This document shows, in pieces, positions 1-64,000 of a stretch of DNA of 64,000 bases; position 1 is the first letter of the stretch, and every line of letters begins with the position of its first letter. The notes under the pieces are model-generated. The model was given only the letters and a program-made list of their open reading frames with translations, was not told the origin of the DNA and ran no database searches. Source of the DNA: Cheilinus undulatus (Eukaryota; Chordata; Actinopteri; Labriformes; Labridae); NCBI RefSeq assembly GCF_018320785.1, contig NC_054872.1, forward strand, positions 40,722,551 through 40,786,550. The letters are read 5' to 3'. Made by a program: the position numbers and the translations under genes.

Positions 1-2400
1 TTGTCATCAAATGTGATCTGATCTGCATCCAAGTCACAAGTATAGACAAACACAATGTGCTTAACATAATACCACACAAACAAAAACAATACAGTGGTGT
101 GAAAAAGTATTTTCCTCCTTTCTGATTCCTGAGTTTTTAGCATATTCATCACACTTAAATGTTTCGGATCATCAAACCAATTTTTATATTTCACAAAGAC
201 AACCCAAGTAAATAGAAAAAGCAGTGTTTGAATGATTATCTAATTTTTTAAGGGGGGAAAAAATCCAAACCTTTCTGGCCCTGTGTGAAAAAGTAATTGC
301 CCCCTGAACCTAATGACTTGTTGTGCCACTTGGCAGCAATAACTGTAATCAAGCGTTTGCAGTAACAGACGATGAGTGTTTCTCATCACTGTGGAGGAAT
401 TTTGACCCACTCTTCTTCATAGAATTGCTTTAACTCAGCCATATTGGAGGGTATTCCAGCATGAACTGCCGTTTAAGGTCACACCACAGCATCTCAGTTC
501 GATTTAAGTCCGGACCCTGACTGGGCCACTCCAAAACCTTCATTTAGTTTTTCTTGAGCCATTGAGAGGTGGACTTGCAGGTGTATTTCAGGTCATTGTC
601 CTGCTGCATAACCCAAGAGCGCTTGAGCTTGAGGGCACATACTGATGACCGGATGATCGCCTTCAGGATTTTCTGATAGACAGCAGAATTCATTGTTCCA
701 TCAATCACAGCAAGTGGTCCAGGTCCTGAAGCAGCAAAGCAGCCCCAGCAACACCTTCCAAAAAGTTCAACTTTTGTCTCGTCAGTCCACAGAAAATTTC
801 TCCAAAAGTCTTGGGGATCATCAAGATGTTTCTTGGAAAATGTGAGATGAGCCTTTGTACTCTTTTAGGTCAGCAGCAGTTTTGGCCTCCGAACTCTCCC
901 ATGGGTGCCATTTTTGCCCAGTGTCTCTGGTTTGACCTCATTTGGCAGCAACAACCTCAACCAAACGTTTCCAGTAGCTACTGAATGGACCTGCACAACA
1001 TTCAGGAGGAATGTTGAAGCATTCTTCCTTACAGAAGTGCTTCAGCTCACCCAGATTATTAGGCTGTCTGGTGTGAACGGCTTTTGAGGTCATTCTACAC
1101 CATCTCTATTGGAGTCAGGTCTGGGCTCTGACTGGGCCACTCCAAAAGGTGGATTTTCTTTTTTTTGAAGCCATGTTATTAATTACTTCCATGTTTGAGG
1201 TTGTTGTCCTGCTGCATCATACAACTTCTTCTGAGCTTCAGCTGGTGGAGAGCCACCCTGACATTATGCTGTAGGACAGTGGTTCTCAACTGGTTGAGCC
1301 TTGGGACTCACCATCAACTTCCCAATGAAAAACTCCAACCCAAATTTCTGATCATGTTTGACCAATCAGATTTATCTAAGGAAAATATCCCAGTTTGAAC
1401 CTCAAAAATGCAAAACATGCCACCAATCAAAGATGAAAGGCAAAAAAGCTTGTTGAATACCACAGCAGTAGGATACCATTATAAACTTGTGAGTTGATTT
1501 TCCCTTCGATGATAGCAAGCAGTCCAGGCCCTGAGGCAGTAAAGCAGCCCCAAATCCTGATGCTCGCTTCACTGTACTTCATTGAGGGGATGATGTTCTC
1601 ATGTTGGTCTGCGTTTTGTGCCATAAGAACTGCTGCGTGTTCTCCCCCAAAATTTCAACCTAAGTTTCATCAGTCCATAAACATTTTCCCACTAGCGCTG
1701 TGGAGTGTCAAGGTGCTCCTGGCAAACTTCAGGTTTGCAGTGATGTTTTTGGAAAGTAGCGGCTTTCTCCGTGGACACCATGCCTGTTCAATCTTTTGCA
1801 TATGGTAGACTCCTGAAAACACTTGTTCCAATGATTCTGTTAAGCTTTCAGCTGTTATTCTAGGGATCTTTTTTTTTAACCTTTCAGCATTCTGCATTGT
1901 GCTCTTCTTGGTAGAGTAGTACTGTATCATCTGCATTTGTGGACAGTTTGTCTAACTGTGGGCTGGTGAATACATAAAGTCTTATGGGGGACTTTGCAAC
2001 TCCTTCCAGTCTTACCCAATTTAACAATTCTTGATCGAAGGTCTTCTGAGACCTCTTTCTTGCGAGGCATGGTTCACATCAGCAGATGCTTCTTGTGAAG
2101 AGTTACCTCAAAAAGTTTGAGTGTTTTTATGAGTCACAATAGCTCTACACCTGGCTCATATCTCATTTAATTGATTGGACTTCAGATGTGCTAACTCCTG
2201 ACTCCAATTAGCTCTTATTGGAGCATTAGCCTAAGTGTTCACTTATTTTTTCCAGTAGCACTGTGAGTGTTTAATGGATATGTTCAAAAAGGACTTTAAG
2301 TATTGTAATTGTTTGTGTGGTATTAGGTTGAGCACATTGTATTTTTCTATACTTGTGACTTGGATGCACATGAAGTCATCAGCAGATAAGACTTTTTATA
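1..2400 (-). mobile_element. Tc1/mariner-like element relic in pycard copy A intron 3, longer version
   Basis: Two ends match as inverted repeats of about 75 bp. Around 20-95 the sequence reads ATCCAAGTCACAAGTATAG and continues; its reverse complement lies at about 2285-2370. Between them, minus-strand reading gives Tc1 transposase fragments, for example WGCFTASGPGLLAIIEGKIN near 1500-1600. A second Tc1-like relic (about 95-900, ending in a GTGAAAAAGTAATTGCC-type motif) is nested or joined to it. A hAT-like terminal motif CAGTGGTTCTCAAC sits at 1277. All reading frames are broken. Copy B carries the same element with about 1.06 kb missing inside. Confidence 0.75.
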
Positions 2401-3767
2401 GTGCAAGTGCCTCTTTACCGGCCATGGTATCTCCACCAGATGCTCCAGCTGATGGTCTTGCAGCTGAACAAGATTGAGAAGTATTGCTTGAAAATTATTG
2501 TAAAGATCAGTGTTTCAAATTAAACAAGGAAACAAGAAAATAACTCACCATCACTGGAACCAAGCTCTGAGCGCAGTGCAGCTGTTTCTTTCACTGCAAA
2601 AAAAAGGACAGACACAGTATTAGTTTCTGAATAAAACTAGTTACAAGGTTTGTTTGTCCTCTTCTGGTGGACTCTGCAGGACAATCGAGATCAATTTAAC
2701 TATTTTTAGTTGTTTGTAGTATTTAAAATACTTTGAACATGAATTGATGAATGTTTGTTCATTTGTCAATATTTATAAATTCACTGAATCATATGCTAAA
2801 TAAGCTATACATGTTGAAGTGATTCCCAATTAATCTTTTAATGACTTATTTAGGCTTCAAGTTTGATATACATATGGACACAATGCAGCCTTCTGTCTGT
2901 ACTCTTTGCTGATTTTTCCAAATTTCTTCATTTCTTCGGTGAACTTTCTGAATAAAGATTTTCAAAGTTGATTGAACATGTATGATGTTTGCATGTCTGG
3001 GCACGGAGACACAAATCTACAAATGAACTGCTGGATGTAGCTCAGACAGCAGCAAAGATAACATGGGTAATGATTGAATAGTTTAAAAAATACAGATCTA
3101 TTTACATCCTTAAAGAAAGCATGAAAGAGCACCAGAGGAGCAATTTTGGTACCTATAGTTCTACCCAAACTACACCCAGAATCAATCCTGAGAATGTCCA
3201 CTAAAAAAATGAATACTGTATAGCCTAATATTTTTCACAAAGTAGGTGATTTACATTTCCAACATCATGCTACCATAAAGGTTTATGTCAACATGGGATT
3301 TAGGATAGCGGGGTATTTTATTAGATGTTAAAATGTGCTCCCAACATCTCTTAAACCTGGGGTTGGGAGAAACGCCTAATAAAAAGTAATTTGGATTAAG
3401 ATTTGTTTTACAAGCCTATATGGCCTACTGCTTCATATCCTGAAGCCGAAATCATGCCCTCACATGTTTGCATCAAAAAGTCTGGTTTAAACCTTTACTC
3501 ACTAACATACTTACAGAGTTCCTCGGCATCGTCCCCGCACCTTGCCTCCTTCAACAGATCCACAGTCACCTGTAGAGCTTTAACCTCGGTAAAAGTAGAA
3601 ACAAGGAGGTCAGTGATCTCTAGGTAGGTTTTTCCCTCCACTTGCCTGCGCCGGACTCTCGGCTCTACCCTGCGGTCCAGCAGCCTGGTGCAGAACTTTT
3701 TGAAGTTTTCCTTTGACAGATTCTCCAGCGCGTCTGCTATAGCAGATTTAATGGTTTTGGGAGCCAT
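1..3767 (-). CDS. pycard: pycard (ASC) copy A, PYD-CARD inflammasome adaptor; 3' part beyond left edge
   Basis: ASC-type adaptor. The PYD recruits sensors and polymerises; the CARD recruits caspase-1-type proteases in the cytoplasm. Three exons are in the window: 3767-3515 (PYD), 2593-2549 and 2463-2419 (45 nt each, linker). All have GT-AG junctions in phase 1, and every junction matches complete copy B at 5582-9951. The start is the ATG opening MAPKTIKSAIADAL. The CARD exon should lie about 250 bases left of position 1, because position 1 matches about 6091 in copy B and copy B's CARD exon ends at 5841. No stop or frameshift is seen in the visible exons. Differences from copy B include RRVEPR for RKEEPR and LKEARCGDD for LMEARCGND. 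Intron 3 holds a Tc1-like relic. Identity is firm; whether copy A still has an intact CARD cannot be seen. Confidence 0.85.
3515..3767 (-). CDS. pycard: pycard copy A exon 1: Pyrin domain
   Basis: 253 nt encode 84 residues plus one base. The PYD pattern is clear: an amphipathic first helix (IKSAIADALENL), then FKKFCTRLLDRR, EPRVRRRQVEGK, LEITDLLVSTFTE and a last helix ending DAEEL. The donor is CT|GTAAGTATG (phase 1). The basic EPRVRRRQVEGK stretch and the acidic first helix fit the charged faces PYDs use to assemble. Nearly identical to the exon at 9699-9951. Confidence 0.9.
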
Positions 3768-5581
3768 TTCTCACCAGAAGATCCCCCAGACCCTCCGCGT
3801 TTCTACGTACACCCCACCGATTTCCGGATAAGTTCCCTGATAAAGACACCAGGATGACACAGGGCTCACCTTTTTTCTCCACTCTCACACCCAGCACGCA
3901 GTAAGCAGTAGTAGGGCGGAAATGCTGCCTTCGCGTGAATTCGTCTATTAGAAAACGCAGCAGTAGCTGTGTGTTTAAAAGTGAAATGGAATTCAATTTG
4001 TGTTCCTTTTAAAAAAACATCCATGCCAAAATGAAAGACTGTGTTATGGGTCATCGTTTTTATGACTTGATGATTGTTCCTACATTTCTTTCTTTCTTTT
4101 TTTACATAAATCTGAGAATTAATTTCATTTTAGCTATAGATTTTTCCTCCATTTTCCAAGCACTTAAATGTAACACCATCCATTTTCACAGAGAACCTAC
4201 TATGACACATTCCTAAATTGCTTGTGCATACTTGTTTTTTTTTTTTTTTTTTTTTTTTTTGCAGTTTGTTTATCGGGTAAGTGCGGGATGGGGGAGTACT
4301 AGGTGGATCAATGTATTTACACTGAAGCCTTAAATTTTCACCTCCAGCTCCCTGATACCCCCCTCCATTCCTTGCCAGAATACCCCGCCCTCGGCCATTT
4401 TATTGACAGGTGAGCTTAGCATAAGCAATCAGTACACAGATAACAGAAAACAAATGTATAAGAATAATGACATTTGTTGCATGAACACGAATTTTTACCC
4501 TATGAAAAGAAAAAAACATCTAAAATATTTATCATTTAAGTTATGTATTAGATTAACATGAGTCTTTTATATGCTGGTCATACAAAGAAAAACAAGATTT
4601 CTGCAGTTTAAGAAAATGTGAACAGAGAGATCAGTTGTCAGCTGCCATTTGTGTGTGATGTAGTCAGGGTAGTGGAAGAAAGCTGTGAGTGCCCTGGGAT
4701 TCAAAAGTCCAGAGTCCGGGTATTTAAAAAAAAACAACCTCAAGACACGTCTTTTTAATTTGTCTTTTGATAGTGAATACATTTACGGTCTTGTGTGTTA
4801 ATCATTGTTTTTAACCACTGTCTTATTTTTGTTTTTATTTTAAAGACAATAAGATTTTTTTTGTCTTTACTTTCATTTCTATTTTACTTTTGTATTTTTC
4901 TGGAGTATTGAGAATGCAAAGAAGGTGTTCAGAGTGCATAAAACAGAATCAACATGGACAGATCATTAATAAGCTGAAGATAACATTTGACAAAAGTTGG
5001 AGGTGAAAACAAAAACCATCATGAACTCTGATTCACACTGTAAATTAAGATACTCTCAAAAAATTATCCACCCAAAATTCAGAGTCACACCCAGGAATCA
5101 GAACATTTTATTTATGTTTAACAGGAAGTTCATTGTACATAGGACATTTTAAAATACCCTCCAAATGTAAATAGATTCTACTTGGTAAAAAAAAAATATC
5201 CAAGAAATTAGGATCTCAAAGCATTTTTAGACAAATTCTAATAATTCACTTTTAATTTACATTTAAAAATGGTTAAAATATGGAAGCATTACATTTCATG
5301 CAAATTGATAAAAAAGATAGGAGGGGATAATTAATCCACATTTACATGATAAATATTTGCATATTCTGACTGCAACAGGATTCAATCTTTTTAAAGCGAT
5401 GTAATTAAAAGACCCTCATTGAAAGAGGCACAGTTCTGCTGAAACATTCATGTTATCAGTGGTGCAGTGGTGTGTGCAGAAGTGAATATACTCTTCATTT
5501 CTCCACAGGAAAATGGTGCTAAAATCAGTATTTCCTATTTATTTAGGTGGGCTGTATATCCTAAAAATTTATCCAAAAGAG
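3768..5581. other. Spacer between pycard copies: copy A promoter flank, 3'UTR-like relic, copy B 3' region
   Basis: From 3768 to about 4460 the sequence matches the 5' flank of copy B (9952 to about 10930), so the promoter was duplicated with the gene. From 4543 to about 4900 it matches 16106-16440, the presumed 3'UTR of the PYD-FGKY gene. A poly-T run lies at 4231-4260. From about 4900 to 5580 I see only AT-rich sequence. TTTATT (minus-strand AATAAA) at 5107-5112 and 5538-5543 are candidate poly(A) signals for pycard copy B. No further gene is supported. Confidence 0.6.
4543..4900 (+). pseudogene. Relic resembling the 3'UTR of the PYD-FGKY gene
   Basis: This segment aligns by eye with 16106-16440, 440-770 bases after the stop of the PYD-FGKY gene and before its likely poly(A) signal. 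Shared stretches include TTTTATATGCTGGTC and GGGTAGTGGAAGAAAGCTGT. Just before it (4468-4542) the sequence matches 11251-11365, upstream of the same gene. So the 4.7 kb that holds the whole PYD-FGKY coding region in the right-hand unit is absent here. No coding exon remains. Confidence 0.6.
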
Positions 5582-5841
5582 TTATTTGTTCTTGAGTTCC
5601 TCAATGAGATACTTCTCATTTTCCTCAAGAAGTTTCAAGAAGACATCTTTGCAGTTAGGGCCAGCTTTCAAGCAACCACAGAAGAGCTCCCTCATCTTCA
5701 TCTGAGTGGTGGGCAGAACTCGGATGTTATCATAACTCTCCTGTTGGATGACACCTTTGAAAAGGAGCCCATCCAGAATGGGTGCAATGTTGCTCACTCT
5801 TTGGATTAGAGCCATTCTGTGTTTATCCACAAAGTGCTTGT
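5582..5841 (-). CDS. pycard: pycard copy B exon 4: CARD domain and stop
   Basis: Reads DKHFVDKHRMALIQRVSN, then APILDGLLFKGVIQQE, then YDNIRVLPTTQMKMREL, and ends in LLEENEKYLIEELKNK and TAA. The pattern FVDKHR-x-LIQRV-x-ILD-x-L with a final helix pair is the ASC CARD. The acceptor CTCTCAG is at 5842-5844. The domain is full length (about 85 residues). Confidence 0.92.
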
Positions 5842-8814
5842 CTGAGAGAAAGGAGAAAAATGATCAAAAACGTTTCTGATTTGAGGTCATGAAAATTCAA
5901 CTTGATACTTTATTAGACAATAACTATTTATTTAAAAATCTAAGTACCATACATGAACTCAGTGTAAATAAAGCTAGTGTTCAGTCTGTTCCCAACACTG
6001 TACTATAGTGGCAAGAAAAAGTATGGGAAACCTTTGAAATGATCTAGTTTTCTACATTCATGGACATCATCTGTAGTTTTCTACATTAATTTGTCATCAA
6101 ATGTGATCTGATATGCATCTAAGTCACAAGTATAGACAAACACAATGTGCTTAACATAATACCACACAAACAAAAACAATACAGTGGTGTGAAAAAGTAT
6201 TTTCCTCCTTTCTGATTCCTGAGTTTTTAGCATATTCATCACACTTAAATGTTTCAGATCATCAAACCAATTTTTATATTTCACAAAGACAACCCAAGTA
6301 AATAGAAAAAGCAGTGTTTGAATGATTATCTAATTTTTTAAGGGGGGAAAAATCCAAACCTTTCTGGCCCTGTGTGAAAAAGTAATTGCCCCCTGAACCT
6401 AATGACTTGTTGTGCCACTTGGCAGCAATAATTGTAATCAAGCGTTTGCAGTAACAGACGATGAGTGTTTCTCATCACTGTGGAGGAATTTTGACCCACT
6501 CTTCTTCATAGAATTGCTTTAACTCAGCCATATTGGAGGGTATTCCAGCATGAACTGCCGTTTAAGGTCACAACACAGCATCTCAGTTCGATTTAAGTCT
6601 GGACCCTGACTGGGCCACTCCAAAACCTTCATTTAGTTTTTCTTGAGGCATTGAGAGGTGGACTTGCAGGTGTATTTCAGGTCATTGTCCTGCTGCATAA
6701 CCCAAGAGCGCTTGAGCTTGAGGGCACATACTGATGACCGGATGATCGCTTTCAGGATTTTCTGATAGACAGCAGAATTCATTGTTCCATCAATCACAGC
6801 AAGTGGTCCAGGTCCTGAAGCAGCAAAGCGGCCCCAGCAACACCTTCCAAAAAGTTCAACTTTTGTCTCGTCAGTCCACAGAAAATTTCTCCAAAAGTCT
6901 TGGGGATCATCAAGATGTTTCTTGGAAAATGTGAGATGAGCCTTTGTACTCTTTTAGGTCAGCAGTGGTTTTGGCCTCCGAACTCTCCCATGGGTGCCAT
7001 TTTTGCCCAGTGTCTCTGGTTTGACCTCATTTGGCAGCAACAACCTCAACCAAACGTTTCCAGTAGCTACTGAACGGACCTGCACAACATTCAGGAGGAA
7101 TGTTGAAGCATTCTTCCTTACAGAAGTGCTTCAGCTCACCCAGATTATTAGGCTGTCTGGTGTGAACGGCTTTTGAGGTCATTCTACACCATCTCTATTG
7201 GAGTCAGGTCTGGGCTCTGACTGGGCCACTCCAAAAGGTGGATTTTCTTTTTTAGAAGCCATGTTATTAATTACTTCCATGTTTGAGGTTGTTGTCCTGC
7301 TGCATCATACAACTTCTTCTGAGCTTCAGCTGGTGGAGAGCCACCCTGAGATTATGCTGTAGGATATGAATTTTTCTATACTTGTGACTTGGATGCACAT
7401 GAAGTCATCAGCAGATAAGACTTTTTATAGTGCATGTGTCTCTTTACCTGCCATGGTATCTCCACCAGATGCTCCAGCTGATGGTCTTGCAGCTGAACAA
7501 GATTGAGAAGTATTGCTTTAAAATCAATGTAAAGATCAGTGTTTCAAATTAAACAAGGAAACAAGAAAATAACTCACCATCACTGGAACCAAGCTCTGAG
7601 CGCAGTGCAGCTGTTTCTTTCACTGCAAAAAAAAGACAGACACAGTACTAGTTTCTGAATAAAACTAGTTACAAGGTTTGTTTGTCCTCTTCTGGTGGAC
7701 TCTGCAGGACAATCGAGATCAATTTAACAATTTTTAGTTGTTTGTAGTATTTAAAATACTTTGAACATGAATTGATGAATGTTTGTTCATTTGTCAGTAT
7801 TTATAAATTCACTGAATCATATGCAAAATAAGCTATACATGTTGTAGTCATTTCCAAATTGGCTAATCTTCTAATGGTTTATTTAGACTATAAGTTTGAT
7901 ATACACATGGACAAAATGCAGCCTTCTGTGTGTACTCGTTGTGTAGAAATTAAATAAACATATTCAGGGTTTCACTAAAGTCCAGAGTTTTCAATGCTTT
8001 TTTGTGTGTTTAATTCCATGTAGTGAGGTCATACAATATTCTATTTCCATTCTAAATTCTTGTATCTTTGGTAACTTTTGAGTCCATTTACACTTATGGA
8101 TGTAATATTTATCAGACAATATACGTCAATTAAAAATATAAAGCTTTTGACAGTTTCTTTTTCCAACTGTCATAATAAAATTGTCATAATAGTCTCTCCT
8201 CCTCTACCTCCTCCAGTCTCTCCTCCTCTACCTCCTCCTGTATCTCCTCCTCTACCTCCTCCATCTCCTCCAGCCTCTCTTGCTCTACCTCCTCCTGTAT
8301 CTCCTCCTCTACCTCCTCCATCTCCTCCAGCCTCTCTTGCTCTACCTCCTCCTCTACCTCCTCCATCTCCTCCAGCCTCTCTTGCTCTACCTCCTCCTGT
8401 ATCTCCTCCTCTACCTCCTCCATCTCCTCCAGCCTCTCTTGCTCTACCTCCTCCTGTATCTTCTTCTGGATTTCTATTATCTGTCACCTGACAAGAATAT
8501 ATTGATGGATGACATATGAACAGTGGGACAATTTGGGATGCAACAATCATTGATTTTGATGGTATAGTCTGAAGAAAAAACTCAGTTTCTCAATTATTAT
8601 GTCTAATTTATTCATAAACAATATGGATGTATAAAATCACATTTATAATCCAAGGTTTTATTTTATTTTTTTCCATAAACTTTCATTGTTAGTGTTTTAA
8701 ACAGTTGCTGCCTTTCAAAACACAAATAATACATGAAAAAAAAAATCAAAAAGTGTATCTCTTTGGCTTTAAATATATGCCTTTTTTAAAATCTCTGTGT
8801 TGTTGAGGCTCTAC

Positions 8815-8845
<31 letters not shown>

Positions 8846-9951
8846 ATATTTTATTTGTCAGCTCTTTCAATAAAACTCAAAGACACTTTACAAGAATAAA
8901 ACAATTACATAATATGAATATATAAATTGCAATACATAAGTTTATTATAAAGTTAAATCATAGAATATTAAAAAAAGCATACAAGTAATACTATTACTAC
9001 TATTATTACTACTACTAATAATAATAATAATAATAATAGGAGGGGAGAGAGTCTGAGTTTCTGGTGGTTGAGGGGAAGGAGTTTGTGGTGTAATGTGTTC
9101 CTCTGAGTAACTTACATTTTGACTTCTAAAGAAATCTCTTATATCCAGTTTTCTTTGTTTCGACATCTTGCCACCTGGCTGCGCCTAATTACCAAACACA
9201 CATACGCACGCACGCACGCACACACCCAGACACACATTCAATGTTAATGTATACGAAACCTCTGATATTAAAATCCGTCTAGCTGACGTGACCCAGGCAG
9301 AACAAATGCCCAACATGTTAACAACTTACAGTATCAGATGAACGTTGACTCATGGCCAACTAGCTACACACCGGTGTGCTCATGGACCATAGTCCAGGCG
9401 CTGTTTACAACCAGATGGAGTGACAGCGGGGACGGCCAATCACACGTTAGTAAGAAACGGCAGAGCCAATCGATGAGCTTGTGGGCCAGCGGGCGGTCTA
9501 AAGGGAAACGGGCTTCAGCTTGAGCAGCCGTTTTCCGCTTGGTCCTAGTGCTCAACCTGTCTCCATTTAATATAGCGTAAATTGTTTTTGGATGGTAAAA
9601 ACTGCAGGGGACCAAAACTGCCTTTTTAAAAAATGCAGGGGACATGTCCCCCCCGCCCCCCCCCGCCAAATTACGTTCTAGCTCACTAACATACTTACAG
9701 AGTTCCTCGGCATCGTTCCCGCACCTTGCCTCCATCAACAGATCCACAGTCACCTGTAGAGCTTTAACCTCGGTAAAGGTAGAAACCAGGAGGTCAGTGA
9801 TCTCTAGGTAGGTTTTTCCCTCCACTTGCCTGCGCCGGACTCTCGGCTCTTCCTTGCGGTCCAGCAGCCTGGTGCAGAACTTTTTGAAGTTTTCCTCTGA
9901 CAGATCCTCCAGCGCGTCTGCTATAGCAGATTTAATGGTTTTGGGAGCCAT
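5582..9951 (-). CDS. pycard: pycard (ASC) copy B, complete PYD-CARD inflammasome adaptor
   Basis: Four exons, 200 residues, close to my memory of zebrafish Asc (about 200). Exon 1 at 9951-9699 (residues 1-84, PYD); exon 2 at 7622-7578 (45 nt, KETAALRSELGSSD); exon 3 at 7492-7448 (45 nt, ARPSAGASGGDTMA); exon 4 at 5841-5582 (CARD and TAA stop). All junctions are GT-AG in phase 1. The PYD and CARD polymerise separately to build the ASC speck, joining NLR-type sensors to inflammatory caspases; this is family knowledge. The start is the ATG of MAPKTIKSAIADAL, the same as in copy A. Intron 1 contains a minisatellite and a hAT-like relic; intron 3 contains a Tc1-like relic. Both linker exons are symmetric, so skipping either keeps the frame. 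Confidence 0.92.
6005..7440 (-). mobile_element. Tc1-like element relic in pycard copy B intron 3, internally deleted
   Basis: Near-identical to 1-1280 of the window, then jumps at about 7365 directly to the outer right end (CTATACTTGTGACTTGGATG). About 1.06 kb present in copy A (about 1282-2340) is missing. The left end extends to about 6005 (GTGGCAAGAAAAAGTATG), typical of a common fish Tc1-like inverted repeat. Not coding. Confidence 0.75.
8193..8465. repeat. 57-bp pyrimidine-rich minisatellite in pycard copy B intron 1
   Basis: About four copies of a CTC-rich unit of 57 bases built from TCTCCTCCTCTACCTCC, then ATCTCCTCCAGCCTCTC, then TTGCTCTACCTCCTCCTGTA. One copy is shortened by about 12 bases, and a shorter CCTCCAGTCTCTCCTCCTCT variant leads in. 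All frames are open because the unit is a multiple of three without stops; one minus frame gives an EEVEQERLEEMEEVEEEIQ repeat. Copy A lacks the array. I read it as intronic. Confidence 0.85.
8817..8845. repeat. (AAT)n microsatellite
   Basis: About nine uninterrupted AAT units, followed by AAC and a stretch ending CAGCTCTTTCAATAAAACTC. Lies in pycard copy B intron 1. Confidence 0.9.
8975..9670 (-). mobile_element. hAT-like (ZMYM1/TTF-type) transposon 5' end relic
   Basis: On the minus strand a G-rich start (GGGGGGGACATGTCCCCTG, about 9665-9640) is followed by about 480 bases of leader and then an ATG opening MSKQRKLDIRDFFRSQNVSY at 9166. That N-terminus (short basic stretch plus IRDFF) is typical of fish hAT-like proteins of the ZMYM1/TTF-type group. 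The frame then runs into microsatellite. It sits about 25 bases inside the intron from the pycard copy B exon 1 donor and is absent at the same place in copy A (3514). Confidence 0.6.
8984..9038. repeat. (ACT/ATT)n and (AAT)n microsatellite
   Basis: Alternating ACTATTACT units and then about eight AAT units, next to the hAT-like relic. Confidence 0.85.
9699..9951 (-). CDS. pycard: pycard copy B exon 1: Pyrin domain
   Basis: Residues 1-84 plus one base: MAPKTIKSAIADALEDL, ENFKKFCTRLLDRKEEPR, VEGKTYLEITDLLVSTFTE, then a helix ending NDAEEL. The donor is at 9698-9693 (GTAAGT). It is almost identical to the exon at 3515-3767, including synonymous positions, so the duplication looks fairly recent or gene-converted. 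A minus-strand open frame runs on past the donor into the intron, but that extension is transposon sequence and not part of the protein. Confidence 0.92.
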
Positions 9952-10930
9952 TTCTCACCAGAAGATCCCCCAGACCCTCCACGTTTCTACGTACACCCCA
10001 CCGATTTCCGGATAAGTTCACAGATGAAGCCACCAGGAAGATGCAGAGTTCATCTTTTTCTTCTCCTCTTTAACCACTGCCCATAGGAAGGAGGAAATGC
10101 TGACTTCGAGTGCTGTCGAGAATTCGTCTTTTAGAAAACGTAGGCAGTAGCAGGGTGTTTAAAAGTGAAATCGAATTAAATTTGTGTTCCTTTTGAAAAA
10201 ATCCATGCCAAGACTGTGTTGGCATGGATTTTGGTTGGCTTTATGGCTCATCGTTTATATGACTTGATGATTGTTCTTACATTTCTTTCTTTCTTTCTTT
10301 TTTTTTTTTTTTTTTTTTACATAAATCTGATAATTAATTTCATTTTATAGATTTTTTTTCTTCATTTTCCAAGCACTTCCCTGTAACACCATCCATTTTC
10401 ACACAGAACCTACTATGACGCATTCCTAAATTGTTTGTGCACACTTGTCTATTAGTTCTTTAAGCAATTTATTTATCAGGTAAATGAGGGATGGGGGAGT
10501 ACGTGGGACAATTTATTTACACTTAAGCTTTAAATTTTCACCTCTAGCTCCCTGATATTCCCCATCCCCCTTACTTTGCCTACTATGGGACAATTCCTGT
10601 TGTGGGACAACTGTGAGCAAGGAAACCAGAAACATTTCTTAACAATTTTCTAGAAAAAAGATCAGGTTTGCATTTGTTAATAGGGACTGTCCAGGACATT
10701 AAGCTCACCCAGAAAAATTAGGATATGCAAAGGACTTTTGTGCAAGTGTAAATGGGAATACATATGAATAAATACATATTTATGGTAACACCGCATTCTT
10801 TGTTTCTGGAAATACGAACATCAGTCCTCTGATCAGGATGTCCCCGGATGACCTCGGCCATTTTATTGACAGGTTAGCTTAGCAAAAGCAATCAGTACAC
10901 AGATAACAGAAAACAAAAGTATAAGAATAA

Positions 10931-11260
10931 TGACATTTGTGAGAGGGACCCAACTGCAGTCAAGATGGCAGACATAGGTGTCGCTATACATCCAATCCAT
11001 GCCGGAAGTCCCAAGCGGAAGTTTGTTGTTCGTGTTGGACTTAGCTGCCAGTGTTTGTCAGTCTTTTTCACGCCTAAGCCTAACCCTTGGTGCTGGATCT
11101 CAAATATATCACCTTCCCCACTGCCTTACCCTGAACCTAACCCCTCAGGCTTTAATGCCTAAGCCTTACCTTAGACGTACGGACTTCCTGTTGGGACTTC
11201 CGGTATGGATTGGATGTATGTTGGCCATCTTGTCTGCATCAAGGTACTTTTGACATTTGT
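10931..11260. mobile_element. 310-bp MITE with 10-bp target-site duplication
   Basis: TGACATTTGT occurs at 10931-10940 and 11251-11260, flanking 310 bases. The paralogous site in the copy A flank (4468-4477) has a single TGACATTTGT and no insert, so the empty site is in the same window. The insert has imperfect inverted ends: CAAGATGGCAGACATAG near the left, and CAAGATGGCCAACATAC on the opposite strand near the right. Each is followed by a CATCCAATCCAT-CGGAAGTCCCAA-like stretch. A 9-10 bp duplication would suit a Mutator-like element; the superfamily is a guess. Confidence 0.85.
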
Positions 11261-11639
11261 AGCATGTAAAGCAAAATATAATTTAAATGTAAATCTTTCA
11301 CAAACAAACACAGTTTTTTACCTTATGAAAAGAAAAATACATTTAGAATATTTACCATTAAAGTTATTTTTTAATTTGAGAAATGTGCCATTATGTTACT
11401 TTTATCTAATCACTCTAGATTTTTTTTTTTTTTTTTTTTTTTTTGCATATTCAACATACCGAGTCATTATTTTATTAATTTATTACTCCTAGTGTTTTTA
11501 CTTTGAAACTTTTTTGTTTTATTTCCATTTTTATAAATGTTCTTATTTTATGATTCCCTTTTCCCTCTGATTTTTCTTTCATGAATTAATAACCTTTTTA
11601 TTTCTCTGTTTCTTTTTGCATATTGTAATCCTGTTGACT

Positions 11640-11810
11640 TTTATTTTGATATTAGTTTGGCGGGTACTCGTGTGACGTCACGGAAAGGCTCGCACCGATT
11701 GGTCAGTGATTGGCGTGTTTTTCACTGGCGCCGTATACAACTGTGCTGGTGCAGAGTCGATATACGTCAGCCGTCCTACTCACTACGAGCTTGCTTGGAC
11801 CGTTTAAAAA
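11640..11810 (+). promoter_or_regulatory. Promoter region of the PYD-FGKY gene (CRE and CCAAT motifs)
   Basis: A full palindromic CRE/ATF site TGACGTCA lies at 11673-11680, and two inverted CCAAT boxes (ATTGG) lie at 11698-11702 and 11709-11713. No TATA box is obvious within 100 bases of the ATG, and CpG content is locally high. This fits a TATA-less promoter about 100-130 bases before the start codon. Motif reading only. Confidence 0.5.
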
Positions 11811-14800
11811 ATGTCCACGACCATCAAAAGAGCTATAGCGGAGGATTTGGAAAATCTGAGTGATGATGATTTCAAGAAGTTTGTTTTCCTGCTTAGAGAC
11901 CGCAGAGAGGAACCGCGTGTCAGCTCCAGAGCTGTGAAGGGGAAAAACCCGTTGGAGATAGCAGACACAGTGGTCTCCCATTTCACAGAGCCCGTAGCCG
12001 GTCTGGTGGCTGTGAGCATACTTAGGCAGATGAACTTCAACCAGGAGGCTGAAACGCTGGGTGAGATAACGAATACGATATATGATGTTTCGGTTTAATG
12101 CGTTACCATGTTATCTGATGTCTTTCAACCGAATACGTCTGTTGATGTAATAACATGTCGAGTCCTCACGAATGCCCATTTGTGTAGCTTTTGTGTTGAC
12201 ATGAAAATATTAACAAATATAATGTAATTAAAAAAAAAACTAACGTGGGGAAATTCCAACTTTACAGCAGCAAGAGTGTATAAAAGCAGCAAGAGAGGAA
12301 AAAAAGAGCTTTCAATTAGTACAAATACTACAAAACAGGAAATATGAAGTCTTCCAAAAAAACAAAACAAAATAAAACAAACAAACAAACAAAAAAAAAA
12401 CAATATTTACAGCTGTTATGTACATGTTGGATATATTACAGATTGGATAGTGGAGATATTTGTACGGACACCTATATACACACATATATATATATACACA
12501 ATTATATACAATCATGTGTACAGATTATACATATAAATATGATTTATTGCACAGATTACTTTGATTGCAAATACAAGTTAGAATTTCCATCACTGCTGTA
12601 ATTATCAAATTGCTATAATTGTTAGAGCTTTTTATAGAGTTCACTGACTTCTTAAGACAGTATTATAAATTTGAATGCTGGAATACATTTGCCCCTTAAC
12701 GGGGCATATGCAGTAGCAGAGTACTTCACTGTGACTGACGCACAGCTGAAGAAAATGTTTGGCCATGCACAGACTCAGTGAGCACTACTTCACTCTCGAG
12801 AGAGGATGCCACAGACAAAGAGGAAAGACTGTGCACCCACTGCAGCCAACAGGTGGAAACACTCTGCACTCTCTAACCACCTGTCCTTTGTACAATGGCA
12901 ATCAGAGCCAAGTTCTATCCACTTTTCATCAGCATAAAAAATGACCAAACCTCCATATCTGCTGGGTGAAGTGCAACAGTGTGCAGATGCTGAGGCACAT
13001 TATGTATCTACTGTGGCCAAAGAGGAACCTCAATCATCATATCAATGATAAAACTTTTTCTCTGCTATCATTATTATAAATGTGTACATTGCTTTGGCAA
13101 TGTTTTCCATGCAACTTAAGCCAAATGAACTGATATTATATTACATATGAAAACCTGTTTAGAAACTGTATCATCTTCTTTGTTCAACTTTAAGAAAGGA
13201 TCTGATGTCTACACTCATTTTTTTAACCTCCTGTCACAGAATAAACATTTAGACTACAACTAGGTAGCATTATTTGACTTCACATTTTATGATAAGAAAT
13301 ATTACTTTAAGCGCATGCATTGATATGTTTTCAAACTTAATTGGTTAATTTAAAGTTTGAAGGCCAGTGCTGCTGTTTTTGTTTTATTTTTCATTAAAAA
13401 ATAAGATGAGATCTATATAAGCCTTTGACCATTCCTGTTTCTTTCTCCACAGAACTGAAGATCAAAGCCTGTGTGGATGTAAGTTGAACTCATGATATCA
13501 AATTCAAAGTTTCGCTCAAAAAATTACATTGGTTCAATCCAGAGTCCAATTCTGAAAAGGTTGGGATATTGTTGTGAAATATGAATAAAAAATAAAGTAT
13601 AATGATTTGCAAATCATTTTCAGTATACATTCAATTGAATACAGCACAAAGGAACATACTTAATGTTCAGACTAAGAAAATATTGTTTTTTAATTCCATA
13701 AAAATACAGAATTTGATGCCTGCAACATGTTCCAAAAAAATGGGACAGAGCAGGTTTACTACGGTGTTGCATCATTTTTTTCTGATAACTCTATAAGCAC
13801 CTAGGGACTGAAGACACTAATTGTTGAAGTACTGAAAGTTTAATTCTCTCCAGGGTTTTAAAGGATTTAGTAGAAAAGTAGAAAAAATATTGATGTATGA
13901 TGATTTGATTGCAGTTTTTCTGTACTTATATGTTTAACTTTTGGAGTATTTGACCAACAATCTTCCACAAAAGGGAGAATCTGATATCACAACTCCTTTC
14001 AGGAGTGCTCCTTCTACACCTAATAATGGTTGTATCACTTGTTACCAATTAACCTGCTTACCTGCTGAATGTTCCAGGTGATTTTTGAACATTAGACGAC
14101 TCTCTGCCTTTTCTTGCCCCTGTCCCATTTTTTGGGGAGCATGTTGCAGGCATCAAATTCAGAATTTACTGACATTTATTGCCAAAGTAACAATATAGTT
14201 CATCAGTTTGAACGTTGATTATCTTTTCTTTGTGATGTGTTTAATTGAGCATAGGTTGAGAAGAATTTACAAATTGCTGTATTCTGTTTAAACACATTTT
14301 ACAAAGTGTCCCAGACAAAATGTTTTCAGTCCTGAGGTTTATAATTTATACTCTTATTGTTGTGTTTTGCTTTGTCTTCATTTGTAGAAAGACGACTCCA
14401 TCCTTCGTAAAACATTGACAGGGGAGTCGATGCCAAAGTCGACACGTGAGGTTCTGAAACCTGCACTGGGCTGTCGTTCCTCACAAGTTGCTCAATGTGA
14501 AGGTCCTCAGCAGAAGCCAGAAGATGTCAATGCTGAAGAGGAGGATTGCATTCTCTCTGAGGATGGAGACGCCTGTAACGACAGGCTTCCTCTGGGCAAA
14601 TGCACAATCCAGTTTGGCAAGTACAAAAATCGAACCTTTGAATGGCTGCGGGAGAATAAGCCAAGCTATCTGGGGTACCTGGTTGCTAGCGACCAAAAGG
14701 AGAACAACTTTCCTCCACAACAGGATCGGCTGAGGGCCAACAAGGTATGCAAAAGAAAAATGAGAAGTCATTTGTACACAGAAGCCCCTAAAAGGCTTTA

Positions 14801-15667
14801 TTTAAGAAATCTACTTAGAGTACAAGGTTTTATATTTAAAACAAGAATATTTCATCCACTCTCAGACATCCTTCCACTCAGTCAGGATACAAATTGGTGC
14901 AACATTTTTCAGGAAAATAAGGAGTGCAACCAACTACTTTACATAATGTCTCTCTCTCATACAAATACACATTTTTTTCTGTATGAGCTTAGCCATTTAT
15001 AAACTGTTTTTAAAAATTTTGGTTGATGACATAATACAAAGAACAATTAAATCTCCCCTTAGGACACCCTTTATTTTCGCTACATTGCTCAATGAAATTT
15101 GTTTTATTTTTATTAGCTCTCCCTTTATTGTATGGTGGAGAAGTCATTTTTTGTGTTATAAATTGTAAACTTCTCAAACTGCCCCTTTAAGAAAAAAAAA
15201 CAGAAATAATTTCAGTGACGCTTCTGCTCTATTTGAAGGATTCCTTGGCCAGATATGCAATGGCGTACCCAGAGGTGAGGGAAGAAATCAGATTCAACTC
15301 TGAGTATGACAAAGCCAAAGTGAGATCCCTCCTCCCAGGCCAGGAAGGAGCTGCTCTTGTTGGATTTGGTCCTTATCGATGGGAGACACTAAAAGTTCTG
15401 TATGAGTCACCGGACCCAGATAAAATCAGGTACGAAAGCATGAGCTGGGTGTGGATCTTGGTGTAAGAAGACTGGAGGGTATTTAAGCTCAAACTTTGCT
15501 TTTTTGTTCACAGGTTTGTCAACAACATTTGGATTAAAAAGTCCACCTGCATCAAAGGATCCAAGATGGACATCCTTGTCAGATATATCCTAAAGCGAGA
15601 GAAAGAGTGGGCTAAGGCTGTGCAAACCCGAAGAACCGCGATCTCTTCTTACAAGAATAAATATTAA
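11811..15667 (+). CDS. PYD-FGKY protein: Pyrin domain joined to an unfamiliar repeated FGxY region
   Basis: Five exons, 325 residues, all GT-AG and in frame: 11811-12060, 13453-13478, 14388-14744, 15239-15429, 15514-15667 (TAA). Residues 1-83 are a PYD (MSTTIKRAIAEDLENL, FKKFVFLLRDRREEPR, GKNPLEIADTVVSHFTE), clearly related to the neighbouring pycard PYDs and ending in the same phase 1. Residues 84-155 are an acidic, low-complexity linker. Around 162-195 comes LPLGKCTIQFGKYKNRTFEW, and around 253-283 VGFGPYRWETLKVLYES followed by KIRFVNNIWIKKST. The C-terminus is basic (LVRYILKREKEW...). I do not recognise the C-terminal family. FGKYK resembles the DUF3820-type motif, but that is only a resemblance. 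A role in inflammasome-type signalling is inferred from the PYD and its neighbours. The first ATG of the exon is taken as start. Confidence 0.8.
13540..14180. mobile_element. Degenerate MITE in intron 2 of the PYD-FGKY gene
   Basis: Begins near AATTCTGAAAAGGTTGGGAT and TGATTTGCAAATCATTTTC, a start I know from a very common fish element. GATGCCTGCAACATGTTCC with AAATGGGACAG at 13716-13747 recurs inverted at about 14120-14160 (CTGTCCCATTTTTTGGGG and CATGTTGCAGGCATC). The inner half between the arms is shortened. Superfamily not assigned. Confidence 0.7.
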
Positions 15668-16665
15668 AACTACAGAGGACATGCCAACAAGTACGGGAAC
15701 CTGAAGGTTCAAGGGCAGCAATCAAGAAGAGGCAGGCAAAGACAGCAGGGATCATGGAGCAGGAAATATTTACATGTCTAAACAAAGAAAAATCAACTCT
15801 TGAAAAAAGAATTTCAATCAAAAGTTAAAATTTTGAAATGGAAATAATGCATGAGTAATGGTAGACTGTACAGTAAAAGTTACAGAATTATGAACTCTTC
15901 TGTGTGGACTTAATTCTGCACAAGTAATCTGATTGGACAGGAGATACTCCATGAGCTCTGTTGTAGGGAGTTGACACTATCACTCTGCCTCAGGTGTACA
16001 CTACAGTGTACCACAAAACAAGATAAGAGAGTCTGCAAAGTCTGTTCAAAGTCGAAATCTCCCTTATCATGAAACAGAACCTCTGCACTGCATGTTAAGA
16101 CACATGTATTAGATTAACATAAGTCTTTTATATGCTGGTCGTACAAAGAAAAACAAGATTTCTGCAGTTTAAGAAAATGTGAACAGATCAGTTGTTAGCT
16201 GCCATTCGTGTGTGATGCAGTCTGGGTAGTGGAAGAAAGCTGTAAGTGCCCTGGGATTCAAAAGTCCAGAGTCTGGGTATTTTCTAAAAACAAACCAAAG
16301 ATGCATCTTTATAATTTGTCTTTTAAGAGTGGGTACTTTTACTGTCTTGTGTTTTTTTATTATCGTTTTTATTTAAAAGACAGTAAGAATTTTTCTTTAT
16401 TTTTGTTTCTATAATACTTTTATTTTTTTTTCACTTTTTAAAAATCTTATTTTGATGTTTGATCAATCAAGGACCCTGTCTGAGGATTTGACCCCTTTTA
16501 TAACAATTTTGCTTTAAAAGCTTTATTTATATGAATTTAATGTGAAATATACATTTTAAATGTATAAGTCCTCTTTTGATAAATGTGTGTGCTTTTAAAT
16601 TTTCTCATGCTTTTCTCCATCTCTGTGGAGTGTTTTGTATGGCTTGTGTTCAAAATGTGCTGTGT

Positions 16666-16671
16666 AAATAA
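16666..16671 (+). terminator. Candidate poly(A) signal of the PYD-FGKY gene
   Basis: AATAAA within GTGTAAATAAACACATC, about 1.0 kb after the stop at 15667 and preceded by T/GT-rich sequence. Another AATAAA lies inside the last codons and cannot serve. The resulting 3'UTR would include 16106-16440, the segment also found at 4543-4900. Confidence 0.5.
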
Positions 16672-17324
16672 ACACATCCTGCCTATCCCTTTAAAACTGT
16701 GGATTTAATTTACATTATTAAAGACATTGCAACAAAGCTAATGTCTGCAATAGATAATGAAAAAATAGAAAATATTGATTTTTTTCTTTGAACAAGAAGC
16801 TTATTATCCTTTGTGACAAGCTACTGTAGCGGCGCTCTCCAATATGGTGATTGTACTGCCTGAATGAAAGCACACTTTCAAACATCTGGTGTTTTCCTAA
16901 AGAACATTTTGGGTCAGGATAACTTTTAGGGGAACTAAACGTCTAAAATACTTGATTGCAAAAGCTTTAACAGCAATTTTCTTCAATGATACCATTGATT
17001 ATATGCTGCAATGTTTCCTGTTAGGGGCTACCCACAGATGAGGACAAAATTATAAGCTCCCTTTAAAAATTCTGCTGTTGTACAGAGCAATGCATTTTAA
17101 CACAGCATTCTCAAACACCCTAGTTTTATTTTGGATGCTAACATTATTTTACTTTGCATACAGAAACAAAAATATTGTACAAAAACTGCCAGGGTCTAAA
17201 TTATTAGCCTCCTTGAGCCTTAGCACATGTTCAATGATGGGCTTTAACTTTGTAATGCTGAAAGCTTGTAAACTCAGGTTAAACTGAGACTAATCTTAAC
17301 ATTTACACACTGTAAAAACTTCAG

Positions 17325-17870
17325 GAAGGATTTGAGCTGTCACTGGAGAAAGCATCATGACAAAAGCAAAAGAAATCAGTTTATACTTGAGAAGATAATT
17401 ATTGATACAAAGCAGGAAGAAGAATACACAAAGTTATCGTTGTGTTTCCAAGTGTCAAGAGCTGGAGTGAGAAGTATCAAAGAAATTCAGAGAGAGCCAC
17501 ACAGAACCCAACAATCCTGGTAGGAAGAGAAAGATTTCAAAGACTCTAGAAAGAAAACTAGTGAGAGATGTGTCTAAGGACCCCAGAAAAACTGCCAAGA
17601 CACTAGTGAAGGAGCCAAGTCAGAACTGTAGTCTCAAAGACCATCACTAGAGCCCTGCACAGGAATGGACTGAGACGTTGCAGATAGAAGAAGAACTCCA
17701 CTTTTGCAGAAGAGACACCTTCAAGCCAGACTGAAGTATGCTAAGGACAACCTTAAGAACAATTCTGCATACTGGAAGCATGTCCTTTGGTCAGATGAGA
17801 CCAAAGTAGAAATGTTGCTTATGTTTGGAGAAAGAGAGTAAAGGCATTTAACCCAAAAAAATGCACTTTT
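17325..17870 (+). mobile_element. Tc1-like transposase relic
   Basis: Plus-strand reading gives broken Tc1 transposase pieces: a helix-turn-helix part around 17430-17640, then QARLKYAKDNLKNN and AYWKHVLWSDETKVEM at about 17730-17810. SDETK is the typical catalytic aspartate region. Stops and frameshifts throughout. Confidence 0.75.
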
Positions 17871-18060
17871 ACATAGGAATAGTTTGGGAAAAGTTTTGTA
17901 CTTTGCTACATTTTAAAAAGCATCTATTTCCGAATTTTGAAAAAGGGCATAAATAAGTTTCCTGTAAACTACTTGAACTTGCCCCCATTTTTTCACATCA
18001 AAAGCAAAATCCTGATGAGTGGATGAAGACTCGTCACACAGATCTGTTTATAATATACAC

Positions 18061-18066
18061 TTTATT
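18061..18066 (-). terminator. etv2: Candidate poly(A) signal of etv2
   Basis: Minus-strand AATAAA in TGTAAATAAAGTGTA, with GT-rich CTGTGTGACG about 25-40 bases downstream. This gives a 3'UTR of about 1.4 kb after the TAA at 19443. No open frame or known repeat is seen in between. Confidence 0.5.
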
Positions 18067-19442
18067 TACAAGAACAATATAAACACAAGCTGAAACTTTC
18101 ACAGTGAGTGCCTGAAAATCGTATCAGTTTATGTTTCTCTGAATAGCAAAAGAGGTAGACTTGAGTTTTGTATAAAAAAGTAATATAAATGCACAAAACC
18201 CTACATCCCTACTTTATAAACACTATTTACAAATCAGAGAACTAACCAAGAATGGCAAAAGACAAATAAAAATGTTTCTAGTGCTTAAAATGCCACTGGC
18301 TAGCTCTTGTGTAGTAGTAGCTTTTTAACAAGTTCTCCACGTATGGGTCATGTAAACTGGAAGATTATGTCAATAATTGTGCTTTCATAAAGCCTCAGAT
18401 TAATCAAAAGGCAAAACAACAATTGATGGTGAATCCAGGAGGACATCAGGTACATTTCGAGTTACCACAAAATTCCTATCCTTTTAACTACTGTTAGAAA
18501 ACATCCCATAATCACATTCAGTCACTTCCTAACTAATATAATGTCTGACAGATTTACATGTTTCACTAGGAACGGCACAAGTAGACAGCTTCCTGAGGTC
18601 TTGTACACGAAGCCTTGAGATAGTAATTCATCTCATATGATTTTACATGATTTACACATGCACTCTAAGTTTAAATAAGCGATCGAGAGTGAATAAAATA
18701 GCACCAAAATAAAGTTTGATTTTCTAAAAAAGGCCAGAAAAAGTCCCCAAATGTCCATATCAAGCAAATTACAGTCCAGAAGATCCCTATGGACATATTG
18801 AGAAAAGGAATTGGTGGATAACTGTAGTAAAATGGCACGTAATAAATAAAAATATGATATTGAGCATATATTTTACATTTTATATGTAACACCTGGACCA
18901 TGGACATGTAATACTATTTTGATGAGGAGACTTTGTTGTGATGGTCTTCTAAAGCTGATGAGCAGGTCTTGTTGGGTATTTAGGTTCTCCTGTAGTTTGA
19001 TTGCTTAAGCTACATGGAGAAGAGCCTTGTATTGCCTGGTCTTTGCTCAAGCCTTCCAAATGACTAAAAAAAAACCCTGTACATTACAGCACAACAGATT
19101 TGTTTATCAAGCTTGAAAATGTGTCCTTATATCCCTCCCGATTTCACTATCCATTGCCTTTTCAGTCTTTACACAACCAAGAAACTTTGAAATGATTTCT
19201 TTTCTTTATAAAATATGAAAACCTGAGATATAATAGGAAAACACTCTATGAGCATGAGGTTTTCCCCATTTCTAGAGACCCCATCATCACAGATTTACGA
19301 GTTTGCGTAATTTTTCCGGCCATCAGTTTACAACATCACCCCGTAAAGATTCTGCTTCCTCAAGTCAGGAGGTAGCGTTCAATCTTTAGGCTGCAGTTCA
19401 TCAAGGTGTGCTCATCACTCTCAGTCCTCAGCACCTGCTCCC

Positions 19443-19727
19443 TTACTGTGACGCCCATGTTTCACTGCTGTGCTCTGACGATGAAGCCGCCTGTACCCCG
19501 GGGCACTGCCAGGACTCAGTGTTTGTGGGCAAAACATTTAGACTAGTCAGGACTTCCTGTGCTGTCTTTCCCAGCATGCCCTGCATGTCGCAGACAAAGC
19601 GGTAGACGTAGCGTTTGCCCGCTGTCTTGTGGATGATGTTTTTGTGGTAGTAGTAACGGAGGCCACGGCTCAGCTTCTCGTAGTTCATCTTGGGTTTGTT
19701 CTTGCATTGTCCCCAGCGCTTTGCCAC
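19443..19727 (-). CDS. etv2: etv2 exon 8: ETS recognition helix and C-terminus
   Basis: Begins [20 protein letters not shown], continues [19 protein letters not shown] and [20 protein letters not shown], and ends in a serine-rich tail before TAA. Histidine replaces the usual aspartate of YYYDKNI. C-terminal to the domain, [14 protein letters not shown] resembles the short helical tail of ETS1-type proteins. Confidence 0.93.
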
Positions 19728-22700
19728 CTGTGTGATGAACAGATGAAGAGTTACATTTCTGGTCTTTATTCAAGTCAACAATAAAAAAGGCTTTATTACA
19801 ATGAGAATCAAGCATTTAACAGGGTTCAGAAAAAGTAACTCTCAGTCATAGTATTGTGTGCACAGAATTTAGTGTTGTGTGCTGAAGCAGTCAAAAGCAA
19901 AGCTAGATTTAAGTACTCAACACACTGGTGATTTAGTCCAGTAATCCCTAAACTAGATGTCGAGCCCTGAGTGGTCACAGAAACAGTAAAGACACCAACT
20001 TAAATGCTACTAAAAGCTGTCTTTGCTGTACAGCTTATCACCTGGTTACAGGTGGACCCTTGTACCCAACAACAGGCTGTAATAAGGCTGAGTGCAAAGG
20101 TGCTCTCTGAAGGCAGTAGACCTTGCTTTTTTACTTTCCTCTTAATGCACACATTAGTCGCAGCATTTTCCAATGATTTTTCTTATTCTGGGGCAAAGTT
20201 AGAAAAATCTGCTGCTATCAGAGGCTTTAAATTATGAATTAAATATCATAGCTGTAAGATAAAAGCTTGTTTAACAGCCCAAGTTGAATCATGAACTTAG
20301 TCCAGATGATGCACTGTAATAGATGCCGACAGTGTTTGCTCTGCCTCTTTAATTCAGACATATTTTTAAAAGCCAGGATACACAGCTAATGAGATGATTC
20401 GTGGTCTCTTTAACTATTGCCTTTTCTGGAGACCAAATAAATATGTTTTTGTTTTTTTTTGTTTTTTTTTAAATATGTTGAACCATGTGTGAAGTTAATG
20501 AAGGGAAATTAAATTGTCATGCTGACATCTTGCAAAAGGAATCTCAAGTAGAAACAGATTTTGTTGTCTTTTTGTAAGGTTTTTCCTTAATTTTGATACT
20601 GTCAGTTTAAATCTAAACAGCTCCTGTTATATGCAAATCATGTGTTTATTTTTAACAGCTACAGTGATTAAACAAAAAGTAATAAAGCCACTCTAAGAAG
20701 CACTGAAGGGCAAATATGAAGCCAAATTAAACTCACAAGTAGTATCCCTGTAATGTGTTGAGGGATTGTCTGCATAAAAAATTTACCCTTTAACAAGAGA
20801 CACATTTCAAGTTAATGAGACTACCTTCAAATCTGACTTGAATATAGAGCAGCAATTCTCAACAGGTGGGTCAGAGCTCTTTTCAGTGGATTGCAAATGT
20901 GAAAATTGTGGCAAGGTCAATGAAGTACGGAAGCCCTAAGCAGACATTAATTCGTATATTTAATGTTACTCTGTTTTGCTGTAAAAACAAGTTCATTTTG
21001 ACTGTTTCCTCTTGATCTTGACTTCTTTATCATCCTTCTTACTCTGGTGTTCCCATGATAATGTGTTCATTTCTCCATAGTATGAGAAAACCAACCCATA
21101 TGTACACATTTTTACAAAAAAAGTCACAGGCTTTCTGTAATGATGTGCTTTTTACATCTTTTTTCAGTTACAGTCTACTCCATCTACAAGTTATACACAG
21201 AAAATCTGTCATTTGATTTAATACTTTTACGACCTTTTAAAAGACCCTCTTCATACATTCTAAGACTGATTGTGTCTTCAGTTTATAACCAGGTACCTTC
21301 ACAACACAGCTGCATATATGTTTTTTTATTTGCTTATAGTAAGATGAAAGCATGACATTAAAGGAAAGAAAAGTCCAGGTGTTTTTCTTATGGTAGCAGG
21401 CTAATTAAGCTTTCTTAGAGCATTTTGAGATTTGAGAAAAAAGAACTGAATACCATAAAGTAATTGAATGAAAGATCTTATTTTTTACTGAAGCAATGTA
21501 AAAGTAGTTATACCAGAATACCACAAGCACCTGTTTAAAAGCAGTTAAAAATAACAAATTGAATAGTACACACTAAGGTTGTAGAGAAGAAAAATACAAG
21601 GTATAATTGCTCATCTTAGGATGTTTGGAGTTTTTATTCTGTTTTTGTATTTTTTTATTTCTATAAGTCTTGGTGCAAGGTGAATTTTCAAGTGTATAAA
21701 AAAGATATAATGGAAGAAAAAGTAGCCTACAACCTCTTTCAATGAATCAACTAAAATAAGAATAAAAACTTTTTGGTCTATCATTTACATCTTTTTACAG
21801 TAACACTTTTTAAAAACATTAAATTTTATTTAACATTCAAGTGTGTCATCAGCTTCAATAATTTTTAAGACCCCATGAACTTCCTGCATCTAAGATACAA
21901 ACTGAAACATTTTCATTGATTAAATTTGTGAGTTTTAGAAAATTTCAAGGATTTGGGTCGCGTTTTTATCAATAAAGAGGTGGTGGTGTATCCTGACAGT
22001 AAGCCAGGTGTAAACCACTGATCATGAGTTGAAATGACTCTATTCTGCAAACAGGAAGTAGGCGATAGGGACTGTACACCAAGACAGGAAGTGTTCTCAC
22101 CTCTGTGGGGTCAGACATCTTAAACTCCCAGCCGTCTCCTGTCCAGGAGATGAAGGTGCGGCAGGATGAGTCCAGAAGTAACTCCAGTAAAAACTGCCAC
22201 AGCTGGATTGGACCAGAACCTGAATGAACACAAAATGAGCAAACAATTAAAAAATATGAAGAATTTAAGCTAAAGAAGAGACACTATCACAAGCGTTTTA
22301 AATACACCATAAGATCTGTGTTTCAAGAATCATTCAGACTCTTATTATGTAAAAGAATCCATGCAGCTGGACAAAAAACTGCATTGCAAGTAAAATTTTA
22401 TTTTCTAGTATTAGTGACAGAATCATAAAACATAAAGCCTATTATATACTGCTACTATTAAGACTTGTGTGCATTTTAATGCTCTGCTCTTCTTTAATGT
22501 ATGTAAAAACTTTAATACTCTTGATTTTCTGATTTCAGTGTTAAAGAGCAGCTAAAATAAAGAGTGAGTCCTGACCTGGATAAGCTGACATTCCAGTAAT
22601 CTGGCCCTCCCTCTCTGGCCTCTGCGGGTGTGCATTTTTGCGTTTGACCACACGAGGGCAGTACTGCTCTGTGGACTGAGGACTGAGGCTTGAGGAGGCT

Positions 22701-25700
22701 GTAGGCGGGTGTGGTAGGGGGGCTGTGAAGTTCGGGGAGGAGTACTCAGGCCAGAAGGATGAGGACTGCCTCTGCCTGTCTGAGCTGTAGAGTTCAGCTG
22801 AGTGACAAGAGAAGGTTTGATCTGTCTCACCTGGAAAAAAAAAACACTGGAATTAGACACTGAACTGAATTCTCTAGGATGTTTTGAATATCCAGTGGTG
22901 AATTGTCTTACTTTGTAACGTATTTGATCCTTTTGCAGGCACAAAGGAGCTGTTGCTGCCCTCCATGGCCGGGCTGAATTGTCCTGGGTTCTGGGGCACC
23001 AAGCTCTGGTATGTCTGTGGAGACTCCTGGTATCCCGTTTGAGGCTGGTCCACTGTCAGCCCATCTGCTCATTAAAGATAAAGTTAGTTATAAAAAGAAT
23101 AACCTGCATTTCATGTTCATTATAAAGGCACAGTCCAGAAAGGCTCACCATGAGGATATGAAGCCCACCAGTTGAACTCCTGGTACGAGTCCAGGTTGAA
23201 GAGGGCTGTGTCGCTGCTGCTTACTGAAGGGGGAGAAAAAAAAGAAATGTGAGATAAAAGTCCAAACCTCAAACACTTGATTTGATCAGCATCCATTATG
23301 TTGGATTTTTTTTTATATTGTCAGGCTTCACCTTTTGTGTCGTACGGATGAGAAGCTTTTGGCGGCTCTGCGTAGCTGCTTTCTGTGACGTACTGCTGCT
23401 GTGCGGGCGCTTTACTGTCTAACAGAAAAGACAGGTCTTCACCAGGGTAGTCTGGAGGTTAAACACAATAAGGACAGATGGAGTCAGTCATGATGAGGAT
23501 GGTAGGATGGAGGCATGTATCATGCTTAGAAAGGACCACAACAATAAATTTATAAATACCCGGGCCGTTCAATTAAGGCAAAAATCAGTGGGGTTATTCT
23601 GATTGATGCTGAGGTTGTGATTATTATCTATACCACTCTGTGTGAATTTCTAATGATTAAAAAAAACATTCTGTCATTTCTTTTGCATTGTGGAGGTCTA
23701 AGCCCTCCAAACTAAAATCGTTCCATATTACTGAGGAAGATGAGCTTTTATTACTTTCTTTCACTCTTCTTCTTTAGCTCGCTTGCTTTTCAAACTAACT
23801 GGAGTACATGCTATGGCTCCCTCTGCTCTTCACTTAAAACAAAGTGAGAGCTTTTTTGGTGGGAGGAGCAGAGCACATGCTGTGCAGTTAAGCAGGGATT
23901 CTCAGCTGGTGAGTCGGGTCATGGAGCCCTTTGAAGTGGGTTGTAAATGTGTCTGGAGAAAAACATTGTGCCAGAGAGTGTTTGAAATTCTTTTAAACAT
24001 GCCTGTTTTGTCCTGTCTCTTTGATTTGTCACATGGTTTTTACTGGCTAAGGTCTAAACTGTTCTATTGTCATCTAATACATTTGATTGGTCTACAAAAT
24101 ACCAGAAATTTGGGTCACAGTTTAATTTTTAGGAGTTGTTGGTGGGTCCTTAAGGACTTTACCACACATGACTAAATGAGTAAATGAAGTTGCACTAAAT
24201 GAGTGCAAACTTGGCAGACGGCATGGATCGTTTAATCTCGATTATCTTGATTTTGTAATCATGAAAAGCCAAAATAGTAATTAAAATTGAAACCCAATTA
24301 ATCGCCAAGCACTAATTTTGAATTTAGTAAGGCTGTCAAATCTTCAACACATTTTAATCGCAAGGGATCTCAGAATCTCTATAGTTAATCACAATTAATC
24401 TCCTTTTGTAGCATTGTGAAATTACATCTTTTATTTAATTATGGATATTTCTACTGTCTTAAATTAAGCAACATTAAAGTATATCAAATCTAGGGGTGTA
24501 AATGGTCTATTGTTTAAGGCGTGCCCCATGCACGCGGGCAGCACGGGTTCAAGTTTGGTCTGTTGCTCCTTTTCCTCGTGTCTCTCCATCACTCTCTCGT
24601 CCCTGTTTCCAACTCTATCCACAGTCCTCCTCTACAAGTAAAGACATAAAAGCCCTAAAAATATCTTTTGGAAAGTATATGTTATCATTTTATCTTATCT
24701 GAAAAAAATAAGTGACTTTGGGGTATCTCAAACTGGGCTAAACTTTCAAATAAACTAAAAAAAAAGTCTAATTAACATATAATTGTTCAAAATCTTTATT
24801 TCCTTTCAAAAATATATGAATTTTAGATCTAACAATGAACCCAATTAAGAATGGATGAATAAATATGTGTTTAACATGTATTCTATTAGCTAATAACAGC
24901 TGACAGGTGGATATCTGAAAAACAGATTAAGCGTGAGGTCATTCTTGATTTAATTGTCTCAATCTGAATTGTTTTTAGAGTTGTTTTAACAGCTGTAGGA
25001 AGTATATAATACCTGAAATAATACAACACGTGTTTTCCTCTGCACATATTCTTAATTTAATAATGTTCTGGGGGCCTGATGGGAAGATGATGAAGAAATT
25101 AATGCACTAATTATAGATGTTAGTTGCATCATGTTTGATGCATTTATGCTGACAGCCCTAGAACCTAGGTGTTGTTTAGGTCTTTTAGTAGGTAGGGAAT
25201 TTTTTCACGTGTTTACCTTGTTTAATTTTCCGTGGTAGATTTGTTTTATGTTGCCGACCCGGGGAGAGAAGCTAAGGCCATGTGTCAAGGCTAATGTGGT
25301 TCCTAACAAACATAAATTAATGAATATTTTACATTAATGCCAAACTTTTTCAAAGGCAAACGAGTATGAGAAGATTTCTTTCCTACCGGGCAGATTTTGG
25401 TGTTTATTCCTAGTAAAGGTGAGTTTTTCCTTGCCACTGCACATTTGCTTAATGTTGCTTAATACTGAGCTCATAGTGGATTCATGTTGGGTCTCTGTAA
25501 AAGATATAAAAGAATGGTCTACCTTTTTTGTAAGGTTTCTTGAAATGACTTTGGCTTTATACTTGAGTTCTACAAAATATGACTGACAGATTTAAATCAG
25601 AAACTTGTGAAAATTCACTTGAAGAATTCTAATTTGTAAAAAAAAAAAAAAAAAAAAACACCCATCCAAGTTTTTCATGCAACTCTGATGTCAGCTAACT

Positions 25701-27182
25701 TTTTCATTTGCTTTTCTTTCAACTAAACATGCAAAATGATTGTTTTTTTCCTTTTGTGCATCAATTTTAGATGTCTGAGCAACCACTAATGACACCCTAA
25801 GTTAAAGATCTTTCCGAACAGCTCATGCTTGCAGCTTTTTCAAGTGTCTGGATAATTCTGACAACCAAAAAAGCAACTTTCTACAGAATTTTTCAAAGTC
25901 TTTGCAACTTCTGACGTGCTAAAAAAAAGGAGCCCATGGGCCACTAAAATGTAGGGAATAAACTTTTTAAAAAAATGCAAAACTCATTGTTGTGGTCCTT
26001 TAAATGTCAAAGTTAATGTACGACTCTGGTTAGAGAAAATAAAAAAGACGTACATATTTGATATTTTTTTCTGAAATCTCAGCTGTGGACGTTGACACAA
26101 GAAAAAGCTGTTTGTTTACTGTCAAATCAGCACCAAGCACTCAAGCCCATACAGCTCAGCTCAATGGATGGAGGAAACAAGAGAGGGAGGGGGAGGAAGA
26201 CATAGGAGGAAACGCCAGTGGAGGGAGTGTGACAGAGTAGTGATGGAGGGATGGGGAGTGGAGGAAGGAGGGGGTCTCTAAATCTGTTGGAGGAGGAAGT
26301 CTGGAGGAAAGGATTAGGGAAGACAGAGAGAAACAGGGTGGTCAGGTTAAGACACTCCTCTCTCTCCCTTTGCCTACCTCAGCCCATTCAAGCATTATTC
26401 ACACACACAAAGCAGCCCCCTCCCTGTTGTCCCGATGCAGCCCCTGAGTTTGTGCGAGAGCCACCCCAACCCTGGTGTCAAGGTCTCACTGAGAAAGCTG
26501 TGACAGATGTGATGATACAGTCTGCACAAATATTTCCTTTGTCCTTCAGCTGCTCAGCTTCACAGGAAACAGATCGTGCAAACTTTCAAAAGTTGTAAAA
26601 AAAAATCTGTGCAGTGAAATCGTGCACCAGTCAGAAGTCATGATGCTGAGCGTGTGATGGACAAAACAAAAGTCAAGTGATTCTTTCAACTCACCATATG
26701 ATGCAAAGTCAAAGCCAGCTGGCACTTCCTGTGTCCTGAAGTCTTCTGTGTAATATCCAGTCTGACAAACCTCCATCTGTGTTCAAAGAGTCCTCATTAA
26801 AACTTTTATCATTACTAAAACTTGATTTTTATCCATATCCAAAGGCAGAAAAAAATGACACCTTGTACTTTATAATTTTGCAGATATAAGTGCAGGAATA
26901 CAAATTCTTCCTCATCATTTTTCTTTTAAAACATTTTAGGGCAACAAAAACTCACTTAAAAACACAGAAAACAAAAATGAGACTGGCACTTTTCCTATTA
27001 TCATGATAGATAAAAGATTAAACAAAGTATGCTAGATATTATGAATGAATGAAACTGCTTTCTGTCCTCGTTAAAGAAAAAATAAAAAAAAAATTAAAAA
27101 AGAGGTAAAAACCGACCTTTATTTTCGCGTCTTTGGTGTCCAAGTTTCTGTCTCCTGCTTTGATGAAAGAGTCCCAGTACAT
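19443..27182 (-). CDS. etv2: etv2 (etsrp), ETS transcription factor of endothelial and blood progenitors
   Basis: Eight coding exons, 384 residues: 27182-27117, 26776-26695, 23451-23332, 23223-23149, 23064-22912, 22830-22576, 22219-22101, 19727-19443 (TAA). Etv2 binds GGAA sites in the nucleus and starts the vascular/haematopoietic programme, including fli1 genes (family knowledge). The ETS domain covers about residues 253-338; the recognition helix reads [20 protein letters not shown] with the DNA-contacting arginines at about 311 and 314. The N-terminal part has an acidic/aromatic activation-type stretch ([16 protein letters not shown]) and Q/P/S-rich sequence. No PNT domain, unlike ets1 and fli1. 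[19 protein letters not shown] and the position beside fli1b point to etv2 rather than ets1. Donors at exons 1 (GTCGGT) and 6 (GTCAGG) are weak. Translation could also start at the exon 2 ATG. Confidence 0.9.
20853..20930. mobile_element. hAT-like terminal fragment
   Basis: GCAGCAATTCTCAACAGGTG and GGTCAGAGCTC..TTTTCAGTGG resemble the CAGnGGTTCTCAAC-type termini of hAT elements. A similar start, CAGGGATTCTCAGCTGGTG, lies at about 23895 and may be the same family. Both are in etv2 introns. Confidence 0.4.
22101..22219 (-). CDS. etv2: etv2 exon 7: first half of the ETS domain
   Basis: 119 nt: [20 protein letters not shown], then [33 protein letters not shown] and WTGDGWEFK are hallmark ETS sequences of helix 1 and the first strands. 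The acceptor is at 22220-22222; the donor GTGAGA follows directly after GAG at phase 0. Confidence 0.93.
24325..25165. mobile_element. Dispersed repeat with GGCTGTCA/TGACAGCC ends (AATCGC-AATTAATC family)
   Basis: Starts TAAGGCTGTCAAATC, carries TTAATCGC and TTAATCACAATTAATC, and ends GCTGACAGCCCTAG at about 25150-25163. The ends are inverted copies of about 9-11 bases. Lies in etv2 intron 2 and contains a SINE-like piece at 24494-24660. Same family as 28520-28940 and 32080-32480. Confidence 0.55.
24494..24660 (+). mobile_element. tRNA-derived SINE-like element
   Basis: GGGCAGCACGGGTTCAAGTT contains a pol III B-box-like GGGTTCAAGTT. It is followed by a body resembling TCGTGTCTCTCCATCACTCT and CAACTCTATCCACAGTCC, as in the common fish SINE also seen at 40536. 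Confidence 0.6.
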
Positions 27183-27264
27183 CTCCGTTTTCCCTTCGCT
27201 CTTTGTTGACGCCGTTTCCCCTTTTTCACACTTTAAATATCGACCGCAAACAACAACAACACCG

Positions 27265-27400
27265 AGTGTGGTCAGTGGTCAGACTCTGGCCCGGTATAAA
27301 TACAGCGGAGGAGATGGGAGGGGCGCGTGCCCCGCGGTGCGTCGTGACTAGTGTTGTTTAATAGAACGTGACGTCAGACGCTCCCTCCCTCCTCCCCAGT
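27265..27400 (-). promoter_or_regulatory. etv2: Candidate etv2 core promoter
   Basis: A near-palindromic GTATTTATAC (27294-27303, plus-strand TATAAATA) lies about 115 bases before the exon 1 ATG and could act as a TATA box. Upstream is a GC- and CpG-rich patch (27315-27350) and a perfect CRE/ATF palindrome TGACGTCA at 27369-27376. The distance suits transcription starting near 27265. Motif reading only; the palindrome could equally fire rightwards. Confidence 0.45.
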
Positions 27401-28519
27401 AACAAATGGTGAAGGAGTCATTCATGAAAGAGGGACAGACCATAAATCATCGGAAGAAATATCACGACTAAGTCAAAGTAGCACTACTTTGCGGTGAAAA
27501 ACTTAGTTAAAATTACGACAGAAGACCAGCTAGTATTAATTAAAGCAGCAAACGTAAAAGTAGCAAATTTATGACGCAGTCATTTCGATTTATAGCCACA
27601 ATGCTTTCAAATTACACATAACAATATAAACAGCTCAATTATGTCTCTAGCCTGAAGAGGAGGCTCTATATGACACTAAACAACATTACAATCTTGTTAC
27701 AAACAGGCTTTTGATACTCAAAAGCTTCAAATCAAATCAATGAGAACATATGAAGAGACAGAAGGTGGGACTAATGCTGGGCAGCTTTGAAAATAAAAAA
27801 ATATAACCTACAAGAAGAAAAGGGTTCAATTTAATAGGAACAAATAAAAATATATGATTATATTAATGAGCGATTATAAACGTTGGCCTGAAGCACCATA
27901 AGGCCTATAGGCACATGAAATAGTGAATTTATTCTATGCAATGTCCTAAGATTTTTAGGTTTTTGTGCCTTTGCTGTATTCCTGTGTAAATTTTGTTTAT
28001 GTATATGGGTAAACGACATGACGTGTATATTTTTGTGTATGAATTATAAAAAATAGTCCATTCATGGGATACATCAGTTTGTTGTACTTGACCTACTTTG
28101 TTTGAATATAACCTGTATATTTGGATAATATAATTCATTTCAGATTCCCTAAAACCCTAAAAATGCCACGTGGCGCAACCGTCAGAGGAAATAAAAAAGA
28201 TTATTTAATATCAAAAATGGCATTTAATTTGTGAGATATTCATATTAGAATACTCTCATGTCAAAATGTTATGTTTGAAATCTTTCAAATAAACTAATTT
28301 TATTAAAAATATATTATGTTAAAACTGGTAAAGTCATGGAAAAACTTTTGTCCCTGGAATATGAATGTTCTTAAATGTCAGGGTGGCGCAACCACAGGTG
28401 GTTTATTTTAAAATAAAGAGATGAAAAAAAAGTATCAAATTGAACATCCATTCAACTCCACCTGACACTCATGGCCAAGTGAAAGGATTTGTAGATCATT
28501 TATAGGTAAAGGCAAAAAC

Positions 28520-28546
28520 TAGGGCGTTAATCGACCCCCCCCCCCC

Positions 28547-28579
<33 letters not shown>

Positions 28580-28940
28580 GATTAAAATTCTAATCGCGAT
28601 TAATCTCTGGGGTTCTGCGGCTGATCATGATTGATTGCACTCTTTATATCGCAGTTTTAAATTTCACTATTTTGAATTTAAAACTGCTCTTGTCATTTTT
28701 TATTTTTTCACCATAACTAAAAGTGACTTCCTGTTTAGATGCAGACCTACTTTTACAGGTAAATGGAAGATTATCATACACTTTAATGGAAAAAGGAACT
28801 TGTGATGGATTGTAAAAGAATAAGGGAAGAGTTAGAAGGTAAAGCCTATCAGCAAGTTTCAAAATTTTTCTGGTTTACTGTAAGGACTTTTTACAGCCCC
28901 AGACCAAACATGATTAATTAGCCTTAAAAAGGCTACTTAC
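28520..28940. repeat. Dispersed repeat with TTAATCGCGATTAAT-like motif, copy 1
   Basis: Starts TAGGGCGTTAATCGACC, then a C-run with (CA)n and poly-A (28534-28580), then CTAATCGCGATTAATCTC. The inner part (TTTCACTATT, GTGACTTCCTGTTTAGATGCAGAC, TGGAAAAAGGAACTTGTGAT) matches 32115-32310 in the same orientation. Ends near GATTAATTAGCC. Confidence 0.65.
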
Positions 28941-29459
28941 AACCCTAAAACACAACATGTTGTTTTTAACTTTACCAAAAATGGCCCTCTATTTATAGGC
29001 TCTGATAATAAGGATCACTTTTTAAACTAATGGAAAGCATCAAGTACGTAAATGAAATACGTTGAGCCTATCCGTCATCTTCTCACGGAAAAAAAGAATA
29101 ATGGAGTTAAAATGAGCCACAACAATTATCAGCGTATTTGTTTTCTGTCGAGTTTATTTCAGGCTGATTGTGTGGCAGGCGGGACTAAATAACTGAGTAG
29201 TCTAGGAGGGGTCGTGGGTATGAAGTGAAGGCTTTTTGAAATCACAGCAGTCGGTTTCTAATGAGGTGGGAGGAAGAAAAAAAAAACTCTGTATCTTTAG
29301 AGGCCATTCGACCAAACAATGGCCCGTAAAACCCACACACGCACACACCAACACTCACACAAGTGCTCAGTGAAGAAAGTCTGAAATCACGGCGTGAGTG
29401 GCTGCAGCAGATAAGGCCGAGCTCAGGGCCTTGTATAAACAAACATCTCTGCTATTCTC

Positions 29460-29463
<4 letters not shown>

Positions 29464-29491
<28 letters not shown>
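29464..29491. repeat. (CA)n microsatellite
   Basis: Fourteen CA dinucleotides without interruption. Confidence 0.95.
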
Positions 29492-29696
29492 TCTGGAAAA
29501 GTGAGGCTGGGTGAAATCGTGCGCGTCCGTGGGAGACGGGAGTCGTGATTGGGAACCCCACGTCGAGACAAGGACACAACCGGGATAAAGTTACACAACA
29601 GGAGGTGATAAACGAGCGTCTGCATACAGCTATCATGAACCACACAACAATTTTTATTTGACAACTATATAAACGCACACAAGGACTTTGACTAGT

Positions 29697-29985
29697 AATG
29701 CTGAATAAATTGATTTATAATGCACAGTAGCTTACGTTTTTCGTTAATAATACTTTATAAATCAGTTGATAATGCATAAAATTTGCAGTTTTTGTTTGGA
29801 TATACTCAATAAATTGGTTTATAATGCATCATTGATAGTTGGTAATGCATATACAGTTATTTTTTGAAAATTGGTATGCTTGATAATGAATGGCATATGC
29901 AGGTTAATAATGGTCAATAGACTGATCAATAATGCATCAATCACTTCATGCATAATAATCTTAATCATCAAATGCTTAATGCCAT
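29697..29985. other. Cluster of ATAATGCAT-like motifs
   Basis: Within about 290 bases: TTATAATGCAC, GATAATGCATA, TTATAATGCATC, GGTAATGCATA, AATAATGCATC and ATGCATAATAAT, with TAAT in several spacers. TAAT/ATGCAT are homeodomain- or POU-like half sites. It could be a regulatory element in the shared intergenic region or simply a decayed tandem repeat. Confidence 0.4.
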
Positions 29986-30420
29986 TTCTTGTTATAATTC
30001 ACATCATGTCTCAGTGAGATACCTAAATGTCTAAATAAAGGTTTAACAGAAAATATAAAACCACCAGCTGTAGAGAAGCATTGGTTCCATGTGTGGGAAT
30101 CTCACACTAAAAACTTAGTAACTTTTGACTTGGCTAAGCCAAAAGAAGAAGCCATAGAGGTACTATGGATGTTGTCACAAACTTTCACTGGAAAAATAAT
30201 TAGACAAAAAAAAGGGGCTGCACTTTGCTCAATGTCATCAGTTCTTTGACTCAGGATACAACACTTGCTGATATCACAAAGCCTGCTACAATATTTGGTA
30301 AGAGAATTTATGGGGCCTGCCATTGAGAGTAAAATAACATGCATGTGCATCAGCTAGGGGAAAGAAACTGAACAGTCAACATTTTCGTTTGTAAAAACTT
30401 GCAAACATCTAAATCAAAAT

Positions 30421-30725
30421 GTATCCATCCTTCCATTTTCTGCATTGCTTGTCCTGTTTAGGGTCATGGGGTGAGAGGTGGGGTCCACCCTGGACTTGTA
30501 GCCAGCCAACTAGAGAGACACAGACAACCAGCCGTGCTCACACACACACCTACAGCAAGTTCTGAGTTACCAATTTAAGTATCAAGCATATTTTTTGGAC
30601 TGTGAGAGGAAGCTGGAGCACCAAGGAGAACCCACGCTGCACCTGGAGAACATGCAAACTCTCCACATTAAAGCCCGGTCCAACCAGGATTCAAACCTTC
30701 CTGCTGTGAGGCAACAGTGTTACTA
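30421..30725 (+). mobile_element. Common teleost interspersed repeat
   Basis: CATCCTTCCATTTTCTGCAT, CTGTTTAGGGTCATGGGG, TTTTGGACTGTGAGAGGAAG, GGAGAACATGCAAACTC and TGTGAGGCAACAGTGTTACT in this order are hallmarks of a very abundant fish repeat, possibly a LINE 3' end. Family not assigned. Confidence 0.75.
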
Positions 30726-30954
30726 ACCCCTGGATAGCTCTGAAACACAATCCATCTCTTTTGATATAAAGAAGGGAAAATATAGTTTCCTGTAACTGAA
30801 TACTATAAATTTTGTTCTTTGATAAAATTGGATCATTGATCATAAAGCCAATATAATGACACATTGATATATCCTTACACATAAGGAAGTTTTCTAATAA
30901 AGACAGGGTGTTTTTTATGCTCACACTGTTGCATCAGTAAAAATTGGAAGCTTT

Positions 30955-31450
30955 GAATGCTTACAGGTAACACTGAGAGTGAATTTCATGGTTTGCCTTC
31001 AAGAGAACCTCAAAACTTCTTCTGAGTGCAAGCAAAACCAAAATCATTATCTTCTCTAATGCCAGAGACAAAGATTTTAAAAGTCCAAAGCCATTTGTAC
31101 TCAATTGCAGCAACAACAGAGGAGTCACAGTGTCTAAACATCTTGGTATTTAGATGGATGAATCATTTACATCTAAGATTCATATTGAATATCTCACAGG
31201 CAAACTTTAGCAGAAACTCACATTTCTGTATGGAAAAACATCTAATTTTCCTCTCAACTGTAGGGAAAGTCTAAGAAACGTTTCTGTCTGTGCAAGATTA
31301 CGGTGATGTCTGTAGACATGTCGCAGCTTCCATGCGCCAATCTCTTGACTCAGTTTATCATTCTTATCTTTGACTAATGATCAGGGATCCTTCAAACACT
31401 CATCACTGTATTCACCACATACAAAGTTGGTTGGCCTTTCCTGGCACACT
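30955..31450 (+). mobile_element. Non-LTR retrotransposon (LINE) reverse-transcriptase C-terminal relic
   Basis: Broken frames read GVTVSKHLGI, WMDESFTFKIHIEYL, CRESLRNVSVC, then QDYGDVCRHVAASM, SLDSVYHS and NTHHCI. The order KYLGI-x-LDE, LDYGD, LDSVYHS and HHC is typical of the C-terminal part of fish LINE reverse transcriptases. Multiple frameshifts. Confidence 0.7.
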
Positions 31451-32079
31451 GCTTAGTTGATTTAAGTTGAGTTGAGCTGATTAAACGGGCTAGAGTTAGC
31501 TATAAAGCTCAAGTAACAATTAAAAACAACATACAAACAATTAGAGACAAAATCCACAACAGCCTATCACAGATAACTTGTATCAAATTCTGAGCACACA
31601 AATGTTTAATCAGTGATCACGTGATTCGTTTGCCTTGAGCCATGATTTTAAAACAGTGACACTTGTGCAGTCTCTGATATGTGTGGGGATTTAGTTCTAT
31701 TTTTCTGCTCTTGTGACTGAAAATGCAGATTGCTGATCCAGCCTGGGACTGGTTTGTGACGCAGTAAGATAAAGGAGAAAAAAATCATTATGTGCATAAA
31801 GAGCTTAGCAGTCAACAAAGGAAGCTGATGCCATGTCTGGACCTGATACTGCTTGCTTTTACATTCCTAGGGGCATTTTTTATGTTTATTGAAATCTAAA
31901 TTAGAATGAATGGTTACAGAGAGAAGCCTTAAATGCTCAACAGTTTGTATCATCCATCCTTTAACTGTAACATCAAGTTTGCATTCATGTAATTTTCTGA
32001 TAGAAAAGTATAAGCTTGAAGCTTTGCTTCTGTTAGACAGTTGTGAATTAACCAGAGGCAGGAGATACACTTGTATCAT

Positions 32080-32480
32080 TTCTTAAGCGCAATTAATCTC
32101 ATCATTTGTGTGGTTAATTGCATTTTAAAATTCCACTATTCTGCCATCAGAGCTGTTTTGTGCTGTTATGGATTTTCTATTGTCTCAAACTAAGGGTACT
32201 GACTTCCTGTACGGATGCAAACCAGCTTTTATAAGTAGACTGAAGATTTTAACATGAAGTTGGCCATGACAAAAAAGCTTGTTATGGATCTTAAAGGATA
32301 TAAGTGGACAGTAAAAAAGTTAAATGTTTGATAACACAAGGTTCTGATGATTTTTGACTTCTCCACTGAGCTATTGTGAGGGTTTTTGAAGGGAAATAAG
32401 ACATTAAGGAACAGCGGTGGATTTATGAGAGTAATCAGGATTAAAAAAGTGAGTGTACTAATTGACAGCCCTACTAAAGA
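32080..32480. repeat. Dispersed repeat, copy 2
   Basis: AGCGCAATTAATCTCATC at the start, inner part matching 28645-28830 (GACTTCCTGTACGGATGCA, CTTGTTATGGATCTTAAAGG), and an end ATTGACAGCCCTAC at about 32460-32474. Same orientation as copy 1. Confidence 0.65.
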
Positions 32481-32894
32481 TACATCTATATTTGGGTTCT
32501 TGTGCTTTGTTATGTTACCCAGTGGTGAAGTGCAGGGTAAATGTGGGACTGCACCCACCTATTTTGTCTCCATGGAGTACCCACCTGCAAATGAACAGAA
32601 TATAAATTAAGAGTATGACCTACCCACTTCTGCAGGCACCACCACACAACTGATGTTACCTTTAATTGTGCCTCATTAATGAAGTTTTGAATTTTCAAGG
32701 TAGAAGTTTGGTTTAACTGAATAATATCCGAGCTTGTTTGCACGTGCTGTACTTAAATGTTAGGCCTTGTAGTGAATTTATAATTTAAAACACATAAAGA
32801 CCAGTTTTGTTTTCCTTCTGATCAGTAAGGCAGATAGTGTTGGTTTCATGAGAAGCCGTTTCAGTGCTTTCAGTGTGACTTCACTTCCTAATTT

Positions 32895-32945
32895 AGAGAG
32901 CGAGAGAGAGAGAGCGAGAGAGAGAGAGAGAGAGAGAGAGGGAGG
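32895..32945. repeat. GA-rich tract upstream of fli1b exon 1
   Basis: (GA)n interrupted by two GC steps, about 170-220 bases before the fli1b start codon. It may be in the 5'UTR or promoter. The region 32946-33115 contains no clear TATA box. Confidence 0.85.
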
Positions 32946-33115
32946 AAAAAAACTTGCCATCCGGTTATGGTCTGTTAGCAAAAAAATTCTAACTGCAATG
33001 GTTTGCGCCATAGAGCCGATGCACCCCTGCATGCTTTGAAGAGAGGTTATAAGGCTCAATTAGCTGCAACATTTACCAAAAACGACTCAATGACAAAGAG
33101 CAAGAGGCTGCTGCA

Positions 33116-33133
33116 ATGGACTGTACGATAAAG
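33116..33133 (+). CDS. fli1b: fli1b exon 1, six codons
   Basis: ATG GAC TGT ACG ATA AAG followed by the donor GTATGTG gives MDCTIK, matching the FLI1 start MDGTIK before EALSVVSED. The next coding exon is 13.7 kb away, as expected for the long first intron of this family. Confidence 0.85.
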
Positions 33134-36100
33134 GTATGTGTTTGAACCGATTTTAAGGCGCTACCGGCGGGGAAATGAAAGGACAGGCAGCCACCCACAC
33201 CAACAACACAAAGTGCTGCTGAGTGAGAGAGTCGAGGCGGTGATGCGAGCTCCCCACTCTTTCCTTCTTGTACAAAATTTCCTCTTCCTTCCCGTTCGTG
33301 GTTGTATGTCGGCTCTATAATAACACAACTAACCGCTACATCTTTACACTCACGTAAAAACACTAATTGGTGGCCGCTTGCACCCGCCAAAGAGGATTTC
33401 TTCACGTGCGCGGTTCGTTTTTTAAATAAATTACTGTTTTTAGCTAAGCTTGTCGTGCAGAGTAAGTAGAGCTGAAAACAACAAGAAAAACACAACGATT
33501 TTTACAAAGCTACGCCTTAAAACAGCTTTCAGTTCCTTTTTGGAGAAAAATAAGTTCATGGAGGGATGATTGGTGCTCACACGGCAGGTGTCAGAGAAGG
33601 CGCCATGGATCACCTTGGACAAAGTTTGAGGCTGTTTTTAAACAGCAGGAGGATCCCTCCACGTCAAAACTGGTATTTCTAACTTTATCCTATTATATCT
33701 GCACAAATTTTTCTTCTGCTGACTGCTTAAAAGATGGAATTTGTTTCATTTACTATCTTTTAAACACGCAAAGCAAAAGCCTTCAAGTCAGAATATCAAA
33801 GCTTCTTTTTTGTTCAGTTACCGCAATACACAGATTAATGCGCAACGAGAAAATCAAACGTGTTCTGATGGCTTTGTGAGAACATTTTAAATGAAGGTGG
33901 CATTTAATTAGCTCTGCAGTCTCTTGGAAGCTCACAAATATTCTGAACACAATACTTGCGAGGGAGAATATCGTTTCTTTCTTTATTGTGAGGAAATAGC
34001 TTATTTTACGTGTATCTTTAACTTCAGATGTCGTAATATACGCCTACTGGTTATTTAAGCAATCTGGCAATATGAGGTCCTGTCAGAGGGTAATGCATAA
34101 CAATTTTTATACACACAAAAGGCTCGAAAAGCTTTAAGCACATTTAGGTGTTATCTGATGAAATAAAACGTGTTTTTTTTTATTTTGATGAAAAGTATTC
34201 AATTTTTTTCAATGAATGTGCATATGGGACGTAACATGCATGGGCCCGTAGGCTTCTACTGTCATGTCTGCAATAAAATAGCCTCTACAGCCTCCTGAAG
34301 TGTCACCCATATTCTTAAGAAAATCCTTTAAAGACGATTAATTTAGAAAAAATATTCATTTTGACGAAATAGCTGAAAATAAACCAAATCAATGCTTTAT
34401 TCAGCCTATTAAAAACGAGAAAAAAGTTGATGTAGAAAAACAAATAATTGTTTTTTCCATTTAATTTGTTTCAAGTAACATCATTTTTATATTGTGAAAC
34501 AATTGTGAGTAATTAAAGGGCCAGTGCAGGAAATAGGACATCCCCAATCTTAAATAATGAAATAGTTTATTCAAAAGTAGCTTATTTTGATGTTTTATGG
34601 CTATTTTTTGCTGTTTGATGCAGTAGCAACGAAGTATTCGTCGTTACAAAACTGTATTATTATTGTTCAGGGAATTATTCTCCTGTTGAGTGTGGCAGCA
34701 GATTGTGTGTTTGAGGTTATTTTAAGTCTAATTTATTGCTGCAAACGGGAGCAGCACTTGTCAGGTGTCGTTATCTGAACCCTGCAGGCTTCCTGTCTCA
34801 GACCTCAGACTTTCCGCACACATTTCCGCCCCTTAACTCGAAAAAAAAAAATGTCCAAAAAGCAACAAAGCCCCTCCAGAGAGAAACACAGTGGACACAC
34901 TGAGGCTGTGGTAATGTTTTAACCCCTCACTGTCCGCTAACACAGGCTAGAGCTGGGAGGTGCAAAGAAACGCGGCCTGCGTTTGAGGCCTGCGCGCTGC
35001 CAGCCTGAGCGCGCGAGCTGTGAAAACCGCATCGATGTTTGTGTAGCAGAAAGTGCAGCTGCTCAGGCCTTTGCAAAATCAGCTCGACTTCTACTTCTGC
35101 TTTCTGTCACTTGCTTCAGACAGAGCAAGAGCACACAGGCTTTTGCACAACTCGTTCTGTGGCCTGATATTGCGGACTACACCTTGTTTTCGTTTGTTTG
35201 TGTTTTTTTACAGCTTAAATTAGCGTCAACCTCTGCTGGCCTGGGTAGAAAACATGGTAGGCCTATAAAGAAGGCGTTTGTGCTAGAGCAAAAAGCTAAC
35301 AAGCACAGGAGCAACTTTCACATTTTTATCCAGATACTGAAGAACAAGGGAATAGGCCCACACCCAGGGGTGGTCTTTGAGGCCCAAGGCATTTTCCACT
35401 GAAGATAGATGAGTAGTCACAAGGCAAGGTGTAATTTATAGAAACTGACATATACGCACAGGTAAGGTGTAATATTAGTTCTTCTGCAACGAAATAGGAT
35501 TTCTAAATTTATTTATGCCATTTCCACAGTAATCCACGATAAAGATTTTTAAATGTTTATATCCAATCTTATTATTTGTTTACATGAAGACATAGTGGGG
35601 CTGTTAGAGAGGTTTTACCACATAAGGGGGTGTCCTGAAGTCCTTCCTAGGCATTTTTTGTACTATCAAACCCTATTTTGACACTATCAATGCACTCTGG
35701 GCAAAAATGCCTATGCCCTCACCCTTCTTATTAAAAATGTTACTTCTTGAATACTGCTGCTTTTTAGACCAGTGTGAGTCACTGTAATTGGAAATCTGTC
35801 TTCATCAGCTCAGTGAGAAAACAGCCAGATTAAAAATGACGATTTCACATTAGGAGGGCTGATTATGAAGCATCTTAAGAAGCATGTTGAAGTCTTTTTC
35901 TCCAATAATGGAGAAATTTAAGTGTCTAAGACCCATACAATGTCTTGAAATAAACCAAGCTTTAGTTATGAGTGTGATATTTGGTGCAAGCATGACAGTT
36001 TTCGCTAACCACATCCTTGGTGGTTCTGAATCTCTTTAGCTTGTGACCCCTTTAAACGAAGCAGAAACCCCAAACGTTGCGACATCAGTGAGACCAAAGA

Positions 36101-39100
36101 GAGTCATTATATTTAAATACAAGTCCAGAGATGTAGAGTTGAAGATCTAGAAATAAGCAAAGATTGGATGCAATTTTTTTTTAGAAAGACTGATACATTT
36201 AACTCTATTGGAATCACTGGATTTAGGTCCACACTACTAGAAAACTGACAAATTGTTTGACAGCACATGGGGTCAATTTTAAAGAAAAGAAATCTTACTT
36301 TTCATTTAACCTGTTTTACATCATTTTAAACATTTTTTTAATATAAAGGACAACATCCAATGACAAACCTGTCAATATAACTTGATGATTTTTAACTGGA
36401 TTTGTTACAGGTATTGCCTTTAACAGATTTTGTTTACCAAACAATAAATCATAGAAACCATTGGCAGGTTTATTGTCTTAAGTCCTATTCAGGGATGATC
36501 AACCCTAATTGATTTAATTCAAAGCAGACAACAAAAGCGTGAACAATTTAGCAATCACCTTATCACTCAATCAAAAGAAAATGAAACATCTGCTTTTAGA
36601 AGATCCTAAAATAATAAATGAAGAGCGTTTTCAATTTTTTTCTTTTCTGAAAAGTTTAAAGACTTTCAGTTGGAGGATAGCTCTCCAGATTTTGATGAGA
36701 TTTTCCCAATAAAAAACATTTTCATTCAAAAAGTTTCAGCAATTATTCAAAGACGCATCAAATCAATGTTTTACATCCTTTTCTGTGGACCTCCCACTGC
36801 TTGTATCTAAAAAAAAGTCAAGCGACTCACATAGGAAAATTATTCATTACCGTCAAAAATTAACATACTGGTTTTAGATAATCTGAATTACAAGAGTAAC
36901 TAAGCCAGGCCTGTCAACGGAAATGGCTGAAAACTCCCTCTCGGATTCTTTTTAATGATATCAATGCATGCTCATTGGACCTGTAACATTGGTGCTTTAC
37001 CCTTGGTTAACATTTTCCTCCCGAGTAATATTCAGATTTGAAGCAGATTAAAAAAAACAAAGTTGCAGGTTTTAACGTTGCTATACACACTCATATTACT
37101 GTCCTAGTGCAGTGGGCCTAACCACAGTATTAATACTATAAAAATAAAGCTCAGACTAGTTTGAAAAGAGGGGGTTAACATTTTTAAACAATCTATAAAA
37201 TGTGTATTTTTTGTTGTTTTAATATTAATCTATTTATCATGACTTATATTTAGGATGGACCATATCTTTGCTAACATCTTTGGGCCCCTTCAGGCCAGAA
37301 AGCTTTACCCCCCCCCCCCATGGGCTAACTGAGAGACCTGGCATGTTTTTAGCAAATTTACCACATAGCTTGATCCACAGACCTTTGGATAAACTGTTTA
37401 GAAAGTGTTTGACAACCTCAGAGCTTCATCTGGGAACTAAATGGAAATTAAGATTAAATCACAACATGGCCTACAGTAATTTTCAAATTTCAGCAGATGC
37501 AATATTTCTTTCACCTAAAATGCTAGTTTAATACATTTTCTGAGGCAGGGATGATTTGCTCTACACATTATGCAAACATTCAAGTGTAATTTTTCTCTAG
37601 AATAGTTTGTAAAAAATCCTATTTTTATTATTTTTGTATGTTTGTGTTACTGAAAATAATGAAGACATAAAGTCATCTTTTCCTTCAACACAACAGTTTA
37701 TATTGAATTTGCAATGAGTCAAAAATCATCAAAATAAGATATTTTTCAGAGTTGTTCAGCCTTAGTTTAATCTACCAAATACTGTGCTGGTTATAATATA
37801 GAATGATTTATTGGTTGTTTGTTGAGAAATACATACGATGAGAAATCTAAAAATAATGGCATAATAAATCGCAATATTGGGGGAAAAATTGCAATTAGAT
37901 TATTTTCCAAAACCATTAATCCCTGCTCAAACCCTCTATTGCCATAGAAACAGCTGCATGATTAATTAATAATCAAAAAATAGCAGTGATGCTGCCGCAT
38001 CATCAACATTAAGAAAATAGTCATATTTTACAGCAGAAGATTGTTTCAAAGCTAAAACAGTTGATTAAGAGTTTGAAGACAAATAGAGTGTGTTCAGCAT
38101 ACTCTACAGTTTTATTTGACCTACAATGATGTGCATTACAAGGATTAAAATTACCAGTTATAATAGATGGCCCGTCATGTTGCACTTTAAACATTATCAG
38201 CAATTTTGCATGAAAAGCTTAAAAAATATGCATATTGAGTGCTTTGCAGCATGGTTACTTGCACTCATTCAAATATTTCAATTCCACTCCTCAGCTTTGA
38301 AAAACAGAGCCATAAGTCTTCCACACAGTCCCAACTCCCTCCATGTCCAATTAATAACATGATTACTTGCTAGTAATGTTTCATAAAGTCAGATTACATA
38401 AATCCTTTAAAGACAGATAAAAATGAGTATGTAGTCAAACATGCTGTTTTTTTACTCCCATTTTCTCTTTCTTCAGCTATTAATGTAAAATAGCATTGGA
38501 CCATATTACAAAAAGTGCAAATGTGCATGTTGTAAACACTCTGATCACGCTTGAAGTTCTGGGTTTTGGGCAACACTGCATGATGCAACCTGCAAAGTTG
38601 CTGACATGAAGCCAAGAAAAAAAAGTTTCCATCCAGGACTTCATGTTTGTGCTCTCGCAGAAAGTTAGAAAAAAAAGGTGTTTACGCTGAAACTGAACAT
38701 AACCGGTGTAAATTTCAGAACGTGGAGGTTCAACATCAGCCAGAAAAAGGTTGTGTTTTTTAAAAGTTGTTCTGTGTCACTGAGCAACAGAAACACATTG
38801 AACAGGAAGTCAGTTGTGGCATTAGTGGTCAGGCCACATTTTAGTATATTTGTATCAATGTGCAGAGAGAGAGAGAGGAAGATAAAGAAAGAGCGGGAGT
38901 GTATGTTTGTGGTTGTGAAAGCATGAGCCTGTCAATGTTCACGGCTGAAATATGAGTGTGATGATGGCTCAGCTGCCAGTCACACTAATAAACAGCTTTA
39001 ATGTCAAGAAGCTGTAAAACATTTAGAAATCAACTTTGACCACCAAGAAAAAGACTTGGTGTTTTCTTCTCGTGAGAATTTGTTGTCTGCAGCCTGTTTA

Positions 39101-42100
39101 ATTCTCCTCTCAGCCTCTCCCTCATTGTTTCACTTCTGCACAGAGAAAAAGGCTCCTTAAGACTGGGGGAAAGAGAACAAAACAGAAGTGACCAAAAGCA
39201 AATCAGCTGAAGGAAAACAAAACAAAGAGTGTGGTAAAAAGAAAGTGGAGAAGAAAAGTTGAACATCAGTCCATTATAGCTTTTGACATTTTAAGGAGGA
39301 CTCCCCCAATTTTACTCTTCCATATAATTTGGTGGCTAAACTATACTTTTAATATTTTTTCCTCTAAAAAGTTAGCTCTACATTTGACATATCCACACAT
39401 GCAATAGAAGATGTGTCCCCATTCATTGTGTATTGTATGCTGGGATACACAGCAGCGTGAACCAGGCTGGTGGTGCCAGTTTTTGACATCTTTTCTCTTG
39501 TATTGAAAGAGAAGGGTGGTATACGGTTAAAAATCCTTGTTGAGAGCTGAGGTGAGCAGCATTAACCCATGTACTGTTGGTTCATGCTTCAGAATAATCC
39601 CCTTGCAGGTAGCTTGCAGTGTTGTAAACTCCACATGGTGTGAACACATCATGGCAGAGAGCTAGAGACACATTGTGAAGCATTTTCCCTCTGGGACACC
39701 ACCCAAAAACAGACAGCATCTTATATCCCAGGACAACTTATATTGAAGATTTTACAGACCATGTGGAAAAAAATGTTTAAATTCCTTTGTTGCTGCAGAT
39801 GGACCTGCATAAACGCAATTAATCATCTGACTCATGTGATGTCACATGAGTCATTCTCCTTTAAGACCTGAAAACAAGTTTGAAAAATAAAAGACCTGAA
39901 GGCCTTCAGTTAGAAAAAGTGTGTTTAGTAGACCTTTTAACAGCTCAACATTCCAACCAATAACACATTAGCTATTTTAAAATTAACACACCCCAGTTTA
40001 AAAATGACCGGGACTGCATTATGGGTAATGTATGCTACCCGTTTCAACAACAGGAAAGAAAGATTCAAAATTACAGCTTTGTTTTCCACACCTCATTGCT
40101 TATCGAGTCTGCCCTTTGTGCCATCCTAAGCTGGTTGGTTGAGCTGACGGCTGGTGTTAGCTTGGCTAACATAAATTATGGACTCACTTTGGTCTTGTCC
40201 TTGCACTTCCAGATTTACAAGCCTGGAGGGGATCACTTCATCTTTGTCACATGCGCTTTCTTCAAATGCTTGGCCCCTTGGGCCTTCAGTGGCTGTCTGG
40301 ACGGGAACAGTGCGATTTTTTATCAGCCAAGTGTCAGTAACTGGGACTTTAGCTCTCCTGCCCCCAGGTGGCTGGCAGAGTCCTGTTTAGTGTTTTTACT
40401 TATAAAGGACAGTGCAAGTGTGACAGGGTAGAGCTCACCATATGGCTTTAACGTCACATTAAATACTGTAGGGGGAAAATTCTGAAAACTCATTTGGCAA
40501 CCCCAAAAAATTCTCCTGCGGCACCCAGACTTTGGGACTGAGTGGCCTAGCAGTTATGTCCACATGCATAAAGGCTGTTGTCTTTAAAGCAGCCGGGTCA
40601 GGAGGCTCCTTTCCTGCATGTCACTCCCCACTCCTGCTCTTCCACCAGTTTCTGACTCTATCCACTACAAAAAACATCCTGTTGCATGCATCTCACAAAG
40701 CATGGGCAAAGAGTCTGTGTCCTACCAAAAAAGTGAGGCAAAAAAGCCCCCAAGGTGCTGACACCTTGGGCCATTGATGCAGTCAAGATATCCACAGATT
40801 GGATCTGTTTGGCTGAATCACAAATCTGACAACATGCACAGTCACATCTATGGAAACATTTTGTCTCGCCTTTACTCTGCTTATCTGGTTACGACTGCTA
40901 CGAGGAGCCACATCTGTAAACTGAGCTGTAGATCATGACATCACATCCTCTCTTCTTGATATCAAACTACTAACTGAAACAAAAATACAAAGAAAAATCA
41001 ACATCTCAAAAGGAATAATTATGTATATCCATCATCACAGAGTTGGACCAAAATTTATCAAGAGTGTATTTTCATTTGATAGTTTGACCATGATATTAAC
41101 ACAGAGGAGGCAGGGTTCATGACCCTTACTACAGGACTCAACAGTGTGGCTCTAGAAGTAGAAGTCCCATTCATTTTCTCCAAAGTAGATTTGATTATTA
41201 ATTTATCATATTATCAGAAGTGTCCAACAAGGTTATTATAGTTAACTAAAACTAACTAAATAACTGGAACTAAAATTCAGTTAGCCTAACTGAAACTAAA
41301 TCAAAACTAAGCTTTACTGAAAAAATGAAAACTAACTAAATCTGTATAGTGCGCTTACAAAATAAGTAAAATAAAATAAAAATAGAGACAAAATATCCTT
41401 AGTTTTAGTCTTCGACACAACCATATTGACTTGCACCTACACCACAGTCTGGGGAGAGTAAAATTGCCTGAATTGATTGGTTAAGACTTCATAAAGTGGC
41501 AGTTTTTTGTCTGGAGTTGTATTCAAACATCATCTTTAAACAAATAAAATGAAAAGCAGAGAGTAGCCTGTTTGAATATGATTTTAAAAACGCATGACGT
41601 TCCCTCAGTCCCGACATGTGTCCGAAAAACTAAAACTAACACTATAACTAATAAAAACAAAACTGAAATGAAGCATTGTTGCAAAATAAAAACTAAACTA
41701 ATAAAACAGCAGTAAAAATGAATTAAAACTAAACTGAAATAGAAAAAAAGAAGTGAAAAAGAAATAATAAAAAATATTGAAAAATCCAAAACTATCATAA
41801 TCTTGGTGTCCAAGTTAGATTTACCACAAGCTACTAGATGGAAGACCAAAGTCTGCTAGATATCAACCTCATTGTAAGAAAGCCACAGTTCAATAATACC
41901 CACAATCCTTGAATGTCACATCGACATCTCTGATTGGTGGGGTCTCTGGGTAACGTGGAAATGTCCGAGCCAGTGAACAAAGGCTGTCGACTGTCAATGA
42001 TGACAAAAAATGTTACCACAGCATGGAGCGATAGATTCTCAAAGTATGAATTACATGACATTAAATTAAATGACATTATCATTTCAAATATAATCACTAC

Positions 42101-45100
42101 AATAAAGATATGTGCAGAAAAAAGTTTATTTTTGTGGTTTGAAAGCTTGAAATGCTGTCAAATAAAATGAATCACAATGGATTGTGGGACACATAGTCCC
42201 TCCCTCCTTGCTAAGAAACATGTACACAGTCTTGTACATTTGCATTCAGTTTCAGAATGCTGTTTTAGCGTCAAATCAAATCTTTTATAGTAATGAGTAT
42301 TTAGGTAGCTGGTTAACTTGATCCGTGCATTAAAAGTGCTGTAACAGTGATGTTATGACTGGCACTATCAGACAGTCAGTGGCGGGGGGCCTTTACATAT
42401 TTTGGTGTCCCTCCCCAGTTGGTGTTGCTACATCCATCTTGATAGCTGTTTGGTCTTTAAAATGATTAACAATAGAGAAAAATGGTACTCAGTAATATAT
42501 CAGGGCAATTTTCACACATTTTGCACGGCTGCTCTTGTCCAAATCATGGAGCAATTAGTTAGATTGTTGCATAATTACCTTGACTTTAGTGTGTATTCAC
42601 ACCAGAGCATATATATTCATATGCATTGAAAACACAATCCAACTGGTCAGAAATTCTTGTAGTTCATGGATATATTTACCAAGACTACATTAATGCGACT
42701 CTGATACTCTGACCTGAGATGAATACGTATGAAACAGATGATTATGAATCACAAAAAAAAAACTGCATGAGGAGCAAACATTTATCATTACATCATGTAT
42801 CAAAACAATCTGAATCTATATGTTACCAAATTAAATCGACTATGACCAGCTGTACTTTCTACAACAGCAGAAGACAACATTTAACAGGAGAAATCCAAAA
42901 ACAACCATACATACATAATTGGTTGAATCCTTTGTCTGTCAGCCTTTCCAAACTAACTGACACCCTTAAATCCCTAAGGCCCTCATTATCACAGCTTTTA
43001 CAGGAGAGGTAAGGAGACACAGGAGCAAGAGGAGAGAATTAGATCTGTTGATCTTCAGTGATGGCAAAGCATTTGAATGTTACAGAAGCCTTGAAACAAA
43101 TACTGAGAGGCAGTGATGAAGATGTGACATCTTCATTTGGGTAGAAATAGAATGACAGACATTTATCCTCAAAAAATGACTGACAAAACTTAACTTGACA
43201 CATTTTCTGCACTTATTGTTTATTTTATTCATACATTCCACTACTTTGTGAAGCTAAAACTTTGGTAAACCCATTTCAAACACCAAAACAATTCGTCCAG
43301 ATAGGTGAAGGTGTTTTCACAAGAGATAAATAGGATTTCAGAATTCAGCTGTTGGTCCAAAATTAACACTTTACACAGTCCTCTAGGACAAAAAAGGCCT
43401 AAGTATGCATTGAGCTGAGATTGTCCTGAAAGTTTTGATATAAAATAACTGGTTTTGTGTTATTTGCAAGTACCTTGAAAAGATGAAATAAAAAATAATG
43501 TAAAAATCAAGGAAATAGACATCAGAGAGCTAATATAGGTCTACCTGAGAGTGATGCCCAGGTACAGTCTGTTTATGGGAAATGTTAGTTCTTCTTTACT
43601 TTTACAGTATTTTTCATCCAAACAGCAGCCTGATGAGTGGAAGAAAAAAAGAACACTTGCGCAATATTTTCTGAAGCTATTTCAGGTCTGCCTGTGTTTT
43701 TTTTAACACATATTGATCTGGGTATGGTTGCTAATTTGAGCTGAAAAGCCGATGTTTCCTGAAGTTAGGTCAGGCCGAGGATGGTTCATGTTCTAACAAC
43801 AAACCAACCACACCACAGTTAATAAAAGCAGACTGAGTCCCACCTTCTCAAGTGGTTTTTCACCAGCTTTCACATCAGCGCAAACGAACCAGACTAACTC
43901 AGCAAACAGACAAGAGTTTGCTCTGGTGGGAAAGCACCCTTAGTCTGGTATCGAAAAACATAAAAAAATCCAGAGAAATTCCCACTGTATTAAAGAACTT
44001 CTTTCTTTTCATCACAGTGATTAGTCAAAATTGTGTAGAGAATATAAAAGTAATTAGCAATCAATTCAAGGGTTGACAGCTACAGGAAACATTGATTTCA
44101 GCTTTAGACAACAAGGCTGAAAAAAGCGTGTATGAAGTGCAACGCTACATCCTTTTGTTAAAGGTGTGATGTTTCTGAAATCAGCACTCTGCTGCCTTCT
44201 GTTTGAGTTTGTCTGCAGCTTAGAGGAAATGCCAAACTGTGTGCCATGCATTAAGATTTGGTTTACAAAGCTTGGACAACAATAGAGCTAAAAAAAACCC
44301 ACACACATAAGGGAAAAAAAGAGGAAAAACACAATGTGAAGGCGGCACTTCAATCAAGGCTTCACTCTACTCGCTGTCCAGTCAATCTGACCCCCTCCTC
44401 ATTCTCTGGCCACAGGCTTGTTTTTCAGCTTTAAAATGACCCACATTTTTATACTGTGGCCCCCTCCTCCACCATTTCCTCTCCCTTGGCCTGTGCCAAA
44501 AGGTTCCTCTGCACATGGCGGCCAGGTTTCCTGTAGGCCACTGAAAAAGCACGCCAGTGACGTACAAGGCCAGAAGACAATGCTAAACTCCTCTAAACAA
44601 ACACGCACTCAGACCGCTGCGATTGCCCACGCACACACTTAATGTGAGCAGCAGACAGGGAACAGGTCGGCTGGTTTTTGCACTCCTAAAGGTGCCAGCT
44701 CAGGCTGGTTTTGAGGCCTCGCTGGAGGTGCTGAACACAGGAAGACAGACCTAAATCTCAATCAGACTCCACCTTGAGCTAACACGCCCCCACCCTTCCA
44801 CCTTCTGCAACCCCAATCCTAACGACAAAATAAAAGCGTGGTTGAGGTGGCTGATGTGCTTTAAGATATCACAGCCTCATGAATGCTTTCACACCATGAG
44901 TGAGAGTCTTATACGTAACTTCACTACCAAGTAATTCACAAACCTCCTGTCTCTGTGGTTAATTTGGATTAAACATTCACAAAATTTTACCCAATATTGC
45001 TGAACTTTAAAGCTACTATGAGAGGTTTTAAGCTGTTTATGGGAACAGGTGGAAATTAAGACTGCTGCCTCTTTAAAGCAACCTAGACCATCAGAAAAAA

Positions 45101-48100
45101 AGTTTAAAACTACTCTTGTACAGATGTTTTTGACTGTAATATCTGCTGCTGCAGGGGTAGGTGTCAGATGGGGTGATTAGATCTTCAAAAGGCTGTTTGT
45201 CTACAAACACAAGTGTGTTCAGGACACAATCAGTAAAGAGAAAAATGTCTCACTTTGCCAACAGAGGGTGACAAAATCAACACAACCAAAAAGCCACTAC
45301 CAGGAGCTTTGAAAATATGCAATCGATTCTGACAATAATGGTAAGAAAGACACGTTAGGTTAGTTTGTATCTTGAAAAAACTTACATAATCTTTTGGAGG
45401 GAAAGTGTTGAAAAAAAAAAAACAGGCCTGACAATCTTCAGTTAAAGTGCTTCAGACTATATGTTTTATATGGGCTTATTACCTTAAAAACTGTGAATAG
45501 ATCAACTAACAATTACATTACAATCTACTGCACAAGACTCACTTAACTCCGATTTTTACATCTAAAAAGTCGCCAACGCCCTATATACTAGATCAGACAT
45601 TATGGTAGCTGAAAATATAAAATAAAAATAAACAGAAAATTATTCTCTTTACACTAGTAGGCACAGCAAACCTCTCTGAAGCTCCAGTTATTTGCAATAT
45701 TCTATTAAGGGCAAAGGGGACTGCAGAAAAAGAAGACATGGTGGAGTTATGGTATTTTTCTACAATATATCTGATGTTCTGCATTAACTGTATTATGAAT
45801 TTTATGAATTACTACTGGATGATGTGGCAGTCCCAGGATTAGAGTCAACTGTAAACATTTGATGTTGACTGAAATGTGATAACACTATAAAGCAAAATGT
45901 ATTGTTTTCTTTTCTCTATGGACAATTTATTTTCACAATGGTGCATTTCTAAATGTAACAATTCCTCCAATACACTTTAATCCATGAAAATACTGAGTGC
46001 TGGTTTGGTTCAGTGAGTGGGGCGAGGGCCATGTGCAGAGACTGTGGTCTTTTGGGGCAGTGGTTTAAGGATTGATTGAAAAGGTAAAAGCCATGTTTTA
46101 TTTATTAGAGAACTGAAAAATAAGGACCATATACACTCCAACATTCTTCAATTTCATGATAAAAAAAAAAGAAAAAATGCAAAATTGTAAAAAGATCATA
46201 TCCCAAGCCTGTTACTGTGATATGTATTAAATTGTGAGATGAGTGATATGTCATTACATCCTTAAGTGCAGTGAATATTTTATGCAGATATTAAATGGAC
46301 ATACAGGACAACAGGTAGACCTACCACCTCCATAATCAGAACTCGCAACCCAAATTTGTACCACTAGAAAAATACGTGAAAATCTCTAGAAGACAAACAA
46401 AATGCACTCATTATCATGAAAAGTAGGAGTAAAATAAATTCTATTGGCTTATGACCTCTTGTGGCTTCTGTATATCCAAGACTTTTGCCACAAATTGTTT
46501 TTTTTTTTAGATACATATTCGTTAACCACATTGGGTCTCTACCCACCAGTTGAGAACCACAGATACAGGAGATAATTGCTGTATTTTATCTTTAATCCTA
46601 TGCCAGTATTTTTCACAGTGTGATTTTATCCCACTTTCTTGAAATTGAAAGTTTTTTAATATAATTTTAGATGCCTCTACTGTCCTTATGTTGTGAGCAA
46701 GTCCTAATCTTTTACATTAAGGTGTGATTTTGTTTATGTGCACTCAAGCATCTTTAGTCTGATGTGGAAAAACAGTTTCCACAGGTTGTGACCCGGCTGT
46801 TCATGGCTGACACTGACCGCTGTGACTCTGTCGGGCAGGAAGCGCTGTCCGTGGTGAGTGAGGATCAGCCCATATTCGAGTCGCCCTACACCTCAGCCCC
46901 GGCCATGCACATGAAGACTGAGATGACGTCGCCTGGTGGCTTCAGCCAGACGTCCAAGCAGAGCCCAGAGCCCGCCGAGTCGGAGTGGGTGGGGTCGGCA
47001 ACGCAAAACTCTGGGAAAAGAAGCGAACACGTCAATGGAACCAGGTGAGTCAGTACAAAATGAGCCTCAGGAGAGCACGAGAGGTTCCCGGACTGTATGA
47101 CTGTAAATTTATCACAATCCAGATCAACTGTCTGGGATTTTCCAGAGTTTAGGAAAGTTTGTTTACTGACAACGCATTCCTTAGTCCTTTGTTATTCCAT
47201 TACTTTGAAGTTTCATTGTTTGAGTAGAGCTACTTTGACAAACTGATTTCTATTTTCTACTTCTTTTATTATCCAAAACATTTGACAAACAACACGGTTT
47301 TTTACCCCAGTCCATTATACAACAGCTTAAAGTTTGTGTTTTAGCCATTTTAGTTGCCATAATTTTGAGAGGGGTCTGTTTGCAAACTGTTCATCTGAGA
47401 TATGTTTATCTCTGAAAGGAAGTGCCATAATTTGCTGAGACAATGTATTTCCGGTTTCATTTTTTTAGATTCAACTTTATTCATAAACAAAGCCTGGCAG
47501 TTACATTCATGAAATAACCTCATTGCAAAAATTGCAGATTAGGAAACATTTCAGAGGTCTAATCTGGGATTAAATTATGTATAGACCTGCTTCAGAAGAA
47601 GTTACACAAAAGCTGGTTGCTGTAGCTATGTTAGCTTTAGTTAAAACTAACATAGCTATGCTAGCAACAAAATTAACGTAACTACATGAGCCAATGTAGC
47701 TAAGTTAACTTTTGCTATGTGAGCTTTAGCAAACATAACTAAAGCTAACATAGCTAGGTAAAAAATGTTTCTGTGTGGCTTACATAGCTGCTTTGTAGCT
47801 ATGTAGCTACATTATCATAACATAAAAGTGCCCACAGGTGGGCCTGCAGATTTTTTTGTAACTATTCAGTTATTGACACAATTTAAATATAACATGTTAT
47901 ACACCACCAGAAAGCTCTGGTTCACAGGATTCGGACCATGTGAACCATTCCAGGATAAAACCACCACAGTAAACACAATTACTGCATTTGTCAAGCTACA
48001 AACAAACAGTAACAAACAACCTTGATCCTTTTTGGAGTCTCCAGTTTGAAACACCTGGACTTTTCCTCATAAAATCAGGTGTAAATAGTTATTTACTGTT

Positions 48101-51100
48101 ATGTTGTTATCAGCTTTGAACCTGAACTACCTAACGCTTCATGCTTTAGTCCAGTTGAGTTTTTTTTGTTCAGCTAATACCTCCCAGCTACAGTCATCTA
48201 CAGGCCTGTTTCAAAACACAACTTCAGATGGGATAAAACTTTTGTTTTTTTGTTGTATAACTCAATACCAGCAGCCCCTACAGTGAGTCTGACAGTTTGG
48301 GAAAAAACTTCAGAGTGCTTCCTCTCCAAAGACACCTTATTTGTGTTTGTACTTCAAATGGGTCAAACACAACACTAAATTTAATTTGGGTATTCCTGGA
48401 TAGGCTTTTGACTGATTTTATCTGGAATTCTAAGGGGTTAAGTGAAGGTAGCTTCAGCAACATGAGCTTCAGCAAACATGGCTTAAGCTAACTTAGCTAC
48501 GTAGATAACTTGGATACATGGCTTACACAGCTAAAAGACCTACATAAGTTATGCTTGCTGCTTTAGAACATTTTCATGGAGGAAGAGATTTTTTCCTATA
48601 ATTACACTGTTTATTCAGCTTCATTAAATGTTTTGTAATCAAGTTTTACAGGTGAGGCTTTGAACTATTGATATCCTAACCCTTTCCCTAACCCTAAACG
48701 GAAGTTTAATCAGTTTTTATTCAGAAATTTTTAGCATGCACTTCTTATCCGAGATATACAGCTTCTCAAATTAACGGTCTGTGAGAGTGGCTGTCAGACA
48801 TGGACTGTCTGCATCCAGACTGTTCTAGTTCGTTTGGTTGTATTTGTACATCCCTAGACAATATAAATAATGAAAAATGAGGTATTTTTTCAACTTAATA
48901 TCAAAAAGATGAAGGGCAAAAGCACTATTTCCCTTGCATAATGGTGCTGCAAAAGAGTTTGGCTCTAAATTTGTCTCAGCAACAGGAAACAAGCATGTAT
49001 CAACAGTTCTTTGAAATAATACAATGCTTGAGATAAGCAAACATAGTCAACAGCTATTTATAGATTTAATTTAACAAAAACCATGGTGCTAAATGTCAAT
49101 ACAATCTTCTGGGTTTTTAAGACATTAACACTCTTCTTGCTTTGGCTTTAAGCTCTTTCTTCTCTTTTCCAGCCGTGCTTCTCCTGTAGACTGCAGTGTC
49201 ACCAAACGCTCTAGACATATGAGCAATGACAGTGGCCCAATCCCGTACCAGACAACGTATCCGGAGCCTCGTGTTAGCCCCCAGACTACTTCTCCACCCA
49301 GCAGCACCACAGAGGAGAAGAGGGTTATCGTGCCTGCAGGTAAGCCTGCTACCTAGATCAACCCTAAAATGCTGTGGTGACTTAGGGAACAAATAAGCTG
49401 GTAAGAGGCTGAGATAAGGCTTACTACCTGTCTGATATCCTGAGATCCCAGATTTTAAAAAATATAAGGTTTCATTAAGGAAAAAGATCATTCATAATAA
49501 TGTCAACAAAGTCCTCCTGGAAATAATTTCAGTAATTAATAATGGCATTCACTCTCACACTTAAGTCTTGATCATTTCTCATAATTTTTGAGGTGAGCAG
49601 CATGTGGAATCGGAAGATTTTTTTGACCCCTAGTTCACCCTCAATTTTTCAGCCAACTTCCCTGAAAAAATGCTGAAGTTGGGGTGCGCTGATGTGTGAA
49701 TGCAGCAGGAAATTTTCAGGAAAATTCATAGATGAGCAGCTGGGGTTGATGACATTTATGTCACACAAACTGTGGGACTGTAATGCATGTAGTGAAGCCA
49801 CTTCATAATCATCTGCTCACATGTGTAGTGTAATGGTGGTTTATTTTGAACGTGTAAAAAAAGAGATATTAGAGCCCCTCACTTGAGGCAACGATTCACT
49901 CCCCACCCAGAGAAAGACAGGTAGATTGGTGCAGCATCAGCAGTTTTACAGATGTTGTACCGGACTGTTGTGGTGAAGAGGGAGCTAAGCCGGAAGGCAA
50001 ACATTTCGATTTGGTAGTATGGATATCTTATTAGGATGCCTGCTGGTTGCCTCCCTGTAGTGGACAAGCATAAAAGATACATATATAAAAGTGTATTTTA
50101 CACTCTTGTTTTTACAGAGAATACATCTGATGACACATAAAATTATAAGTGAAGTCAAAAACTGTGGTATTATTGGAATCTGTTACTATGTTCACAATTT
50201 CTGCATCATTCTTCACATTATTTTCTGCCTCCTGAGACCCTCCTTCCCATCCAACAGTCTTCCCCTATGAGGTAGGGAGACTTCAGGGGCAGTGAGTCTT
50301 CAACATTTCTGAAAAACAATCTGGAGTGCATGTGTAGAAAAGGCTTAAGACAATGGCCATCAACAAAACAAACCAATACCAATATGGTGAGTCTTACCTT
50401 TACTGCTCACAGTAACAACATCACCAATAATATTCACCATCACACATCTTCACCTCTAAACTGATTTAAGAAATCTACCATTTCAATGTATTAATTGTGC
50501 CTAAAATCACAACAAAAGGGTCCCATCATCACAGGATTACTTGAAAACAGGATTGTGTGGAATAAACATCTAAATCACACAAAGCTGTCTGTTCATTAAA
50601 TTGATCTATAAAAGTGTCGACGCTGCAGTGAAACAGTTGATCAGCAGCAGCATTCTGGTTACGTAGTGAAGAATCAAGATAAGGGTTTAAAATAAAAGCT
50701 GTTTAAAAAGTGTGAAGTTTAACGTGGTAGTGTAAGCCTGATAAGAAAGGATGGTGTCAACATTTTCACTTTGAATCATTCTGTTTTCTCAACTAAAAAA
50801 AACTGCTGACTCGCCCAGGTTAGTGGTTAAGAAAAAATACACAGAAATCTTCAGACATTGATAAATGAGGCCCTCTGTGTTTTTTCTTTGTGGTCATGTT
50901 GAGTACTGACACTTTTAACACCTTTTTATGTTCATCCTTGAAGACTTGGAGCTTTGTTAACATTTCCTACTGCCAAACAGTGAGTACAGGCGATTTTCAC
51001 TTGTTTCTTAAAGGAAAATCACTGACAGACCACCCAGAGAAATACAGAGACGTGTCATTACTATGAGGGGGGTTAAACAGTTAAGACCCAGTTAACTGAC

Positions 51101-54100
51101 CTTCCTGTGCTCCTCCTCGCTCTATGACTCATTGATCCAACCATCTAGAGACCAAACATATTACCTATTCCTTTTCTCTGTCTACAGTTTCCTTACTGTT
51201 ATAACACATTCAGAGTCATCGTATCAGCAAATCAGTGGTGCGTGTTGACGTGCACATTTTTGCACAGGTGCTGAGGAATCTGTGGAATCTGGCTAGACTG
51301 ACCAATGAGTCACCAGCATCAAGTTATTCTGCTCCATAATACGTGGATGTTACATCACCGTAGCATGTGTGAACCAAGGACAATCAGGACCTGAGGGTGT
51401 GGAGACTAGATCTAATAGACTAATATTACTGGCAATTCAAAGCTTCTGGAAAGTTCCCGGTGGCCTTGAATTGATGCTACTGGAAATGAGTCTGCTGGCC
51501 AGAATTAGACTGGTGATATATTTTAGTACCGTCAAGTCACTGAGATCAATTTTACTCTGAAACAACCAGTTAGGTAAACCTTAAAGGTTTATTGATAATT
51601 GACACATTATTACTTTCTTAATACTAAGTAGTTATTATTTGGTAAAATGTCCCATTATTACTTATTAGGGCCCACTAAAATGTGTGATTTTTATTTCATC
51701 ATCTTCTAATTTTTTTATTTACTTTATTATATTTTTAACTTTTCAGTGAAATTCTACAGTTTTTTTTCCAATTCCCAGCCTAGTTACTACACATTGTAAT
51801 TGTGCAACAGCAATGGTGTCATCACCCACTGCTGGATTAGTGTCAGAAATTGTTTTTTGTTTTTTTTTTAAATTCCTGATGAGTGAATTATATAGCCAAA
51901 CAGGCATAGCACTATTTAGGGAACAAAGAGCAGGAGAAATGTGTGATTTCAGAGAAAACCTGACATCAGGTCTACTTTTGAAGTTGACTTAGATGAAGTT
52001 GTAATATACACATGCCATTCAGAGTGCTGAAATTGTAAAGATTTTAAAGAAATCATAATTTCAAGTATACATTTGCATCTTACATAAACAAAGAAATCTA
52101 AATGCAACAAAACAAGTTCCACATTTATGTATCACATGAAACAAATAACTGCTTTAAGACAAAAATCATTGTTCTTTTAAACTCAAATTGTAATTTGAAA
52201 TGAAATTGTAATCAGTCAAAACCCCCTAAAAGACCCAAGGGATGTTTTAGGTTTGCATGATCAGCAACTTGTTTCCTTAATCCTGTGACAACCACAAAAA
52301 TATCAGTGGTAGAACAGAAAAACATTTGTGGTGAGCAACAGTTGATCAAAAAAAGTTTCTAAGCTCTTCAAGCATCATGTCTTTGTTGTAAACATTTCAG
52401 AAGAAAATATTAAGACATTTATCACATTGAATCTCTGCTCTTCATTACTTTGATAAAAAATGGTATACATGTTTGAGTTTAACTAAAAGCAGGCATCCTA
52501 ATTTAAAGACATGATTTACCCACAACTCCACCCATTTCACATCAAGTGTCAAGTATTAAAGTAGAAAGTATTTATAGATAGTTTTTGCATTACTCAGCAA
52601 TCATACTTGTACAGGACTCTTTCAGCTATTTTTAAGGCCTTTCTCAGACTGCTACCTCAGCACTGCCACTACAGTATGGAGTAAACTCCATCTGATGGCA
52701 TGTATGAAGCTCCCTCGGTTGAGCCAGCCATACAATGTGCACTCTTCAGCCAACTCAGAAAATAATTTTGAGTTGCATGACTCACCTGGAAGTCAGAGCA
52801 ACTTTCAGGAAGATCAGACCTCATTTGTACTGCAGTGTACCCGGGGACATGACCCCCCGACCATGGCGAGACTGGCTGCTCCCAACTGGTTGGATGGATT
52901 TCTGGCATGTTTGATATTTTGGTAGTGCAACCAATCAGACTTGCACAGTGAGAGCAGAACCAAAAGCAGAACACCTAATGGTGGGGCATTTTGCCTCTGT
53001 AAACTGTTGGACAGCATCTGAAATCACGATGAAAACAGTTGGAATGCCTCTTTGATTGTCTTCCCTGACTCTAATACAGGTAATAAACAAGCAGGAAATA
53101 GGCCTACCTGGAGACCACAAGCTGGTATTTGTTATTATTTAGCTGCTAGCTGTGTTTGCTGGCGATTTTGTTTGTGTGTAGGAGAGAGATTATCCACAAA
53201 TGGAGAAAACTTGTTACACTGGTGAACCTTCCCAAGAGTGGCCAGTCTACCGAAATTATTGTTAGGATGCAATGATGACTCATCCAGGAGGTCATGAAAG
53301 ATCCCAGGACAACATCTAAAGACCCACAGGCCTCACTTGACTCAGTTAAGGTCAGTGATCATTATTTAACAATAAAAAAAGAGACTGGGCAAAAATGGCA
53401 TCCATGGGAGTGTTCCAAGGCCAAAACCAAAAAAACCTCATCTCATATTTGCCAAAAACATCTTGATGATCCCCAAGACTTTTGGGAAAATATTCTGTGG
53501 ACTGAATAGATACTTTTTGAACTTTTGGACAGTTCCATCTGGCATAAATCTAACGCAGGATTTCATAAAAAGAACATTATACCAGCAGTCAAATGTGTTG
53601 GTAGTGTGATGGTCTGGCTGCCTCAGGATCTGGACAACTTGCCATAATTGATGGTGTCAAAAATTCTCCCCTCTACCACAAAATCCTGAAGGAGAATGTC
53701 TGGTCATCAGTTAGACCACCTCTGAAGGATTTAAAAAAAATATTAAGGTTTAGGGGAGGCATAGTCAAAGACTGGATTTGAACAGGCAAAAACGCTCTAG
53801 TGTGGCTGATGTAAGAGGAGTGGGCCAAAATTCCTCCATAGTGAAAGACACACTGCCCTTTATTGCAAATCCTTGCTTGCTTGCAGTTGTTGCTGCCACC
53901 AGATGTACAGCTAATTTAGGGGGGAAATACATTTTTTATAGGGCCAGGTCAGTTTGGATGGCTCTTTTCTCTTGATTAATAATAATTCCCTTAATAAATG
54001 AAATCATCATTTAAAAATGCATTTTGTATTTACTCTGGTTATCCTTGTCACATTTAAAATTTATATCATGATCTGAAACATTTAAATTGGACAAATATGC

Positions 54101-57100
54101 CCCAAAAAATAAATAAATCAGGAGGTTTTTTTTTTGCAGCACTGTACATTTGTAATATGCTGTTTTTTTTTTTTTACTTAATATGATACATTACAATGTC
54201 TGGAAATATAAAGTACAGGGCATCTTCCGAAGGTGTTACAGCTGATCAGACAGTCAGCATCTGTGCAGATTCACTGATGCAGGGTCTAACCAGGCAATCT
54301 CACTGTGAGGTTTTGGACAGCAGATAATGTGGCAACCCCTCCATAATAGGAGGATGGAGGGAGCAGTTTGATAAAGGCCTGTAAGAATTTCTCCTACCTA
54401 CATCATTCAATATTTCCAGCAAAAATACTTTACGTTATGGTAATAGAACATCTGTCACTATGAAAAGGACCTGTTGCACACAAAAACCAGAAAAGAAAAC
54501 CATCATTTGCATGCTTACACAACAGAGTAAAGCATCAAAGAACCAAAGTTTCATTTTTAGTATTAGTTAGACAAAAGTTAGATATGTTTTCAGACATTAA
54601 AAATGATCTCTTATGGGTACGAATATGACAATAAATCATCAACATAAAGATTATGATATCAGGAGGGAGGATTTTTTTGCCTTGAGAAATTTAAAAGCTT
54701 CAAGGGTTAAGGTCAAAAGTTGTAGGAGAAAGTTTTTGTCATTTTTGTGAGTTACTATTTCCTGTAACTTCTACAACTTCCTGTTCCTGGAACTGAGGAC
54801 AAGGACTACATCAATATAAGGCTGAAGTCTAGTTAAATATTTCAACTGCTAAAGACAGAAGTTAGAAGCTGTGTTGTATCGTAGTATCATTGGATTCTAA
54901 TTATTTTTATGCATTTGATGTCAGACCCCGAGGTGTGGACACAGGACCACGTGCGGCAGTGGTTGGACTGGGCCATCAAAGAGTACGTCCTGGAGGAGGT
55001 GGACGTCATGCTCTTCCACACGCTGGATGGCAAGGCACTGTGCAAGATGACCAAAGACGACATGATGCGTCTCACGTCAGCGTACAACGCAGACATCCTG
55101 CTCTCACACCTCAGTTACCTCCGACAGAGTAAGGCTTGCCTTATCACTGAGATATCCCTCCCTTTCCTGCTGATAGCATTGTTTGGTTCTGACAAGGTAC
55201 TAGCTTTTCATTGAAGGCAAGTTTATTACCTACATGTCATTAAATTCATAAATCCAACAGCTGTCCCCAGTATAAAATCTGTACCACTGAGAGGACTTCA
55301 AATGTATCAGCTCTTTAGGTGTTAATCATGAAAATACAGTTAATTGAACAAAAAAGAGGATTAAAAACAGTTTTGAAATTGTCAAATATAAAAATGTACT
55401 GTCTCTGAAAGCCCACTAGGAAAGTCAGTGTCTATTTACATTCAGCTTTGCTCATATCTATCAACCTAACACAGAAAAAAAGTCACACGTCAACAATACA
55501 AACATCAAATCATCAGACCTAAATCACAATGTTTTGTTTTTCTAAATCTTTGATGTCTTTTGTTTAGAATAAAGTGAAACTCAAATACAATCCTACTGAC
55601 TCTTTTGTCTTCTGACTATCACCAGAGAATATCTAAATGTATTTTTTTTGGTCTTTGTTTCAGGTAGCCCTACGTTCTCATACCCCACAACTCCCACCAA
55701 CAACACACCCCCTCCCCCACCTCCTCCACAGCCAAGACTACAGGTGAAAGCAGGTGAGATCATCCTTTCCTTCCACATTAATATCACAGATGAAAATCTA
55801 CATTAACACAGTTTGACTGAAATGACTGTGCTGTTAAATGTATGATGCCTATTCTAGTGCTTGTTTATTTAAACTATTTCAAAGTCCCTGTAACAGGTGT
55901 TACGAACCACCAGGCAAAAATTTAAGTCATAAAAAACATCTCCAAGCTCATAAAATCTAGCTTCAAAATCATGAAAACGAGGCAGTAAAGTCTGCTATGA
56001 TGGTGTGGGCGTGTCAGTTGGATGAGCTGAGGCCACGCCCACTCACAAGAAATAAGATGCTCTCTAGTTCTAAAAAACTAATCTCTCTGTTATGATACGT
56101 AGGCCACTGTGGCTGATAGATTTGTGAAATTTACCTCACAATGAACAAACACACAGCATGTAGCTGGCTGTTAACTTTCAGTGATGGCAGTGGCATCAGA
56201 TAACAACAGACTGTACTAATATGAACTGCTCTGTGATTTTATATCATTGTAGCATTAGGGGGGAGGTGGCATAATGCCCCAAAGAGACCAGTGATATCAT
56301 GGTCTCTTATATTTGCCCTGCTCATATTAAGCCAAGCCAGGAAAGAGGTGAACTGCTTTCTAACAGTCTACACCAAGATCTCAGTGCTCTCACATGTTTA
56401 CAGCAAAGTTATCCCAACATTTCTAGTGTATTAAGACAAATTTTGGATTTCACTTTACAGGTACTGAAAGTGTGGACTGGCCTTTTAGAAGTGACTTTAT
56501 TTCTTTGTAGGACTGTTTTTATGGGAGTTTTCTTAATTTATACATTTTGGTCTTATGATGCATGCAGACTTACAGGAAAACGATACAGTCTTGAATCTAT
56601 TTTCAGCAAAATTCAAATAGTTTACCTTGTGAAATTGTATTGTCAATACTTTTTCCTATAAGGATTTAAGTCAGACAACATCACCTACAGCTATTTAGAT
56701 TCATGTAGCATATGCACCAATCAGGTTTAAGCAAGAATCAGTTTAAGAGGTATTGCTTTCTCTTGTCATTTTAATCTGAACAAAGTTTGGTGTAATGATT
56801 GTTGTTAGGATTGAGGTATACTTAATTTTTCACCTCACACCTGTACCTTGTAAATATTCTTGCCTGTACGTGACACATTTATCTAGAGGAACCCTAGATA
56901 CTCAGGCCTTATACATCTCCCTGAAGTGTCGGATAAAAACTACAATTAAAAAAAACTAAAATTCATCGCTCAAAACTAATACAGTTAACATCAATAATAA
57001 ATAGCAAAAGATCACATAAGACGACCAGTGACCACTGTCAGAACACACTCTCTGTCCTCCGTTTCTTCAACTCCTTGCACAGCTGTAACAGCCCCAGTGT

Positions 57101-60100
57101 TACACTACCTGGTGACTGTGCTAGCGACTGTTTCTCAGCTCAATTAATAGATTCAACCCATCAGGGTACTTTGCCCCAATGATGCTGGCCCCATCTCTTT
57201 TTGGGTGAAAACATTCCATCAAAAAGAATGGTGGTAAATTGGAAAGATGGTGTCATTTGTGATTTAAAAGCTTGAAATATGAAAACTACGGTTTAATGGT
57301 TATTGAGAGCCCAAATCCAACAATAATTGAGTTGTGCATAAGAATATGACATTTCAGAGCAATTACTGTCATCTTAAAATTATAAAATAAAGTTTGAGGT
57401 GAATATGAGTGTATGTTCAGACTCTGTCAGTCAAACTGGACAAACTACCCATCATGTGACCAGAGATGCCATGAACTGACAACACATACCTTATGTATGT
57501 ATTTTAACCATGTTAAATGAGTTCATTCTCAACTTCTAAATCATTATTAATATGCTGGTGAATATGTAAAAAAATCTGTTTATAGGTAAGCAGACTACAG
57601 CTGTTGTCTGTTGTAAAGAGTGATAGCTAGCTTAAAGTCATTAGAAACAGTTTCTGGCATTTGACCACGATAATCCTCTCCACAGAGCTCTTCTGTTACT
57701 CTCCTCTGTCAATTGAGGTTAAAAAAAAAACAAAAAACATGTGAATTGAGGGTTTTTAATTATTTGATGCTCAGAATGCAACACAATAGTGTTGTATCGC
57801 TTTGCTACCACTGTTTCCCAATCTACTACCATTCAAACATGGAGCTTGCTTTCATAGAACAGGGGCACGGTCAGTCTGGAGAGCACGAAGTGTTGTTGCA
57901 CTGTTTCTATACAACAAAGTAATACATACTAATACAGCCACATCTGAAAGCCACCAGTCTACATGGTCACTCATCACGCTGATACACAGATCTTTTCAGG
58001 TATTTAACCATCGATTTCTAAAACAGTTCTCATCTGTACCAGCTAGTCTAGCAGACATGTTTGTATCCCTGCAGTGACAATAAGTCATTGTAAAGATGTG
58101 GAGAACTGTTGACTTGGTTCATCAGTCTTTAAAACTGTCTCCTGATGTTCTGCTGCTGTGTTTACTCTCACATCTCCTTTATCTCTACACTGCCTCTGCC
58201 ACATGTGTACACTGCATCTTGTGCCTGTTTTACATTACTTATTGAGGACAAGCACAGCCAAAGTATTGAGCCAAAGCAGGTGGTGCGTAGCAGTAATCAC
58301 CTGTTCACCCACACATAGTTAGCAGCAAGTCTATCTCCGGTCTTGGGGACTTCAAACTGAAGTCTGACCTTTTCACATCAGATGTGGTCACGTTCCTATA
58401 GAAACCAGACAAAGTAATCAGAGCTAAGCAAAAAGTCAGAAGTACGTAAGCATTAAGGCTTGACGTGTTAATGCAGTCTTCAAGTTTTTTTATCCCCATA
58501 CCTCACCTAGCTTTATCTGCTAAAATCTGTTCAGTTTCTTGTTGCATAATGGTTCTGTTTGCTAAGCAGCCAAGAGCAGATAGTATAAAGAGATGATTCA
58601 GAGTGGAAATCATTAAGTGGAAACCACTTATTTGTAAGTTGAAAGCAACAGTTTGCAGCCATTCAGGGTTGTGTTTTTTTCTATAAAATGTAGTTTAAGT
58701 TAAAGACTTGTTCTGTTTTTTTCCCCCCAAAAGCTGTAAGCAGATTCATGAAGACATATTCCCCTCTCCTACTTTTTTTTTTTTTTTTTTTTTTTTTACA
58801 AAGGATCTTTTATGAACCTATTTGGAGGTCAACGATTCATTCTCAAATCACTTCGGGTTTATCTAAAAAACAAAATTAGGAATGGCAGGACCAAAACACT
58901 CAAGTTGACACAAAAAAAGTTGTGACTAGTTGAACAGCCACCTACATAAAATATATGTTTGAGCCAAACACAAGACATAACATTATGTCAGTGACTTTTC
59001 CTCACTCTTTGTTAAACTGCCACTGCTTCCCACTGGTTGCATTGTTTAGTCATGTCTGAGTGTTTCTGGTTTTGAATAAAAGCTCAGGGTCATGATCTTA
59101 AATCCCATCAGATAACCAACAACTTGAATGATTTAGGCATTAAAAAATTTAGTTTAAGAAACTGCAGCATGGTTTCAGGCGTCTAAAAAGGTTCCTTGGT
59201 GCTACACAGACCTCTGTTAACAAAACGTTGATGAGTCCAAAAGTCAACAGCCAGTTTCAGACAGGAAACAGCTGCACCGGCACAGGAAACTGGGGGTATG
59301 GGTCCCACTACTGGGACACAATTCACAATCTTGTGGCGACAGGAGTGGCCTGAACAAAAGAGCACTCGCCAAAAAAAAAAAAAAAACACCTGTGTCATCT
59401 TCAGACCTCTAAAATCTTATTGTCTTGGTCACCTTTTACTGACTTCCTTCCTGTTATGGCTAAACGGTCCACTTCAAAGACTTTTCACATGACTGTCAGT
59501 GATTCGTCTCATCCATGTTTTTGTGTGTCTGTGTTTGCATGTTTGCAGAGAGCAGTTTTGAAGAGATCAGCCGCAGGAACAGCTGGCCAACAAACACCAT
59601 GACTGCAGTTCAAAAAGGTATGACAACAACAAAAACAAGTCAACAAGTCAACTATAAAAGCACTAAAAAGTGCAATTTGTGGATTTAAATAGATCATAGG
59701 TAAAGATAAAATGAAAACAGACAAGTCTTTTGTTTTTGGTTAGCAGGTCCTTCCATGGATCACCAACATAACACCAGAATTTCAGAGCCTGCTCCAAGAA
59801 TTGTTCAAGGTATGAAAGCCTAACAGCCAAATTATTTCATTAAAGTTTCTACTCAACAGCTTGCATAGTAGGCTTAACTTTATATCTTTCAGCTTTTATT
59901 CAGATGATTGTGAGTTTTAATACTGCAACCGTAGTAATAAAAAAAGATCTTTTTAACATGTAACATCCATCCAATCACTATATTCTAGAGATGTCAAAAC
60001 TTTCTATACTTGGGCTCTTTTTCCAATACCTCCTCCTTTAAACAACATAACTATCATTATTTTTATATTCCATAATACCAAAAGTACCAACGTGAAGAAA

Positions 60101-63100
60101 AAAACAATATATAATCATATTTCAGCCCAAAAATGCTGTGAGTGGAGGGAGAAAGACGCAGTGATGGGTGATTAAATGAGAGCCAGGGCTGTTTTTTTTT
60201 TTTTTTTTTTTTTAACAGAATGTTAATAGGAGACAAAATATATTTCCTGATTGTTTCGCAGCAATTATGCTCAAAGGAAGTTATAAACACACCAAAACCT
60301 CTGCACAGAAAAAAAGTAAGATTCCAGGATTTTGTTAGATGGATGCTGAAGACGAGCGTCTCTCTGCCCGCTGTTCCTCTCTGCTCTTCCCTCACTCACA
60401 GCCTCTATCCCTGCTAAAAGTTTAATTCAATGGTTAGCAAATGTTTTGCTAAAAATTTAAATAACTTACAATTTAATGCTGATTTACTGATATAAAGGAG
60501 TGTAAAATTCATCATCTATGAATGACGCAGTAGCATTGCAGATAATGAAAAAGAGCAATTAGATTTTTTTTTACAAACTACGTTAACAATGCTGATGCAA
60601 AGTAGGGGATCACCAAGGTTCTATTTTTCACTCTAAGAGAAATAAGAGCATCTCAACCAAATTGGATAAAGGTTCATATAATTTTGTGGCATTTCTTTAC
60701 TCTGGAGCAAAAATATCAGCCTCATGCAGGTGCTAAAGGAAAATTATCCCACATGAATCTCATCTTAATGCCTTCTACAAGGCTCTAATGTTCAATGAGC
60801 AGTTATGATTGTCAGTAATTGGTCATTGGACCAACTTCAATCTGAATACCAGTGTTAATTTTAGCAGCCATTTTAAATTTAGTCTTAAGATTAAACATTT
60901 CTTGAGTTTTAGTCACATTTTAGACATTTTTTACCTTTGTAGTTTCAGTCCAGTTGAAGTTGACAAAAACTCAAAACACTTTAGACTAGATTTAATCAAT
61001 AAAAAGCCCTCCCATTTGAGTCTCATTAAACTAATTCACTTTTTTTTCACCAAAGATCTATTTTTAGGTAATCTTTATTCTTGTCTTCCACATGAAAAAA
61101 GGTAGTCAATTATTTTTAGACATAGTTGACAAAATTAACACTGCTGTAAACATGGTCAATAATTAGAATGAGTACTTGCTCCTTTTACTCAAACAGATAT
61201 AAAATTAATTTTCAGAATTTTTTAAGCAATTTTGCTTGAAATTTAAAGTTGCAAACATTATGTCTCAAAAGATAGGAAAAGTAACATTGTAAAGAAATAT
61301 ATGAAAATATTTTTTTTCTTTTTTCTTCTCTACAGATCCATATCAGACATTAGGGCCCATTAGCAGTCGGCTAGCCAACCCAGGTAAGAATCTTCACCAC
61401 CACAAAATAAACCAATAAGGACGCTACAAATGAGGCCTTTACACTGTCTGCTTTGGCAACATGAGAAAAGCAAGCAAGGGCTGGCTCTCGCACTGACTTT
61501 CCAAAGTGACGTAAACATCGAGCTACACCTGTTGTGTCAGCAGAACTGCATCACGCTTACACTGCGACAAAATTTGGCTTCCCTCTCACCAAAAAAATTG
61601 ACTCTTTGCCCTGCTGTTTCCTCACAGAAGGCCAAGCCCTCAGCTCATCCAAGAACCGAACAGGCAAACAAAGTCCATTCAAGCTGCTTGACCCCAGCTC
61701 TCACAGGCCTGTGGGTAGGTTTCTGCCCCGATGTCTGTCGCTTCCTCCAAGCCACACAGTGAAAAGGTCACATTTGGTGGGAAAGAAATACGTTGAATGC
61801 TAGATGTATAATCAGGAAAGAAAGCCACTCACTCCAAAACTCCTGGGTGAAAGAAACACTGAGGAGCTGTCCAAGGTCCTGGAATAACGGGCTGTTTAAG
61901 TCAGAGTTGTGGCTTTATATAAACACACAGAGATAATAAACCCCCCCATCACAAAAGCATGAATAACTTCAACAACCTAATTGTCATTTTAACCAGTCTT
62001 ATTATAGAGGCCGGCTGATTTTGATTACCAATACAGATTATTAGAAGTTCAAGAGACCAGTGAGTGATATTTGGAACTGATGTGAAGAGAGTGCCTGATG
62101 CCAACTGAATAATCTTGATGATTACAGCTTATAGCTCTCAAAAATCAAACATCCACTATCTCAAAATGTTAGAATATCACAAGAAAAAAATCCAAAAAAA
62201 TGATCTCTGATACAGAAATGTTGACCTTTTGGGCTTATTTATGCACTCAGTAATTAGTTGAAGCTCCTTTTGCAAAAATTACTGTGCCTATGCCCAGGTT
62301 TCTCTGACAGCAGCCTTTAGCTCGTCTGTATAGTTGAGTCTGGTGTCTCTCATCTTCTTCTTGACGTTTCCCCCAGATTCCTAGGCGGTTCAGAGGTCAG
62401 ACCAGTTGGCTGGCCAATCAAACACAGTAATACCATGGTCAGGAAACCAGTTTCTGGTAGTTTCAGCTTCACTATGGACAGGCGCCAAGTCCTGCTGGAA
62501 AAGGAAATCAATATCTCCATAAAGCTTTGGAATATGATGGAAGCACAAAGGGCTTTCAAATCTCCTGGTAGACAGCTGACAGCTTGACTCCACTTGATAA
62601 AGCACATGGGAAAAAAGCAGCAGATGACATGGCACCTCAACCCTTACTGAATGTGAAAACTAAAAAACACTGGACTTCAAGCGCCTTGGATTCTGTGCCT
62701 TGGCGATCTTCTTCCAGACTCTGAGACACTGATTTCAAAATGTAATTCAAAATTAACTTTAGTCTGAAAACAGGACTTTGGACCACTGAGCAATGGTCCA
62801 CTTCTTTTGATAATGTCTGTGGTTTGACACTAAGAACACGACTTTTTGCCCATTTCCTGGACCCATCTGTGTTTGGTGGCTCTTGATCCACTGACTACAG
62901 TCTCAGTGAACTCCTTGTGAGGTTCCCTTTAGTTCTTCAATCTGCTCTGTTTGAAAATCCTCTGGCTGAGCTCGTCCCAGTTGTTTGTGCACCTTTTCTT
63001 ACCACACTTTTCCCCTCCAGTCAACTTTCCACAAATCTGCTTTGATACAGCCTCTGAGAAAAGACTGCCCTTTCAGCAGTGACCTTCTGTGGCTTACCCT

Positions 63101-64000
63101 CTTTCTGGAGGATGACATTGATTGTCTTCAAGACATCTGTCCAGTCAGCAGTCTTCCCCATTACTGTGGTTGTGTGTACTGAACCAATGAGAAAATTAAG
63201 GGTCAGGAAATCTTTGCAAATTGGACTCTTTCACAATATTCTAATATTTGGAGATAGTGGATTTTTGAATTTCATGAGCTGTAAGCGGTAATCATCAAGA
63301 CAAAAAAGGTCTTGAAATATTTCACTTTTAATGAGATGAATCTAAAATATACAGAAATTTGACTTTCTAAAGTAAATCACAGGAAAAAATGAACTTCTAC
63401 TCTACATTTATTCTAAGTTTTTTAGATGCACTTGTAGTAGTCATAGATTCTTTGTAGCCTTTGATCAAATGTTAAACCCAAGATTTTCACAAAGCTACTT
63501 TTGTAACTGAGAACATTTCCTATTGTTCTATTTCGGGACAAAACAAAGAGGTCATCTAACTCTTCCTCTTTGTTTTTCTCTTCAGGCTCAGGGCAGATCC
63601 AGCTTTGGCAGTTCCTCCTGGAGCTCCTTTCAGACAGCAACAACGCCGGCATCATCACCTGGGAGGGCACCAATGGCGAGTTCAAAATGACCGACCCAGA
63701 CGAGGTGGCCAAGCGCTGGGGAGAGCGCAAGAGCAAGCCCAACATGAACTATGACAAGCTGAGCCGAGCTCTTCGCTACTACTACGACAAAAACATCATG
63801 ACTAAGGTGCATGGCAAACGCTACGCCTACAAATTTGACTTCCAGGGTATTTCACAGGCGCACCAGAATCATGGAGCAGATGGGGGGATTGTTAAGTACC
63901 AGACTGAGATGTCGTATGTCCAGCCTTACCACAGCCACCAGCCCAAAATGAATTTCATGGGTGGTCATCCTGCGCCTATGCCCGTCTCTCCGGGAAACTT
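33116..64000 (+). CDS. fli1b: fli1b, ETS transcription factor with PNT and ETS domains; 3' end beyond right edge
   Basis: Nine exons: 33116-33133, 46839-47044, 49173-49339, 54925-55128, 55664-55753, 59549-59617, 59747-59809, 61336-61383, 63586-64000 (continues). All have GT-AG junctions and consistent phases, giving about 426 residues so far. Fli1 is a nuclear GGAA-binding factor of endothelium, blood and neural crest (family knowledge). PNT (about 127-199): [20 protein letters not shown] to [14 protein letters not shown] (about 289-373): [17 protein letters not shown] to KRYAYKFDF, with recognition helix [15 protein letters not shown]. Exon sizes (204-nt PNT exon, 48-nt exon 8) equal those I recall for human FLI1. 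I call it fli1b, not fli1a, because it lies head-to-head with etv2 as in zebrafish. The linker between PNT and ETS differs strongly from human FLI1. Confidence 0.93.
40536..40770 (+). mobile_element. tRNA-derived SINE-like element in fli1b intron 1
   Basis: ACTGAGTGGCCTAGCAGTTA and AGGCTGTTGTCTTTAAAGCA fit the tRNA-like head (decayed B box CCGGGTCAGGAGGCTCC). The body CATGTCACTCCCCACTCCTG and CTGACTCTATCCACTAC is a common fish SINE sequence. Confidence 0.7.
41229..41804. mobile_element. MITE with AAGGTTATTATAGTT ends
   Basis: AAGGTTATTATAGTTAACTA at the left and AACTATCATAATCTTGG at the right are inverted copies. Between them are repeated ACTAAAACTAA and AAATAAAA units. Abundant fish MITE type; in fli1b intron 1. 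Confidence 0.75.
45995..46085. mobile_element. SINE-like fragment
   Basis: GGTTTGGTTCAGTGAGTGGG and GGGCCATGTGCAGAGACTGT resemble the head of the SINE family at 40536, without the body. Confidence 0.35.
46839..47044 (+). CDS. fli1b: fli1b exon 2 (EALSVVSED)
   Basis: Begins [17 protein letters not shown] after the acceptor GGGCAG and ends HVNGT plus two bases before GTGAGT. The frame is open upstream to ATGs at 46764 and 46803, so a longer exon is possible (see findings). Confidence 0.9.
47590..47820. repeat. AGCT/TAGC-rich cryptic repeat in fli1b intron 2, first array
   Basis: Many copies of TAGCTATGTTAGCTTTAG and its reverse complement (CTAACATAGCTATGCTAGC). They are self-complementary and able to form hairpins. 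Confidence 0.7.
48440..48560. repeat. AGCT/TAGC-rich cryptic repeat, second array
   Basis: AGGTAGCTTCAGCAACATGA, AGCTAACTTAGCTACGTAG and GGCTTACACAGCTAAAAG resemble 47590-47820. The two arrays may be the ends of one insertion of about 970 bases. Confidence 0.5.
49173..49339 (+). CDS. fli1b: fli1b exon 3 (SPVDCSV ... RVIVPA)
   Basis: 167 nt: [19 protein letters not shown], then a P/S/T-rich stretch ending [11 protein letters not shown] plus one base before GTAAGC. SPVDCSV and RVIVPA are FLI1/ERG hallmarks leading into the PNT domain. Confidence 0.9.
53210..53975 (+). mobile_element. Tc1-like transposase relic in fli1b intron 3
   Basis: Plus-strand pieces include [36 protein letters not shown], and [15 protein letters not shown] with [19 protein letters not shown]. 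Degenerate Tc1 transposase with stops. The end AGCTAATTTAGGGGGGAAATAC and GCCAGGTCAGTTTGGATGG matches, in reverse, the family seen at 95-900. Confidence 0.75.
54925..55128 (+). CDS. fli1b: fli1b exon 4: PNT (SAM/Pointed) domain
   Basis: 204 nt: [20 protein letters not shown], then [20 protein letters not shown], then [20 protein letters not shown]. The PNT domain mediates protein contacts. Helix residues differ more from human FLI1 ([20 protein letters not shown]) than the ETS domain does. The donor is A|GTAAGG. Confidence 0.95.
55664..55753 (+). CDS. fli1b: fli1b exon 5, proline-rich linker
   Basis: 90 nt encoding [20 protein letters not shown] plus PQPRLQVKA. The acceptor TTTCAG is at 55658-55663 and the donor is GTGAGA. 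Phase 1 at both ends, as in human exon 5, but with a polyproline run in place of SSLLAYNTTSHTD-like sequence. Confidence 0.8.
55890..57460. repeat. Probable dispersed repeat in fli1b intron 5
   Basis: TGTGGGCGTGTCAGTTGGAT and GAGGTGGCATAATGCCCC with CCAGTGATATCATGGTCTC read like a common fish repeat family. An open frame at 56299-56661 lies inside and looks accidental. The limits are uncertain. Confidence 0.35.
59549..59809 (+). CDS. fli1b: fli1b exons 6 and 7 (59549-59617 and 59747-59809)
   Basis: Two short symmetric exons of 69 and 63 nt separated by 129 bases. Exon 6 reads [20 protein letters not shown] plus VQK; exon 7 reads [20 protein letters not shown] plus Q. Both are in phase 1 and both match the size of human exons 6 and 7 within three bases, but sequence similarity is weak. 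Confidence 0.75.
60850..61143. mobile_element. MITE with CAGTGTTAATTTT ends in fli1b intron 7
   Basis: CAGTGTTAATTTTAGCAGCC at the left and GACAAAATTAACACTG at the right are inverted copies. The inside is rich in TTTTAGTC-type units. Family assigned by ends only. Confidence 0.75.
61336..61383 (+). CDS. fli1b: fli1b exon 8
   Basis: 48 nt, [16 protein letters not shown], matching the FLI1 sequence DPYQILGPTSSRLANP. It leads in phase 1 to GSGQIQLWQ in exon 9. Confidence 0.93.
62112..63300 (-). mobile_element. Tc1-like element with long inverted repeats in fli1b intron 8
   Basis: About 65-70 bp inverted ends. The left end reads CTTGATGATTACAGCTTATA then ATCCACTATCTCAAAATGTT; the right end (63230-63300) is its reverse complement with few changes. 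Minus-strand transposase pieces: [20 protein letters not shown] and [20 protein letters not shown], matching the QQD-x-APxH and VLDWPxxSPDLN signatures. Both ends are kept but the gene is broken. Confidence 0.85.
63586..64000 (+). CDS. fli1b: fli1b exon 9: ETS domain, cut by right edge
   Basis: [80 protein letters not shown], then [11 protein letters not shown] and the start of the C-terminal activation region ([16 protein letters not shown]...). All DNA-contact residues are intact. The stop codon lies beyond 64000. Confidence 0.97.

Follow-up and report, generated by a model that had tools for sequence, protein, structure and literature searches.

The window that we analysed, a stretch of 64 000 nucleotides from Cheilinus undulatus (positions 40722551–40786550 of contig C8), carries a predicted gene in which a pyrin domain (PYD) is followed by a C-terminal module belonging to a different gene family. 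Comparison of the sequences gives good support to a chimeric origin by exon shuffling, in which a pycard-related PYD exon was combined with the N-terminal module of a DUF6729 gene. In fish, its product may be an inflammasome sensor or regulator of a new type.

Gene structure

The gene model is a prediction from the sequence, made by joining five exons.

11811..12060, + strand: exon 1, pyrin domain; encodes residues 1–83, supplies base 1 of codon 84 and ends in phase 1
13453..13478, + strand: exon 2, 26-nt micro-exon with a CAG acceptor and a GTAAGT donor; restores the frame
14388..14744, + strand: exon 3, encoding the N-terminal portion of the module; its start corresponds to the paralog start codon (alignment A1)
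15239..15429, + strand: exon 4, DSLARYA stretch and repeat 2 core; ends in AG, phase 2
15514..15667, + strand: exon 5, remainder of repeat 2, then the basic tail and the stop codon

Joined, the exons comprise 978 nt and encode 325 amino acids and a stop codon. All four introns are of the GT-AG type and no stop or frameshift interrupts the 325 codons, so that the five-exon frame described in an earlier note on this DNA stands, with its coordinates and phases. The coding sequence has a GC content of 0.48, the introns one of 0.33. A stop in the same frame is found 6 nt (two codons) 5' of the ATG of exon 1. ELKIKACVD is encoded by exon 2 and the final base of exon 1 together; exon 2 has no homology support and is the weakest link in the model. 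The charge of the predicted protein is unevenly distributed. The PYD has a pI of 5.3 and the linker (residues 84–155) is acidic, with a net charge of −6; the pI of residues 156–325 is 9.8 and the last 40 residues, the exon 5 tail, carry a net charge of +8.

Relationship to pycard

Residues 11–81 match the Pfam family PF02758 with an E value of 9e-14 and 51.8 bits, compared with a gathering score of 22.9, and the best PDB sequence match of the PYD is an MBP-ASC fusion (E 1.8e-8). A Pfam search with the whole 325-residue protein at E values up to 10 gave nothing beyond the PYD; there was no match to CARD, NACHT or HIN. The gene is arranged head to head with pycard.

5585..9954, − strand: adjacent pycard; PYD exon 9700–9939 (PF02758, 4.5e-14), CARD exon 5585–5863 (PF00619, 2.7e-19)

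At least 31 PYD matches are present in the 1.17-Gb genome (46 contigs), 19 of them between 40.63 and 40.74 Mb of contig C8. Used as a protein query against its own genome (E up to 0.001, 14 candidates scored), the PYD recovered only itself and four PYDs of the pycard array, the latter with 46–53% identity. The PYD exon ends in phase 1 (G/GTGAG, the stroke marking the exon end), as does the PYD exon of ASC at its putative donor (T/GTAAGT). The kinship with the neighbouring pycard PYD that had been proposed earlier, including the shared phase-1 end, is borne out by these identities and donors.

Origin of the C-terminal region

The earlier note regarded the second half of the protein as unfamiliar and new. 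That view is not supported: the region is a module with 18 other genomic copies, 15 of which lie upstream of a DUF6729 match, and its repeats resemble, the second one weakly, the tail of ExoX. A search of the genome with residues 84–325 returned 21 places, namely the three exons of the gene itself and 18 paralogs on contigs C14 (nine), C2 (seven), C24 (one) and C33 (one), with E values from 4.8e-16 to 0.026. The reverse search, with the C2 copy at 51.5 Mb, returned 19 places, the same 18 together with the PYD-module gene. An orphan C-terminal region was rejected on the strength of these 18 further copies. The combination of PYD and module is found once in the genome at the sensitivity of the module search.

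The eight paralogs included in alignment A1 are 22–29% identical to the PYD-module protein, and the C-terminal 242 residues of the latter retain most of the family motifs. In most of the C14 copies and in the C24 copy a single open frame runs across the positions of introns 3 and 4, and the joins between exons 3, 4 and 5 are supported by this. Some other paralogs, for example L026 and L027 (L027 on C14), have broken frames.

A match to DUF6729 (PF20499) follows less than 4 kb downstream on the same strand in 15 of the 18 paralogs; no such match is in reach of one C2 copy, the C24 copy and the C33 copy, the last of which lies at the end of its contig. The 46 matches to DUF6729 in the genome include none near 40.7 Mb of C8, and the domain is absent from the 325-residue protein. 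We found no paper on DUF6729 in the open-licence literature. At one DUF6729 locus (L033, 8318–9919), for which Pfam names DUF6729 only, the pattern LDSTKK..VDRDCC..LDVWHFMRR resembles, by eye, what we take to be a DDE core. That the DUF6729 genes are transposons was considered and is not proven.

No relative was detected by tblastn in viral contigs and prokaryote genomes, and the family profile had no match in the PDB. An AlphaFold2 model of exon 3 alone (pLDDT 35) was unusable. Matches to DUF4159 in Pfam (E 0.22) and to rrmJ in NCBIfam (E 0.045) were taken as chance.

The position at which the two parts meet is informative. The start of exon 3 (DDSILRK) aligns over the start of the paralogs (M..FRK), with LRK placed over the FRK motif in alignment A1. 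Nine paralog starts were examined, representing about four kinds by sequence (C14, C24, C2 at 51.5 Mb and C2 at 6.3 Mb), and each is positioned 1–5 nt 3' of a candidate acceptor; in L023 the ATG is replaced by GTG. Exon 3 opens at an acceptor without an ATG and the first methionine is codon 15, past the LRK/FRK motif. Intron 4 of the PYD-module gene opens with AG/GTACG; a phase-2 donor, AG/GTGAGT, occupies the corresponding place in all three C2 6.3-Mb copies that were examined, and in L019 the acceptor matching intron 4 is also in phase 2. None of the eight paralog rows of A1 has intron 3. Since the place of the acceptor and the place and phase of intron 4 match, the PYD exons appear to have been spliced onto an apparent upstream acceptor of DUF6729 genes. 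The capture of a PYD exon, suggested earlier, is thereby upheld: the PYD is nearest to those of pycard and exons 3–5 correspond to the N-terminal exons of another family.

A different arrangement would have two genes or transcripts with separate mRNAs, one a PYD-only gene made of exon 1 with or without unseen exons, the other a lone copy of the module. The 26-nt exon 2, with no homologue to support it, is in keeping with this arrangement, and the C24 copy indicates that a module can exist with no DUF6729 match in reach. Such a lone copy would, however, have to begin at an acceptor that lacks an ATG where the paralogs start, and exon 1 ends in a phase-1 donor, the frame of which exon 2 restores. 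We consider two separate genes unlikely.

Possible likeness of the repeats to the ExoX tail

The basic part of the predicted protein contains two copies of an FG-x-Y segment.

14613..14684, + strand: repeat 1 core FGKYKNRTFEWLRENKPSYLGYLV, residues 168–191; ExoX-tail-like
15365..15409, + strand: repeat 2 core FGPYRWETLKVLYES, residues 254–268; the repeat runs on into exon 5

Both segments had been noted before and their positions are correct (FGKYK at 168 and FGPYR at 254), but their similarity is not significant within the one protein. When the C-terminal part was shuffled 100 times, 24 of the shuffled sequences scored as well, and we rejected the motif pair as significant by itself. Support for the pair is gained only with the paralogs: the two family profiles align with each other and both find the same segment of Escherichia coli ExoX. 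The profile rows, six for repeat 1 and four for repeat 2, were picked after the motif had been seen, and one of the four was hand-joined with one wrong residue. With hhalign the two profiles align with P 4.1e-4 and a probability of 34.7%, a score reached by two of 400 column shuffles.

Against ExoX, the repeat 1 profile aligns with residues 173–203 (P 2.7e-6, probability 88.5%) and alignment A1 as a whole with residues 173–202 (P 2.7e-5, probability 74.5%); the match of the repeat 2 profile to residues 174–201 is weak (P 1.1e-3, probability 20.3%). When the comparison was repeated under different settings, P was 2.9e-6 for repeat 1 and 7.8e-3, with a probability of 5.1%, for repeat 2. ExoX was the best of the 12 complete proteins of its locus (L051) for both repeat profiles, two proteins cut at the locus ends having been left out, and its neighbour YobB did not match. 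None of 200 shuffles of ExoX reached the score for either repeat profile. With repeat 1 the ExoX score of 38.4 is far above the highest shuffled one, 18.3; with repeat 2 it is only just above (20.3 versus 18.7).

The corresponding Pfam family, PF20600 (ExoX-like_C), matches six of the nine members of alignment A1 at E values up to 1, the best having an E value of 0.00097 and 18.9 bits, below the cut-off of 26.5. Repeat 1 of the PYD-module protein itself scores 12.6 bits against the same cut-off, and only as a cut-out. A genome-wide search with PF20600 gave no matches. The NCBIfam ExoX match, over residues 164–193, is weak (E 0.11).

Comparison with neighbouring pycard units

Three further features lie in and around the gene.

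11673..11713, + strand: putative promoter elements from a pattern scan; CRE TGACGTCA (11673) and two inverted CCAAT boxes, ATTGG (11698, 11709)
15668..16690, + strand: putative 3' UTR; polyadenylation-type signal at 16667 and another at 16717, end at 16690 estimated
11374..16103, no strand assigned: 4.73-kb block with the whole coding region, missing from neighbouring pycard units according to flank matches

The putative CRE and the two inverted CCAAT boxes start 102–138 nt 5' of the ATG. The pattern scan of 11301–11811 gave no match to ISRE, GAS or kB.

Parts of the flank at 16104–16715 recur in three pycard units (window 4543–4899, L050 8484–8735 and L050 4527–4878), all of which lack the coding region of the PYD-module gene. 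In the first of these units, window 4484–4550 matches 11307–11373 and window 4543–4899 matches 16104–16429, back to back. The same joint, with block 11374–16103 missing and an overlap of about 2 nt, is seen in two of the three units, including that at L050 8484. A clean mobile-element insertion was rejected; the edges of the block share about 2 nt and no longer target-site duplication. As the shared flank takes in the likely 3' UTR, we favour a history in which an ancestor of the short units lost the gene body over one of insertion at this site; the polarity is not proven.

The same units bear on whether the chimera is non-functional and decaying. They possess parts of the 3' flank and no gene body, which indicates that the body could be lost or was never present, and the gene itself is a single genomic copy at this search sensitivity. 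Its 325 codons are nevertheless intact, whereas paralogs such as L026 and L027 are broken, and a PYD with 46–53% identity to the pycard PYDs speaks against a very recent event. Decay is, in our judgement, unlikely and the least probable of the explanations considered here.

Possible function

Our leading proposal, which we put forward tentatively and at somewhat short of an even chance, is an ASC-engaging PYD protein of chimeric origin with a nucleic-acid-binding tail and an AIM2-like layout. The PYD exon, which runs opposite to pycard, is predicted to be spliced through the micro-exon onto an acceptor of the kind that precedes the start codon in DUF6729-type genes. There is no DUF6729 part, and the predicted protein closes with a short basic tail. 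The PYD would nucleate or join ASC PYD filaments, and the pair of ExoX-tail-like repeats with the basic tail would bind a ligand, for which nucleic acid is the likeliest candidate. Once clustered on this ligand, the molecules would bring their PYDs together and recruit ASC.

The binding of nucleic acid is suggested by the likeness to the tail of ExoX, a bacterial DNA exonuclease, by the basic charge (pI 9.8) and by the company that the module keeps in DUF6729 genes. The suggestion is weakened because the crystallized ExoX fragment (residues 1–167), which lacks the tail, stays active (PMC3753628). Further points against the proposal are the ExoX-like_C scores below the Pfam cut-off, the low probability of the repeat 2 match, the acidic linker and the failure of the promoter scan to give an interferon-type element.

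The main rival to this proposal is a decoy or regulator of the kind represented by the PYD-only proteins (POPs), which would cap ASC filaments or compete with them, the module serving only for stability or localization. The nearest relatives of the PYD are those of pycard itself, and no CARD or NACHT is present for onward signalling, as would suit such a protein. Precedents are POP2 (PMC5465353) and myxoma virus M013 (PMC2762494), PYD proteins for which binding to ASC or inhibition of inflammasomes is reported. A simple cap would, on the other hand, have no need of 242 C-terminal residues that keep an open frame and most of the family motifs. We regard the decoy as a serious minority possibility, nearly as likely as a ligand-binding role. 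The earlier note had favoured a new effector or decoy; the layout of a sensor, in which a putative nucleic-acid-binding tail follows a PYD, is no worse a fit.

A more specific form of the sensor proposal is a teleost nucleic-acid sensor convergent on AIM2, in which a pycard-type PYD would be combined with a module that binds DNA or RNA and that also occurs in the transposase-like DUF6729 genes. We think this rather doubtful, though worth stating. The PYD partner determines what an inflammasome can sense, and to build such a protein from a pycard-type PYD and a module of another gene family would be new. Should the module bind nucleic acid, the protein would be a direct candidate, open to testing, for a fish sensor that responds to DNA or RNA by way of ASC.

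Comparison with known systems

No combination of PYD and this module is described among the matches listed in the open-licence literature, as judged from titles and the beginnings of abstracts. An unnamed predicted protein with the same layout may well exist in fish databases.

ASC (PYCARD) shares with the PYD-module gene the PYD exon, its phase-1 end and the nearest PYD relatives, but has a CARD where the PYD-module protein has an unrelated module. Expanded sets of ASC genes occur in fish: according to a review, medaka has three copies in tandem, each of which contains a PYD as well as a CARD (PMC8122782), and a further source gives a set of 20 in round goby (PMC6988351). We rejected the identification of the gene with one of the three medaka ASCs, as all three have both domains according to that review. 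The POPs are likewise small PYD proteins without CARD or NACHT; they have no further domain, whereas the C-terminal 242 residues here match 18 other genomic places. The NLR/NLRP proteins contain a NACHT, for which there is no match in this protein.

With the DUF6729 genes of the same genome the PYD-module gene has in common the N-terminal module, the place of the acceptor and, in the C2 copies, intron 4. Those genes continue into DUF6729 and a region that is transposase-like by eye; the PYD-module gene has the PYD upstream and stops after the module. The ExoX tail (PF20600) has the pattern FG-x-Y-(K/R)-G ... E ... P-x-Y-L, which occurs once in each repeat here. ExoX has one copy of the tail; the PYD-module protein has two tail-like repeats, below the family cut-off, and no Pfam match to an exonuclease domain.

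AIM2 consists of a PYD and a DNA-binding domain, and the PYHIN proteins of a PYD and a HIN domain. These AIM2-like receptors resemble the PYD-module protein in layout, with an N-terminal PYD, a linker and a basic C-terminal part. They differ from it in the HIN domain, which has no match here, and DNA binding by the PYD-module protein is putative, by analogy. Genes for AIM2 and Pyrin are absent from teleosts according to an extract of a review (PMC9978379). If the proposal is true, an AIM2-convergent sensor would make up for the lack of PYHIN proteins in fish.

The pycard array and the chimeric gene

The pycard units, ASC-type gene copies with a PYD and a CARD, are tandemly arrayed on the minus strand across window positions 1-11373 and stretch L050 of the same contig, C8 (C8:40712500-40722499). 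Near the array, C8 holds four CARD matches, at 40684130, 40709293, 40722048 and 40728138.

Domains of the pycard array
window 3516-3755, minus, PYD
window 9700-9939, minus, PYD
L050 2387-2626, minus, PYD
L050 7463-7702, minus, PYD
window 5585-5863, minus, CARD
L050 9546-9803, minus, CARD
L050 5768-5978, minus, CARD, frame broken

Tandem units differ by the presence or absence of 4.73 kb (window 11374-16103 versus 4543-4550). This block spans the entire coding region of the chimeric gene, the five-exon PYD gene, while part of the 3' flank of the gene stays outside it.

Repeats and neighbouring exons

Intron 2 of the chimeric gene carries an inverted repeat of about 150 bp with 72% identity (13605-13748 and 14120-14274), which resembles a small palindromic element. 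A near-identical pair of 1.27-kb repeats (98.7%) lies at 1-1276 and 6091-7364, with a diverged copy at 53380-54100. We take these repeats to hold a Tc1-like frame; a Pfam search at 0.01 with the frame at 6636-6953 gave no match. At 8194-8461 there are 4.9 copies of a 57-bp unit, in which one minus-strand frame would give Glu-rich EEVEQERLEEM repeats.

ETS-family exons occur at four places in the window, two on each strand.

ETS-family exons
window 19446-19769, minus, ETS domain piece
window 21972-22283, minus, ETS domain piece
window 54885-55211, plus, SAM/Pointed exon
window 63507-63998, plus, ETS domain, nearly full

DUF6729 genes elsewhere in the genome

Large genes combining DUF6729 with the module, the C-terminal half of the chimeric gene, form tandem clusters (L030-L049) on two other contigs, at C14:3.99-4.15 Mb, C2:6.26-6.36 Mb and C2:51.5 Mb. 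Judged by eye, they also carry a DDE-transposase-like region. DUF6729 has 46 matches genome-wide; the top score is shared by C8:7.69 Mb and C13:9.84 Mb, which may be recent dispersed copies.
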